Source: a virus | Virus record (IMG/VR): IMGVR_UViG_3300009509_000154 | Span: 1-31,580 of that record | Strand: one strand, 5' to 3' | Length of the DNA stretch: 31,580 nucleotides | In this document: positions 1-31,580 of the stretch, piece after piece | Layout: the number at the start of each line of letters is the position of its first letter | How positions within the stretch are numbered: position 1 is the first letter of the stretch | The notes under the pieces: model-generated | The model's input: only the letters and a program-made list of their open reading frames with translations | The model's database searches: none | Told to the model about the DNA's origin: nothing | Translations under genes and position numbers: made by a program

Positions 1-120
1 TTTGATGGTTGTGGGTTGACGGTGGAAGAACAATACCGATGTAATGGAATGTCCGTTCCGGTAGTTAAACACATAGGTGAGTTGATATATGAGTTCGACA
101 GGAAATTTGGAAAAGTTTGA
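1..120 (+). CDS. C-terminal end of a probable DNA cytosine-5 methyltransferase (partial)
   Basis: The frame is open from base 1 to a TGA at 118-120 and gives 39 residues with no start, so it is the tail of a gene that begins outside the window. The segment YRCNGMSVPVVKHIGELI resembles motif X of cytosine-5 DNA methyltransferases, where a Gly-Asn or similar pair is followed by a hydrophobic helix ending near the C-terminus. The Asn of this motif is kept (residue 15 of the fragment). The gene overlaps the next one by 32 bases, which suggests translational coupling. The call rests on one short motif; another methyltransferase-like or unrelated protein is possible. Confidence 0.45.
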   Translation, partial: FDGCGLTVEEQYRCNGMSVPVVKHIGELIYEFDRKFGKV

Positions 121-748
121 TTTTTCCGCGATAGAAGATTTCGATAAACACATTTCGATTTCGATTCCAAATTACAATGGATTGTTTGAGGTTTTTCAAA
201 AATTGGCCGTTGACTTTACGCCAATGCATGGTACACTGGTTGACCTTGGATGTTCTACTGGGAATTTTTTAAGCGTTCTTCCAAAGATTCCGGACACCAC
301 TTATATTGGTGTTGATGTGGTGGATTTCCACGGTCGCCGGTTGGGTGAGTATGAGTTTATATGTGACGACGCCATACAGTTTTTGAAAAAAACCCATCGC
401 GCCGATGTTATTGTTTCGATGTTTTTTTTGCAGTTCCTATCAAAACACCAACGGGCAATGGTTATCAGGGAACTGAACAGGTTGGTGAAGGGTGGTGCCA
501 CATTGTTGTTGGCGGAAAAAACCTTGATTGACGATGTGAAGGTGAATAAGTCTCTTCATGATTTACACCTCCAGAAAAAACGGGAATTGTTTACAGACAC
601 GGAAATATTGGATAAAGAAAAACAATTGGCGTCTTCCATGTTTTGTTTAACCAGTATGGAAATAGAGCGCGAACTGGATTTGATTGGTAGTACCAGAGAG
701 CAAGTTTGGCAAAGTTTTGGCTTTAAGGGATGGGTTATTCATGAGTGA
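89..748 (+). CDS. CmoA-like SAM-dependent methyltransferase / carboxy-SAM synthase homologue
   Basis: This 219-residue protein is a class I SAM-binding enzyme that follows CmoA along its whole length. The SAM loop VDLGCSTGNF is at residues 51-60, an acidic strand end GVD at 74-76, FFLQFL at 112-117 matches the CmoA TLQFL segment, and KGGATLLLAEK (134-144) matches NPGGALVLSEK. The C-terminal VWQSFGFKGWV also fits. CmoA (about 247 aa) makes carboxy-SAM from SAM and prephenate for tRNA cmo5U formation. The arginine that holds the carboxylate in E. coli CmoA (Arg199) aligns by eye with Glu177, inside Lys-Glu-Lys, so the product may not be carboxy-SAM. GGTGAG lies before the ATG. The overlap with a probable DNA methyltransferase points to DNA modification, while the family points to tRNA; the sequence does not decide. 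Confidence 0.72.
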   Translation: MSSTGNLEKFDFSAIEDFDKHISISIPNYNGLFEVFQKLAVDFTPMHGTLVDLGCSTGNFLSVLPKIPDTTYIGVDVVDFHGRRLGEYEFICDDAIQFLKKTHRADVIVSMFFLQFLSKHQRAMVIRELNRLVKGGATLLLAEKTLIDDVKVNKSLHDLHLQKKRELFTDTEILDKEKQLASSMFCLTSMEIERELDLIGSTREQVWQSFGFKGWVIHE

Positions 749-1139
749 GTATTATCCGGAAAACAAGATAACTACGGTGTTTTATCGCGAAGTTGATTTT
801 TTGTGGGTCAGTAGTTACTACGATGTCAACTTGTCTGGGTTATGCTATCACAATCATCGGTTGTGTTGGTTTGTCACCAGAGAAAATATGTTTTGTGCCA
901 GCCCATCGGATACTTTTGTGACCAAGGTGGATATATACCAACTCACCTATTGGCAAACCATACACGCCTCTTTGCGGAAGAAAATGTTTGAGTGGTTTGT
1001 TGGGTATCATTGCACTTTCCCAAATCGCAAACAGGGAGCGCGCCAGAAATACTATTCAGCCACGAATATTTTTTCCAAGGCATGGTATGGATTGCTGCGT
1101 AATGTGTATTATGGATTTATTCAAAAGGTGATTCGGTGA
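741..1139 (+). CDS. hypothetical protein, aromatic-rich
   Basis: A 132-residue protein of unknown function. I chose the ATG at 741, which overlaps the stop of the preceding gene by 8 bases and has AAGGGATGGG upstream, rather than a start at 684 that would run deep inside that gene. It is rich in Tyr, Trp and Phe, with several Cys and His in the first half but no clean metal-binding pattern, and has a basic C-terminal third. It is coupled to its neighbours on both sides, so it is probably co-transcribed with the CmoA-like gene. Confidence 0.6.
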   Translation: MSEYYPENKITTVFYREVDFLWVSSYYDVNLSGLCYHNHRLCWFVTRENMFCASPSDTFVTKVDIYQLTYWQTIHASLRKKMFEWFVGYHCTFPNRKQGARQKYYSATNIFSKAWYGLLRNVYYGFIQKVIR

Positions 1140-1585
1140 AGATTAAATTTCTTGAAAATCGTCGGCGAAAAAAACTCGCACTGCGCAGGTGGCACAAATG
1201 GTTTGCGTGGTATCCTGTTATCGTCGGCTATGATTGTGATTTGCGGTGGCTGGAATATGTTGGTCGAATACAGCAACGGATGTATGGCGAAGAGTGGTTT
1301 GAGTATTGTTCGTTGGACGATTACGAAAAGAAAACTAAAAAATCCCATAGACAAGACGCCGAGTCGATTGAACCGGATAACAATGGCGTATATGAGGTGT
1401 CTGCATACAACCCAACCACACACCAACAGTTCGATGCGATTCTTCAATACAACACCGAATATGGGTGGTTGTTTACACTGACCGACCAAAAAGATGGTTG
1501 TTTTGTGTATGATATTCGTGCCAAAGAAGAGTTTGATGAAATGATTGCTTATGGTTATGACAATACAAACAGTGAGGAAAACTGA
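1136..1585 (+). CDS. hypothetical protein with WHKWFAWYPV motif
   Basis: A 149-residue protein. The GTG at 1136 is the best start: AAAAGG lies about 8 bases upstream and the start overlaps the previous stop. The N-terminus is very basic (RRRKKLALRRWHKWFAWYPV) and is followed by RWLEYVGR. I recall the order WHxWFAWYPVxxG...RWLE from other uncharacterised small phage proteins. The C-terminal half is acidic. No catalytic motif is visible. Confidence 0.65.
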   Translation: MKIKFLENRRRKKLALRRWHKWFAWYPVIVGYDCDLRWLEYVGRIQQRMYGEEWFEYCSLDDYEKKTKKSHRQDAESIEPDNNGVYEVSAYNPTTHQQFDAILQYNTEYGWLFTLTDQKDGCFVYDIRAKEEFDEMIAYGYDNTNSEEN

Positions 1586-1586
1586 A

Positions 1587-1862
1587 ATGTCCAAAAAAGA
1601 ATTGGTATATGACAAGTTCTATGAAGTGCGCGCACCAAGTGGTATCACCTTGGAACAAACCAATGTCCCTAGTGATGTTATCAAATCGTTCAATAAGTCA
1701 ACCGACGCTGACCTGTTTGAATATCAAGGCAGTGATGAACGGTTGGATAGCGATGGTCGGCCATATCTGGCACCCGGTAACAATAAACACTTGGTGGCCA
1801 AGCGTCGTAAAAACAAACTGACATACAAGAGCATATCGTGTAAATTTATGCTGGCCGAATGA
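1587..1862 (+). CDS. hypothetical protein
   Basis: A 91-residue protein starting at the ATG at 1587, two bases after the previous stop, with GTGAGGAAA as ribosome-binding site. The C-terminal third is strongly basic (AKRRKNKLTYK). No domain recognised. The stop overlaps an ATG at 1859, but the next gene probably starts at 1880. Confidence 0.6.
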   Translation: MSKKELVYDKFYEVRAPSGITLEQTNVPSDVIKSFNKSTDADLFEYQGSDERLDSDGRPYLAPGNNKHLVAKRRKNKLTYKSISCKFMLAE

Positions 1863-1879
1863 TTGGGGGTGATGGTGGA

Positions 1880-2392
1880 ATGAAAACTGGGTTTTATGAG
1901 TTTTCCCAGAACAATTCTGGTGGCGTGTTCATAGTGGATGATGTGTTGTGTCACCGAATGTTTATTGAAGCGACCGACAAGCATGACGCGAACCGGATTG
2001 CGGAAAGATTGGGTGTATATTTTGATGGTCGTGGTAGCCATCATGATTGTCCGTGTTGTGGTGACCGATGGAGTCGTGCGGATGATTGGGATAAGGTTGA
2101 TATGGCCAATATCATTGACGATGGATATGTGGTTTCTTTTTATACGGAAACCAATATAAAAGAAGATGCGCTAAACGAGTGGGCCAACCAATACGGGAAA
2201 TATATTGTTTTGGAAAAACCAAAATTCACGAAGACCGATGGGCTGTGTAGATGTGAGGGGCGGATATCCTTTCGCTCGTTCGAAGAATATGTCCAGTTTT
2301 TGGCAGATGAGTATGGCTGGACAACCCCAGACTGCCGGATTTTCTACAAGAATGGCACCAAAACGGATGTTTTTTCGAAAAATGTGCCCTGA
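1880..2392 (+). CDS. conserved phage protein with CPCCGDRW zinc-type motif
   Basis: A 170-residue protein. The start at 1880 is preferred over 1859 because GGTGG is well spaced before it and because MKTGFYEFSQNNSGG is how I remember this family beginning in other myoviruses. The order FYEFSQNNSGG, HRMFIEA, LGVYFDG, CPCCGDRWS (about residues 56-64) recurs in an uncharacterised phage family. The CxxC suggests metal binding or a redox pair. A second pair, LCRCEG, lies at about residues 122-127. Function unknown. It is the last gene before a promoter-bearing gap. Confidence 0.7.
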   Translation: MKTGFYEFSQNNSGGVFIVDDVLCHRMFIEATDKHDANRIAERLGVYFDGRGSHHDCPCCGDRWSRADDWDKVDMANIIDDGYVVSFYTETNIKEDALNEWANQYGKYIVLEKPKFTKTDGLCRCEGRISFRSFEEYVQFLADEYGWTTPDCRIFYKNGTKTDVFSKNVP

Positions 2393-2481
2393 TTTGGGGG
2401 GGGGGCACCCATAATACCCACACTTTTTAGTAGGGTATAAGAATACCGGCCATTATTCGATTTTGGTATTATCGGAGTTTT

Positions 2482-2510
2482 TTGATTTTTCTTTTTGGTT
2501 GTGGTATATT
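2482..2510 (+). promoter_or_regulatory. sigma70-type promoter with extended -10
   Basis: TTGATT at 2482-2487, a 17-base spacer, and TATATT at 2505-2510 preceded by TGG (extended -10). It sits 33 bases before the start of the next gene inside a 150-base AT-rich gap. The rest of this gap holds a run of ten G at 2396-2405 and no other gene. The arrangement fits host RNA polymerase reading the 2543-3770 genes as early genes. Confidence 0.65.
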
Positions 2511-2542
2511 GTCCCTGTTGATGACTAAATCGGAGAGGGATG

Positions 2543-3274
2543 ATGGTTGATAATTCTGTGATGGTATGTGAACACTCGGTTTTCAGGATGGGTACCGCGC
2601 CATATCGGGTTGTTGGTTTTTGGGCACCACCACCGCGCGCCTTGGCAGAAACAAATTCAGCCGCTTTCAACAAGGCCGTTTCGGAGCGCCCTGACTGTTG
2701 CAACTTTAGTTGTGACCATTGCGGTACCCCGATTGATAATCACTATATCATCGAGGATGCTGTTGGTAAGTGGTTTGCGGTTGGTTGTGATTGTGTTTTC
2801 AAGACCCACAATGTCAAGCTGATTTCGGCAGTAAAGGCCAAAAAGAACGCTATTGCGAGAGAGCGCGCGCGTGAACGGCGCAATGCCAAACGAGCCGAAG
2901 CTGCGCGAAAGGCCATTGCTGAACGGGAAGCGATTGAATCCGCCGAACGGGAAGCGAACGGCGGCAAGACCGATGCTGAATTGCGCTTCGAGGCGGCTGA
3001 AAAGCTGCGCATTGAGCGGTCAGCGAAAATTGCAGAAATTGCTGCGGAACTGCTGGCAGCACTTGATTGGAAAAAAAACGACTTCATGGATTCGCTGGCA
3101 CGGTCTGTGCGTGGTGGCGACATGCCGCGTGGTCGGGGTCTGCATATTTGTGTAGAAACGCTTGCATCATACAAGTGTGGCGGCAAGCGCTCCAACTCGA
3201 AAGCGTACAAAGAAGCATACGATTATGCTTGGGTTGTGGTGGGTGATATTGAAAATGCATTTGGTAATATCTAA
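2543..3274 (+). CDS. conserved phage protein, zinc-binding module plus charged helical region
   Basis: A 243-residue protein. Two ATGs lie in tandem at 2540 and 2543; GGAG at 2532-2535 is better spaced to the second. Residues 57-84 carry CDHCG followed by GKWFAVGCDCVFKT, a CxxC...CxC arrangement that I recall from many uncharacterised phage proteins (their version often reads VGSDCVxKT). Residues about 95-175 are a long Ala/Arg/Glu-rich helix likely to form a coiled coil. The C-terminal part (LHICVETLASYKCGGKRS) is compact. The GC content is higher than in its neighbours because of the Ala/Arg helix. It may bind nucleic acid, but nothing proves that. Confidence 0.7.
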   Translation: MVDNSVMVCEHSVFRMGTAPYRVVGFWAPPPRALAETNSAAFNKAVSERPDCCNFSCDHCGTPIDNHYIIEDAVGKWFAVGCDCVFKTHNVKLISAVKAKKNAIARERARERRNAKRAEAARKAIAEREAIESAEREANGGKTDAELRFEAAEKLRIERSAKIAEIAAELLAALDWKKNDFMDSLARSVRGGDMPRGRGLHICVETLASYKCGGKRSNSKAYKEAYDYAWVVVGDIENAFGNI

Positions 3275-3301
3275 TAGCCAAGCCGTACAACGGAGAAAAA
3301 A

Positions 3302-3517
3302 ATGACTCAACAAGATAAAATCAATGTGGGAGACACCGTAACGGTGCATTTCTTCCAGTCGGAAGACTATTTTGCCAATTGTGTTGTTTTATACATTCCG
3401 GCTCAGGCTGGTGAATGTTGGCAATTCAAAACGAAAGAGGGCTATATTGTATATGCCCAGTCGTTTTCATATGTGCTGAAAAATACAAAAGAATCCAAGT
3501 ATGCAAGACCACTCTGA
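3302..3517 (+). CDS. small hypothetical protein, KOW/SH3-like start
   Basis: A 71-residue protein with GGAG six bases before its ATG. The N-terminus INVGDTVTVHFF and the later KEGYIVYAQSFSYV suggest a small beta barrel, but this is only an impression from strand spacing. The last 17 bases overlap the next gene. Confidence 0.6.
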   Translation: MTQQDKINVGDTVTVHFFQSEDYFANCVVLYIPAQAGECWQFKTKEGYIVYAQSFSYVLKNTKESKYARPL

Positions 3518-3770
3518 CCTAAAAGAAGTCAAGTGTGGGTGGTGTTCCGGTGCTGGTGTTATCAGCACCACATCCCACAAAGACCAATACGGAATGTCGA
3601 CCTGTCATGCCTGCAACGGTTCTGGTAAATTGTGGGTTGTTGATTTGCGACAATTAGAAGTGTCCGAAGATATTTTCAAACATCACCGAGTATTTCAGTC
3701 GGTTTATGACAGCAACCTGTCTGATTTTGAAGTATACCAAGAATTGGATGATATTAACGAAGCCACATAA
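3501..3770 (+). CDS. small DnaJ-type zinc-finger protein
   Basis: An 89-residue protein carrying two CxxCxGxG repeats, CGWCSGAG (from residue 12) and CHACNGSG (from residue 35). This is half of the four-repeat zinc domain of DnaJ; two repeats can hold one zinc ion. There is no J domain, so it is a stand-alone zinc module of the kind often seen in phages. The last 50 residues are acidic. The ribosome-binding site is weak, in keeping with coupling to the overlapping upstream gene. Confidence 0.7.
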   Translation: MQDHSDLKEVKCGWCSGAGVISTTSHKDQYGMSTCHACNGSGKLWVVDLRQLEVSEDIFKHHRVFQSVYDSNLSDFEVYQELDDINEAT

Positions 3771-3773
3771 ATA
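3766..3773 (+). promoter_or_regulatory. T4-like late promoter motif (CATAAATA)
   Basis: CATAAATA differs from the T4 late consensus TATAAATA only in the first base. It overlaps the stop of the DnaJ-type gene and lies 23 bases before the gp5 start region, between an early-looking cluster and the baseplate genes. Similar octamers stand before other virion genes in this window. Confidence 0.5.
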
Positions 3774-3775
3774 AT

Positions 3776-3796
3776 TGTTAAACCTTCAGTTTAACA
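3776..3796 (+). repeat. 8-bp inverted repeat just before gp5
   Basis: TGTTAAAC (3776-3783), loop CTTCA, and GTTTAACA (3789-3796) form a perfect 8-bp stem. The right arm ends on the A of the first possible gp5 ATG. No T-run follows, so it is not a standard terminator. It could mask the gp5 start, be an operator, or be chance in AT-rich DNA. Confidence 0.4.
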
Positions 3797-4744
3797 TGGT
3801 AATGTGGACTCGTCAATGCAACTTTTCTCGAGGACATTCACGACCCGCTTGAACTAGGACGCGTCCGTGTCCGCATTGTTGGCCTCCATACGGCAAATAA
3901 AACACTTATCCCTACGAACACCTTGCCGTGGGCTGTCGTTGTCCAAGACCCAACCAGTGCGGCCACAAGCGGCATAGGCAAATCGCCAACTGGTATCCTC
4001 CAAGGCTCAACCGTCATTGGATATTTCCGTGATGGCCAATCCTGCCAGCAACCCGTTATCACGGGCACGATTGCCGGTATCCCAGAAGAAAAGACCCCAC
4101 AGAATACAGGGTTTTCTGACCCAGACGGTGTGTATCCGTTGCAGGCTGGTGAAAATGATGTGAACAGGCTTGCCAGAGGAATAACCAGTGGCACCTGTAT
4201 TGAACAAAGAAACAATTCATTGGATAAAAATGTTCCCACTGCCAATGGCGGCACATGGTCAGAGCCAGCCCCAGAATACTCGACAGTTTATCCAAACAAC
4301 AAAGTGTTTCATTCCAAATCTGGGCATACCATAGAAGTCGATGACACAGACGGAAAAGAACGAGTTCATGTGTATCACAAGTCTGGCAGTTTCGTTGAGT
4401 TTTTCCCAGACGGCAAAACAGTACAAAAATCAAAAAAAGACAATTATGAAATTGTTCAAAACAACAAAAACCTTCATGTGTCTGGCCAGCTAAACATAAC
4501 CGTCGATTCAAACGCTACAGTATATGTGCTCCAAGACGCTATCGTGCGAATCAACGGAAACTGTCAATCAACTATTTTTGGGGATTCCACACAAACCATT
4601 CAGGGCAATGTCAGCCAGACAGTTCAGGGCAATGCAACACAAACGGTATCCGGCAATATGTCCATGACAGTATCCGGCTCCATGGACATGGTTACCGGCG
4701 CGGTTACTTGGAAAGCGCCTGCTGTTGATTTCATAAAGGCATAA
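3796..4744 (+). CDS. 5: gp5-like baseplate central spike protein, lysozyme domain absent, start region frameshifted
   Basis: It builds the membrane-piercing spike under the baseplate hub. Homology to the OB domain of T4 gp5 begins at LEDIHDPLELGRVRVRIVG, coded from 3827. The C-terminal part has 8-residue repeats of the type QGNxxQTV, the triple beta-helix needle. The gp5 lysozyme domain between these parts (about 170 aa in T4) is missing. The frame that codes the OB domain has no ATG, GTG or TTG before 3923; it is closed by TAA at 3800-3802. The ATGs at 3796 and 3802 are in another frame and join correctly only if one T of TTTT (3823-3826) is skipped, giving about 315 residues. So either a +1 frameshift or a sequence error lies here. 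A start at the TTG at 3923 would cut off half of the OB domain. Confidence 0.82.
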
Positions 4745-4748
4745 CCAT

Positions 4749-5021
4749 ATGCCAGCCGTAGCGGTTACCACAATAGACACAGCCGGTGGAATCATCACTG
4801 GGCAACTACAGACATTCGTAACCAGTGATGGGATACCGATGTCTGTGTTGGGTGACCCAGTAGCGCCTCACCCGCCACCATTGCCACCACACTTCGTTGC
4901 TACCATGGCGCAAGGTTCTGTTTTTGTGAAAATAGATGGCATTCCTGTTGTGCGCGCGGGTGATGCTGCATCATGTGGACACACCGCTTCCGGTTCAAGC
5001 CATGTGTCTATATCAGAGTAA
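4749..5021 (+). CDS. PAAR-repeat spike tip protein
   Basis: A 90-residue PAAR protein, the sharp tip that caps the gp5 needle (T4 gp5.4 role). It shows the family pattern: GGIITG at 14-19, VLGDPVAPHPPPLPPH with Pro-Ala-type and His residues in the middle, VRAGDAASCGH at 67-77 and a final SSHVSI. The conserved His and Cys would bind the metal ion at the tip. It starts four bases after the gp5 stop and has AAAGGC upstream. Length matches family members (90-100 aa). Confidence 0.88.
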   Translation: MPAVAVTTIDTAGGIITGQLQTFVTSDGIPMSVLGDPVAPHPPPLPPHFVATMAQGSVFVKIDGIPVVRAGDAASCGHTASGSSHVSISE

Positions 5022-5022
5022 G

Positions 5023-5030
5023 GATAAATA
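5023..5030 (+). promoter_or_regulatory. T4-like late promoter motif (GATAAATA) before gp25
   Basis: GATAAATA lies just before the gp25 start at 5036 and overlaps the AAGGA that would serve as its ribosome-binding site. If used as a promoter, its transcript would start at or inside gp25's first codons, so it would serve genes from 5434 on rather than gp25. It may be a chance match to the octamer. Confidence 0.3.
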
Positions 5031-5035
5031 TTTGC

Positions 5036-5437
5036 ATGGCTAATAATCCAAAAAAACAGTATCGGTACAAAGACTTGGATATGTCATTCAAGCCGCATCC
5101 GGTTACTGGTGACATTATCAGGAAGTTCGACGCGGAAGCAATCAAGCGTTCCGTGAAACTACTTGTGCTTACAGAATTCTATGGACGATTGTTTGACCCA
5201 GAGAAAGCTTCCGGCACACGAAGCCTGCTGTTCGAAAATATTACACCTGCCACCGCTGGGCTTATCGAACAGGCCATCTTCAATGCGATTCGCAACTATG
5301 AGCCAAGGGCAGACATATCCGAAGTTACCGTGGTGGCAAAACCGGATGACAATCAGTATGAAGCCACGATTATTTTCAACATCCTGAACATACCAGAGCC
5401 TATCGAGGTGAGTATGGTGCTGGAGAGAACCAGATGA
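5036..5437 (+). CDS. 25: gp25-like baseplate wedge subunit
   Basis: A 133-residue protein of the gp25/GPW family (T4 gp25 has 132 aa), the wedge subunit that nucleates sheath polymerisation. Visible features are KDLDMSFKPHPVTGDI at the N-terminus, then AIKRSVKLLVLTEFYGRLFDP with SLLFENIT, the core of the family, and a final VEVSMVLERTR strand. I chose the ATG at 5036, since upstream codons overlap the PAAR gene. Its stop overlaps the start of the next gene by 4 bases (ATGA). Confidence 0.92.
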   Translation: MANNPKKQYRYKDLDMSFKPHPVTGDIIRKFDAEAIKRSVKLLVLTEFYGRLFDPEKASGTRSLLFENITPATAGLIEQAIFNAIRNYEPRADISEVTVVAKPDDNQYEATIIFNILNIPEPIEVSMVLERTR

Positions 5438-5853
5438 AAACATTCAATCAGTTCAATACGGAATTATCGGATACAGTTTTCCGCCAGCAATTGGCAGAAA
5501 TCCATGTACCTGAGAATCCGGAACAATTATTGGACGAAGCCATGTTGGCCGATGCATTGGAAGCATTGAAAAAACTGTTTGATATGTTTATTCAGAAAAG
5601 AGACAGGAAGTTGTTGGTCAAAATCAAGTCCGCTATTTCTATATTGTCGGTGCAAGGTGCCGCAAAGGTAGCACGCCAATTACCAGCACCAAAATACAAA
5701 CAATTGGTGAGAGCATTGGAGCGCATGGCCGACGATGTACGCAAGGACGATACATTGAAAAATTTCGCCACTTTGGTTGGTGCCGATGTGAGTGTGAAGA
5801 CCGCTCCAACTTTTAAGTACCGTCATTTCGGACAGGACACAAGAAACCTATGA
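5434..5853 (+). CDS. putative internal/injected virion protein with capsid-targeting-like N-terminus
   Basis: A 139-residue, mostly helical protein. It opens with MKTFNQFNTEL, like the T4 capsid targeting sequence MKTYQEFIAEA that sends internal proteins IPI-IPIII into the head core. A possible LxE cleavage site (LAE) is at residues 20-22. The rest has helices rich in Leu, Lys and Ala (residues 40-115) and no recognised domain. Start and stop both overlap the neighbours in a tight late operon. The internal-protein role is inferred from the N-terminus and context. Confidence 0.6.
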   Translation: MKTFNQFNTELSDTVFRQQLAEIHVPENPEQLLDEAMLADALEALKKLFDMFIQKRDRKLLVKIKSAISILSVQGAAKVARQLPAPKYKQLVRALERMADDVRKDDTLKNFATLVGADVSVKTAPTFKYRHFGQDTRNL

Positions 5854-6614
5854 AGACTTTTAAGGAATTCAAACGGTTGCTAATCGAAAAGCGTTCCCAT
5901 GCAGAACAGAATCCGCGCGCGCGCACAGCCGAGACATTATTGAAATACAAAACCAAGAAACATGTCTATGTGTCTTTTTCGCCAATCAACAAGCTTGGTG
6001 TGAATCCAAAATCCAACTGGTCTACTCCACAGGGGGTATATGCTTATCCTATTGGAAAATTTGCAGACGATATCCGCGAGTATCTGTCGAGTGGGATGGG
6101 GGCAATCAATGTATTTCCATATGCGGGTGACCGGCCACATGTGTTTGTGGTTAAAACCAACCCGTCCGCAAAAGTCATGGATTTGAAAACGGGGAAATTT
6201 TCAGAAAAAGAGTTTTTGAAAAAATCAAAACAACTATCGGCGTTTCTTGTAGCCAACAACTACACAGAAGATGATGACGACGCCATGGAGTATTTCTATA
6301 CGGCATCCGTTGATTATGACTATACCCACAAAGCACTTTACAAGGCACTCCATGTTGCTATTGTGCGTAATGCAGCTAATGCCAGTGCAACAACCAGCAT
6401 TCATTTCAATAAGGCATTGCGTATTGCCGGATTTGATGCGGTGGAAGACCGTGGAACAAACACAATATTCAACGGAGAGCCATGGCAGATTGTGTATCTG
6501 ACACCAAAAGCATACACCATTGAAGAGTCCATATACAACGACGAAACGCCGCGTATGTGGAGAGACCGCGGGGGGCACATTCGTCGTGGTGAAGACAGGT
6601 CAAAATACCAATAA
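5850..6614 (+). CDS. putative injected virion protein: CTS-like N-terminus plus SFSP...TPQGVYAYP domain
   Basis: A 254-residue protein. The N-terminus MKTFKEFKRLLIE fits the capsid-targeting pattern with a possible cut after LIE (11-13). The body holds YVSFSPINKLGVNPKSNWS (from residue 35) followed by TPQGVYAYPI and, near residue 90, PYAGDRPHVFVVK. I recall this block (SxxxKLGxNPxSxxxTPxGxYxYP) from large multi-domain proteins of other phages, without an assigned reaction. A second block, GFDAVEDRG...NGEPWQIVYL (about residues 195-217), resembles endings of ART-like or polyvalent-protein domains. A toxin-like or modifying enzyme delivered with the DNA is plausible but not shown. Confidence 0.6.
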   Translation: MKTFKEFKRLLIEKRSHAEQNPRARTAETLLKYKTKKHVYVSFSPINKLGVNPKSNWSTPQGVYAYPIGKFADDIREYLSSGMGAINVFPYAGDRPHVFVVKTNPSAKVMDLKTGKFSEKEFLKKSKQLSAFLVANNYTEDDDDAMEYFYTASVDYDYTHKALYKALHVAIVRNAANASATTSIHFNKALRIAGFDAVEDRGTNTIFNGEPWQIVYLTPKAYTIEESIYNDETPRMWRDRGGHIRRGEDRSKYQ

Positions 6615-6617
6615 ATA
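6610..6617 (+). promoter_or_regulatory. possible late promoter motif (AATAAATA)
   Basis: AATAAATA overlaps the end of the preceding gene and lies 25 bases before the ATG at 6643, with AAGGAAC as ribosome-binding site between. It is the weakest of the late-type octamers in the window. Confidence 0.35.
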
Positions 6618-6642
6618 ACTATATCCAATAAGGAACATCGAC

Positions 6643-7014
6643 ATGCAATTCAAAGAACAACAACCAAAAACCAGAGTGTTGGATATCGTCAACGGTGCGT
6701 TATCCAAGAAAACGGTCACCGAAGCAAAAGAACTGACCATGCAACAACAGGCCATATTGGGTAAGGCAATCAAGAGTATTGAGAAAAAAACCAGTCGCAA
6801 TGACCACACAGGCGCATTGCAGGAATTGGCAGACTTGGTTGGTGCCAAACAGATTTCTGCTGTCATGACCCACATTGCGGCTATCCAGAAAATGCTTGGT
6901 TACGCACCAAAGGATTTGCAAAAATTCCGTGACAGCTATCTTGAAGTATTACTGAAGTATGTGAAAGAACAATACGACGAAGATGCAGTGAAAGAAGTTC
7001 GCGGCGCATTCTAA
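6643..7014 (+). CDS. small helical protein in the internal-protein cluster
   Basis: A 123-residue protein with AAGGAAC before its ATG. The start MQFKEQQPKTRVLD is only distantly like the MKTFxxF motif of its neighbours. Residues 30-110 are predicted by eye as helices; the segment DHTGALQELADLVGAKQIS loosely recalls the 5434-5853 protein (NFATLVGADVS), so the two may be related. No known domain. Context suggests a virion or core protein. Confidence 0.55.
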   Translation: MQFKEQQPKTRVLDIVNGALSKKTVTEAKELTMQQQAILGKAIKSIEKKTSRNDHTGALQELADLVGAKQISAVMTHIAAIQKMLGYAPKDLQKFRDSYLEVLLKYVKEQYDEDAVKEVRGAF

Positions 7015-7032
7015 TAACAACTAGGAACCATC

Positions 7033-8889
7033 ATGAGCAAGCTACTGAAAGACATTTCTTCACTGTTGACCGAGCTATCGGAAAAATACGAAATTCCAGA
7101 GTACACCAGACTGGAAGAAGGTACACTGGGCATTAACTATAAAGACATCGAAGACCCAGAACTGCGCAAACAGGCGTTCAATTCCATTTCCAATAACATT
7201 GGCAAGCGCGTACAAAATCTTCCAGGCAAGCGCAAAGTGGCTTTCTATAATCCAGAAACCAATGATTTGGTTTTCCCAGACCATCCAGAAGATATGGCGG
7301 GTTATATGGAAGATGGATACAAGCTGGTTATCGGGTTGAAGTTTCCTGCTTCATTGCGCGAAGCTATGCAGAAAGCCGAAATCATTGATAAGACAGGTAA
7401 CCGTGGCCATGTGAATTCTTCACTGGAATATACCATTACCGGAATCCAGCCAAGTCAAGTATTGCAATTTATGAAAAATCACAATCTGGTACCGCAAGTA
7501 AACGGTATGCTGATTGACTTTATGGGCTATAAAGGCGGTCCATTGGTAATGACCTATGACGAAGACAAGAAGACTCTCTATAGTGCGGCTGAGTTGGTTG
7601 ACCTGAAAAAGAACCTGAGACTGACTATTGGTGGTGAGAAACTGCGAGTGGAAGAAGTCGAGCTTAACGAAGGGTTGGTTGATAGTTTCAAAAAAGACTA
7701 CAAAGAATATCGCGACGATAAATTGTTTTCGGTCAAACAAAAAGGAGCCGGAAAGATTCTGGTCACCGACCTAAAAACCAAAAAAACAAAGTTGTTTAGG
7801 CTGTTAAGCAGAGACATGTTTGGTAGATACTGGGATTTGGTTGAAGAACTATCTACCGGCACTACCGAGTCTCTTGAAGAGGCATTGAATTCTCGTGTTG
7901 AAATTGTGGACAATACCGATAAGCTTGGCTCACTTGACTTTAACGAGTATCAGATTGGTGTAATTGTATTTGGCAACTCACCTATTTCTCGTGCGCTGAT
8001 TATTGACAAAGGCCATGCCAATGACGCCAAGGAATACGGCAGCAAGGTAATTGCTCGTGTGGCTAATCCACTGACCAAGATGTCTGGCGGCCATGCAAAC
8101 AATGCAACCATTATCAAACTGAACCTGAAAACCGGAACCTATGCACTACCGGACGAGGCTTCTATGTCTGGTGAAACCGATGAGTTCAAATGGGCTACAC
8201 CGGTTAAGTTCAAGCGCGTTGTTATCCAGCAACCGCAAAAAGCCGTTAAGCTGGGCTGGCTGAACAAGAGCCTTGAACCTATTGCGGAAGAAACTCTTGT
8301 AACGGAAGCTGCTGGTTCGGGTGACGACCGTTGGGTAATTGTTAGCATGGAAGGCGACAAGTCGTTTTTTAACAAAAACTCAAAGGTAATCAAAATCGTA
8401 AAAGCCTCCAACAATCCACCAGATACTTCCAAGTACCTGAGCAGTGGCCGTAAGGTGAAAGCGATTCGTCTTGGTGCGTTCAAGAAAGAGCTTATGGATT
8501 ACAAGCAAGACACCAAGAATCACCTGATGTCTCAGTTGGATAAAATTGTCAACGAAGACTTTTCGTTCAGGTTCGATTATTACAACGAAACAGGCATTGA
8601 AATTTGTGAAGAAAAAACCCTGACCAAGAAAGCTGCGGCAGACAAACTCCAAGAGCTTTCCGACAAGTATCAGTCATTCTCATATAAAGCAAGTGGCGTA
8701 CCCGATGGTGGCTCACGCGCGGGCAAAACTGATACCTTGTCCAGAATGTTATTCCGCCATGTGACTGGCGTAACCGTTGTCAAGAATCCACACAAAGAAG
8801 GTGAAGTCGTCAAGGTAACCGTTGACGAAAACAATCCTACGCGTATTGGCGGAAAAGAAACAACACAATTCTATATGTGGTTCTATTGA
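7033..8889 (+). CDS. large multi-segment virion protein with repeated LxE|A/G sites
   Basis: A 618-residue protein I do not recognise. TAGGAACC precedes the ATG. The helical N-terminus (SKLLKDISSLLTELSEKYE) differs from the MKTFxxF type. Matches or near matches to the T4 prohead protease rule (L/I-x-E before A or G) occur at LEE|G 27-30, LRE|A 108-111, LNE|G 211-214, LEE|A 281-284 and VTE|A 423-426; several fall between compact segments, as if the chain could be cut into domains. The segment from 295 to 400 has GVIVFGNSPISRALIIDKG and repeated beta patterns. It lies between small internal-protein candidates and gp6. Possible roles are a processed injected polyprotein or a structural protein. 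Confidence 0.6.
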   Translation: MSKLLKDISSLLTELSEKYEIPEYTRLEEGTLGINYKDIEDPELRKQAFNSISNNIGKRVQNLPGKRKVAFYNPETNDLVFPDHPEDMAGYMEDGYKLVIGLKFPASLREAMQKAEIIDKTGNRGHVNSSLEYTITGIQPSQVLQFMKNHNLVPQVNGMLIDFMGYKGGPLVMTYDEDKKTLYSAAELVDLKKNLRLTIGGEKLRVEEVELNEGLVDSFKKDYKEYRDDKLFSVKQKGAGKILVTDLKTKKTKLFRLLSRDMFGRYWDLVEELSTGTTESLEEALNSRVEIVDNTDKLGSLDFNEYQIGVIVFGNSPISRALIIDKGHANDAKEYGSKVIARVANPLTKMSGGHANNATIIKLNLKTGTYALPDEASMSGETDEFKWATPVKFKRVVIQQPQKAVKLGWLNKSLEPIAEETLVTEAAGSGDDRWVIVSMEGDKSFFNKNSKVIKIVKASNNPPDTSKYLSSGRKVKAIRLGAFKKELMDYKQDTKNHLMSQLDKIVNEDFSFRFDYYNETGIEICEEKTLTKKAAADKLQELSDKYQSFSYKASGVPDGGSRAGKTDTLSRMLFRHVTGVTVVKNPHKEGEVVKVTVDENNPTRIGGKETTQFYMWFY

Positions 8890-8905
8890 TTAATAAGGAT
8901 TTTCC

Positions 8906-9472
8906 ATGGATGCACTGAAGACGGAACAGTTGTTTGTTCGGGAATTTACAAAATTTCTCATGGAAGCAACGGAAGACAAGCCTGACTTTACTGGCAAGTA
9001 TTTTGATTATTGGATGGACAAGACCACCGAAGCCAACGGCCCAGTTGCCGATGGTGAAGTACAAAATGCCATATTGGTATCTGCCGAAGGTGAGTATTCT
9101 TCAGGAACCGCAGGAACCGTATTAATGGTTCGACTGGATGAGCCGCCGAAGACCGTGTATCGCGTAGGCTCAATGGACTATAAAGACCAATCCAGTGCCG
9201 TTCGTGCTGTTATTGACAAACACGAAGAATCAACAGAACAACGAATGAAAGACGATACCAAGGCCATTGAATCCGATACCTATGTCGCATACAATGCAAA
9301 AACATTCAAGATTGTATCGGCCATGGCAAAGGGCAAACCAATAACAGAACTGGAAGGCAAACTACAATCAGACGCCAGTAAACAGAAAGACGAAATTATG
9401 AAAAAATATTCGTTGTCTGATTTACCAATTGTTCCGGTACTGAATAAATCACCGATATACAGGGCAGCATAA
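8906..9472 (+). CDS. putative internal virion protein with FxxFLMEA N-terminus
   Basis: A 188-residue protein with AAGGATTTT before its ATG. The N-terminal helix EQLFVREFTKFLMEATED contains FxxFLxEA, very like the T4 capsid targeting ending FIAEA, with a cut expected after LME. The middle (EGEYSSGTAGTVLMVRLDEPP) is a short beta region and the rest is charged and helical. No known domain. The stop overlaps the ATG of gp6. Confidence 0.6.
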   Translation: MDALKTEQLFVREFTKFLMEATEDKPDFTGKYFDYWMDKTTEANGPVADGEVQNAILVSAEGEYSSGTAGTVLMVRLDEPPKTVYRVGSMDYKDQSSAVRAVIDKHEESTEQRMKDDTKAIESDTYVAYNAKTFKIVSAMAKGKPITELEGKLQSDASKQKDEIMKKYSLSDLPIVPVLNKSPIYRAA

Positions 9473-11286
9473 TGGCCAACTCCAAGCTGAGAGTCACAGA
9501 ACTTGATTTTAACAATATCAAGGAAAACCTGAAGAACTACCTGAGAGACCGTCCAGAGTTTACGGACTATGACTTTGAAGGCGCGGCATTAACCGTCCTG
9601 TTGGATGTATTGGCATACAATACTCACTACAATGCGTACTACCTGAATGTGGTGGGCAATGAGGCTTTCTTGGATTCGGCTCAGTTGAGAGAATCGGTAA
9701 TATCACGCGCAAAGGAAATCGGATATACGCCTCGTTCATGGATTGCGGCCACTGCGTTGTTGGACATAAAAGCCGTACCAAAGAAACCATTGAATCCACC
9801 ATATGACACATTGTCATTTGTGGTACTGGACAAGAACAAACCATTCACTACGGTAATAGACGGAAACACCTATACCTTTGTTACCCAAGCCAGTCATGTT
9901 TTGACAAAAAACTTGGACGGTGACTTTGTTGGTACCAATATTCCGGTTAAACAAGGCAAGTATCTGGAATTCCGTTATGTAGTTGACAAGACCAATCCGG
10001 AACAGAAGTTCATTATCCCGAACGAACGATGCGATACCACCACACTGAGGGTGTTGGTACAGACATCCGCTACTGACACCACCACCGAAGCATTCTCGCC
10101 AGTGATTGACTTTAACGAGTTGACCCCAGACACCAACTGTTACTGGATACACGAAATTGCCAATGGTCTCTATGAAGTACAGTTTGGTGATGGTGTGTTG
10201 GGCAAAGCCTTGGCCGACGGCAATATTATCAAGCTGTCATATATGGTGACCGAAGGTGATGTGGCCAACAAAGCCAGTGAGTTCACCTATACATCGTCCA
10301 TCCAAGGATTGACCAATATCCAAGTGACTACCGTACAGGCCGCATATGGCGGGGCAGAAATTGAGTCTATTGATTCTATCAAGTTCACTGCTCCAAAGTA
10401 TTACCAAGCACAGAACCGTGCGGTAACTCCGGAAGACTATGAAGTTATCGTAAAAAGAGAGTTCCCGAATATTGATTCCGTTACTGTATGGGGCGGTGAA
10501 GATAACGACCCGCCTATTTACGGTAAAGTGTTTATTTCGGTAAAACCAGCCGATGGGTTTACTTTGACCCTTGGCCTGAAGCAATTGATTGCCGACGAAA
10601 TCCTGAGAGAATTCAATGTGGTTACTATTTTGCCTGAAGTAGTAGACCCAGAATATTTGTTTGTCATCATGGATACCGAAGTGCGCTTTGATTCCTTCCT
10701 GACCAACAAGACCGCAGAAGATATCAGGGCAGAAGTGGTAACAACCATTGACACCTATAACGAAGACCGTTTGGGCAAGTTCGATAAGAAGTTAAGATTT
10801 TCCCAGTTGGTGGCAGACATTGACGATACAGACCAGTCTATCCTGAACAACCAGACACACCTGTTTTTACAAAAAAGATTCATTCCGGCTATCAACTTGC
10901 CGTTTGATTACACACTGAGATTCCAAAACGAACTGGAACCGAACTCATTGGCTATGGATGGGTTTACCATTAACGATAGCATTGTTGCCGAAGCAGGAAC
11001 CACCTATTTCATGAAAGACAATGGTGGTGGCATAATGGTGATTTATCGCAACCAACCAATCAGTGGCATTAGCGTAGTGGGCAACATTGGAACCGTGGAC
11101 TATGTAACCGGCAAAGTGTTTATCAGCCAGTTCAAGCCAGCTACCATTACAGACAGTTTTGGTGAACTGAGAATGACCGCCACGCCATTGGAAGAAGACA
11201 TATCTGTATTGAGAAACACCATTGTTGAAATTGACATGGATGAATTGGTGGTAACCGTTGTTCCTGAATACAGAGCCGAAATCTGA
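9472..11286 (+). CDS. 6: gp6-like baseplate wedge subunit (J-like)
   Basis: A 604-residue homologue of T4 gp6 (660 aa), the wedge protein that forms the ring around the hub and bridges neighbouring wedges. The N-terminal block FNNIKENLKNYLRDRPEFTDYDFEGAALTVLLDVLAYNTHYNAYY matches T4 gp6 in order and spacing, and AFLDSAQLRESVISRAKEIGYTPRS matches the next conserved block. QFGDGVLGKALADGN (about 226-240) and NRAVTPEDYEVIVKREFPNI (about 306-325) are the Mu gp47/baseplate J features. The start overlaps the previous stop and its stop overlaps the next ATG. Confidence 0.93.
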   Translation: MANSKLRVTELDFNNIKENLKNYLRDRPEFTDYDFEGAALTVLLDVLAYNTHYNAYYLNVVGNEAFLDSAQLRESVISRAKEIGYTPRSWIAATALLDIKAVPKKPLNPPYDTLSFVVLDKNKPFTTVIDGNTYTFVTQASHVLTKNLDGDFVGTNIPVKQGKYLEFRYVVDKTNPEQKFIIPNERCDTTTLRVLVQTSATDTTTEAFSPVIDFNELTPDTNCYWIHEIANGLYEVQFGDGVLGKALADGNIIKLSYMVTEGDVANKASEFTYTSSIQGLTNIQVTTVQAAYGGAEIESIDSIKFTAPKYYQAQNRAVTPEDYEVIVKREFPNIDSVTVWGGEDNDPPIYGKVFISVKPADGFTLTLGLKQLIADEILREFNVVTILPEVVDPEYLFVIMDTEVRFDSFLTNKTAEDIRAEVVTTIDTYNEDRLGKFDKKLRFSQLVADIDDTDQSILNNQTHLFLQKRFIPAINLPFDYTLRFQNELEPNSLAMDGFTINDSIVAEAGTTYFMKDNGGGIMVIYRNQPISGISVVGNIGTVDYVTGKVFISQFKPATITDSFGELRMTATPLEEDISVLRNTIVEIDMDELVVTVVPEYRAEI

Positions 11287-12206
11287 TGAAGACCTTTAAG
11301 CAATTCAAATCAGAATTGTGTGAGGGTATTAGTGATGTCTTGTATCACAGCACATATGGTGAACGAGCGGCCAATATATTGAGAACCAACCGTTTTGTGT
11401 TGTCGGTTGCGGTTGATAGTGCATCCGAATTGTCTCTATCGAGCAATAGGAAAAAACTAAAATTCTTTTTCCTGTCTACTTCACGAAGCAAGACCGGCGC
11501 GTTCCAGCAATCCATGGAGTTTGCTTCCGAGGCAACGACATTTGTTCTTGACGGAAGAAAGCTGGCCAGTAACCTGTCCGGTAGTCCAATTGACTATTTC
11601 AAAGGAACGCGGGAAACCAAATCAGCCGAAGCAGAAGACAGGATTTATTCGGATAAACCGGAAATCAATAATGCGGCCAAATACATAAAAGAAATACACA
11701 TAAGAGCAAACACTGCTACAAAAAATAATAAAAATCTGGCAACCATAGCGCGCATTGCAAAAGAAAAGAACATCCCGTTGTACCTGTATACGGACGGCAA
11801 GGATTTTGTTGTCCAGAATAAATCAAAAGCCATAACCGACCATGACAAGATTGTGGCCACACTTGATAGCAAAGAGAAAGAGCCTCCTGTAGCCAGCTAT
11901 GAAGTGTGGACACTGGATATCATGATGGCTTATCTACTGTCTGCATCGGCAAACAAGAAAGAATTCATGTCCAAAGTGAACAAACTAAATAAAACACAAA
12001 AAGAAAACATGATAACCAGATTCAAGTACATAACTAAAAATCCAGAAAACTTTGTTTATATGCTTATCAACGGATTCCATAGCAATAAAGAATCCACAGA
12101 GAAAGGCCGCGAATATGTCAATGGATTGGTGCAATACATGGAAAAGAACAAATTGAAGAACATGGAAGAATTGTCTACCAATCTACTAAAAAAAATAAAG
12201 GGCTAA
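11286..12206 (+). CDS. ADP-ribosyltransferase-like injected protein, paralogue A
   Basis: A 306-residue protein opening with MKTFKQFKSELCEG: capsid-targeting motif plus a possible protease site LCE|G (11-14). The next 130 residues look like an ADP-ribosyltransferase fold: VLYHST with His21, NILRTNRFVLS (30-40), FFLSTSRS with Ser-Thr-Ser at 64-66, TFVLDGRKL and AEAEDRIYS with Glu115 and Glu117 in the ExE position, then AAKYIKEIHI. These match, in order, the H/R, STS and ExE motifs of the ART superfamily. The second half is helical and ends in GREYVNGLVQYMEKNKLKN, shared with paralogues B and C. T4 Alt, an injected ART, is the precedent. Target unknown. Confidence 0.65.
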   Translation: MKTFKQFKSELCEGISDVLYHSTYGERAANILRTNRFVLSVAVDSASELSLSSNRKKLKFFFLSTSRSKTGAFQQSMEFASEATTFVLDGRKLASNLSGSPIDYFKGTRETKSAEAEDRIYSDKPEINNAAKYIKEIHIRANTATKNNKNLATIARIAKEKNIPLYLYTDGKDFVVQNKSKAITDHDKIVATLDSKEKEPPVASYEVWTLDIMMAYLLSASANKKEFMSKVNKLNKTQKENMITRFKYITKNPENFVYMLINGFHSNKESTEKGREYVNGLVQYMEKNKLKNMEELSTNLLKKIKG

Positions 12207-12207
12207 C

Positions 12208-12546
12208 ATGAAAACATTCGGACAACTAAGAAAAGAACTGGCGGAAGCAAAACAGGAAACATTGACCAAACCAATATACCTGAACAGTAGCAGCAACAGC
12301 AATCGTGGTTACGGTGTAGCCATTGGTACTCGTTCAAGCAGCAATGACTACAGTTCTGAATTGGTAGTGGTTACTAACGCCAAACTGGATGCGTCCAAGA
12401 AAAAGATTGTTTCCGGTATCGTGTCTGGCGTATATGACACAATGGGCGATAACTACGCTTACAGCAATGCGTCCAAGAGAGCAGACATGCTTGCGAGAGA
12501 CGCACAAAAGGCCGGTGTACCCCACGATTATGCAACCACAAAATAA
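12208..12546 (+). CDS. small putative injected protein with MKTFGQLRKELAEA N-terminus
   Basis: A 112-residue protein starting one base after paralogue A. MKTFGQLRKELAEA is the best match in the window to the T4 targeting-plus-cleavage pattern (cut expected after LAE, before A). The mature part would be about 99 residues, Ser/Asn-rich, with a short beta stretch YGVAIGTRSSSNDYSSELVVVTN and a C-terminal helix. No domain recognised. The 3' end overlaps paralogue B by 17 bases. Confidence 0.62.
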   Translation: MKTFGQLRKELAEAKQETLTKPIYLNSSSNSNRGYGVAIGTRSSSNDYSSELVVVTNAKLDASKKKIVSGIVSGVYDTMGDNYAYSNASKRADMLARDAQKAGVPHDYATTK

Positions 12547-13537
12547 TCAAAAAACATTCAAGCAGTTCAGGCAACAACTGTTCGAGGGTATCAGCCCTGT
12601 TCTGTACCACACCACATATGCCGCCAATGCAGCAAACATCTTGGACAAAGATAAGTTTGTTTTGTCTGTTGCAGTAAATCACCCGCGCGAAGAAGAAATA
12701 GCCAATTCTGGAAAAAGAGTGCGGCTGTTCTACCTGTCTACTTCAAGAAGCAAACTTGGCTCATATCAAGACACTGGTGGTGTGACTGGTGTTACCTTTG
12801 TATTGGATGGCAAGAAAATATCAAACAATTTTTCAGGAAAATCCATTGATTACTTTTCCGGTTCTGGCTCCGGTTCGGGCAACATATTTGACGGTGAACT
12901 GGAAGACCGGATTGTTTCGGATAAACCAGAAATAACACACGCCAGTAAGTACATCACCGAAGTTCATTTGCTTCTTGGTGAAAACTTGGTGCATAGTAGC
13001 GGAAGCGTATTGCCTGGGGTTAAACCAGACTTGTTTATTTTATTGAAAAACTTGGCCAAAAAAAGAAATATTCCGTTTTACATGTACACCAATCGCAAAC
13101 ATTTTTTGTTGCAAAACAAAAAAGAAGCGTATACCGGCATTGACATTGACCGATATTTCAACAATAAACCAGAGAAAACGACTTTCGATACATTGTTTGC
13201 GCCAGACAAGTTTTCGTTGATTTCACAATATGCCTTGGCGGTTTACCTGATGGTCAAGTCAAAAGACCGGAAAGAGCTTACCAAAAATATCAACAAGCTT
13301 GGCTCGGATGACAAAGATTCCGTAAAAAGAATGGTGTTCCCAAAAACAGGACATTCGAGCAAAACACGAGAGCGTATATCATCCATCATGAATGTGGCCA
13401 TACAGAATAATTCTGGTGCTAGGGATATTGGTCGTGAATATGTCAATGAGATTGTCCGCTATATGGAGAGAAACAAGTTCAGGTCTGCTACAGATTTGGT
13501 AGACCACTTGATACTGAAACACGGATTGTCCAAATGA
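12530..13537 (+). CDS. ADP-ribosyltransferase-like injected protein, paralogue B
   Basis: A 335-residue paralogue of the flanking ART-like proteins. I chose the ATG at 12530, inside the end of the previous gene, because an in-frame start further upstream would add 47 residues read out of frame from that gene. This gives MQPQNNQKTFKQFRQQLFEG, where the targeting motif is preceded by six extra residues; a start closer to KTF is not available. Motifs: VLYHTT with His27, YLSTSRS with Ser-Thr-Ser at 70-72, and ELEDRIVS with Glu123 and Glu125. A Gly-Ser-rich insert (GSGSGSG, about 111-117) lies just before the ExE motif. The C-terminus ends in GREYVNEIVRYMERNKFRS. Confidence 0.65.
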   Translation: MQPQNNQKTFKQFRQQLFEGISPVLYHTTYAANAANILDKDKFVLSVAVNHPREEEIANSGKRVRLFYLSTSRSKLGSYQDTGGVTGVTFVLDGKKISNNFSGKSIDYFSGSGSGSGNIFDGELEDRIVSDKPEITHASKYITEVHLLLGENLVHSSGSVLPGVKPDLFILLKNLAKKRNIPFYMYTNRKHFLLQNKKEAYTGIDIDRYFNNKPEKTTFDTLFAPDKFSLISQYALAVYLMVKSKDRKELTKNINKLGSDDKDSVKRMVFPKTGHSSKTRERISSIMNVAIQNNSGARDIGREYVNEIVRYMERNKFRSATDLVDHLILKHGLSK

Positions 13538-14535
13538 AGACTTTTAAGCGGTTCAAAACAGAATTGTATGAATCAGTAAGCGTAACGGTTTACCATGTTA
13601 CCAACATGTATCCGGCTATTAATATTCTTGAAAAAAACAAGTTTATATTGTCGGTTGCGACTGGTGTGGGTCGTGAAGAAACCTTGGTTCCAAAAACAAA
13701 AAAAACAAAACTGTTTTATTTGTCCACTTCAAGAAGCAAGACCGGCGCATTCCAGAGAGACTACAATATTTCAGGTTCGACTACATTTGTATTGGATGGT
13801 CGCAAGCTGGCTAATAACTATGCTTCCACTCCGGTAGAGTATTTTGGTAAAGACCGACCAGTATCGGAGCGTGAATCGGAAGACAGGATTTATTCGGATA
13901 AACCGGAAATCAATAACGCGGCCAAATACATAACAGAAATCCATATTGTGGTTGGTTCGTCTTTTGTGATGAACATCATGGGAAACCCAGCAAAATCAAA
14001 AGAAGATTTGTCTGCTTACTCGCGCATGTTGTCATTGGCTATCAAGCACAATATTCCAATTTATTTTTATGAAAAATTTAATGATTACTTGGTGCAAAAC
14101 AAAAAGAAAGCCATTGACATAAATAAAATAAAAGCAGGTATAGAAAAACTATCCCAGTCTGGCAATACTTTCGATATAGACAGTATTATTTCCAAGCGCA
14201 AAAACAGAGGCACATGGACAGACGATTTGGCGTTGTTACATGCCATGGTGTTTAGTGACAATCAACCAGACATGTTCAAGAAATTGGACAAGTTCGATAA
14301 TAAGGATTTTTTGAAAAAAGGATTTTTTGAATTCAAGAATACAAGAAGACCTGCCTTTAATGGTCATAAAGACTTTTACAATTTTGTGGTTGATACCATT
14401 CGCTCAAACATAAACTACGCGGAAGAAGGTCGCGAACAACTTAACCAAATAATCCGGTACATGGAAAAAAACAAAATACGCAGTGTTGGTGATTTGCATG
14501 GTTTGTTGTATAGCAGATACGGGATGGCATCATGA
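13534..14535 (+). CDS. ADP-ribosyltransferase-like injected protein, paralogue C
   Basis: A 333-residue third paralogue, overlapping B by 4 bases. The N-terminus is MKTFKRFKTELYES, with a possible cut after LYE. Motifs: VYHVT with His21, FYLSTSRS with Ser-Thr-Ser at 64-66, TTFVLDGRKL, RESEDRIYS with Glu114 and Glu116, and AAKYITEIHI. Identity to paralogue A is highest between FYLSTSRSKTGAFQ and KYITEIHI, while the later helical part diverges. Keeping all three motif sets in three copies argues that each is functional. The reaction is inferred from fold motifs only. Confidence 0.65.
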   Translation: MKTFKRFKTELYESVSVTVYHVTNMYPAINILEKNKFILSVATGVGREETLVPKTKKTKLFYLSTSRSKTGAFQRDYNISGSTTFVLDGRKLANNYASTPVEYFGKDRPVSERESEDRIYSDKPEINNAAKYITEIHIVVGSSFVMNIMGNPAKSKEDLSAYSRMLSLAIKHNIPIYFYEKFNDYLVQNKKKAIDINKIKAGIEKLSQSGNTFDIDSIISKRKNRGTWTDDLALLHAMVFSDNQPDMFKKLDKFDNKDFLKKGFFEFKNTRRPAFNGHKDFYNFVVDTIRSNINYAEEGREQLNQIIRYMEKNKIRSVGDLHGLLYSRYGMAS

Positions 14536-14987
14536 GGTTCAAACAGCTTGGTATTACCGAACAGGCGGTTTCCGCCAAGAATACAACAACCAAAGAATTC
14601 CAGACGGCCAAAAAATTTATTTTGGATTTTGTTGAAAAATATGGTTTCCGTAACACCATTATGGGCGGATATAACTTTGTGTTTTCGCCCACCAATGACT
14701 GGGACGAATCCATGGTAATGGCCGAACTAATGCCAATGAGCGACGGCACCGCATACATCACTGGATTGCTTGTGCCGGTAGATAGCCACAGGGGCAAGGG
14801 CTATGCCAAGAATGTCATGGAATCGCTGATAAAGGAGGCCAAGAAGGCTGGAATTGTCCTGACACTAGACCCAAAACCATTTGGCGCGGTCAAGGGGCTG
14901 AAGAAGGCGGATTTGGTAGCGTGGTATTCGAAGCTTGGATTCAAGAGAGAGGCCAGCCGTGGCCTTATGGTTAAGTATCCAAAATAA
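14532..14987 (+). CDS. GNAT-like acetyltransferase with CTS-like start
   Basis: A 151-residue protein, coupled by ATGA to paralogue C. Residues 72-110 have the GNAT core: ITGLLVPVDSHRGKGYAKNVM, with RGKGYA as the acetyl-CoA loop (motif A, R/Q-x-x-G-x-G/A), and a following helix. The end AWYSKLGFKREASRGLMVKY is the usual motif B ending. The N-terminus MRFKQLGITEQA resembles a shortened targeting peptide with ITE|Q as possible cut. It is the last gene of the late operon and converges on a minus-strand gene with only two bases between stops. The substrate is unknown. Confidence 0.65.
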   Translation: MRFKQLGITEQAVSAKNTTTKEFQTAKKFILDFVEKYGFRNTIMGGYNFVFSPTNDWDESMVMAELMPMSDGTAYITGLLVPVDSHRGKGYAKNVMESLIKEAKKAGIVLTLDPKPFGAVKGLKKADLVAWYSKLGFKREASRGLMVKYPK

Positions 14988-14989
14988 CC

Positions 14990-15208
14990 TTACTTTTTTT
15001 GTGTGAAATGAACTGGGATAAAATCGGATTCAAGAATCCAGTATTGGTGTAAAACATCGAAATGCTGAGTATTGTTGTCGTGTGTTAAACACCTACAGCG
15101 AAACGGAACTGGACTTTTGTCATTAACTTCGACAACAATTCTTTCATATGGGCGGAAAAACCCATATCCAGTATATAATCCGATATCACCTTTTTTAATA
15201 TTATTCAT
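14990..15208 (-). CDS. small hypothetical protein
   Basis: A 72-residue protein, last gene of the leftward cluster. The start MNNIKKGDIGLYTGYGFFRPYERIVVEVND suggests a small beta barrel with SH3-like character. The ribosome-binding site is poor; the gene overlaps the end of the upstream gene by 8 bases, so coupled translation is likely. Confidence 0.5.
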   Translation of the reverse strand: MNNIKKGDIGLYTGYGFFRPYERIVVEVNDKSPVPFRCRCLTHDNNTQHFDVLHQYWILESDFIPVHFTQKK

Positions 15209-15401
15209 CTTGGTCTACTATGTGGATTTTTGAAAGACATTCCAATGGGCACAGCCATGAGCCATCTTCGATTGCAAAAAATCGGTCTCCATTGACAAGT
15301 GTATGTTCTGGGGCAATGGAAGCATCCAAATTACGGTCGTAATCTGGGCGACATCCTCTTACGAAAATATAGTGCGCCTTTTTAACTGATACTTTGTGCA
15401 T
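15201..15401 (-). CDS. small hypothetical protein
   Basis: A 66-residue protein with AAGGATT before its ATG. MHKVSVKKAHYIFVRGCRPDYDRN is followed by FFAIEDGSWLCPLECLSKI. No domain recognised. Confidence 0.5.
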   Translation of the reverse strand: MHKVSVKKAHYIFVRGCRPDYDRNLDASIAPEHTLVNGDRFFAIEDGSWLCPLECLSKIHIVDQDE

Positions 15402-15416
15402 GTCGATTGCAATCCT

Positions 15417-15668
15417 TTATTTGTTGGAATAACAAAAAATCATGTCTTCTATTGCAGAATGCAATTTTTCATCGCCAACATATTCTTGCATGAAATCTAG
15501 GCAACTGCATTGCCCTCTACTTCTTCTTAGACTTTTTAAAGAAGAAGTATAACAGATTGCTTCGCTTTCACTGAACCCTCTTTCCATAAGCCCACAAAAC
15601 AAGTCTTCTGGAAAGAATCGTCTTTCAAAACTAAGTATCTGTTCCAGTGTAAATGTATGGGATTTCAT
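15417..15668 (-). CDS. small hypothetical protein, Cys-containing
   Basis: An 83-residue protein, helical by eye, with scattered Cys residues (GQCSCLDF near residue 53) but no clean zinc pattern. The start overlaps the stop of the upstream gene by 4 bases (ATGA). Confidence 0.5.
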   Translation of the reverse strand: MKSHTFTLEQILSFERRFFPEDLFCGLMERGFSESEAICYTSSLKSLRRSRGQCSCLDFMQEYVGDEKLHSAIEDMIFCYSNK

Positions 15669-15934
15669 TTGCGAAGAGGCGCGGTATTGATTGTTGCTTC
15701 AACGCGAAGTGCTTCATCGGAAGGCACTTCAACAAAAAGTTCAGACAGCGCTTTTACACTGTTGAATACCACCAAGTCATCATCACTGACAATGGGCGAA
15801 TGCCCGCAACATGGACATGACTTGTTATGCCATTCTGGAATCTGGTCAAACTCAATATCTTTGTTCCAGTCACAACCGGAATTATCACATTGAACGGTTG
15901 TTTTCTTGCTTTGGATTTCTACTAGCTTGGTCAT
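15665..15934 (-). CDS. small zinc-ribbon protein
   Basis: An 89-residue protein. I chose the ATG at 15934, which has GGAG upstream, rather than longer versions that run into the next gene. TVQCDNSGCDWNKDIEFD and SCPCCGHSP (Cys16, Cys21, Cys40, Cys43) form a likely zinc ribbon of the type that reads single-stranded DNA or packs small domains. The C-terminal half is a short acidic alpha/beta part. Confidence 0.55.
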   Translation of the reverse strand: MTKLVEIQSKKTTVQCDNSGCDWNKDIEFDQIPEWHNKSCPCCGHSPIVSDDDLVVFNSVKALSELFVEVPSDEALRVEATINTAPLRK

Positions 15935-15941
15935 AATACAG

Positions 15942-16160
15942 TTACTCCACTTTGTGAATAAGACAAGTACATTTTTTGTCGACATACCAATCGGTTGGAC
16001 TGACATTTGTTGGTGGCGACACCTCGGTCATGGCAATGCGATATTCAATGTCATCGTCAATTTCAATCAACACACCTCGGTCGCTTGGGCTGTATATATT
16101 AAATTTGCGCTCAAAGTCCGTGATGGGAAACGCGGTAATAAAATATTGGTCATTTATCAC
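15942..16160 (-). CDS. small hypothetical protein
   Basis: A 72-residue protein with a GTG start at 16160 that overlaps the previous gene by 11 bases. Mostly beta by eye (YFITAFPITDFERKFNIYSP, VLIEIDDDIEYRIAMTEV), ending in VDKKCTCLIHKVE. No recognised family. Confidence 0.5.
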   Translation of the reverse strand: MINDQYFITAFPITDFERKFNIYSPSDRGVLIEIDDDIEYRIAMTEVSPPTNVSPTDWYVDKKCTCLIHKVE

Positions 16161-16488
16161 GATTGGCCAATTCTCGTATCATGTCGATTTGTTCTTGGGT
16201 AAACGGACCATCATCCGGTTCATATTTGGGCGTATAATTTTCAATTTCGTCAAAAAAATCACGCACGGACTGTTCAAATGGAGCGTTGATTTCCCGCAAG
16301 GCTTCTGCTAACTGCAACAATGCCCCCCAGTTCCATCCACCACTACGGCTTTGGTCTGGCCAATACATCCAGCTTCCGTCTTCGTGGCATATGATATCAC
16401 CCAGATACACGCCATTGTAATAGTACACATCGTACTTTTCGGGCAACCCTTCTTTGTTGAGTTGCGGTTCGATTCTCAGTAATTTCAT
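16150..16488 (-). CDS. hypothetical protein with Trp-rich middle
   Basis: A 112-residue protein. The segment VYLGDIICHEDGSWMYWPDQSRSGGWNWGALLQLAEALREINAPFE has an order (G-xx-L-HEDG-W-YWP-xxxxGWxxG) I have seen in other small phage proteins of unknown role. The C-terminal 35 residues are acidic. The start overlaps the stop of the membrane protein upstream. Confidence 0.55.
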   Translation of the reverse strand: MKLLRIEPQLNKEGLPEKYDVYYYNGVYLGDIICHEDGSWMYWPDQSRSGGWNWGALLQLAEALREINAPFEQSVRDFFDEIENYTPKYEPDDGPFTQEQIDMIRELANRDK

Positions 16489-16838
16489 TTTTTCACCGCC
16501 AACTTGTCAGCATATTCCAATAGCCAGATATCCGGCGAATCCGCAACATAGTACCAATCAAACGAAAATGCACCAACGCCAATGCCAATCATCAAGCATA
16601 ATGACGATAGACATAGTCTCATGGTGGCCAACTCGCCGTCGTTTGAGCAAAAGTATTCAAACCGACAATAAAAAATATAGGCGAAGAGAATCACGAAAAA
16701 ACAAAAAAGAAAAAAATTTCCAACGAAAGTCGTGGTCATTAGTTGGTTCAACAATTCTGGATATTGCTCAACCGGAACCGCGCCATCACCAACAGTGTTC
16801 CGGATTAGGTTCAGAACAATTTCGTCGCGTGTTGTCAT
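16485..16838 (-). CDS. small membrane protein, two TM segments
   Basis: A 117-residue protein with GAGGTG before its ATG. Two hydrophobic segments, about residues 37-57 (FVGNFFLFCFFVILFAYIF) and 76-93 (CLSSLCLMIGIGVGAFSF), are separated by a short acidic loop. No family recognised. A role at the inner membrane (superinfection exclusion or host takeover) would fit, but nothing specific shows it. Confidence 0.55.
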   Translation of the reverse strand: MTTRDEIVLNLIRNTVGDGAVPVEQYPELLNQLMTTTFVGNFFLFCFFVILFAYIFYCRFEYFCSNDGELATMRLCLSSLCLMIGIGVGAFSFDWYYVADSPDIWLLEYADKLAVKK

Positions 16839-16842
16839 GGTA

Positions 16843-17124
16843 TCACCTCACAATAGAGTTATTGACAATTTTATCAAATAGTTCTGGAGACACAACATCA
16901 AAATTGCTGCAACCAAGTTCACGAAAATGTTTGCCGGTTGTTGGTCCCCAGTGGTTGTCCAACCTGACTTTGGCTATTTCTGGTTTCCCACCATGTTCTG
17001 GTGTGTGGTTGGCAATACCATGAAACGCGATGCAGGTTTCATATGAAAAGAAATAACGATTCGCTCCAATGGTTACTACATGTGCTTGGGTTTTTCGCCC
17101 AGTTGGGTTTGTAATATACGCCAT
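16843..17124 (-). CDS. conserved small phage protein (WGPTTGKH motif)
   Basis: A 93-residue protein with GGAG before its ATG. The order ANRYFFSYETCIAFHG, then RLDNHWGPTTGKHFRELGC, is one I recall from small uncharacterised proteins of many tailed phages (YFSYxTxIAF ... N.W..TTG.H...). No enzymatic motif. Confidence 0.65.
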   Translation of the reverse strand: MAYITNPTGRKTQAHVVTIGANRYFFSYETCIAFHGIANHTPEHGGKPEIAKVRLDNHWGPTTGKHFRELGCSNFDVVSPELFDKIVNNSIVR

Positions 17125-17139
17125 AATATAAACTCCGTG

Positions 17140-17415
17140 TTATTCTCGGTAGTTGTCCAGTTGGCCGAAATAATATTCGGCTACTGGTTTTGCCAGTTTG
17201 GTGCCAAAGGCAGCAATTTGGTGTTTGTCTCTGGTTTCATTGTTTCCGTTGGCCACTCCAATATACGCTTTTTGGTGTCCAGTCACAACATCTTCGCACA
17301 GAACCGCACAAATACATCCTGTCATGTTGGTGAACCAAACGGCTTGTTTGATTTCCAAACAGGTACCGGCAACCAGATTGCGGTTTGGGAACTTGGCGAT
17401 ATTGTCACTCATCAT
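17140..17415 (-). CDS. hypothetical protein
   Basis: A 91-residue protein. Tandem ATGs at 17415 and 17412 both overlap the previous stop; either could be used. CLEIKQAVWFTNMTGCICAVLCEDVVTGHQKAYIGVANG looks like a compact beta domain with four Cys. No family recognised. Confidence 0.5.
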   Translation of the reverse strand: MMSDNIAKFPNRNLVAGTCLEIKQAVWFTNMTGCICAVLCEDVVTGHQKAYIGVANGNNETRDKHQIAAFGTKLAKPVAEYYFGQLDNYRE

Positions 17416-17786
17416 ACATTTTCCGATTGGTTTCGGACTCTCTCGCAGGACAATTCTACCAGAGAATTGGTCTCGGAATCAATAATTTCCTTGAACCAGC
17501 GACCGGCTTCTTCCGGCGTTTTTTCGCCAGACACGATATACAACACCAAGTCCGACAGTCCGTTGACTTCCAGTCGGTCTACCAAGTCATCAAAACCAGC
17601 CCAGATATTACCAACGCCAGCCGGTGCTGAGTCGCCTTTCACAATGGCCGCGCGGATGTTTTCTTCAAACTTGTCGCACAGGATGTCAGCATCCGGTTTG
17701 TTCAGGGCAGGGTCATCGCTATACACTTCATCGCGACGCTCGTCAACTTCGTAGGTGTATCCGTTTCGGCGAAATTTGGAACTCAT
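17412..17786 (-). CDS. hypothetical acidic protein
   Basis: A 124-residue acidic protein with AGGAG well spaced before its ATG and its own promoter upstream (17818-17846). It starts with a short beta hairpin (KFRRNGYTYEVDERRDEVYSDD), followed by helices. No family recognised. It is the first gene of a leftward transcript. Confidence 0.55.
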   Translation of the reverse strand: MSSKFRRNGYTYEVDERRDEVYSDDPALNKPDADILCDKFEENIRAAIVKGDSAPAGVGNIWAGFDDLVDRLEVNGLSDLVLYIVSGEKTPEEAGRWFKEIIDSETNSLVELSCERVRNQSENV

Positions 17787-17817
17787 GTCAAACTCCTATC
17801 AATCAATTCACACTATC

Positions 17818-17846
17818 ATCATAAACACTTTTTTTTGAAAAAACAA
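17818..17846 (-). promoter_or_regulatory. sigma70-type promoter, leftward
   Basis: On the minus strand TTGTTT (17841-17846), 17 bases, and TATGAT (17818-17823), with an A8 tract inside the spacer. It lies in the gap of 66 bases before the 17412-17786 gene and has the right distance to its ribosome-binding site. Confidence 0.5.
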
Positions 17847-17852
17847 TAGTTT

Positions 17853-18209
17853 TTAAGGTTTTCTATACATAAAAACAATGTTTTTTAAGCCCCTTTCCCT
17901 AACAAGTTCGACCATGTGTTTGGTGCCTGTACTGGAGCCATCCCAGAAAGCAACCAGACAGTCGGCATTGTTGGCCATGGCCTCGTTCCTAAGCCGTCCA
18001 GCGGCCTTGCCATACGCTTCCCAGTTGGCTGGGTATTCGTCCACTGGTATGCCGTTTTCGTTCGCCCAACGCCTTCCTAATTCGTCTGCCCCGCGCGCAC
18101 AGCCACACACGACAGTTGACGGTTTCCATACTTCGGTTACGGTCTCCATGGCGCGCACCATAGTAGGGTAGTCATCAAAAGACCGGCTACCAGCAATAAT
18201 AATTCTCAT
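17853..18209 (-). CDS. DUF2493-type SLOG-fold protein
   Basis: A 118-residue protein of the YspA/cpYpsA-related SLOG family. It begins with MRIIIAGSRSFDDY (strand plus GSR loop), has VVCGCARGADELGRRWA (33-49, the GxxxGxD nucleotide loop), AGRLRNEAMANNADCLVAFWDGSSTGT (70-96) and a final strand NIVFMYRKP. These are all the usual marks. SLOG domains bind nucleotide-derived ligands such as NAD or ADP-ribose products. Phage copies are common but their role is unsettled; counter-defence against NAD-signal systems is one possibility and pure inference here. Confidence 0.85.
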   Translation of the reverse strand: MRIIIAGSRSFDDYPTMVRAMETVTEVWKPSTVVCGCARGADELGRRWANENGIPVDEYPANWEAYGKAAGRLRNEAMANNADCLVAFWDGSSTGTKHMVELVRERGLKNIVFMYRKP

Positions 18210-18220
18210 TTGGGAATTCC

Positions 18221-18922
18221 TTAGAAATGATATTGATTCTCATTTGTGTTTGACGAAAGAACCGTCCGGAATTGTTCAGACCGAATCTTGACTTTATGGA
18301 AATACCTGCTAGCGGCATCCATGTTTTTGTTCCGGTTGAAATCGGTGATACCGATGTTATAAGCCATAATGGCCGAGTCCAAGCTACCAGTTTTTTCCCG
18401 ATACCGATTCAGAATCCACGCGCCAGCCAAAATATTTTCTTCTGGGTGGGAAATGTCGTAAGGACACACTCGTTTCCAGAATACGGGTTTGACTTGTGCG
18501 TATCCAATGGCATTAGATTTTGATTTTTGTTCTGGTATATAACTGGATTCGGTTGCAATTAAACCAGCTAATATATACGACGGAATGTTGTATTTTTTGC
18601 TTGCAATGAGAATTGTTTTTGTAATTGGTATGGCGCGTTTTGGTGAAACTCTATATTCGGACACCAAGAAAAACGACAAGCGGTCAAATTCTTGTTGGTC
18701 ATATTTTTCTGGTGGTGTATCAAAATCATAATCACCAAGATAGTTGTCTTGTGGCGATGGAATGTTACTAAGAACAACGATTATGTTTGTTGATTGTTCT
18801 GGTTTACTGAACGGCCATGCGCCGGAACCAACAACAGCAACAAAAAACAACAGAAAAAATGAATTGATAGCAGTAACTACTTTCCATGTTAATGGTTGTT
18901 GTTTGTCTTTTGATTTTTCCAT
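18221..18922 (-). CDS. membrane-anchored lytic transglycosylase (SLT domain)
   Basis: A 233-residue protein. A hydrophobic N-terminal segment at about 13-33 (WKVVTAINSFFLLFFVAVVG) after a basic start would act as a signal anchor. A linker follows to about 95, then an SLT lysozyme-like domain: ILAGLIATESSYIP with Glu125 as likely catalytic acid, SNAIGYAQVKPVFWK (136-150, the GxxQ motif), and ILAGAWILNRYREKTGSLDSAIMAYNIG ending in the AYNxG motif. It cuts peptidoglycan between MurNAc and GlcNAc. AGGAAT precedes the ATG. It may be the endolysin (held by the membrane until release) or help entry; its place among early-type genes and the lack of lysozyme in gp5 leave both open. Confidence 0.85.
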   Translation of the reverse strand: MEKSKDKQQPLTWKVVTAINSFFLLFFVAVVGSGAWPFSKPEQSTNIIVVLSNIPSPQDNYLGDYDFDTPPEKYDQQEFDRLSFFLVSEYRVSPKRAIPITKTILIASKKYNIPSYILAGLIATESSYIPEQKSKSNAIGYAQVKPVFWKRVCPYDISHPEENILAGAWILNRYREKTGSLDSAIMAYNIGITDFNRNKNMDAASRYFHKVKIRSEQFRTVLSSNTNENQYHF

Positions 18923-18925
18923 TTT

Positions 18926-19105
18926 CTATTCCTGTGTGTTACGCGCCTTGGTGCTATTCGTTAAAAATGTCCTGCAATCACAATTCTTGCACTTCCGTAT
19001 GCGTAGCCGTTGCAATGCCTCTGGCGACAACGATTCGTGCTTTTCCAATATCGGCATTTCATCCTTTGTCTGTACCGTGTGGCACCTGTAGCACTGGTAT
19101 ATCAC
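18926..19105 (-). CDS. small zinc-finger protein (59 aa)
   Basis: A GTG start at 19105 overlaps the upstream stop (GTGA). The product has CYRC at 5-8 and CKNCDC at 39-44, a probable zinc ribbon. Its last residues (STKARNTQE) and the DNA coding them match the end of another small gene at 20332-20490. It ends four bases before the transglycosylase start, and its 3' end contains that gene's ribosome-binding site. Confidence 0.6.
   Translation of the reverse strand: MIYQCYRCHTVQTKDEMPILEKHESLSPEALQRLRIRKCKNCDCRTFLTNSTKARNTQE
18927..18959. repeat. 33-base near-repeat, copy A
   Basis: This stretch matches 20333-20365 at 29 of 33 positions and codes, on the minus strand, the C-terminal residues ending in NTQE plus an AGGAATA that can act as a ribosome-binding site. 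Here it serves the transglycosylase gene. Confidence 0.6.
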
Positions 19106-19332
19106 TCGCCCTCCATAAGCTCGGTTGGGGCGCTGGATTTAGGCAATAACTTGTTCGCACGCTCTATATCAAATGACTCAATAAAACCACTAACATGAGC
19201 ATCGGCAAAATCCTTACAACGCTGACGGTTCAATTCCAGAGAATCCTTCGGATAATGCTCACATCCGGTAATGTATCCGGTAGGGCTGTCGTACAACACT
19301 ACCCCACACTTATCGCAGATAAAGTTGCTCAC
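19102..19332 (-). CDS. small conserved phage protein with CDKCG start
   Basis: A 76-residue protein with a GTG start (19332) that overlaps the upstream stop. The N-terminus FICDKCGVVLYDSPTGYITGCEHYP (Cys6, Cys9, Cys24, His26) is a likely zinc site; I recall this segment from small phage proteins of unknown role. The rest is a charged helix. Confidence 0.6.
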   Translation of the reverse strand: MSNFICDKCGVVLYDSPTGYITGCEHYPKDSLELNRQRCKDFADAHVSGFIESFDIERANKLLPKSSAPTELMEGE

Positions 19333-19682
19333 CCCACACCCCCTTCGCTGCTTTCAGCACTTCCGCTATCGGTTGGCGGTAGGGGCATCCACACTGTCGG
19401 ATAACGCAGTTCATCCACGCAAAATCCTGCGTCTTTGTGCCACGCACATAGCGAGAACATGGCTGGCAATCCATGAGCAGACGGGCACCATGCTAGAAAG
19501 AGCGTCCCATCCTTCGGCGCTGTCTCAATCGGCTGCCACTGGTGCGCTGCCTTGAGTGCTTCAAGCTCTGCGCGGAGTTTTTCGATGTCTTCGCAAAACC
19601 CTAACAGGCTTTCTTCCATCAACTTATCCCCATTACTAATTTCTCTAGCGAAGGCTCGAACATATGCAACATCACCATTCAT
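19329..19682 (-). CDS. DUF551-like protein
   Basis: A 117-residue protein. HQWQPIETAPKDGTLFLAWCPS (47-68) and a final VWMPLPP (98-104) are the two ends of the DUF551 domain, a small beta domain common in phages and prophages of proteobacteria. The first 45 residues form a coiled-coil-like helix (LRAELEALKA). AAGGAG lies about 13 bases before the chosen ATG, which is rather far. Function unknown. Confidence 0.75.
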   Translation of the reverse strand: MNGDVAYVRAFAREISNGDKLMEESLLGFCEDIEKLRAELEALKAAHQWQPIETAPKDGTLFLAWCPSAHGLPAMFSLCAWHKDAGFCVDELRYPTVWMPLPPTDSGSAESSEGGVG

Positions 19683-19723
19683 GACTATGACTTCACTCCT
19701 TTCTTATCCACAATCAACCCTCC

Positions 19724-20008
19724 TTAACCCCATGTCCTGTGGCATTCTGCGATGTGCTCCATGCCATCGTATTCCTCGATGGTGTATTCCACATCGTCTG
19801 GTATTTCAACCACGGATAATTTTGCGTACTCCCCATTGGCCGCATTTCCAAGCTCTTCTACAACCGCAACAAGTATAGGGTCGCTCCTATTCTTTGGCCT
19901 CTTATTCAACGAGACTGAGTCTGCGTTGCCTTGCATTTCTGCCATTCGCTTCATCGCCAGTGGCGACAGCGAGAATCCCCCGAAACATTTGTTGATAACA
20001 ACTTTCAT
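19724..20008 (-). CDS. conserved phage protein MKVVINKCFGGFSLS family
   Basis: A 94-residue protein. GTG (20011) and ATG (20008) lie in tandem; AAGGAG fits the ATG well. The N-terminus MKVVINKCFGGFSLSPLAMKRMAEM is well known to me from many phage genomes, always annotated as unknown. The later VVEELG...AKLSVVEIPDDVEYTIEEYDGMEHIAE also fits that family. No enzymatic motif. Confidence 0.75.
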   Translation of the reverse strand: MKVVINKCFGGFSLSPLAMKRMAEMQGNADSVSLNKRPKNRSDPILVAVVEELGNAANGEYAKLSVVEIPDDVEYTIEEYDGMEHIAECHRTWG

Positions 20009-20011
20009 CAC

Positions 20012-20239
20012 TCACTCCTTCCAGCCACGGGAGCGGATTGCTTCGTCAATGATATTCTCTGAAAGCAGGGAAGTATTGTCATACTCCTTTAGCCAACGAT
20101 AGCGCATGGCATCTTGCTTAAAACCATCTACCGCTTCCTTAACCGCTGTGTTGATAAGGTCTGCAATCCTTTTCGCAGCGGCATCTGTAATCTTCCACTC
20201 ATATTCACTTAATACATCTTCCGGCGTGTATTCATTCAT
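20012..20239 (-). CDS. small conserved phage protein (DAMRYRWL motif)
   Basis: A 75-residue protein. The N-terminus MNEYTPEDVLSEYEW shares YTPEDV with the protein at 20543-20818, as a result of a local duplication. DAMRYRWLKEYDNTSLLSENIIDEAIRSRG is a recurrent ending among uncharacterised phage proteins. The AAAGGAA used for its start lies in the remnant gene upstream. Confidence 0.6.
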   Translation of the reverse strand: MNEYTPEDVLSEYEWKITDAAAKRIADLINTAVKEAVDGFKQDAMRYRWLKEYDNTSLLSENIIDEAIRSRGWKE

Positions 20240-20326
20240 GGCTTATTTCCTTTTTAGCGTTTCAGCAAAAGCCTTTGCATCGGCCTCGCTGCAAAATGGC
20301 TCGTAAGTAAATCTTCCATTGCGCGG
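20214..20326. repeat. 113-base direct repeat, copy 1
   Basis: This stretch is nearly identical to 20793-20904. On the minus strand both copies hold the end of one gene, a ribosome-binding site, and the first codons of the next gene (M..YTPEDV). The main difference is a one-base length change between the stop of the first gene and the next start. Confidence 0.75.
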
Positions 20327-20329
20327 CTT
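20243..20329 (-). pseudogene. remnant: C-terminal 28 codons of a copy of the 20815-21111 gene
   Basis: The frame reads KPRNGRFTYEPFCSEADAKA through to KRK and a stop, matching the end of the protein at 20815-21111 with two or three changes (Thr for Ala, Ser for Asn, end shortened). No ATG, GTG or TTG lies in frame before a stop at 20345-20347, so the copy cannot be translated alone. It looks like the scar of a duplication or recombination. Confidence 0.65.
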
Positions 20330-20331
20330 TG

Positions 20332-20490
20332 TTATTCCTGTGTGTTATTCGCCTTGGCGCTATCCTCAAACGCGAGTGGCTTGTACACCGCCCATTCGCG
20401 GAGCCTGTCAGAGTCGTAGTAAACTACGCCATCGTCGCCTAGGCCAAGCAGGGTATTCTTGTAGACTACCAACTGTATAATCTTCGGCAT
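20332..20490 (-). CDS. small hypothetical protein (52 aa)
   Basis: ATG at 20490 with GGAGGT ideally placed. The product begins MPKIIQLVVYKNTLLGLGDD and has YYDSDRLREWAVYKPL, ending in AKANNTQE, the tail shared with the small protein at 18926-19105. The strong ribosome-binding site argues that it is real. A short hairpin (ACACC/GGTGT, near 20509-20523) lies between it and the upstream gene. Confidence 0.55.
   Translation of the reverse strand: MPKIIQLVVYKNTLLGLGDDGVVYYDSDRLREWAVYKPLAFEDSAKANNTQE
20333..20365. repeat. 33-base near-repeat, copy B
   Basis: Partner of 18927-18959. In this copy the AGGAATA is followed by the remnant gene rather than an intact start codon. Confidence 0.6.
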
Positions 20491-20542
20491 ATCACTACCT
20501 CCGTAGAACACCCGTAGGTGTGTTACTCGTTACCTTTGGTTA

Positions 20543-20818
20543 TCAATCAAATGCCATCTTTGTATTTGCACAAATAGTAATCTTCGCGCATGGTTTTTCC
20601 TCTGGTAAATGAATGCCAGTTTTTTTAATGGTGTCAAAGCATGAAGGGCAAGCCCCGCCATAGTATTTCTCGCCGTCCCCACCAGTAAAACTGTTGAGGT
20701 GCCAAAACCCGCCAACTTGGTTATAAGGAATGAAGACATCCTTTTTGCAGAAGGAGCACCTTAGCGTTTTGTCGTTGAAATGCTTTTCTTCTACATCTTC
20801 CGGCGTGTAGTGCTTCAT
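20543..20818 (-). CDS. small zinc-ribbon protein
   Basis: A 91-residue protein starting with an ATG that overlaps the upstream stop (ATGA). RCSFCKKD (Cys21, Cys24) and GGACPSCFDT (Cys57, Cys60) make a clear four-Cys zinc ribbon around a Gly/Trp-rich loop. The N-terminus MKHYTPEDVEE is shared with the 20012-20239 protein. Confidence 0.6.
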   Translation of the reverse strand: MKHYTPEDVEEKHFNDKTLRCSFCKKDVFIPYNQVGGFWHLNSFTGGDGEKYYGGACPSCFDTIKKTGIHLPEEKPCAKITICANTKMAFD

Positions 20819-20904
20819 GGATACTTCCTTTTTAGCGTTTCAGCAAAAGCCTTTGCATCGGCCTCATTGCAAAACGGCTCGTAAGCAAATCTTCCATTGC
20901 GCGG
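20793..20904. repeat. 113-base direct repeat, copy 2
   Basis: Partner of 20214-20326; here it covers the end of an intact gene (20815-21111) and the start of the zinc-ribbon gene. Confidence 0.75.
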
Positions 20905-21111
20905 TGGCTCCATTGTTTTCCAGTATGGCTTACCGCTGCCCTTGACAGGCATTGAAAATTGCAGCACTTCCCACACTCGCACATTCATTGAGTCTGGATG
21001 TATAAAACTACGCACACGCACATCACCGATATTATTTATTTCTTCCCCGTCATTCCTTGCTTGGTCTAAGTAAACCTCACACATCGCAAAGCGTTCTTCG
21101 TAATCGCTCAT
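20815..21111 (-). CDS. hypothetical protein, parent of the remnant at 20243-20329
   Basis: A 98-residue protein with GGAGGTGAGG before its ATG, overlapping the upstream stop. VRVRSFIHPDSMNVRVWEVLQFSMP is beta-rich. The final NGRFAYEPFCNEADAKAFAETL reads like a small domain ending seen in other phage proteins. No known function. Confidence 0.6.
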   Translation of the reverse strand: MSDYEERFAMCEVYLDQARNDGEEINNIGDVRVRSFIHPDSMNVRVWEVLQFSMPVKGSGKPYWKTMEPPRNGRFAYEPFCNEADAKAFAETLKRKYP

Positions 21112-21389
21112 GCCTCACCTCCAAATAATTTAGCCATACGCGCTTTGGATGCTGCCAGCTCGTCCATCATTTGGCTGGCAAGCTCTACACCTTGCGCGTT
21201 TGTTTCTGCCAACTTCATGGTCTCCACCAGCAGCCGGTCGCGCTCAATCTGCAAGGCTTGCTTACAAGCTGCATTGCGAAGCACAAGCTGCGGCTCGCTG
21301 GCGCATTCCTCGCACAGCCCATTTTCGTCGGGCAGGTCGTAGTCGCTATCGCGGTTCAATTCACAGCACTCGCACTTGTATATACTCAT
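21108..21389 (-). CDS. small protein: N-terminal zinc site plus coiled coil
   Basis: A 93-residue protein. YKCECCELN (Cys6, Cys8, Cys9) and GLCEECASE (Cys26, Cys29) form a likely zinc site. Residues 35-88 are a long helix (LQIERDRLLVETMKLAETNAQGVELASQ), probably a coiled coil. GGGGGTGG lies before the start. Confidence 0.6.
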   Translation of the reverse strand: MSIYKCECCELNRDSDYDLPDENGLCEECASEPQLVLRNAACKQALQIERDRLLVETMKLAETNAQGVELASQMMDELAASKARMAKLFGGEA

Positions 21390-21425
21390 CGTCCACCCCC
21401 CAGATTATTAAAACACAATAGAATT

Positions 21426-21917
21426 TTAATCAAAATTGTTGGTTGTGTCAATATCACACTTCATACAAATGCCATGTTTCAATATGAAGTTTTCCTGAAA
21501 ATCAAACTTCGGGTATTCTGTAAAACACTGTGGGCACTGGACGGTATCCTTTTTTTCTAGTGACCGGATGTCGGACACATCAACCCCAGTAGATTCCATG
21601 GCATTCAATAATCCATCCAGCAATTTATCGTCCTGCGTTGCTCTTCGTGCTAGCAATCCGGCAGTTTGGTTAATTGCCCAGTCAACGCCGTGTTCCCATT
21701 GGTCAACACTGTGTTTTGCAACAATGTGAGCACCAACAACAGCCAACCCAATAAGAAACAAAACAAACCCAAAAAACCATAACCAATAATCAGCGCCAGT
21801 TCCGGCTGGTTCGTCTGGAAGAACAATTATTGCAATGATGTAGTTTGCAAATCCAATCATGCCGAAGATATACATTTCGCGCAAAAATTCCACTGTCTTT
21901 TGTTTCAACTTGAACAT
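21426..21917 (-). CDS. membrane protein with two TM segments and C-terminal zinc ribbon
   Basis: A 163-residue protein with an excellent AAGGAG. TM1 is about residues 15-33 (MYIFGMIGFANYIIAIIVL), TM2 about 45-68 (WLWFFGFVLFLIGLAVVGAHIV). The cytosolic part ends in VQCPQCFTEYPKFDF and GICMKCD (Cys128, Cys131, Cys151, Cys154), a zinc ribbon. No family recognised. Confidence 0.6.
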   Translation of the reverse strand: MFKLKQKTVEFLREMYIFGMIGFANYIIAIIVLPDEPAGTGADYWLWFFGFVLFLIGLAVVGAHIVAKHSVDQWEHGVDWAINQTAGLLARRATQDDKLLDGLLNAMESTGVDVSDIRSLEKKDTVQCPQCFTEYPKFDFQENFILKHGICMKCDIDTTNNFD

Positions 21918-21927
21918 GTCGGTCTCC

Positions 21928-22263
21928 TTATAAAAACGACGGGTCGGTGTTTTCGTGAATAAACTTTTCGGCTTCGTCCAGCATTTTGCGCATCCGGTTG
22001 ATTTTGTCGATTGCGCTCCGATGATATTTCCGGTTTCGTTCCCTGTTCTTTATGGACAATGTGCCATCGTCGGATTTGGTCATCCATGCAGAAAAGTCGA
22101 GGGTGATTCTTCTGGAACAGTCGTGGATGTGAAAATCAATGCCAATATCACATTCTCTATCACTCACCCGCGCGATTCCGGTCATCACGATTTGTCCGAC
22201 CATGGATTTATCATCGTTCAGGAATACCTGCTTGCGCACGGTTTTTTTTCTTTTTCTGGCCAT
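21928..22263 (-). CDS. hypothetical basic protein
   Basis: A 111-residue protein with very basic ends: MARKRKKTVRKQVFLNDDK at the start and NRERNRKYHRSAIDKINRMRKML later. The middle (VGQIVMTGIARVSDRECDIGIDFHIHD) is beta-rich. The start overlaps the preceding stop. It might bind nucleic acid given its charge; this is inference. Confidence 0.55.
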   Translation of the reverse strand: MARKRKKTVRKQVFLNDDKSMVGQIVMTGIARVSDRECDIGIDFHIHDCSRRITLDFSAWMTKSDDGTLSIKNRERNRKYHRSAIDKINRMRKMLDEAEKFIHENTDPSFL

Positions 22264-22691
22264 TATCTTTTGTCCAATATTTCTTTGAGTTGTTTTGCAA
22301 GTTTCTTACATTGTTTTTCCATGTATTCCATGTTGCGATATTCGCAACCTTTCTGTATGACATAATCACTGCTTGTTAATGAATGTTCGTAAATGAATGG
22401 GGTGATGTCACCAACATGCGCCGCGTCAAACCCAAACCAATACAAATTGTCATTGGAACATTCAATGGTGATTTTTCCAGCAAAGGTCAGTCCACCATGA
22501 ACATCAATGTCACGAAAAATGTTGGCACTGTATTCTATTCCACACAGTGGCGACTTTGCATCGACGGCCACATAGCCACACAAATGTTTCAGTGTTGGGT
22601 TGCGAAGAATCATACACCGAAATCCAGTTTGTTTGTCGATGAATTTAGCGACAGATGGTTCTTTTTCCCATTCGTGTTTTTGTTTTGCCAT
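22263..22691 (-). CDS. conserved phage protein (VHGGLTFAG / FGFDAAH motif)
   Basis: A 142-residue protein. FRCMILRNPTLKHLCGYVAV, DIDVHGGLTFAGKI and YWFGFDAAHVGDITPF, then EYRNMEYMEKQCKKLAKQL, follow the order of a widespread uncharacterised phage family that I recall well (GYV.V ... VHGGLT(F/Y) ... GFDC.H.GD ... YR....V..E...LA.QL). No reaction is assigned to it. Confidence 0.75.
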   Translation of the reverse strand: MAKQKHEWEKEPSVAKFIDKQTGFRCMILRNPTLKHLCGYVAVDAKSPLCGIEYSANIFRDIDVHGGLTFAGKITIECSNDNLYWFGFDAAHVGDITPFIYEHSLTSSDYVIQKGCEYRNMEYMEKQCKKLAKQLKEILDKR

Positions 22692-22715
22692 GTCGGCGTC
22701 TCTGTTAATAATAAA

Positions 22716-23252
22716 TTAAGGCCGTGGTTGTTGTTCGAGCAGTGCCGCTTCGAGTACAAGGATTTTCCGTAAATTTTCAACCGTTCTCATTAACAGGACA
22801 CCACTATCGCCGAATGTTTTTTCTGCATATTCCCGTTTCTCGTCGTTGGCGAGAGAATTAAACTGAGCACTACTTACCAGTGGAGAAAATTCATCAACAT
22901 TGATTTCGGCAACCGACGGATAATAAATCCCAATCCAATGCAAACCAAGGGAATCCAACTCAGGTTCCAGTTTCCCAACAAAATCAATGGATGTCGTAAA
23001 CTCAATGTTGGCTCTTTGTGAAAACAACTGTATGTCATCACCGTTGATATTGTATAACGGCGAACCGCGTTCAAATCCCACCAAAAATATGGTTGAGTCT
23101 TTGCTACATGGGTCGGCATATTGAACGGTCATCATTCGCCGCGCAATCGGTTGTTCGTCGTTTGGTTTGAACAACTTCCCCCAAAACTTGTTGGTTTTGA
23201 TAATTGGGAAGTCTTCTCTGAATAAACTGTTTTGTGTTCGCCCATTGCTCAT
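22716..23252 (-). CDS. hypothetical protein
   Basis: A 178-residue protein, among the longer unknowns of this cluster. It has an N-terminal basic part (NKFWGKLFKPNDEQPIARRMM), a beta-rich middle and an acidic helical end (SLANDEKREYAEKTFG, then TVENLRKILVLEAALLEQQ). No family recognised. Confidence 0.55.
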   Translation of the reverse strand: MSNGRTQNSLFREDFPIIKTNKFWGKLFKPNDEQPIARRMMTVQYADPCSKDSTIFLVGFERGSPLYNINGDDIQLFSQRANIEFTTSIDFVGKLEPELDSLGLHWIGIYYPSVAEINVDEFSPLVSSAQFNSLANDEKREYAEKTFGDSGVLLMRTVENLRKILVLEAALLEQQPRP

Positions 23253-23273
23253 AATGAATTCACCAGTTAATAA

Positions 23274-23723
23274 TCAAAAATAAACTTTTGGTTTCCCGTC
23301 GCTTCCGATACTACCACAACCGTATTTGCCACGAAGAACCGGATAGCCGACTCCGTTGCCATCATTATACCCGATGTTTTTTCCAATTTCAAAATCTTTT
23401 TCGTGTCCGCCATCGGTGGCATACACAAAACATTTCTGGCCTTTTTCTTCCGACATGAACACTATATCCGGTGAACTGAATCCGGCCAAGATATTGTCCG
23501 AGAACAATTCCTTTGTGTGCAATACCGCCTCAAACGACCCGTCTGCCAGAAACACAAGTCCTGTTTTTACATGCATTGCTGAAAAAGAACCACACCATCC
23601 AACCACTTCACAGCCGCGCTTCACTTCAAACACACCAACATCGCGTCGATATGAAATGATGAACGGATAAAAAATATCGTTCATGTCGCTGTTCTGTGTA
23701 GCAGTTGGTTGGTGTGTAGTCAT
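23274..23723 (-). CDS. hypothetical beta-rich protein
   Basis: A 149-residue protein. The ATG at 23723 is taken as start; a GTG six bases earlier is possible, and a later ATG at 23684 lacks a ribosome-binding site. The body is a series of short strands (FIISYRRDVGVFEVKRG, GLVFLADGSFEAVLHT, CFVYATDGG). No family recognised. Confidence 0.5.
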   Translation of the reverse strand: MTTHQPTATQNSDMNDIFYPFIISYRRDVGVFEVKRGCEVVGWCGSFSAMHVKTGLVFLADGSFEAVLHTKELFSDNILAGFSSPDIVFMSEEKGQKCFVYATDGGHEKDFEIGKNIGYNDGNGVGYPVLRGKYGCGSIGSDGKPKVYF

Positions 23724-23725
23724 CG

Positions 23726-24040
23726 TCACACCGCCGGAATCACAACATAACCAGCGCGTTGTAGTGCGCGGTCGAAGCCTTGTGCGGCAAACGAACCGGC
23801 AGGAACATTCTGGAAATTACTTTCGGCACCATTCAATGCCAGTGATACGGAATCAACATCCGATTCTGCGGACTCTGAACCTTGGTGAACCAATGCGTCA
23901 CCAATATACAAATCAGTTCGAACCCGTTTTGTCACTGAAATATGAACCGTGGCTACATGCTGACCGTCTTTCAATACGACAAATGCGCCAATTTGTTTTG
24001 CGCCGTTAAATGCGCGGATTGGTTTGTATTTTTCTGCCAT
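23726..24040 (-). CDS. hypothetical phage protein
   Basis: A 104-residue protein with AGAGGATTT before its ATG. QIGAFVVLKDGQHVATVHISV at the start and GFDRALQRAGYVVIPAV at the end; the latter is an ending I recall from other small phage proteins. Role unknown. Confidence 0.6.
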   Translation of the reverse strand: MAEKYKPIRAFNGAKQIGAFVVLKDGQHVATVHISVTKRVRTDLYIGDALVHQGSESAESDVDSVSLALNGAESNFQNVPAGSFAAQGFDRALQRAGYVVIPAV

Positions 24041-24084
24041 GATAAATCCTCTTGTTGTTGGCGAGTTGTTTATCCGGAAAGCAC

Positions 24085-24282
24085 TCAGTCAAGTTCGACC
24101 AAAATGTTTCCTTCCGAATCCAATATACCGGCTTCAATCAAACCGGCAGCAGTTCGGCCATAGTGGCCTTGTAGGCTCCATGCCATACCGCTAGATACCA
24201 GCGAAGAAAAGAGTTGGACGCATTCTGTTTCAGAAAGGTCGCCCTGTTCATACGCAATGATTTTGTCAAAATTTGAACTCAT
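24085..24282 (-). CDS. conserved phage protein, DUF7417-like (HYGRTAAGLIEAG)
   Basis: A 65-residue protein. The ATG at 24282 has GAGGG upstream; a longer version would run into the gap. The sequence IIAYEQGDLSETECVQLFSSLVSSGMAWSLQGHYGRTAAGLIEAG follows a very common small phage protein family of unknown function, which I believe is the one named DUF7417. It is helical throughout. Confidence 0.8.
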   Translation of the reverse strand: MSSNFDKIIAYEQGDLSETECVQLFSSLVSSGMAWSLQGHYGRTAAGLIEAGILDSEGNILVELD

Positions 24283-24296
24283 GATATAACCCTCAC

Positions 24297-24515
24297 TCAG
24301 ATGATTTTTCCCAGTTGTTGCCAAGCTTCTTCGCGGACATAATCAAGGGCGGCAGACTCATTGCCAAGCTTGATTTGTTCCACGGTTTTTTCCAAGGATG
24401 TTGGTGTATTGCTTCGATGGAGCACCTCATACCCAGAGTCACGAAGATATTCCACGATATCTTCTTCGTCAAAACTTTCCAAATCCACTTCCACTTCTAC
24501 ATATGAACGCGGCAT
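24297..24515 (-). CDS. small conserved phage protein, acidic
   Basis: A 72-residue protein. The ATG at 24515 has AGGATATC upstream; earlier in-frame codons overlap the next gene. VEVEVDLESFDEEDIVEYLRDSGYEVL is a pattern (strand, acidic helix, RGY/SGY-x-V) found in small proteins of many phages. Function unknown. Confidence 0.65.
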   Translation of the reverse strand: MPRSYVEVEVDLESFDEEDIVEYLRDSGYEVLHRSNTPTSLEKTVEQIKLGNESAALDYVREEAWQQLGKII

Positions 24516-24525
24516 GTTGATATCC

Positions 24526-24903
24526 TCATAGTCCGTTTGCAATCCGATATTTGGTTTCGCCGATTGGGGTTTCAAGTTCCCAAGGGCCATAGTGACCATG
24601 TTCAACCATTAGCGCTTCGGCATCGGTAGCACTGTACCGCAAAATTTTTGATTTGTCGATATGCCCAATAGCATAATACACGACGGCAGGAAGCTCTATT
24701 GTCCGGTTGTTTGATAAGTCAACGACGAACTCACCGTCTTCCGATTCCAACCAGCAGTGGCAATATTCGATTCCGAAAACATCGCCGCCAGAACCAGTTA
24801 CCACGCCATGGACAAGAACAATGCCGGAATTTGGGTTTCGTAACAGGTATTTGGCATGGACTTCATAACAGTCGCCCAACTCAATAGTCTTTGGTTTTCT
24901 CAT
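24526..24903 (-). CDS. hypothetical phage protein, first gene of the leftward early cluster
   Basis: A 125-residue protein, promoter-proximal. The segment VLVHGVVTGSGGDVFGIEYCHCWLESED, with DLSNNR after it, recalls small phage proteins of the type GxVxG......HAW.E....V.D.S, which include papain-like fold relatives. A single Cys and His are present (YCHCWLE), but I would not claim protease activity. Confidence 0.6.
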   Translation of the reverse strand: MRKPKTIELGDCYEVHAKYLLRNPNSGIVLVHGVVTGSGGDVFGIEYCHCWLESEDGEFVVDLSNNRTIELPAVVYYAIGHIDKSKILRYSATDAEALMVEHGHYGPWELETPIGETKYRIANGL

Positions 24904-24926
24904 AAAATTTTCCCAATCACTGGGGT

Positions 24927-24955
24927 ACTATAACTGGGATTTTCAAAAAAGTCAA
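24927..24955 (-). promoter_or_regulatory. strong sigma70-type promoter for the leftward early cluster
   Basis: On the minus strand TTGACT (24950-24955), a 17-base spacer and TATAGT (24927-24932). Both boxes are close to consensus. It stands 24 bases before the ATG of the 24526-24903 gene. The gap 24904-25087 also holds a possible 29-codon peptide gene and nothing else I can name. Confidence 0.75.
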
Positions 24956-24982
24956 GAAAAAAAGACCAATAAAATCAATAAC

Positions 24983-25072
24983 TTAGTGAAAAGTTTCAAA
25001 CAGCATGTATAGGTCAATGGTAAATTTAATGGTGGCCAGTGTAATCATGATGGTATATATGGTGACAATCAT
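24983..25072 (-). CDS. possible 29-residue hydrophobic peptide after gp27
   Basis: ATG at 25072, 15 bases after the gp27 stop; AGG lies 8 bases upstream but the ribosome-binding site is weak. The product starts MIVTIYTIMITLATIKFTID and is a single hydrophobic helix. It could be a small membrane peptide read with the gp27 transcript or a chance frame. Confidence 0.3.
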   Translation of the reverse strand: MIVTIYTIMITLATIKFTIDLYMLFETFH

Positions 25073-25087
25073 GGGGGTGCCTAAGTG

Positions 25088-26440
25088 TTACGATGTTGCC
25101 AGTGCGTCGGAAAATTCTCCGGCTTTTGGCAGTGGGACAGACAAACAATCTTTTGAAATTTCCATGACCATTTTATAAGCGGTCGGGGTAATTTGGTGTC
25201 GGATTGCGGTGATGAGATACCTACCTGTTATGTAAGTATCAAATTTTTTGTCGGTTGTCTGTTCTTCATAGGACGGCACATAGAAATGAATAACATCACC
25301 AACTTTCAATGAAGAGTCTCCAACAACAACAATCGAAAGTTTCACGCTCTCGATTTGGTTGAGCCTAGAGATTCTTGGCAAAAACCACTGACCAACATGC
25401 TCTAACGCCTGTGCGGAATCATGTATCTGTTTATGTTTTGGGTAAAATTCAATGTAGCTGTTTGAATAGTCACTAATACGATTGCCGTTTGCATCAATGG
25501 CACCACTGACAGTTGCGGTAATTCCTTGGCCAATTTTTATTTTGTTTTTTTCAATGTGGTTGTGGTTTTCGTATTCATCAAGATAATTGTATTCCGTGGT
25601 TTCGATTTTTTTGGAAACTATGTCGTGGGTAATCAATTTGGAAGCATACATGCCGTTGGTGGTTGAACCAATCGTATCGAAAGAATCTTCAACGGTGAAT
25701 TCTTCAACTGCCCTGAACTCAGACATTGGGTCGCGCTGACCAACATTTTCTTGGTCGCGGGTGTTCGATGGTTTGTATATGAACGATTTTGTTTCTCCCG
25801 AATCTGGCTGACCAACCAATGACTCAATAGAAACAAAATAGAATCCTTTGACGCTTTCGAAAAACACATAATCGCTTCCGATACCAGAGGCAGACACACT
25901 TCGTTTACACAACCAGTTCATACAAAACAACGGTTCCCACATTGGAAACACCACTTGGTCGGTGTATTTGCTTGGCTCAATAAAAATCGTTTTTTTGCTT
26001 TTCAGGTGATTCGTAAACAGGTCTTTTGCAATGTCCGATGATGGCTTGTTGTATGCCTTGCTTACTTTCGTTCTGGTTGATTCTGTCAATTCGTGCGAAA
26101 CAAAGTGAATTGCATATGTCTGTGACCGTTCTGTGCTTCGTGCTCTTTTTGAAATTTTATAGCAGTCGAATGTCAGTGATACCGTATCTTCCAGTTTGTT
26201 TTTGCCAGCAGTTGAGTATTCGATGGTGATGGTTTCCTGCCCAACAATGGGTAGATACTTAATCAGGTTCAGCGAGTCTTCAATAACGATATCACCGGAT
26301 AGTGTGTTGTTAAACAGGTCTTCATAGATGTTGAATTCGATAAGCATATATCGAATGTCTACTATTTGGCCGGTAAAGGATTTTAGTTCGAGCTTCTTTA
26401 TGACAAAATCACCCGGAAAAGAATATTCAGTAGCACTCAT
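25088..26440 (-). CDS. 27: gp27-like baseplate central hub protein
   Basis: A 450-residue protein (T4 gp27 391 aa). It forms the trimeric hub ring that joins the tail tube to the gp5 spike. The N-terminus FVIKKLELKSFTGQIVDIRYMLIEFNIYEDLFNNTLSGDIVIEDSLNLI is the typical start of gp27-type hub proteins in T4-like and marine myoviruses. LSIVVVGDSSLKVGDVIHFYVPS near the C-terminus (about 375-397) with a following TGRYLITAIRHQI is the last tube-like domain. It starts one base after gp53 and lies on the minus strand, apart from gp5. Confidence 0.85.
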   Translation of the reverse strand: MSATEYSFPGDFVIKKLELKSFTGQIVDIRYMLIEFNIYEDLFNNTLSGDIVIEDSLNLIKYLPIVGQETITIEYSTAGKNKLEDTVSLTFDCYKISKRARSTERSQTYAIHFVSHELTESTRTKVSKAYNKPSSDIAKDLFTNHLKSKKTIFIEPSKYTDQVVFPMWEPLFCMNWLCKRSVSASGIGSDYVFFESVKGFYFVSIESLVGQPDSGETKSFIYKPSNTRDQENVGQRDPMSEFRAVEEFTVEDSFDTIGSTTNGMYASKLITHDIVSKKIETTEYNYLDEYENHNHIEKNKIKIGQGITATVSGAIDANGNRISDYSNSYIEFYPKHKQIHDSAQALEHVGQWFLPRISRLNQIESVKLSIVVVGDSSLKVGDVIHFYVPSYEEQTTDKKFDTYITGRYLITAIRHQITPTAYKMVMEISKDCLSVPLPKAGEFSDALATS

Positions 26441-26441
26441 A

Positions 26442-26936
26442 TTAATTTCTCATTATGGTCTCTAATTCAGAAACAGCAAGAGACAAATATTCTGGGTCTA
26501 GGACTTTGATTTCGCGGCGTGTTTCATTTTGGTCAAATTCATAGTCAAGGTTCGACACTGACTGTGCTTCCGGATTGCTGGCATCAACAACATAACCACC
26601 CAAATCTACATAATGATGTGTCGCAGATTCATTACCAATACCATATTTTTTTTCTGTTAGTCGCCGCACCTCGTCTTGCGTCAATGGCCAGTCATAGTAT
26701 CGGTTCTTGATATCATTCATCAATAACACCACCCAATGATACTCGGTTGAGCCATACATTTTGTATGCAACCTCTTCTGGTCGCTCGTTTTCTTGGATTT
26801 TGTATGTGATAAACAGTGATGCGGATGTCTTCAGTTGTTTCTTGATACCAATTTTTTTCATAATATTGCGCACAATACGGTCGCCAACCGTATCGTCAAG
26901 TAAATATGAAATGTTGCTAAAGTTCTCAAAGTACAT
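26442..26936 (-). CDS. 53: gp53-like baseplate wedge protein
   Basis: A 164-residue homologue of T4 gp53 (196 aa), the wedge clamp bound to gp6/gp25. The conserved part runs from YKIQENERPEEVAYKMYGSTEYHWVVLLMNDIKNRYYDWPLTQDE, where YGxxxYxWVxLLxNDxxxxYxxWP is the family pattern (LysM-like part). The N-terminus has FxNIxYLLDD, also usual. It sits between gp48 and gp27 in a tight unit. Confidence 0.9.
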   Translation of the reverse strand: MYFENFSNISYLLDDTVGDRIVRNIMKKIGIKKQLKTSASLFITYKIQENERPEEVAYKMYGSTEYHWVVLLMNDIKNRYYDWPLTQDEVRRLTEKKYGIGNESATHHYVDLGGYVVDASNPEAQSVSNLDYEFDQNETRREIKVLDPEYLSLAVSELETIMRN

Positions 26937-26937
26937 A

Positions 26938-27915
26938 TTAGTACCCCTGAAGAATGTGTTTCTTGGTCAACAATTCGAGTTCGGTGAAGCTTAGTTGCAA
27001 GTCAATGTTAACCGGACTACCATCATCAAATGTGTTGAAATCGGTTGCGCCGGAATAGTTGACCGAAATATCAGTCAATGCACAAACAGAAATCTTGTTG
27101 ATATATGGATTCTCGACCTGTACACCATCCTGAATGGTGACGAACCGGATTTCAAATTCCGATGGATAAATCCAAAACGCCCCACTGGTTCCGTCGCTTC
27201 CGGCCAATTCTGGTGAGTGGTGAAACTTGAACCGCTCGATGATTCGCAGAACCTCTTCGGTTTCTTTCTTTGAGCGTGGGGTGAATTTGAAATCAAAAGA
27301 GAATCGTCTGTTTCTGGTTCCTTTGAATAGCATTTCCGCGTGTTGGTTTCTTACCTCACGGGTCAATGACTGCAATACATCTTCTGCTTGTGTCAATCCT
27401 AGCGCCTGAGTCAAGTGCGCAACCCCGCCCGCAGCCGCGCGCGAGACATTACTTGCGTTCGCTTTGACCATATTAATCAATGTTTCTGTTGCGCTATCAT
27501 TTTTCAAAAAGTCAGATGCCTGTAGTGCCCCAGCAACAATGTCAGACACCAAACCAACCTCACCTTGGTTCCAGTCGACACCATATGATACTGGTTGCAG
27601 GTTTGGCATGTACATGATGATTGATTCGTCAATTCGCTTTGTTGTTGAGCGGAAGCCAACATTGTTCGACCGAGAGCGAGCTTGGCCACCACTGGTGAAG
27701 GTCTTGATATTGTCTCTTGATAAACCACCATCAACATTATCGTTGGCGGTGTCTTGATAGAACTTGGTATTCTTTGTCACATTCACATCAAAGCGAACAA
27801 AGTGGTTTCTGCCTTCCCTGTCAGAATTCTCCAATGGGTACTGTAACACCGTCTTCTTGAACGGATTGCTCTGTGCCTTGTCGGATAGTGTTTCTGTCCG
27901 GTTCTTTATTTTCAT
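26938..27915 (-). CDS. 48: gp48-like tail tube cap/baseplate protein
   Basis: A 325-residue protein (T4 gp48 364 aa), which with gp54 forms the platform from which the tail tube grows. The segment FKGTRNRRFSFDFKFTPRSKKETEEVLRIIERFKFHHSPEL, followed by WIYPSEFEIRF and later ALTDISVNYSG, is the tube-type fold of gp48. AGGT precedes the ATG, and a late-type octamer (27942-27949) lies upstream. The Ala-rich middle (about 125-170) is a variable helical part. Confidence 0.88.
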   Translation of the reverse strand: MKIKNRTETLSDKAQSNPFKKTVLQYPLENSDREGRNHFVRFDVNVTKNTKFYQDTANDNVDGGLSRDNIKTFTSGGQARSRSNNVGFRSTTKRIDESIIMYMPNLQPVSYGVDWNQGEVGLVSDIVAGALQASDFLKNDSATETLINMVKANASNVSRAAAGGVAHLTQALGLTQAEDVLQSLTREVRNQHAEMLFKGTRNRRFSFDFKFTPRSKKETEEVLRIIERFKFHHSPELAGSDGTSGAFWIYPSEFEIRFVTIQDGVQVENPYINKISVCALTDISVNYSGATDFNTFDDGSPVNIDLQLSFTELELLTKKHILQGY

Positions 27916-27916
27916 G

Positions 27917-27924
27917 GATAAATA
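27917..27924 (+). promoter_or_regulatory. T4-like late promoter motif (GATAAATA) before gp4
   Basis: GATAAATA lies directly after the gp48 start codon (which reads the other way) and 34 bases before the gp4 ATG. The expected transcription start near 27930 leaves room for GGAG before gp4. Confidence 0.5.
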
Positions 27925-27941
27925 CCTGTATAGACTACTAT

Positions 27942-27949
27942 TATTTATG
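27942..27949 (-). promoter_or_regulatory. T4-like late promoter motif (CATAAATA, minus strand) before gp48
   Basis: CATAAATA on the minus strand, expected to start transcription near 27935 and run left into gp48, gp53 and gp27. It faces the plus-strand octamer at 27917-27924, so the two transcripts would overlap by only a few bases at their 5' ends. Confidence 0.5.
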
Positions 27950-27957
27950 GAGAAAAA

Positions 27958-28461
27958 ATGCCCAAAGAGTCAAAATATTACCAAGGGAAATTTTATCCAA
28001 AAAATCCAAAAAAATATCGCGGCGACCCAAACAACATCGTGTATAGGTCTTCTTGGGAATTGAAGTTCATGATATATTGCGACACCAAGAAAAACATAAT
28101 CGAATGGGGCAGTGAAGAATATGTGATACCATATGTTTCCCCCATGGATGGTGAGTTCCATAGATACTTTGTGGATTTCTATGTCAAGGTGCGCACGAAA
28201 GATAATGTAACCAAAAAATACCTTGTAGAAGTCAAGCCAGAATCGCAGATAGTTCCACCAAAGCAACAAAAACGAAAAACCAAACGATTTCTCACCGAAG
28301 TGTCTACATTTGCAGTGAACCGAGCCAAATGGCTTTCTGCCAAAGATTTTTGCGAAAACAACAACATGTCATTCATGCTGCTGACATATCGAGGGTGGAC
28401 GCCTGTCGTCATTGACATAAATACTGTTATTGATAAGTGGGAGATACTTGGCGTTGGCTAA
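27958..28461 (+). CDS. 4: gp4-like head completion protein (nuclease-like fold)
   Basis: A 167-residue homologue of T4 gp4 (about 150 aa), which finishes filled heads so that tails can join. YYQGKFYPKNPKKYRGDPNNIVYRSSWELKFM matches T4 gp4 closely. Asp73 in DFYVKVR and EVK (91-93) in YLVEVKPESQ give a PD-(D/E)xK-like nuclease core. PPKQQKRKTKRFLTE is the conserved basic stretch. GGAG lies before the ATG. Confidence 0.92.
   Translation: MPKESKYYQGKFYPKNPKKYRGDPNNIVYRSSWELKFMIYCDTKKNIIEWGSEEYVIPYVSPMDGEFHRYFVDFYVKVRTKDNVTKKYLVEVKPESQIVPPKQQKRKTKRFLTEVSTFAVNRAKWLSAKDFCENNNMSFMLLTYRGWTPVVIDINTVIDKWEILGVG
28416..28423 (+). promoter_or_regulatory. T4-like late promoter motif (CATAAATA) inside the end of gp4
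   Basis: CATAAATA lies 31 bases before the preferred start of the next gene (TTG at 28454). It is inside coding sequence, so chance is more likely than for the intergenic copies. Confidence 0.35.
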
Positions 28462-29044
28462 GAATATTTCGGATGTCCTGAAAGAACGGATAGCAAAAGA
28501 AGGCGTAGCAAGACAGACCGCAAAGTCCAGAAAATGGTTTTTGGATAGTGCGCGAAAGCTTGGTAGTGTCCGTCGCCCAAGATTGTTGGCAGACCGCACA
28601 CAAAACCTAACAGATAAGCCATTGATTGGCGACATGTTGTTGTATGAGTATGACCCGAAACTGAAAGACACGCTGCCATATTATGACAGGCTACCATTGA
28701 TATTTGTGGTTGATTACTACAAAGACGGATTCCTTGGCATTAACCTTCACTATCTGCCACCAATATTGAGATTACAGTTGTTTGAAGTGCTAATTAAGTT
28801 GAAAAACAACAAGAAGTACGACCACACTACGCGGCTTAAATTGTCGTGGGCTGTGCTCAAAAAAGTGTCGAAGGCAAACTTTGTCCAGCCAACCGTTAAG
28901 AGATATCTGACGAACCACTTGCGGACTAGGTTTTTGGTGATACCACCAGAAGAGTGGGAAATCGTTGTTTTCCTACCAATCGAAAAATTTGAAAAAGCTT
29001 CTCGTTCACAAGTGTGGGCGGATTCAAAACGGAAAATGAAATGA
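28454..29044 (+). CDS. conserved T4-like phage protein of unknown function (YYDRLPLIFVV motif)
   Basis: A 196-residue protein. No ATG is available near the front; TTG at 28454 (MAKNISDVLKE) lies 10 bases after GGGAG, and TTG at 28448 lies 4 after it. I prefer 28454. The core GDMLLYEYDPKLKDTLPYYDRLPLIFVVDYYKDGFLGINLHYLP recurs in cyanophage and other T4-like genomes near tail genes, annotated as unknown. The basic N-terminus and C-terminus and its place between gp4 and gp54 suggest a virion or assembly role. Confidence 0.7.
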   Translation: MAKNISDVLKERIAKEGVARQTAKSRKWFLDSARKLGSVRRPRLLADRTQNLTDKPLIGDMLLYEYDPKLKDTLPYYDRLPLIFVVDYYKDGFLGINLHYLPPILRLQLFEVLIKLKNNKKYDHTTRLKLSWAVLKKVSKANFVQPTVKRYLTNHLRTRFLVIPPEEWEIVVFLPIEKFEKASRSQVWADSKRKMK

Positions 29045-29949
29045 CAATAAGAGAATTCCAATCACATGTCTTGAAAGAAGGTCTTGCCCGCCAGAATAGA
29101 TTCCAAATGGAAATTTATTTGCCTTCGGCTGTTCTGGCCAACCAGCAATTTGCCGACGCTGGCATTTCTGGCACCAAGCGCCTTATGTTTGCATGTAAAA
29201 CCTCAGAATTGCCCGGTCGCAACTTGAACACGGCAGACCACCAATATCTTGGATTTAACAGGAAGAAACCATATTCCAGTCTATATGACACCATTACGCT
29301 GACTTTCCGCATGTCAGAATCAATGGTTGAAAAGAAGTTGTTTGATTTCTGGATGAGCCTGATTATTGACCCATTCACCCAGAGAGTGGGATACGAAGAA
29401 GACTATGTGACGGATATGATTGTCCACCAGTTGGATTCAAGAGACGGTGTGCCAACAGAAACGGTTACATTTGTTGACGCTTTCCCAATCACATTGAACG
29501 CATTACCAGTATCGTTTGAAAGCCGAGACTCAATCCATGAATTGACAGTTGTGTTTGCATACCGATATTGGTACACACCGGAAATGATGGATAGACGCAA
29601 CGGAAGAGTTGCCATTGCGGGTGCCAGCATACAAGAACAAGGCGGGTTCCTATCTGCCGTGGCTGGCGCACTTTCTACGGTAAGGAAGTACACATCACAG
29701 ATAAATAGTATTATGCAGGATTTGGAAAACAACTTGGATTTGGCACAGGGCGAAACATCGAATTACTTTGCCCAGTTGGCGAGAACTGTCCAAGAACAAA
29801 CCAACCTGCCGGTATCGGATGTGTTGATTTCTGTACGAGGAATCGAAGGTGATATCACAGATGTCAACGACACAAACATACTAAGTAACTCAAATAAAAC
29901 TGAATTGCTTGGAGCCACAGGCTCAATTATAAATTTGTTTTCACAATAA
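29041..29949 (+). CDS. 54: gp54-like baseplate-tail tube initiator
   Basis: A 302-residue homologue of T4 gp54 (320 aa), which starts polymerisation of the tail tube on the baseplate. The blocks FRMSESMVEKKLFDFWMSLIIDPFT, VTDMIVHQLDSRDGVPTETV and FAYRYWYT match T4 gp54 in order. I use the ATG at 29041, which overlaps the previous stop (ATGA). The N-terminus MTIREFQSHVLKEGLARQ also fits the F-xx-x-LxE|G pattern of the putative targeting peptides, probably by chance since gp54 is not a head protein. Confidence 0.88.
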   Translation: MTIREFQSHVLKEGLARQNRFQMEIYLPSAVLANQQFADAGISGTKRLMFACKTSELPGRNLNTADHQYLGFNRKKPYSSLYDTITLTFRMSESMVEKKLFDFWMSLIIDPFTQRVGYEEDYVTDMIVHQLDSRDGVPTETVTFVDAFPITLNALPVSFESRDSIHELTVVFAYRYWYTPEMMDRRNGRVAIAGASIQEQGGFLSAVAGALSTVRKYTSQINSIMQDLENNLDLAQGETSNYFAQLARTVQEQTNLPVSDVLISVRGIEGDITDVNDTNILSNSNKTELLGATGSIINLFSQ

Positions 29950-29968
29950 TACTTGATTGGAGAGTGAC

Positions 29969-30703
29969 ATGGGTTTACCAGTTATAGATACACCACGATA
30001 TACATTGAAAATGCCATCAACAAAAGAGGAAATTTCATACAGGCCGTTTTTGGTCAAGGAAGAAAAAATCCTGTTGTTGGCACTGGAAGGCAAAGACGAA
30101 AATCAAATGTTTCTCGCGATTTGCGATATCGTTAGAAACTGTACTTTCGGAAAAGTATCGCCAGAAGAATTGGCAACCTTTGATTTGGAGTATATTTTCA
30201 CCCAAATCCGAGCACGAAGCGTTAGTGAGATTTCCACACTGTCGTTCCGATGCAAACACAAGGTACCCGTGGAGGGACAGGAAGAACCACAGGAATGTGG
30301 CGAAGTCATCAAGGTAGATGTTGATTTGACAAAGTTAAAAGTGGCAACACCAGACGGCCACAACCGAAAGATTATGATAACCGACACGATAGGAATGATG
30401 ATGAGATATCCATCGTTTTCTATCATTAAAAAAATCAAAGAGGATGGTGGGGAAAATAACCTTTCTACGATTCTTTCTTGTATTGACTCTGTGTTCGATG
30501 GCGATGTTGTTAATACAAGAAATGATTTTACGGAAAAGGAACTTGAAACTTTTATTGAGCAGTTGCCAAGAAGTGTACTTGTTAGCATCAAGGAATTTTT
30601 TGACACCATGCCAACAATGAAAGAAGTTGTCGAAATGACTTGCCCCAAATGTGGAAACAAGGACAAGATAACCCTAGAGGGCATGACCGATTTTTTTACC
30701 TGA
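29969..30703 (+). CDS. 26: gp26-like baseplate hub assembly protein, 0-frame product
   Basis: A 244-residue protein of the T4 baseplate gp26 family (PF12322 type). GGAG lies six bases before the ATG at 29969. The start LPVIDTPRYTLKMPSTKEEISYRPFLVKEEKILLLALEG is the family mark. Four Cys (Cys95, Cys110, Cys225, Cys228; the last two in CPKCGNKD) suggest two half zinc sites. The gene ends GMTDFFT with codons GAT TTT TTT ACC TGA, where the seven T (30691-30697) form an in-phase slippery heptamer leading to the -1 frame described next. T4 gp26 has no defined place in the mature baseplate and may act in assembly. Confidence 0.85.
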   Translation: MGLPVIDTPRYTLKMPSTKEEISYRPFLVKEEKILLLALEGKDENQMFLAICDIVRNCTFGKVSPEELATFDLEYIFTQIRARSVSEISTLSFRCKHKVPVEGQEEPQECGEVIKVDVDLTKLKVATPDGHNRKIMITDTIGMMMRYPSFSIIKKIKEDGGENNLSTILSCIDSVFDGDVVNTRNDFTEKELETFIEQLPRSVLVSIKEFFDTMPTMKEVVEMTCPKCGNKDKITLEGMTDFFT

Positions 30704-30888
30704 GCCTTTCCCACAATTCATTAGAGAATTATTTGAAAATTGAATTCGGGCTTGTACAACACCATAAGTACAACAGAACCGAAATTGAACAAATGATTCC
30801 ATGGGAAAGGGACATATATGTTGGTATGCTACTCAATTTCTTGAAAGAAGAAAATGAGCGCAAAAGGCAAAAGCAACAAAACCATTGA
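30697..30888 (+). CDS. -1 frameshift extension of gp26 (gp51-like)
   Basis: This frame has no ATG of its own outside gp26 and no ribosome-binding site; weak candidates are CTG at 30700 and TTG at 30733. A -1 slip on T TTT TTT at 30691-30697 joins gp26 (243 residues) to 63 more, giving a 306-residue fusion. The extension has SLENYLKIEFGLVQHHKYN and EIEQMIPWERDIYVGMLLNF, a pattern (LxxHxKxxxxEIExMxPWERDIY) I associate with the small hub proteins annotated as gp51 in T4-like phages and with C-terminal parts of tail assembly chaperones. It overlaps the next gene by 35 bases. Sure of the coding nature, less of the name. Confidence 0.65.
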   Translation, partial: YLSLSHNSLENYLKIEFGLVQHHKYNRTEIEQMIPWERDIYVGMLLNFLKEENERKRQKQQNH

Positions 30889-31267
30889 TAAGTTCGAAGA
30901 GAAAGGTTCAGTATTAATCCGTTATGCAAACATGTCGGCCAAAATAGTGGCTGGCGTAACTCGTCCGTTTGTTATTCCGCTATTCGATATGTTGGAACAT
31001 GGTCGGGTGGCGCAACGAGCGGCATTGTGGGCTGGCATTTATTTGTCGATTTGGTGTATCCGTTGGGCGTTTGATTTTGCGGAAACATCACCACGAACTG
31101 GTACCGAAGTTGCGGCAATCATTGCTGCCATTTTGGCACCAATATCAATGCTGACTGGTGCCCTGATGAAGTTTGGTGAAACCATATATGAAGTTGAGGC
31201 GACAAGAAATCCGTCACGCACACCAACAGCCGAAGAACAAACAATGGTAGATAAAAACAATGGCTGA
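30854..31267 (+). CDS. two-TM membrane protein, holin-like or tail-associated
   Basis: A 137-residue protein. Hydrophobic segments at about 55-75 (AALWAGIYLSIWCIRWAFDF) and 84-107 (VAAIIAAILAPISMLTGALM) are separated by a short loop. The basic N-terminus and the charged C-terminus would both lie inside. A holin is possible, but the place between the gp26 frameshift gene and a probable tape measure gene suggests a tail part that reaches the membrane. The start overlaps the previous frame, and its stop overlaps the next ATG by 8 bases. Confidence 0.6.
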   Translation: MSAKGKSNKTIDKFEEKGSVLIRYANMSAKIVAGVTRPFVIPLFDMLEHGRVAQRAALWAGIYLSIWCIRWAFDFAETSPRTGTEVAAIIAAILAPISMLTGALMKFGETIYEVEATRNPSRTPTAEEQTMVDKNNG

Positions 31268-31580
31268 GAATAAGACACCAACCCCACCACCGGCAAAAGA
31301 ACCAGGCCGTGGTGCATTACAGGCCATATCCAAGAATATTGGTCGTGGGTTGTCGAATGCATTGGATTCTGTGCCCATTGTTGGTCAATTAAAAAACACC
31401 GAACTGAAAGATTTGCCGAAACAGTTGGCCATGCAGCACAAAGAGCTTGGTGGATTCGCGCGAAGCTTTGGTTCGTTCTATTCCAGCGTTAAGCAAGACA
31501 TGGCCGGTAACCAGAAAAGCCGAGACATGCTGGCCGATGACATGGAAGACATGCGCGACGGTCAATCAAAAGGATTTGAA
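31260..31580 (+). CDS. start of a probable tail tape measure protein (partial)
   Basis: 107 residues are visible; the gene runs off the window. A proline-rich start (TPTPPPAKEPGRG) is followed by helices (LQAISKNIGRGLSNALDSVP, then KELGGFARSFGSFYSSVKQD and DMLADDMEDMRDGQS). Position after gp54, gp26 and its extension is where T4-like marine phages carry the long tape measure (gp29-type) gene. The call depends on position and helical character only. Confidence 0.5.
   Translation, partial: MAENKTPTPPPAKEPGRGALQAISKNIGRGLSNALDSVPIVGQLKNTELKDLPKQLAMQHKELGGFARSFGSFYSSVKQDMAGNQKSRDMLADDMEDMRDGQSKGFE

What the first reader, a model, noticed from the sequence alone, without database searches (positions are those of the whole stretch)
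11286..14535. Three tandem ADP-ribosyltransferase-like paralogues
The proteins at 11286-12206, 12530-13537 and 13534-14535 share YH(S/T/V)T, LSTSRS, FVLDG, E-x-EDRI and KYI-EIHI in the same order. This matches the H/R, STS and ExE motifs of ADP-ribosyltransferases. T4 has one injected ART (Alt). Three diverging copies, each with its own targeting tag and all motif residues kept, suggest that each modifies a different host target. The shared C-terminal helix (GRE(Y/Q)(V/L)N...YMEKNK) is unexplained.
Basis: partly seen in the sequence, partly recalled or inferred. Interest (0 to 1): 0.77.

Follow-up and report, generated by a model that had tools for sequence, protein, structure and literature searches.

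The report
Three head-packaged phage ADP-ribosyltransferase paralogues
A T4-like virus of bacteria carries three related, unannotated enzymes that look built to be packed in the virus head, injected with the DNA, and used to attach ADP-ribose to host molecules; they belong to a widespread phage family that no database used here names.

Summary
P1 (11286-12206), P2 (12530-13537) and P3 (13534-14535) are intact paralogues, 42-44% identical to P1. Pfam, PHROGs, NCBIfam and PDB-sequence searches do not recognise them.

(1) AlphaFold2 (pLDDT 88, pTM 0.85) gives an ART fold over residues ~11-179. The top PDB matches are DarT and Tpt1/KptA (VIA Z ~10); pertussis- and cholera-type ARTs come lower. (2) In ~70 family rows (IMG/VR loci and GenBank phages, where they are 'hypothetical') the active-site positions hold: H21 69/70, S64 68/68, R67 68/70, E115 70/71 (one Q), E117 71/71.

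The N-termini (MKTFK.FK.EL.E) match T4 internal-protein capsid-targeting sequences (IPI MKTFKEF, IPII/III MKTYQEF) and carry an LxE cleavage-type site. Three unrelated genes of the window share the tag. The genes lie in a tightly packed run downstream of baseplate gene 6. Best reading: a battery of late-made, head-packaged, injected ARTs.

Two corrections: the enzymes are H-S-ExE and DarT/KptA-like, not Alt-like (R-S-E); and 'a different target for each' is untested. The 'unexplained helix' belongs to a family-wide C-terminal helical domain without a detectable PDB relative.

The parts
11286..12206 (+). P1, 306 aa: capsid-targeting tag + ART core + C-terminal helical domain
   Evidence: ORF and alignment; AF2 pLDDT 87.7, pTM 0.85; ART fold matches
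11286..11324 (+). P1 residues 1-13 MKTFKQFKSELCE: T4-type capsid-targeting sequence ending in an LxE prohead-protease-type site
   Evidence: T4 IPI MKTFKEF, IPII/III MKTYQEFIAEA; CTS described in PMC9026906
11346..11348 (+). P1 His21, ART motif I (YHxT)
   Evidence: H in 69 of 70 family rows, R in one
11475..11486 (+). P1 Ser64-Thr-Ser-Arg67, ART motif II
   Evidence: S64 68/68, R67 68/70
11628..11642 (+). P1 Glu115-x-Glu117-Asp-Arg119, ART motif III (ExE)
   Evidence: E115 70/71 (one Q), E117 71/71, R119 65/71
11835..12203 (+).
   Evidence: AF2 alone pLDDT 87.0, pTM 0.77; no PDB match; alignment
12208..12546 (+). 112-aa protein with the same tag (MKTFGQLRKELAE), unrelated body, no family match
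12530..13537 (+). P2, 335 aa ART paralogue; tag KTFKQFRQQLFE after six extra residues; 4-residue insertion in the loop before ExE
13534..14535 (+). P3, 333 aa ART paralogue; tag MKTFKRFKTELYE; ATGA overlap with P2 stop
14532..14987 (+). GNAT-type acetyltransferase, start overlaps P3 stop (ATGA); homologues lie near ARTs of this family in Lu11 and HRDY3 and are fused C-terminally to one in L033
   Evidence: Pfam PF00583 over its cut-off
9472..11286 (+). gp6 baseplate wedge subunit; its stop overlaps the P1 start; places the ART genes in a structural-gene operon
   Evidence: tblastn 37-41% to T4-like gp6, nearest Pelagibacter phages; sequence
5434..5853 (+). 139-aa protein with the same tag (MKTFNQFNTELSD)
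5850..6614 (+). 254-aa protein with the same tag (MKTFKEFKRLLIE, first 7 residues identical to T4 IPI); homologues lie near ARTs in L037, L012 and L051

Best explanation
P1-P3 are NAD+-dependent ADP-ribosyltransferases of an unnamed phage family with an H-S-ExE active site and a DarT/KptA-like core. They are made late, with the baseplate genes. A T4-IP-type N-terminal peptide directs them into the prohead core, and the prohead protease probably removes it after the LxE at residue 13, just before the ART domain. They are injected with the genome and modify host macromolecules (protein or nucleic acid) at the start of infection. Shown by computation: paralogy, ART fold, conserved active-site residues, shared T4-like tag, operon position. 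Inferred: catalytic activity, packaging and cleavage, injection, host targets. Speculative: a different target for each copy.
For: AF2 model with pLDDT 88 and pTM 0.85. Foldseek's leading PDB hits are ART-superfamily chains (DarT, Tpt1/KptA, mosquitocidal toxin, pertussis toxin). VIA: Tpt1 Z 10.2 (113 residues, 2.6 A), DarT Z 10.0 and 9.2 (149 and 143 residues), then pertussis and cholera ARTs at Z 4.5-6. H21, S64, R67, E115 and E117 held in ~70 divergent rows, with one Q at the first E, a known ART variant. Tag matches T4 IPI/IPII/IPIII and is shared with the unrelated genes 5434, 5850 and 12208. In other phages, with other tag sequences, the ART's tag resembles that of non-ART ORFs of the same locus far more often than of other loci: 16/492 against 34/12300, Fisher p 3e-11, 8 of 26 loci, window included. 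Stop/start overlaps gp6-P1, P2-P3 and P3-GNAT. Fusions with injected-effector domains: L041 GNAT+ParB-like+ART+metalloprotease-like, L044 MPTase-PolyVal+ART, L033 ART+GNAT. Literature: head-packaged ARTs are common in myoviruses and the Alt family is associated with baseplate genes (PMC9503650, PMC5512222).
Against: No biochemistry or virion proteomics for any member was found. No model coordinates were available, so active-site geometry was not measured. Some relatives (Lu11, JA13, Vibrio K566) lie among replication, RNA-ligase or topoisomerase genes, and JA13 copies start directly at the ART domain without a tag, so packaging may not hold family-wide. P2's tag is not at the extreme N-terminus. 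The T4 late-promoter core TATAAATA is absent from the window (0.82 expected by chance). Foldseek E-values are weak (0.03-0.1); the fold claim rests on the consistency of the hits and on VIA Z.
Confidence: 0.77

Rival explanations
1. The enzymes are DarT-like nucleic-acid ARTs: injected to ADP-ribosylate DNA or RNA (host DNA, host mRNA/tRNA, or the phage's own DNA as protection) rather than proteins such as RNA polymerase.
For: DarT (DNA ART) and Tpt1/KptA (RNA enzyme) are the closest solved folds; DarT also carries Q/E-x-E (PMC11281641); profile alignment places YHxT on DarT 'YHITHxDNLPxIL' and KptA 'YHGT', scoring just above shuffled decoys. BFVD also lists a baculovirus and an iridovirus protein, and PMC9503650 calls the ORF28 family of those viruses DarT-related.
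Against: Fold proximity does not set the substrate. Sequence similarity to DarT is marginal (E 0.03). PF14487 does not match the window. Neither flanking protein scanned matched a macro-domain antitoxin.
Confidence: 0.35
2. NAD+ glycohydrolases: ART-fold enzymes that destroy NAD+ or generate or counter an ADP-ribose-type signal, without a macromolecular acceptor.
For: The ART fold includes NADases (PMC9503650); the data do not separate transfer from hydrolysis.
Against: Three diverged copies with a variable pre-ExE loop and an extra C-terminal domain fit acceptor recognition better. PMC9503650 reports NADase-type ARTs to be significantly under-represented in viruses.
Confidence: 0.12
3. KptA/Tpt1-like RNA 2'-phosphotransferases used for RNA repair.
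For: Highest single VIA Z is a Tpt1 (10.2); one relative lies next to an RNA ligase in Vibrio K566/D484.
Against: Only the C-terminal lobe of archaeal Tpt1 (residues ~85-187) aligns; P1 has 17 residues before the first strand, so no N-terminal lobe. The near-absolute ExE is not a Tpt1 feature (own knowledge). Packaging in the head would be odd for RNA repair.
Confidence: 0.05
4. Packaged but catalytically dead structural internal proteins that reuse an ART fold.
For: T4 IPs II and III are non-essential packaged proteins without a stated function (PMC9026906).
Against: Six active-site positions are kept in all three copies although only 61 of 162 core columns are (hypergeometric 0.0024 for six), and they are kept across ~70 relatives.
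Confidence: 0.05

Closest known systems
Bacteriophage T4 Alt (Alt/VIP2 ART family)
   Same: Head-packaged, injected ART of a T4-like phage; associated with baseplate genes; processed by the prohead protease (PMC9026906, PMC5512222).
   Different: Alt is R-S-E (here H-S-ExE), 682 aa, single packaged copy; profile comparison shows no similarity.
DarT1/DarT2 DNA ADP-ribosyltransferases (PF14487)
   Same: Closest fold together with Tpt1 (VIA Z 8.1-10.0); YHxT-type motif I; Q/E-x-E motif III.
   Different: No PF14487 match; no macro-domain antitoxin found beside the genes; capsid tag and C-terminal helical domain added; phage effector rather than host toxin-antitoxin.
Tpt1/KptA RNA 2'-phosphotransferase (PF01885)
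   Same: ART core fold (VIA Z up to 10.2) and a YHGT-like motif.
   Different: Lacks the N-terminal lobe; has ExE.
ART and GNAT domains of phage polyvalent proteins (Tox-ART-HYD2)
   Same: Injected multidomain context; some members here are fused to GNAT, ParB-like or MPTase-PolyVal domains.
   Different: Those ARTs are H-Y-D (PMC5512222); this family is H-S-ExE.
T4 internal proteins IPI/IPII/IPIII
   Same: N-terminal capsid-targeting sequence: IPI MKTFKEF is identical to the first 7 residues of gene 5850; P1/P3 MKTFK[QR]F.
   Different: T4 IPs have no ART domain.

Membership tests
ADP-ribosyltransferase superfamily | ART core fold | tested here: met
   AF2; leading Foldseek hits are ART chains; VIA Z ~10 to Tpt1 and DarT over residues 8-176
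ADP-ribosyltransferase superfamily | Conserved H/R - S/Y - Q/E-x-E active-site residues in order | tested here: met
   H21 69/70, S64 68/68, E115 70/71 (Q once), E117 71/71
ADP-ribosyltransferase superfamily | NAD+-dependent ADP-ribosyl transfer | not testable with these tools
   needs enzyme assay
T4 Alt/VIP2 and Mod (R-S-E clade) | Arg in motif I | tested here: not met
   His in all three copies and 69/70 rows
T4 Alt/VIP2 and Mod (R-S-E clade) | Sequence-profile similarity to T4 Alt or ModA/B | tested here: inconclusive
   hhalign finds none, but such profiles miss distant homology
DarT | PF14487 match | tested here: not met
   No match in the window; the same search finds DarT in 10 of 200 bacterial genomes
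DarT | DarT-like fold and Q/E-x-E | tested here: met
   VIA Z 8.1-10.0; E115-x-E117; DarT2 158-QxE-160
DarT | Adjacent macro-domain antitoxin (DarG) | tested here: not met
   Flanking genes 12208 and 14532 give no macro-domain hit; 14532 is GNAT
DarT | Substrate-contact residues (Arg51, His119 of DarT2) | not testable with these tools
   no coordinates for superposition
KptA/Tpt1 | N-terminal lobe before the ART lobe | tested here: not met
   First strand starts at residue 18; only archaeal Tpt1 residues ~85-187 align
T4-type head-targeted internal protein | N-terminal CTS resembling T4 IPs, shared with other proteins of the same phage | tested here: met
T4-type head-targeted internal protein | (L/I)xE cleavage-type site after the tag | tested here: met
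   LCE13 (P1), LYE13 (P3), LFE19 (P2) read from sequence; cleavage itself not shown
T4-type head-targeted internal protein | Presence in virions | not testable with these tools
   no virion proteomics found for a member phage
Polyvalent-protein ART (Tox-ART-HYD2) | H-Y-D active site | tested here: not met
   S64 and E117 instead of Y and D (PMC5512222)

The most novel reading that the evidence does not exclude
A previously unrecognised, apparently phage-restricted ART family (H-S-ExE, intermediate between the H-Y-[EDQ] and R-S-E clades) that many T4-like and jumbo phages inject, and that has expanded in tandem in separate lineages (window, Mel-JY01, probably Lu11, Slicko01 and JA13), so that one virion delivers several ARTs with different acceptors, possibly nucleic acids. 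That would be a multi-target ADP-ribosylation strike at the moment of infection.
Probability: 0.35. Interest if true: 0.75.

Novelty: new variant of a known kind. Interest (0 to 1): 0.54.

Why it matters
Members of this family in GenBank phages are annotated 'hypothetical protein', so an injected enzymatic effector of the T4 Alt type may have gone unnamed in phages of Vibrio, Dickeya, Pseudomonas, Rhizobium, Salicola and others. The conserved active site makes it testable at once with standard NAD+ assays in culturable phages. If the copies have different acceptors, they offer a natural series for mapping how ARTs choose targets; if the acceptor is nucleic acid, it would be a DarT-like chemistry used by the virus rather than against it. 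The shared-tag rule (an ART and unrelated neighbours carrying the same phage-specific N-terminus) also gives a way to list injected proteins from sequence alone.

Tried and rejected
Pfam, PHROGs and NCBIfam on all three copies, and Pfam/PHROGs on 34 relatives: no family, only scattered weak hits. PDB sequence search: nothing meaningful. blastn against phages: none. Family in bacterial genomes: one pattern scan of 84,980 genomes found no relative and the A4 profile found none in 398 genomes. The DarT search on the same phylum did find matches, but no positive control for this query was available, so 'phage-restricted' is provisional. hhalign to DarT, KptA, Alt and Mod: an early KptA E of 6e-4 with a thin alignment weakened to 0.16 with a deeper one, so I do not lean on it. 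T4 late-promoter consensus: absent. A single MKKF-tag pattern in Vibrio K566 found only the ART itself. C-terminal domain against PDB: best Foldseek E 2.6, best VIA Z 3.8, so no known fold detected, which does not prove a new fold. Alt-like function was considered and demoted on motif I and fold. The KptA repair role was rejected for lack of the N-lobe and presence of ExE.
Full report
What is there. The window is a 31.6-kb virus record (an IMG/VR fragment) of a T4-like myophage: the gene before P1 is gp6, the baseplate wedge subunit, 37-41% identical to gp6 of T4-like phages and closest to Pelagibacter phages Mosig and HTVC008M. Directly downstream on the same strand come P1 (11286-12206), a 112-aa gene (12208-12546), P2 (12530-13537), P3 (13534-14535) and a GNAT gene (14532-14987). 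The gp6/P1, P2/P3 and P3/GNAT junctions are stop-start overlaps, and the 112-aa gene overlaps P2 by 17 nt, so this looks like one translationally coupled unit. P1 is 42% identical to P2 and 44% to P3; 88 of 296 ungapped columns are invariant. No further copy exists in the fragment.

The family. Profile-guided scans gave 11 and then 42 IMG/VR loci (partly the same contigs), and tblastn found 38 phage records (Vibrio, Dickeya, Rhizobium, Pseudomonas, Alishewanella, Salicola, Microcystis, Salmonella, one uncultured). The matches are annotated 'hypothetical protein' apart from one record without annotation. Iterated searches of these loci give 71 matching ORFs. Positions held across them: H21 69/70 (one R), S64 68/68, R67 68/70, E115 70/71 (one Q), E117 71/71, R119 65/71. 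The middle and last residues of 'STS' are not conserved. H, S, both Arg and both Glu were also the invariant columns (besides Met1) of a 25-sequence alignment.

Fold. AlphaFold2 on P1 with 34 sequences gave pLDDT 87.7 and pTM 0.85. Foldseek's best PDB matches are ART chains: DarT 7yk3 (prob 0.99), Tpt1 7yw4 (0.99), a mosquitocidal ART toxin, DarT 7omw; E-values are only 0.03-0.1. VIA re-alignment gives Tpt1 Z 10.2 (113 residues, 2.6 A), DarT Z 10.0 and 9.2 (149 and 143 residues), then pertussis toxin, Rhs toxins and cholera/LT at Z 4.5-6. The aligned part is residues ~11-179. In BFVD the top hits are family members (a Dickeya JA11 protein among them); further down are phage G proteins and a baculovirus and an iridovirus protein. 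Profile-profile comparison puts YHxT on the same motif of DarT and KptA, with scores just above shuffled decoys, and finds nothing for Alt or Mod. So this is an ART nearer to DarT/KptA than to T4 Alt, with an H-S-ExE signature unlike Alt (R-S-E) and unlike polyvalent-protein ARTs (H-Y-D) as described in PMC5512222.

Packaging signal. T4 IPI begins MKTFKEF and IPII/IPIII begin MKTYQEFIAEA. P1 and P3 begin MKTFK[QR]FK.EL.E, P2 has KTFKQFRQQLFE after six residues, and genes 5434, 5850 and 12208, whose bodies are unrelated, carry the same tag. PMC9026906 reports that the first ten residues of IPIII suffice for incorporation, with residues 4 and 7 most important for targeting; residues 4 and 7 are both F in P1, P3 and genes 5434 and 5850. 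An LxE site follows, ending at residue 13 (19 in P2). In other phages the tag sequence is different, but ART and non-ART ORFs of the same locus share it more often than expected: 16/492 same-locus against 34/12300 other-locus comparisons, Fisher p 3e-11, 8 of 26 loci, the window being one of them with three of the 16. The strongest other examples are L037 (MLSYKEYL) and Alishewanella phage Slicko01 (MKID.LYES).

Context. A 5850-type protein lies near ARTs in L037 (two), L012 (two) and L051, and GNAT homologues lie near ARTs in Lu11 and HRDY3 and are fused C-terminally to an ART in L033. L041 combines GNAT, a ParB-like segment, ART and a metalloprotease-like segment; L044 joins MPTase-PolyVal to an ART. 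These are domains of polyvalent, virion-delivered proteins (PMC5512222). PMC9503650 finds ARTs enriched in myoviruses and often encoded with head genes. Some members do not fit: Lu11, JA13 and Vibrio K566 copies lie near topoisomerase, DNA-ligase or RNA-ligase genes, and JA13 copies have no tag.

Duplication. In the tree the three window copies form a clade (98/97), as do the two of Mel-JY01 (100/99); Lu11, Slicko01 and JA13 copies group with weaker support, while the two Sen-NF copies and the two L034 copies do not. So tandem expansion happened more than once. Six active-site positions stayed invariant in the window copies while only 61 of 162 core columns did (0.0024 for six). The nine residues before ExE (106-114) share no position among the copies, and P2 has a 4-residue insertion there. 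PMC11281641 describes the loop before Q/E-x-E (ARTT loop) as tied to substrate specificity in many ARTs, so the difference is compatible with different acceptors, but loops diverge in general and this is no test.

C-terminal part. Residues 184-306 fold on their own as a six-helix domain (pLDDT 87, pTM 0.77) with no PDB match. Most long family members have the domain, with a near-invariant Asn in a LxxDhHN motif (the window copies keep the Asn but only P1 keeps the His). The short Vibrio members lack it, so it is an accessory domain, plausibly for acceptor or inhibitor binding (inference).

Verdict. ART fold and active site: well supported (about 0.93). Active transferase: likely (0.75). Packaged and injected in this phage: likely (0.8). 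Different target per copy: open (0.4). Class: a new variant of a known kind, the head-packaged phage ART.

Noticed in passing
window 5850-6614: Capsid-tagged 254-aa protein of an unnamed family (..DPDVYISFT..DKLGINPKS.YNTPLGIY.YPL..); homologues lie near ARTs in L037 (two copies, sharing that phage's own tag), L012 (two) and L051. No Pfam or PHROGs family. Candidate second injected effector.
   Followed up: partly
window 14532-14987: GNAT acetyltransferase overlapping the P3 stop; GNAT homologues recur near ARTs in Lu11 and HRDY3 and fused to an ART in L033, suggesting ART and acetyltransferase are delivered together.
   Followed up: partly
window 12208-12546 and 5434-5853: Two further proteins with the MKTF tag and bodies without any family match: likely additional internal head proteins.
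   Followed up: partly
L042:3407-4825: One 473-aa protein holds two ART domains of this family in tandem (residues 32-185 and 198-416).
   Followed up: no
L041:3227-5443; L044:3176-4870: Polyvalent-type fusions: GNAT + ParB-like + ART + metalloprotease-like; MPTase-PolyVal + ART.
   Followed up: partly
window 6643-9472: Three genes between the tagged cluster and gp6 (123, 618 and 188 aa) with no convincing Pfam or PHROGs match.
   Followed up: no
window 14990-24903: Strand switch after the ART operon: a long run of small minus-strand ORFs with reversed GC skew.
   Followed up: no
whole window: No exact match to the T4 late-promoter core TATAAATA on either strand (0.82 expected by chance).
   Followed up: no

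Follow-up and report, generated by a model that had tools for sequence, protein, structure and literature searches.

Does a gp26 homologue in the virus record IMGVR_UViG_3300009509_000154 give rise to one protein or to two? The gene ends close to a run of seven T, and at this run a second frame continues in the -1 phase. The window analysed here is the whole record of 31,580 nucleotides, which ends within the tape measure gene. We consider it very probable that the gene yields two chaperone forms through a -1 frameshift at U_UUU_UUU, a device familiar from many other phages. The features of the locus are listed in Table 1.

Table 1. Features at the 3' end of gp26 and downstream in the window
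Feature	Position	Strand	Description and evidence
gp26 homologue, predicted short chaperone form (TAC-N)	29969..30703	+	0 frame, 244 aa; PF12322 and phrog_150 matches, AlphaFold model
AGAGGG, Shine-Dalgarno-like, probable stimulator	30676..30681	+	9 bases 5' of heptamer; pairing prediction and synonymous shuffles
Slippery heptamer T_TTT_TTT	30691..30697	+	X_XXY_YYZ phase of 0 frame; in-phase T_TTT_TTN in relatives
0-frame stop TGA	30701..30703	+	Sequence; 3 bases past heptamer
-1 frame extension, gp51-like	30697..30888	+	63 aa and stop; phrog_634 match, -1 frame purifying selection, three predicted helices
137-aa ORF between chaperone and tape measure genes	30854-31267		Sequence
Tape measure gene, 5' part	31260..31580	+	Incomplete in the window; 622 aa in contig L001, tape measure family matches

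Reading frames and protein families at the locus

The 3' end of gp26 reads GAT TTT TTT ACC TGA (30689-30703), with the seven T in phase as originally predicted. The -1 frame from 30697 translates as YLSLSHNSLENYLK...EIEQMIPWERDIYVG..., with 63 residues and a stop at 30886-30888. The two frames overlap at 30697-30703, and joining the extension to gp26 gives a predicted long form (TAC-NC) of 306 aa. About 90 bases of open -1 frame precede the slip site, a stretch that includes TTG 30640 and ATG 30649; no Shine-Dalgarno sequence was seen before either codon in the window. The same bases are present at the slip site of contig L001, which matches the gp26 of the window to 100% and extends further in the 3' direction. 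The rarity of the heptamer was discarded as an argument: the window contains 37 copies of TTTTTTT where 31 +/- 7.5 are expected, and because T runs are this common the heptamer alone is no evidence. It is the position of the heptamer, its phase and its conservation that go beyond chance.

The gp26 protein matched PF12322 (T4_baseplate / gp26 family) with an E-value of 3e-60 and a score of 203.9 bits, compared to a Pfam gathering cut-off of 24.5, and phrog_150 with an E-value of 9e-63 in the PHROGs profile search. Its AlphaFold model is good (mean pLDDT 89) and similar to the models of other gp26 proteins. The 63 residues of the -1 frame, to which a protein character was originally ascribed, matched positions 58-118 of the 121 in phrog_634 with an E-value of 7e-25; this is the gp51 family, annotated as 'baseplate hub assembly catalyst'. 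The frame is also under the selection described below. The extension matched 557 phage records at a cut-off of E up to 1 and is predicted to form three helices; no credible Pfam family was found for it.

The site had been placed just before a probable tape measure gene. An ORF with matches to tape measure families (best E = 4e-7) does begin downstream, at 31260 in the window, and reaches 622 aa in contig L001, but the 137-aa ORF comes between. Relevant to assignment as a TAC-N/TAC-NC pair are thus two overlapping frames upstream of the tape measure ORF, with this one ORF between, and homology to the established chaperone pair T4 gp26/gp51. The 137-aa ORF encodes a hydrophobic stretch and has no family match; small unnamed ORFs are located at the same position in Pelagibacter phage Mosig and Methylophilales phage Melnitz-3.

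Elsewhere in the window, the proteins from ORFs starting at 5434, 5850, 11286, 12208 and 13534 on the + strand open with MKTFxxFxxEL or a close form, which we take to resemble the N-terminal capsid-targeting sequence of the internal (injected) proteins of T4. These proteins may be packaged in the virion. Three tandem paralogous proteins (11286-12206, 12533-13537 and 13534-14535) share the pattern YHxTxxxxAxNIL...FxLSVA...STSRSKxG and gave no credible match in Pfam or PHROGs.

Conservation of the slip site and selection by frame

For the comparison with relatives, we collected loci through gp26 and, independently, through the -1 piece, neither query including the heptamer, and added cultured phages. 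This yielded 174 loci, of which 170 were readable and 120 remained as non-redundant once loci with over 90% similarity across the final 240 bases had been dropped. An in-phase T_TTT_TTN was present near the end of gp26 in 114 of these 120 relatives, a figure to which no probability is attached because the sequences are related. The last base of the heptamer was C in 75 loci, T in 34, A in 4 and G in 1, and the commonest spacing to the stop codon was the 3 bases seen in the window (90 of 120 relatives). The first Phe codon of the site was TTT in 114/114 loci; in the remainder of these genes the figure was about 71%. The preceding codon ended in T in 114/114 as compared to about 77% elsewhere, although these 114 loci were chosen for carrying the run and the unselected figure is 114/120. 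The six loci without T_TTT_TTN were from the T-even phage RB14, four Kuttervirus-type loci and Vibrio phage D510. The predicted slip site is retained in nearly all sampled relatives outside the T4-proper group.

The Kuttervirus-type loci (L061, L159, L163 and L164) and Vibrio phage D510 (L063) have a distant gp51-like -1 frame after gp26, and the slip site there is NTT TTC rather than T_TTT_TTN. In record L061 the gp51-like piece is unannotated, while in D510 an ATG overlaps the gp26 stop.

To count codon changes in each frame, we used 68 moderately similar pairs of loci. Upstream of the site, synonymous/nonsynonymous changes numbered 656/514 when read in the 0 frame, as compared to 50/1189 in the -1 frame, whereas downstream the corresponding counts were 149/901 and 651/380. 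Base variability by codon position switched frame in the same manner. Scans on very diverse alignments gave no usable pattern, and it was the narrower alignment that worked. Purifying selection moves from the 0 to the -1 frame at the slip site; upstream of this point the -1 frame is therefore not a gene, which is evidence against TTG 30640 or ATG 30649 starting a conserved protein. The claim that the extension has neither start codon nor ribosome-binding site of its own hence needs amendment: potential start codons exist, and what stands is that they have no Shine-Dalgarno sequence and lie in a stretch that is not under selection in this frame.

Between the upstream stop and 10 codons past the slip, ATG, GTG and TTG were all absent from the -1 frame in 62 of the 114 loci; another 30 had a start codon only past the slip, and 22 had one at or before the junction. 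The comparison with relatives proposed as a check on the original prediction thus recovered, across the 120 non-redundant loci, the same heptamer, phase and frame switch, mostly with no usable start.

Stimulation of slipping and alternative explanations

In 96% of the loci, positions -11/-10 are both G, as part of an AGG-type element. We predicted a pairing energy of -6.3 kcal/mol for AGAGGG in the window and, using a generic anti-Shine-Dalgarno sequence, a mean across loci of -5.45 kcal/mol as compared to -4.32 kcal/mol in synonymous shuffles. By this calculation the Shine-Dalgarno-like element is stronger than the protein sequence demands, and AGAGGG probably acts as a stimulator of slipping. 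RNA structure directly 3' of the site showed a modest excess across the set that tailed off within 60 bases; in the window, downstream structure did not differ significantly from shuffles, and a strong stimulator hairpin was not found. On sequence grounds, the locus would qualify as a programmed -1 frameshift by its conserved X_XXY_YYZ motif in 0-frame phase within the overlap and by the upstream element as predicted stimulator.

We suggest that a part of the ribosomes on gp26 back up one base at U_UUU_UUU, probably stimulated by the upstream element, bypass UGA and read 63 more codons. We infer that such slipping occurs, at a rate that would make the 306-aa protein presumably the rarer product next to the 244-aa protein, and that the two forms would divide the labour. 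Together they would act as tail assembly chaperone on the tape measure protein, whose gene follows shortly downstream. Following the general chaperone model as outlined in the phage Adele paper (PMC12846349), and by analogy with lambda G/GT, the short form would coat the tape measure protein and the gp51-like tail of the long form would recruit tube subunits.

The main competing explanation treats the gp51 piece as a small protein in its own right, initiated within gp26 or by coupled re-initiation at its stop codon. It can draw on the two potential start codons in the window, on the ATG that overlaps the gp26 stop in several relatives (e.g. Vibrio phage nt-1, Rhizobium phage RHph_Y68 and Vibrio phage D510) and on the annotation of gp51 as a gene of its own in deposited records. 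Against it stand the lack of selection on the -1 frame upstream of the site and of a canonical start in more than half of the loci; it leaves the invariant heptamer unexplained, and in T4-type gp51 a single protein contains both a gp26-like part and the extension. We regard a separate protein as improbable here, and some relatives, such as nt-1, might use coupled starts as well.

Even less likely is that RNA polymerase slips on the T run, so that the -1 frame is reached through a shortened or lengthened mRNA. Seven consecutive T in the window would permit this, but in 75 of the 114 relatives the run is just six T long before a C and the codon phase is unchanged, for which tandem tRNA slipping is the better fit, and the Shine-Dalgarno-like element would have no role. 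Finally, a sequencing error is conceivable since homopolymer runs are error-prone with some methods, and the frame break could also mark a decaying gene. These explanations were already refuted by the relatives and are hardly credible: the second contig has identical bases, and the break occurs at the same place in 114 non-redundant loci, cultured phages included, with both parts under selection.

Comparison with T4 gp26/gp51 and other chaperones

The original prediction also held that gp26 and the gp51-like part form a chaperone pair made by frameshifting, and this gains weight from the family matches, the tape measure gene downstream and the alignment of gp51 with the predicted fusion. In hhalign comparisons, T4-type gp51 (five sequences) aligned over almost its full length with the fusion of gp26 and the -1 extension (99.4%, E = 5e-22), its last 48 residues aligning with the extension, and over nearly its whole length with T4-type gp26 (99.3%); T4-type gp26 in turn matched in the fusion comparison with 99.6%. 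PHROGs places T4-type gp26 and gp51 in one family, phrog_150. Since gp51 aligns end to end with both the fusion and T4-type gp26, the two T4 genes would correspond to the short and long frameshift forms. T4 gp26 and gp51 are both given as hub assembly chaperones in PMC3004832. In Escherichia phage RB14 (L057, 3159-4585) the gp26 and gp51 genes are on opposite strands despite their near whole-length match, and in Klebsiella phage phi1_146015 (L176) they are in tandem on one strand.

In a tree, T4-type gp26 and gp51 were separated from the gp26 of other phages with support of 99/98; this separation would fit a duplication in the T-even line, with the caveat that the tree lacks a root and contains long branches. 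We lean towards the view that frameshifting is the older of the routes by which the T4 superfamily makes its chaperone pair and persists in Kyanoviridae, pelagiphages, rhizobial phages and some Straboviridae, and that T4 genes 26 and 51 stem from a T-even duplication, with gp51 now a direct fusion. If so, hundreds of deposited 'gp51' genes would be the tail of a frameshift product and not genes of their own. None of the records of putatively frameshifting phages that we inspected had the two frames joined in the annotation; the extension was annotated as a separate, often truncated gene, or omitted.

For T4-like phages, the literature already cites both chaperones made in two forms and poly-T signals. 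According to the PRFect paper (PMC10885494), which cites Vladimirov et al. 2022, some T4-like phages do without a frameshift and have one short gene alongside a longer, fused one, and the phage Adele paper (PMC12846349) cites the same work for poly-T signals at which TAC-N genes of such phages slip. Given these reports, the present site joins a known class. In the literature covered, with Vladimirov et al. 2022 represented by the papers citing it, we found no direct link of frameshifting to gp26 and gp51 of T4-like phages. Frameshifting would reduce a puzzling T4-like gene pair to one directly testable decoding event, account for the shortness and variable annotation of the cyanophage 'gp51', and hint at the origin of T4's essential gp51. 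The site also lends itself naturally to tests of how a Shine-Dalgarno element stimulates slipping on U_UUU_UUC/U in phages that infect marine bacteria.

The arrangement resembles lambda G/GT and HK97 in that a -1 slip is placed near the end of the first gene, 5' of the tape measure gene. The structural tie to HK97-type chaperones is no more than suggestive: when the gp26 model was searched against PDB folds, the HK97 chaperone 2ob9 had the top probability (0.63) with a non-significant E-value of 0.71 and TM scores of 0.20/0.43, and a sequence search of solved structures gave no match, HK97-type and lambda-type chaperones included. The frameshifted tail assembly chaperones of Vandenendeviridae differ in their signal, given as GTTTTT in the phage Adele paper, as compared to T_TTT_TTN here. 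In T4-type phages, gp26 is homologous to the gp26 of the window and gp51 to the predicted fusion over its full length, but two separate genes with no slip site take the place of the one gene and predicted frame shift in this virus.
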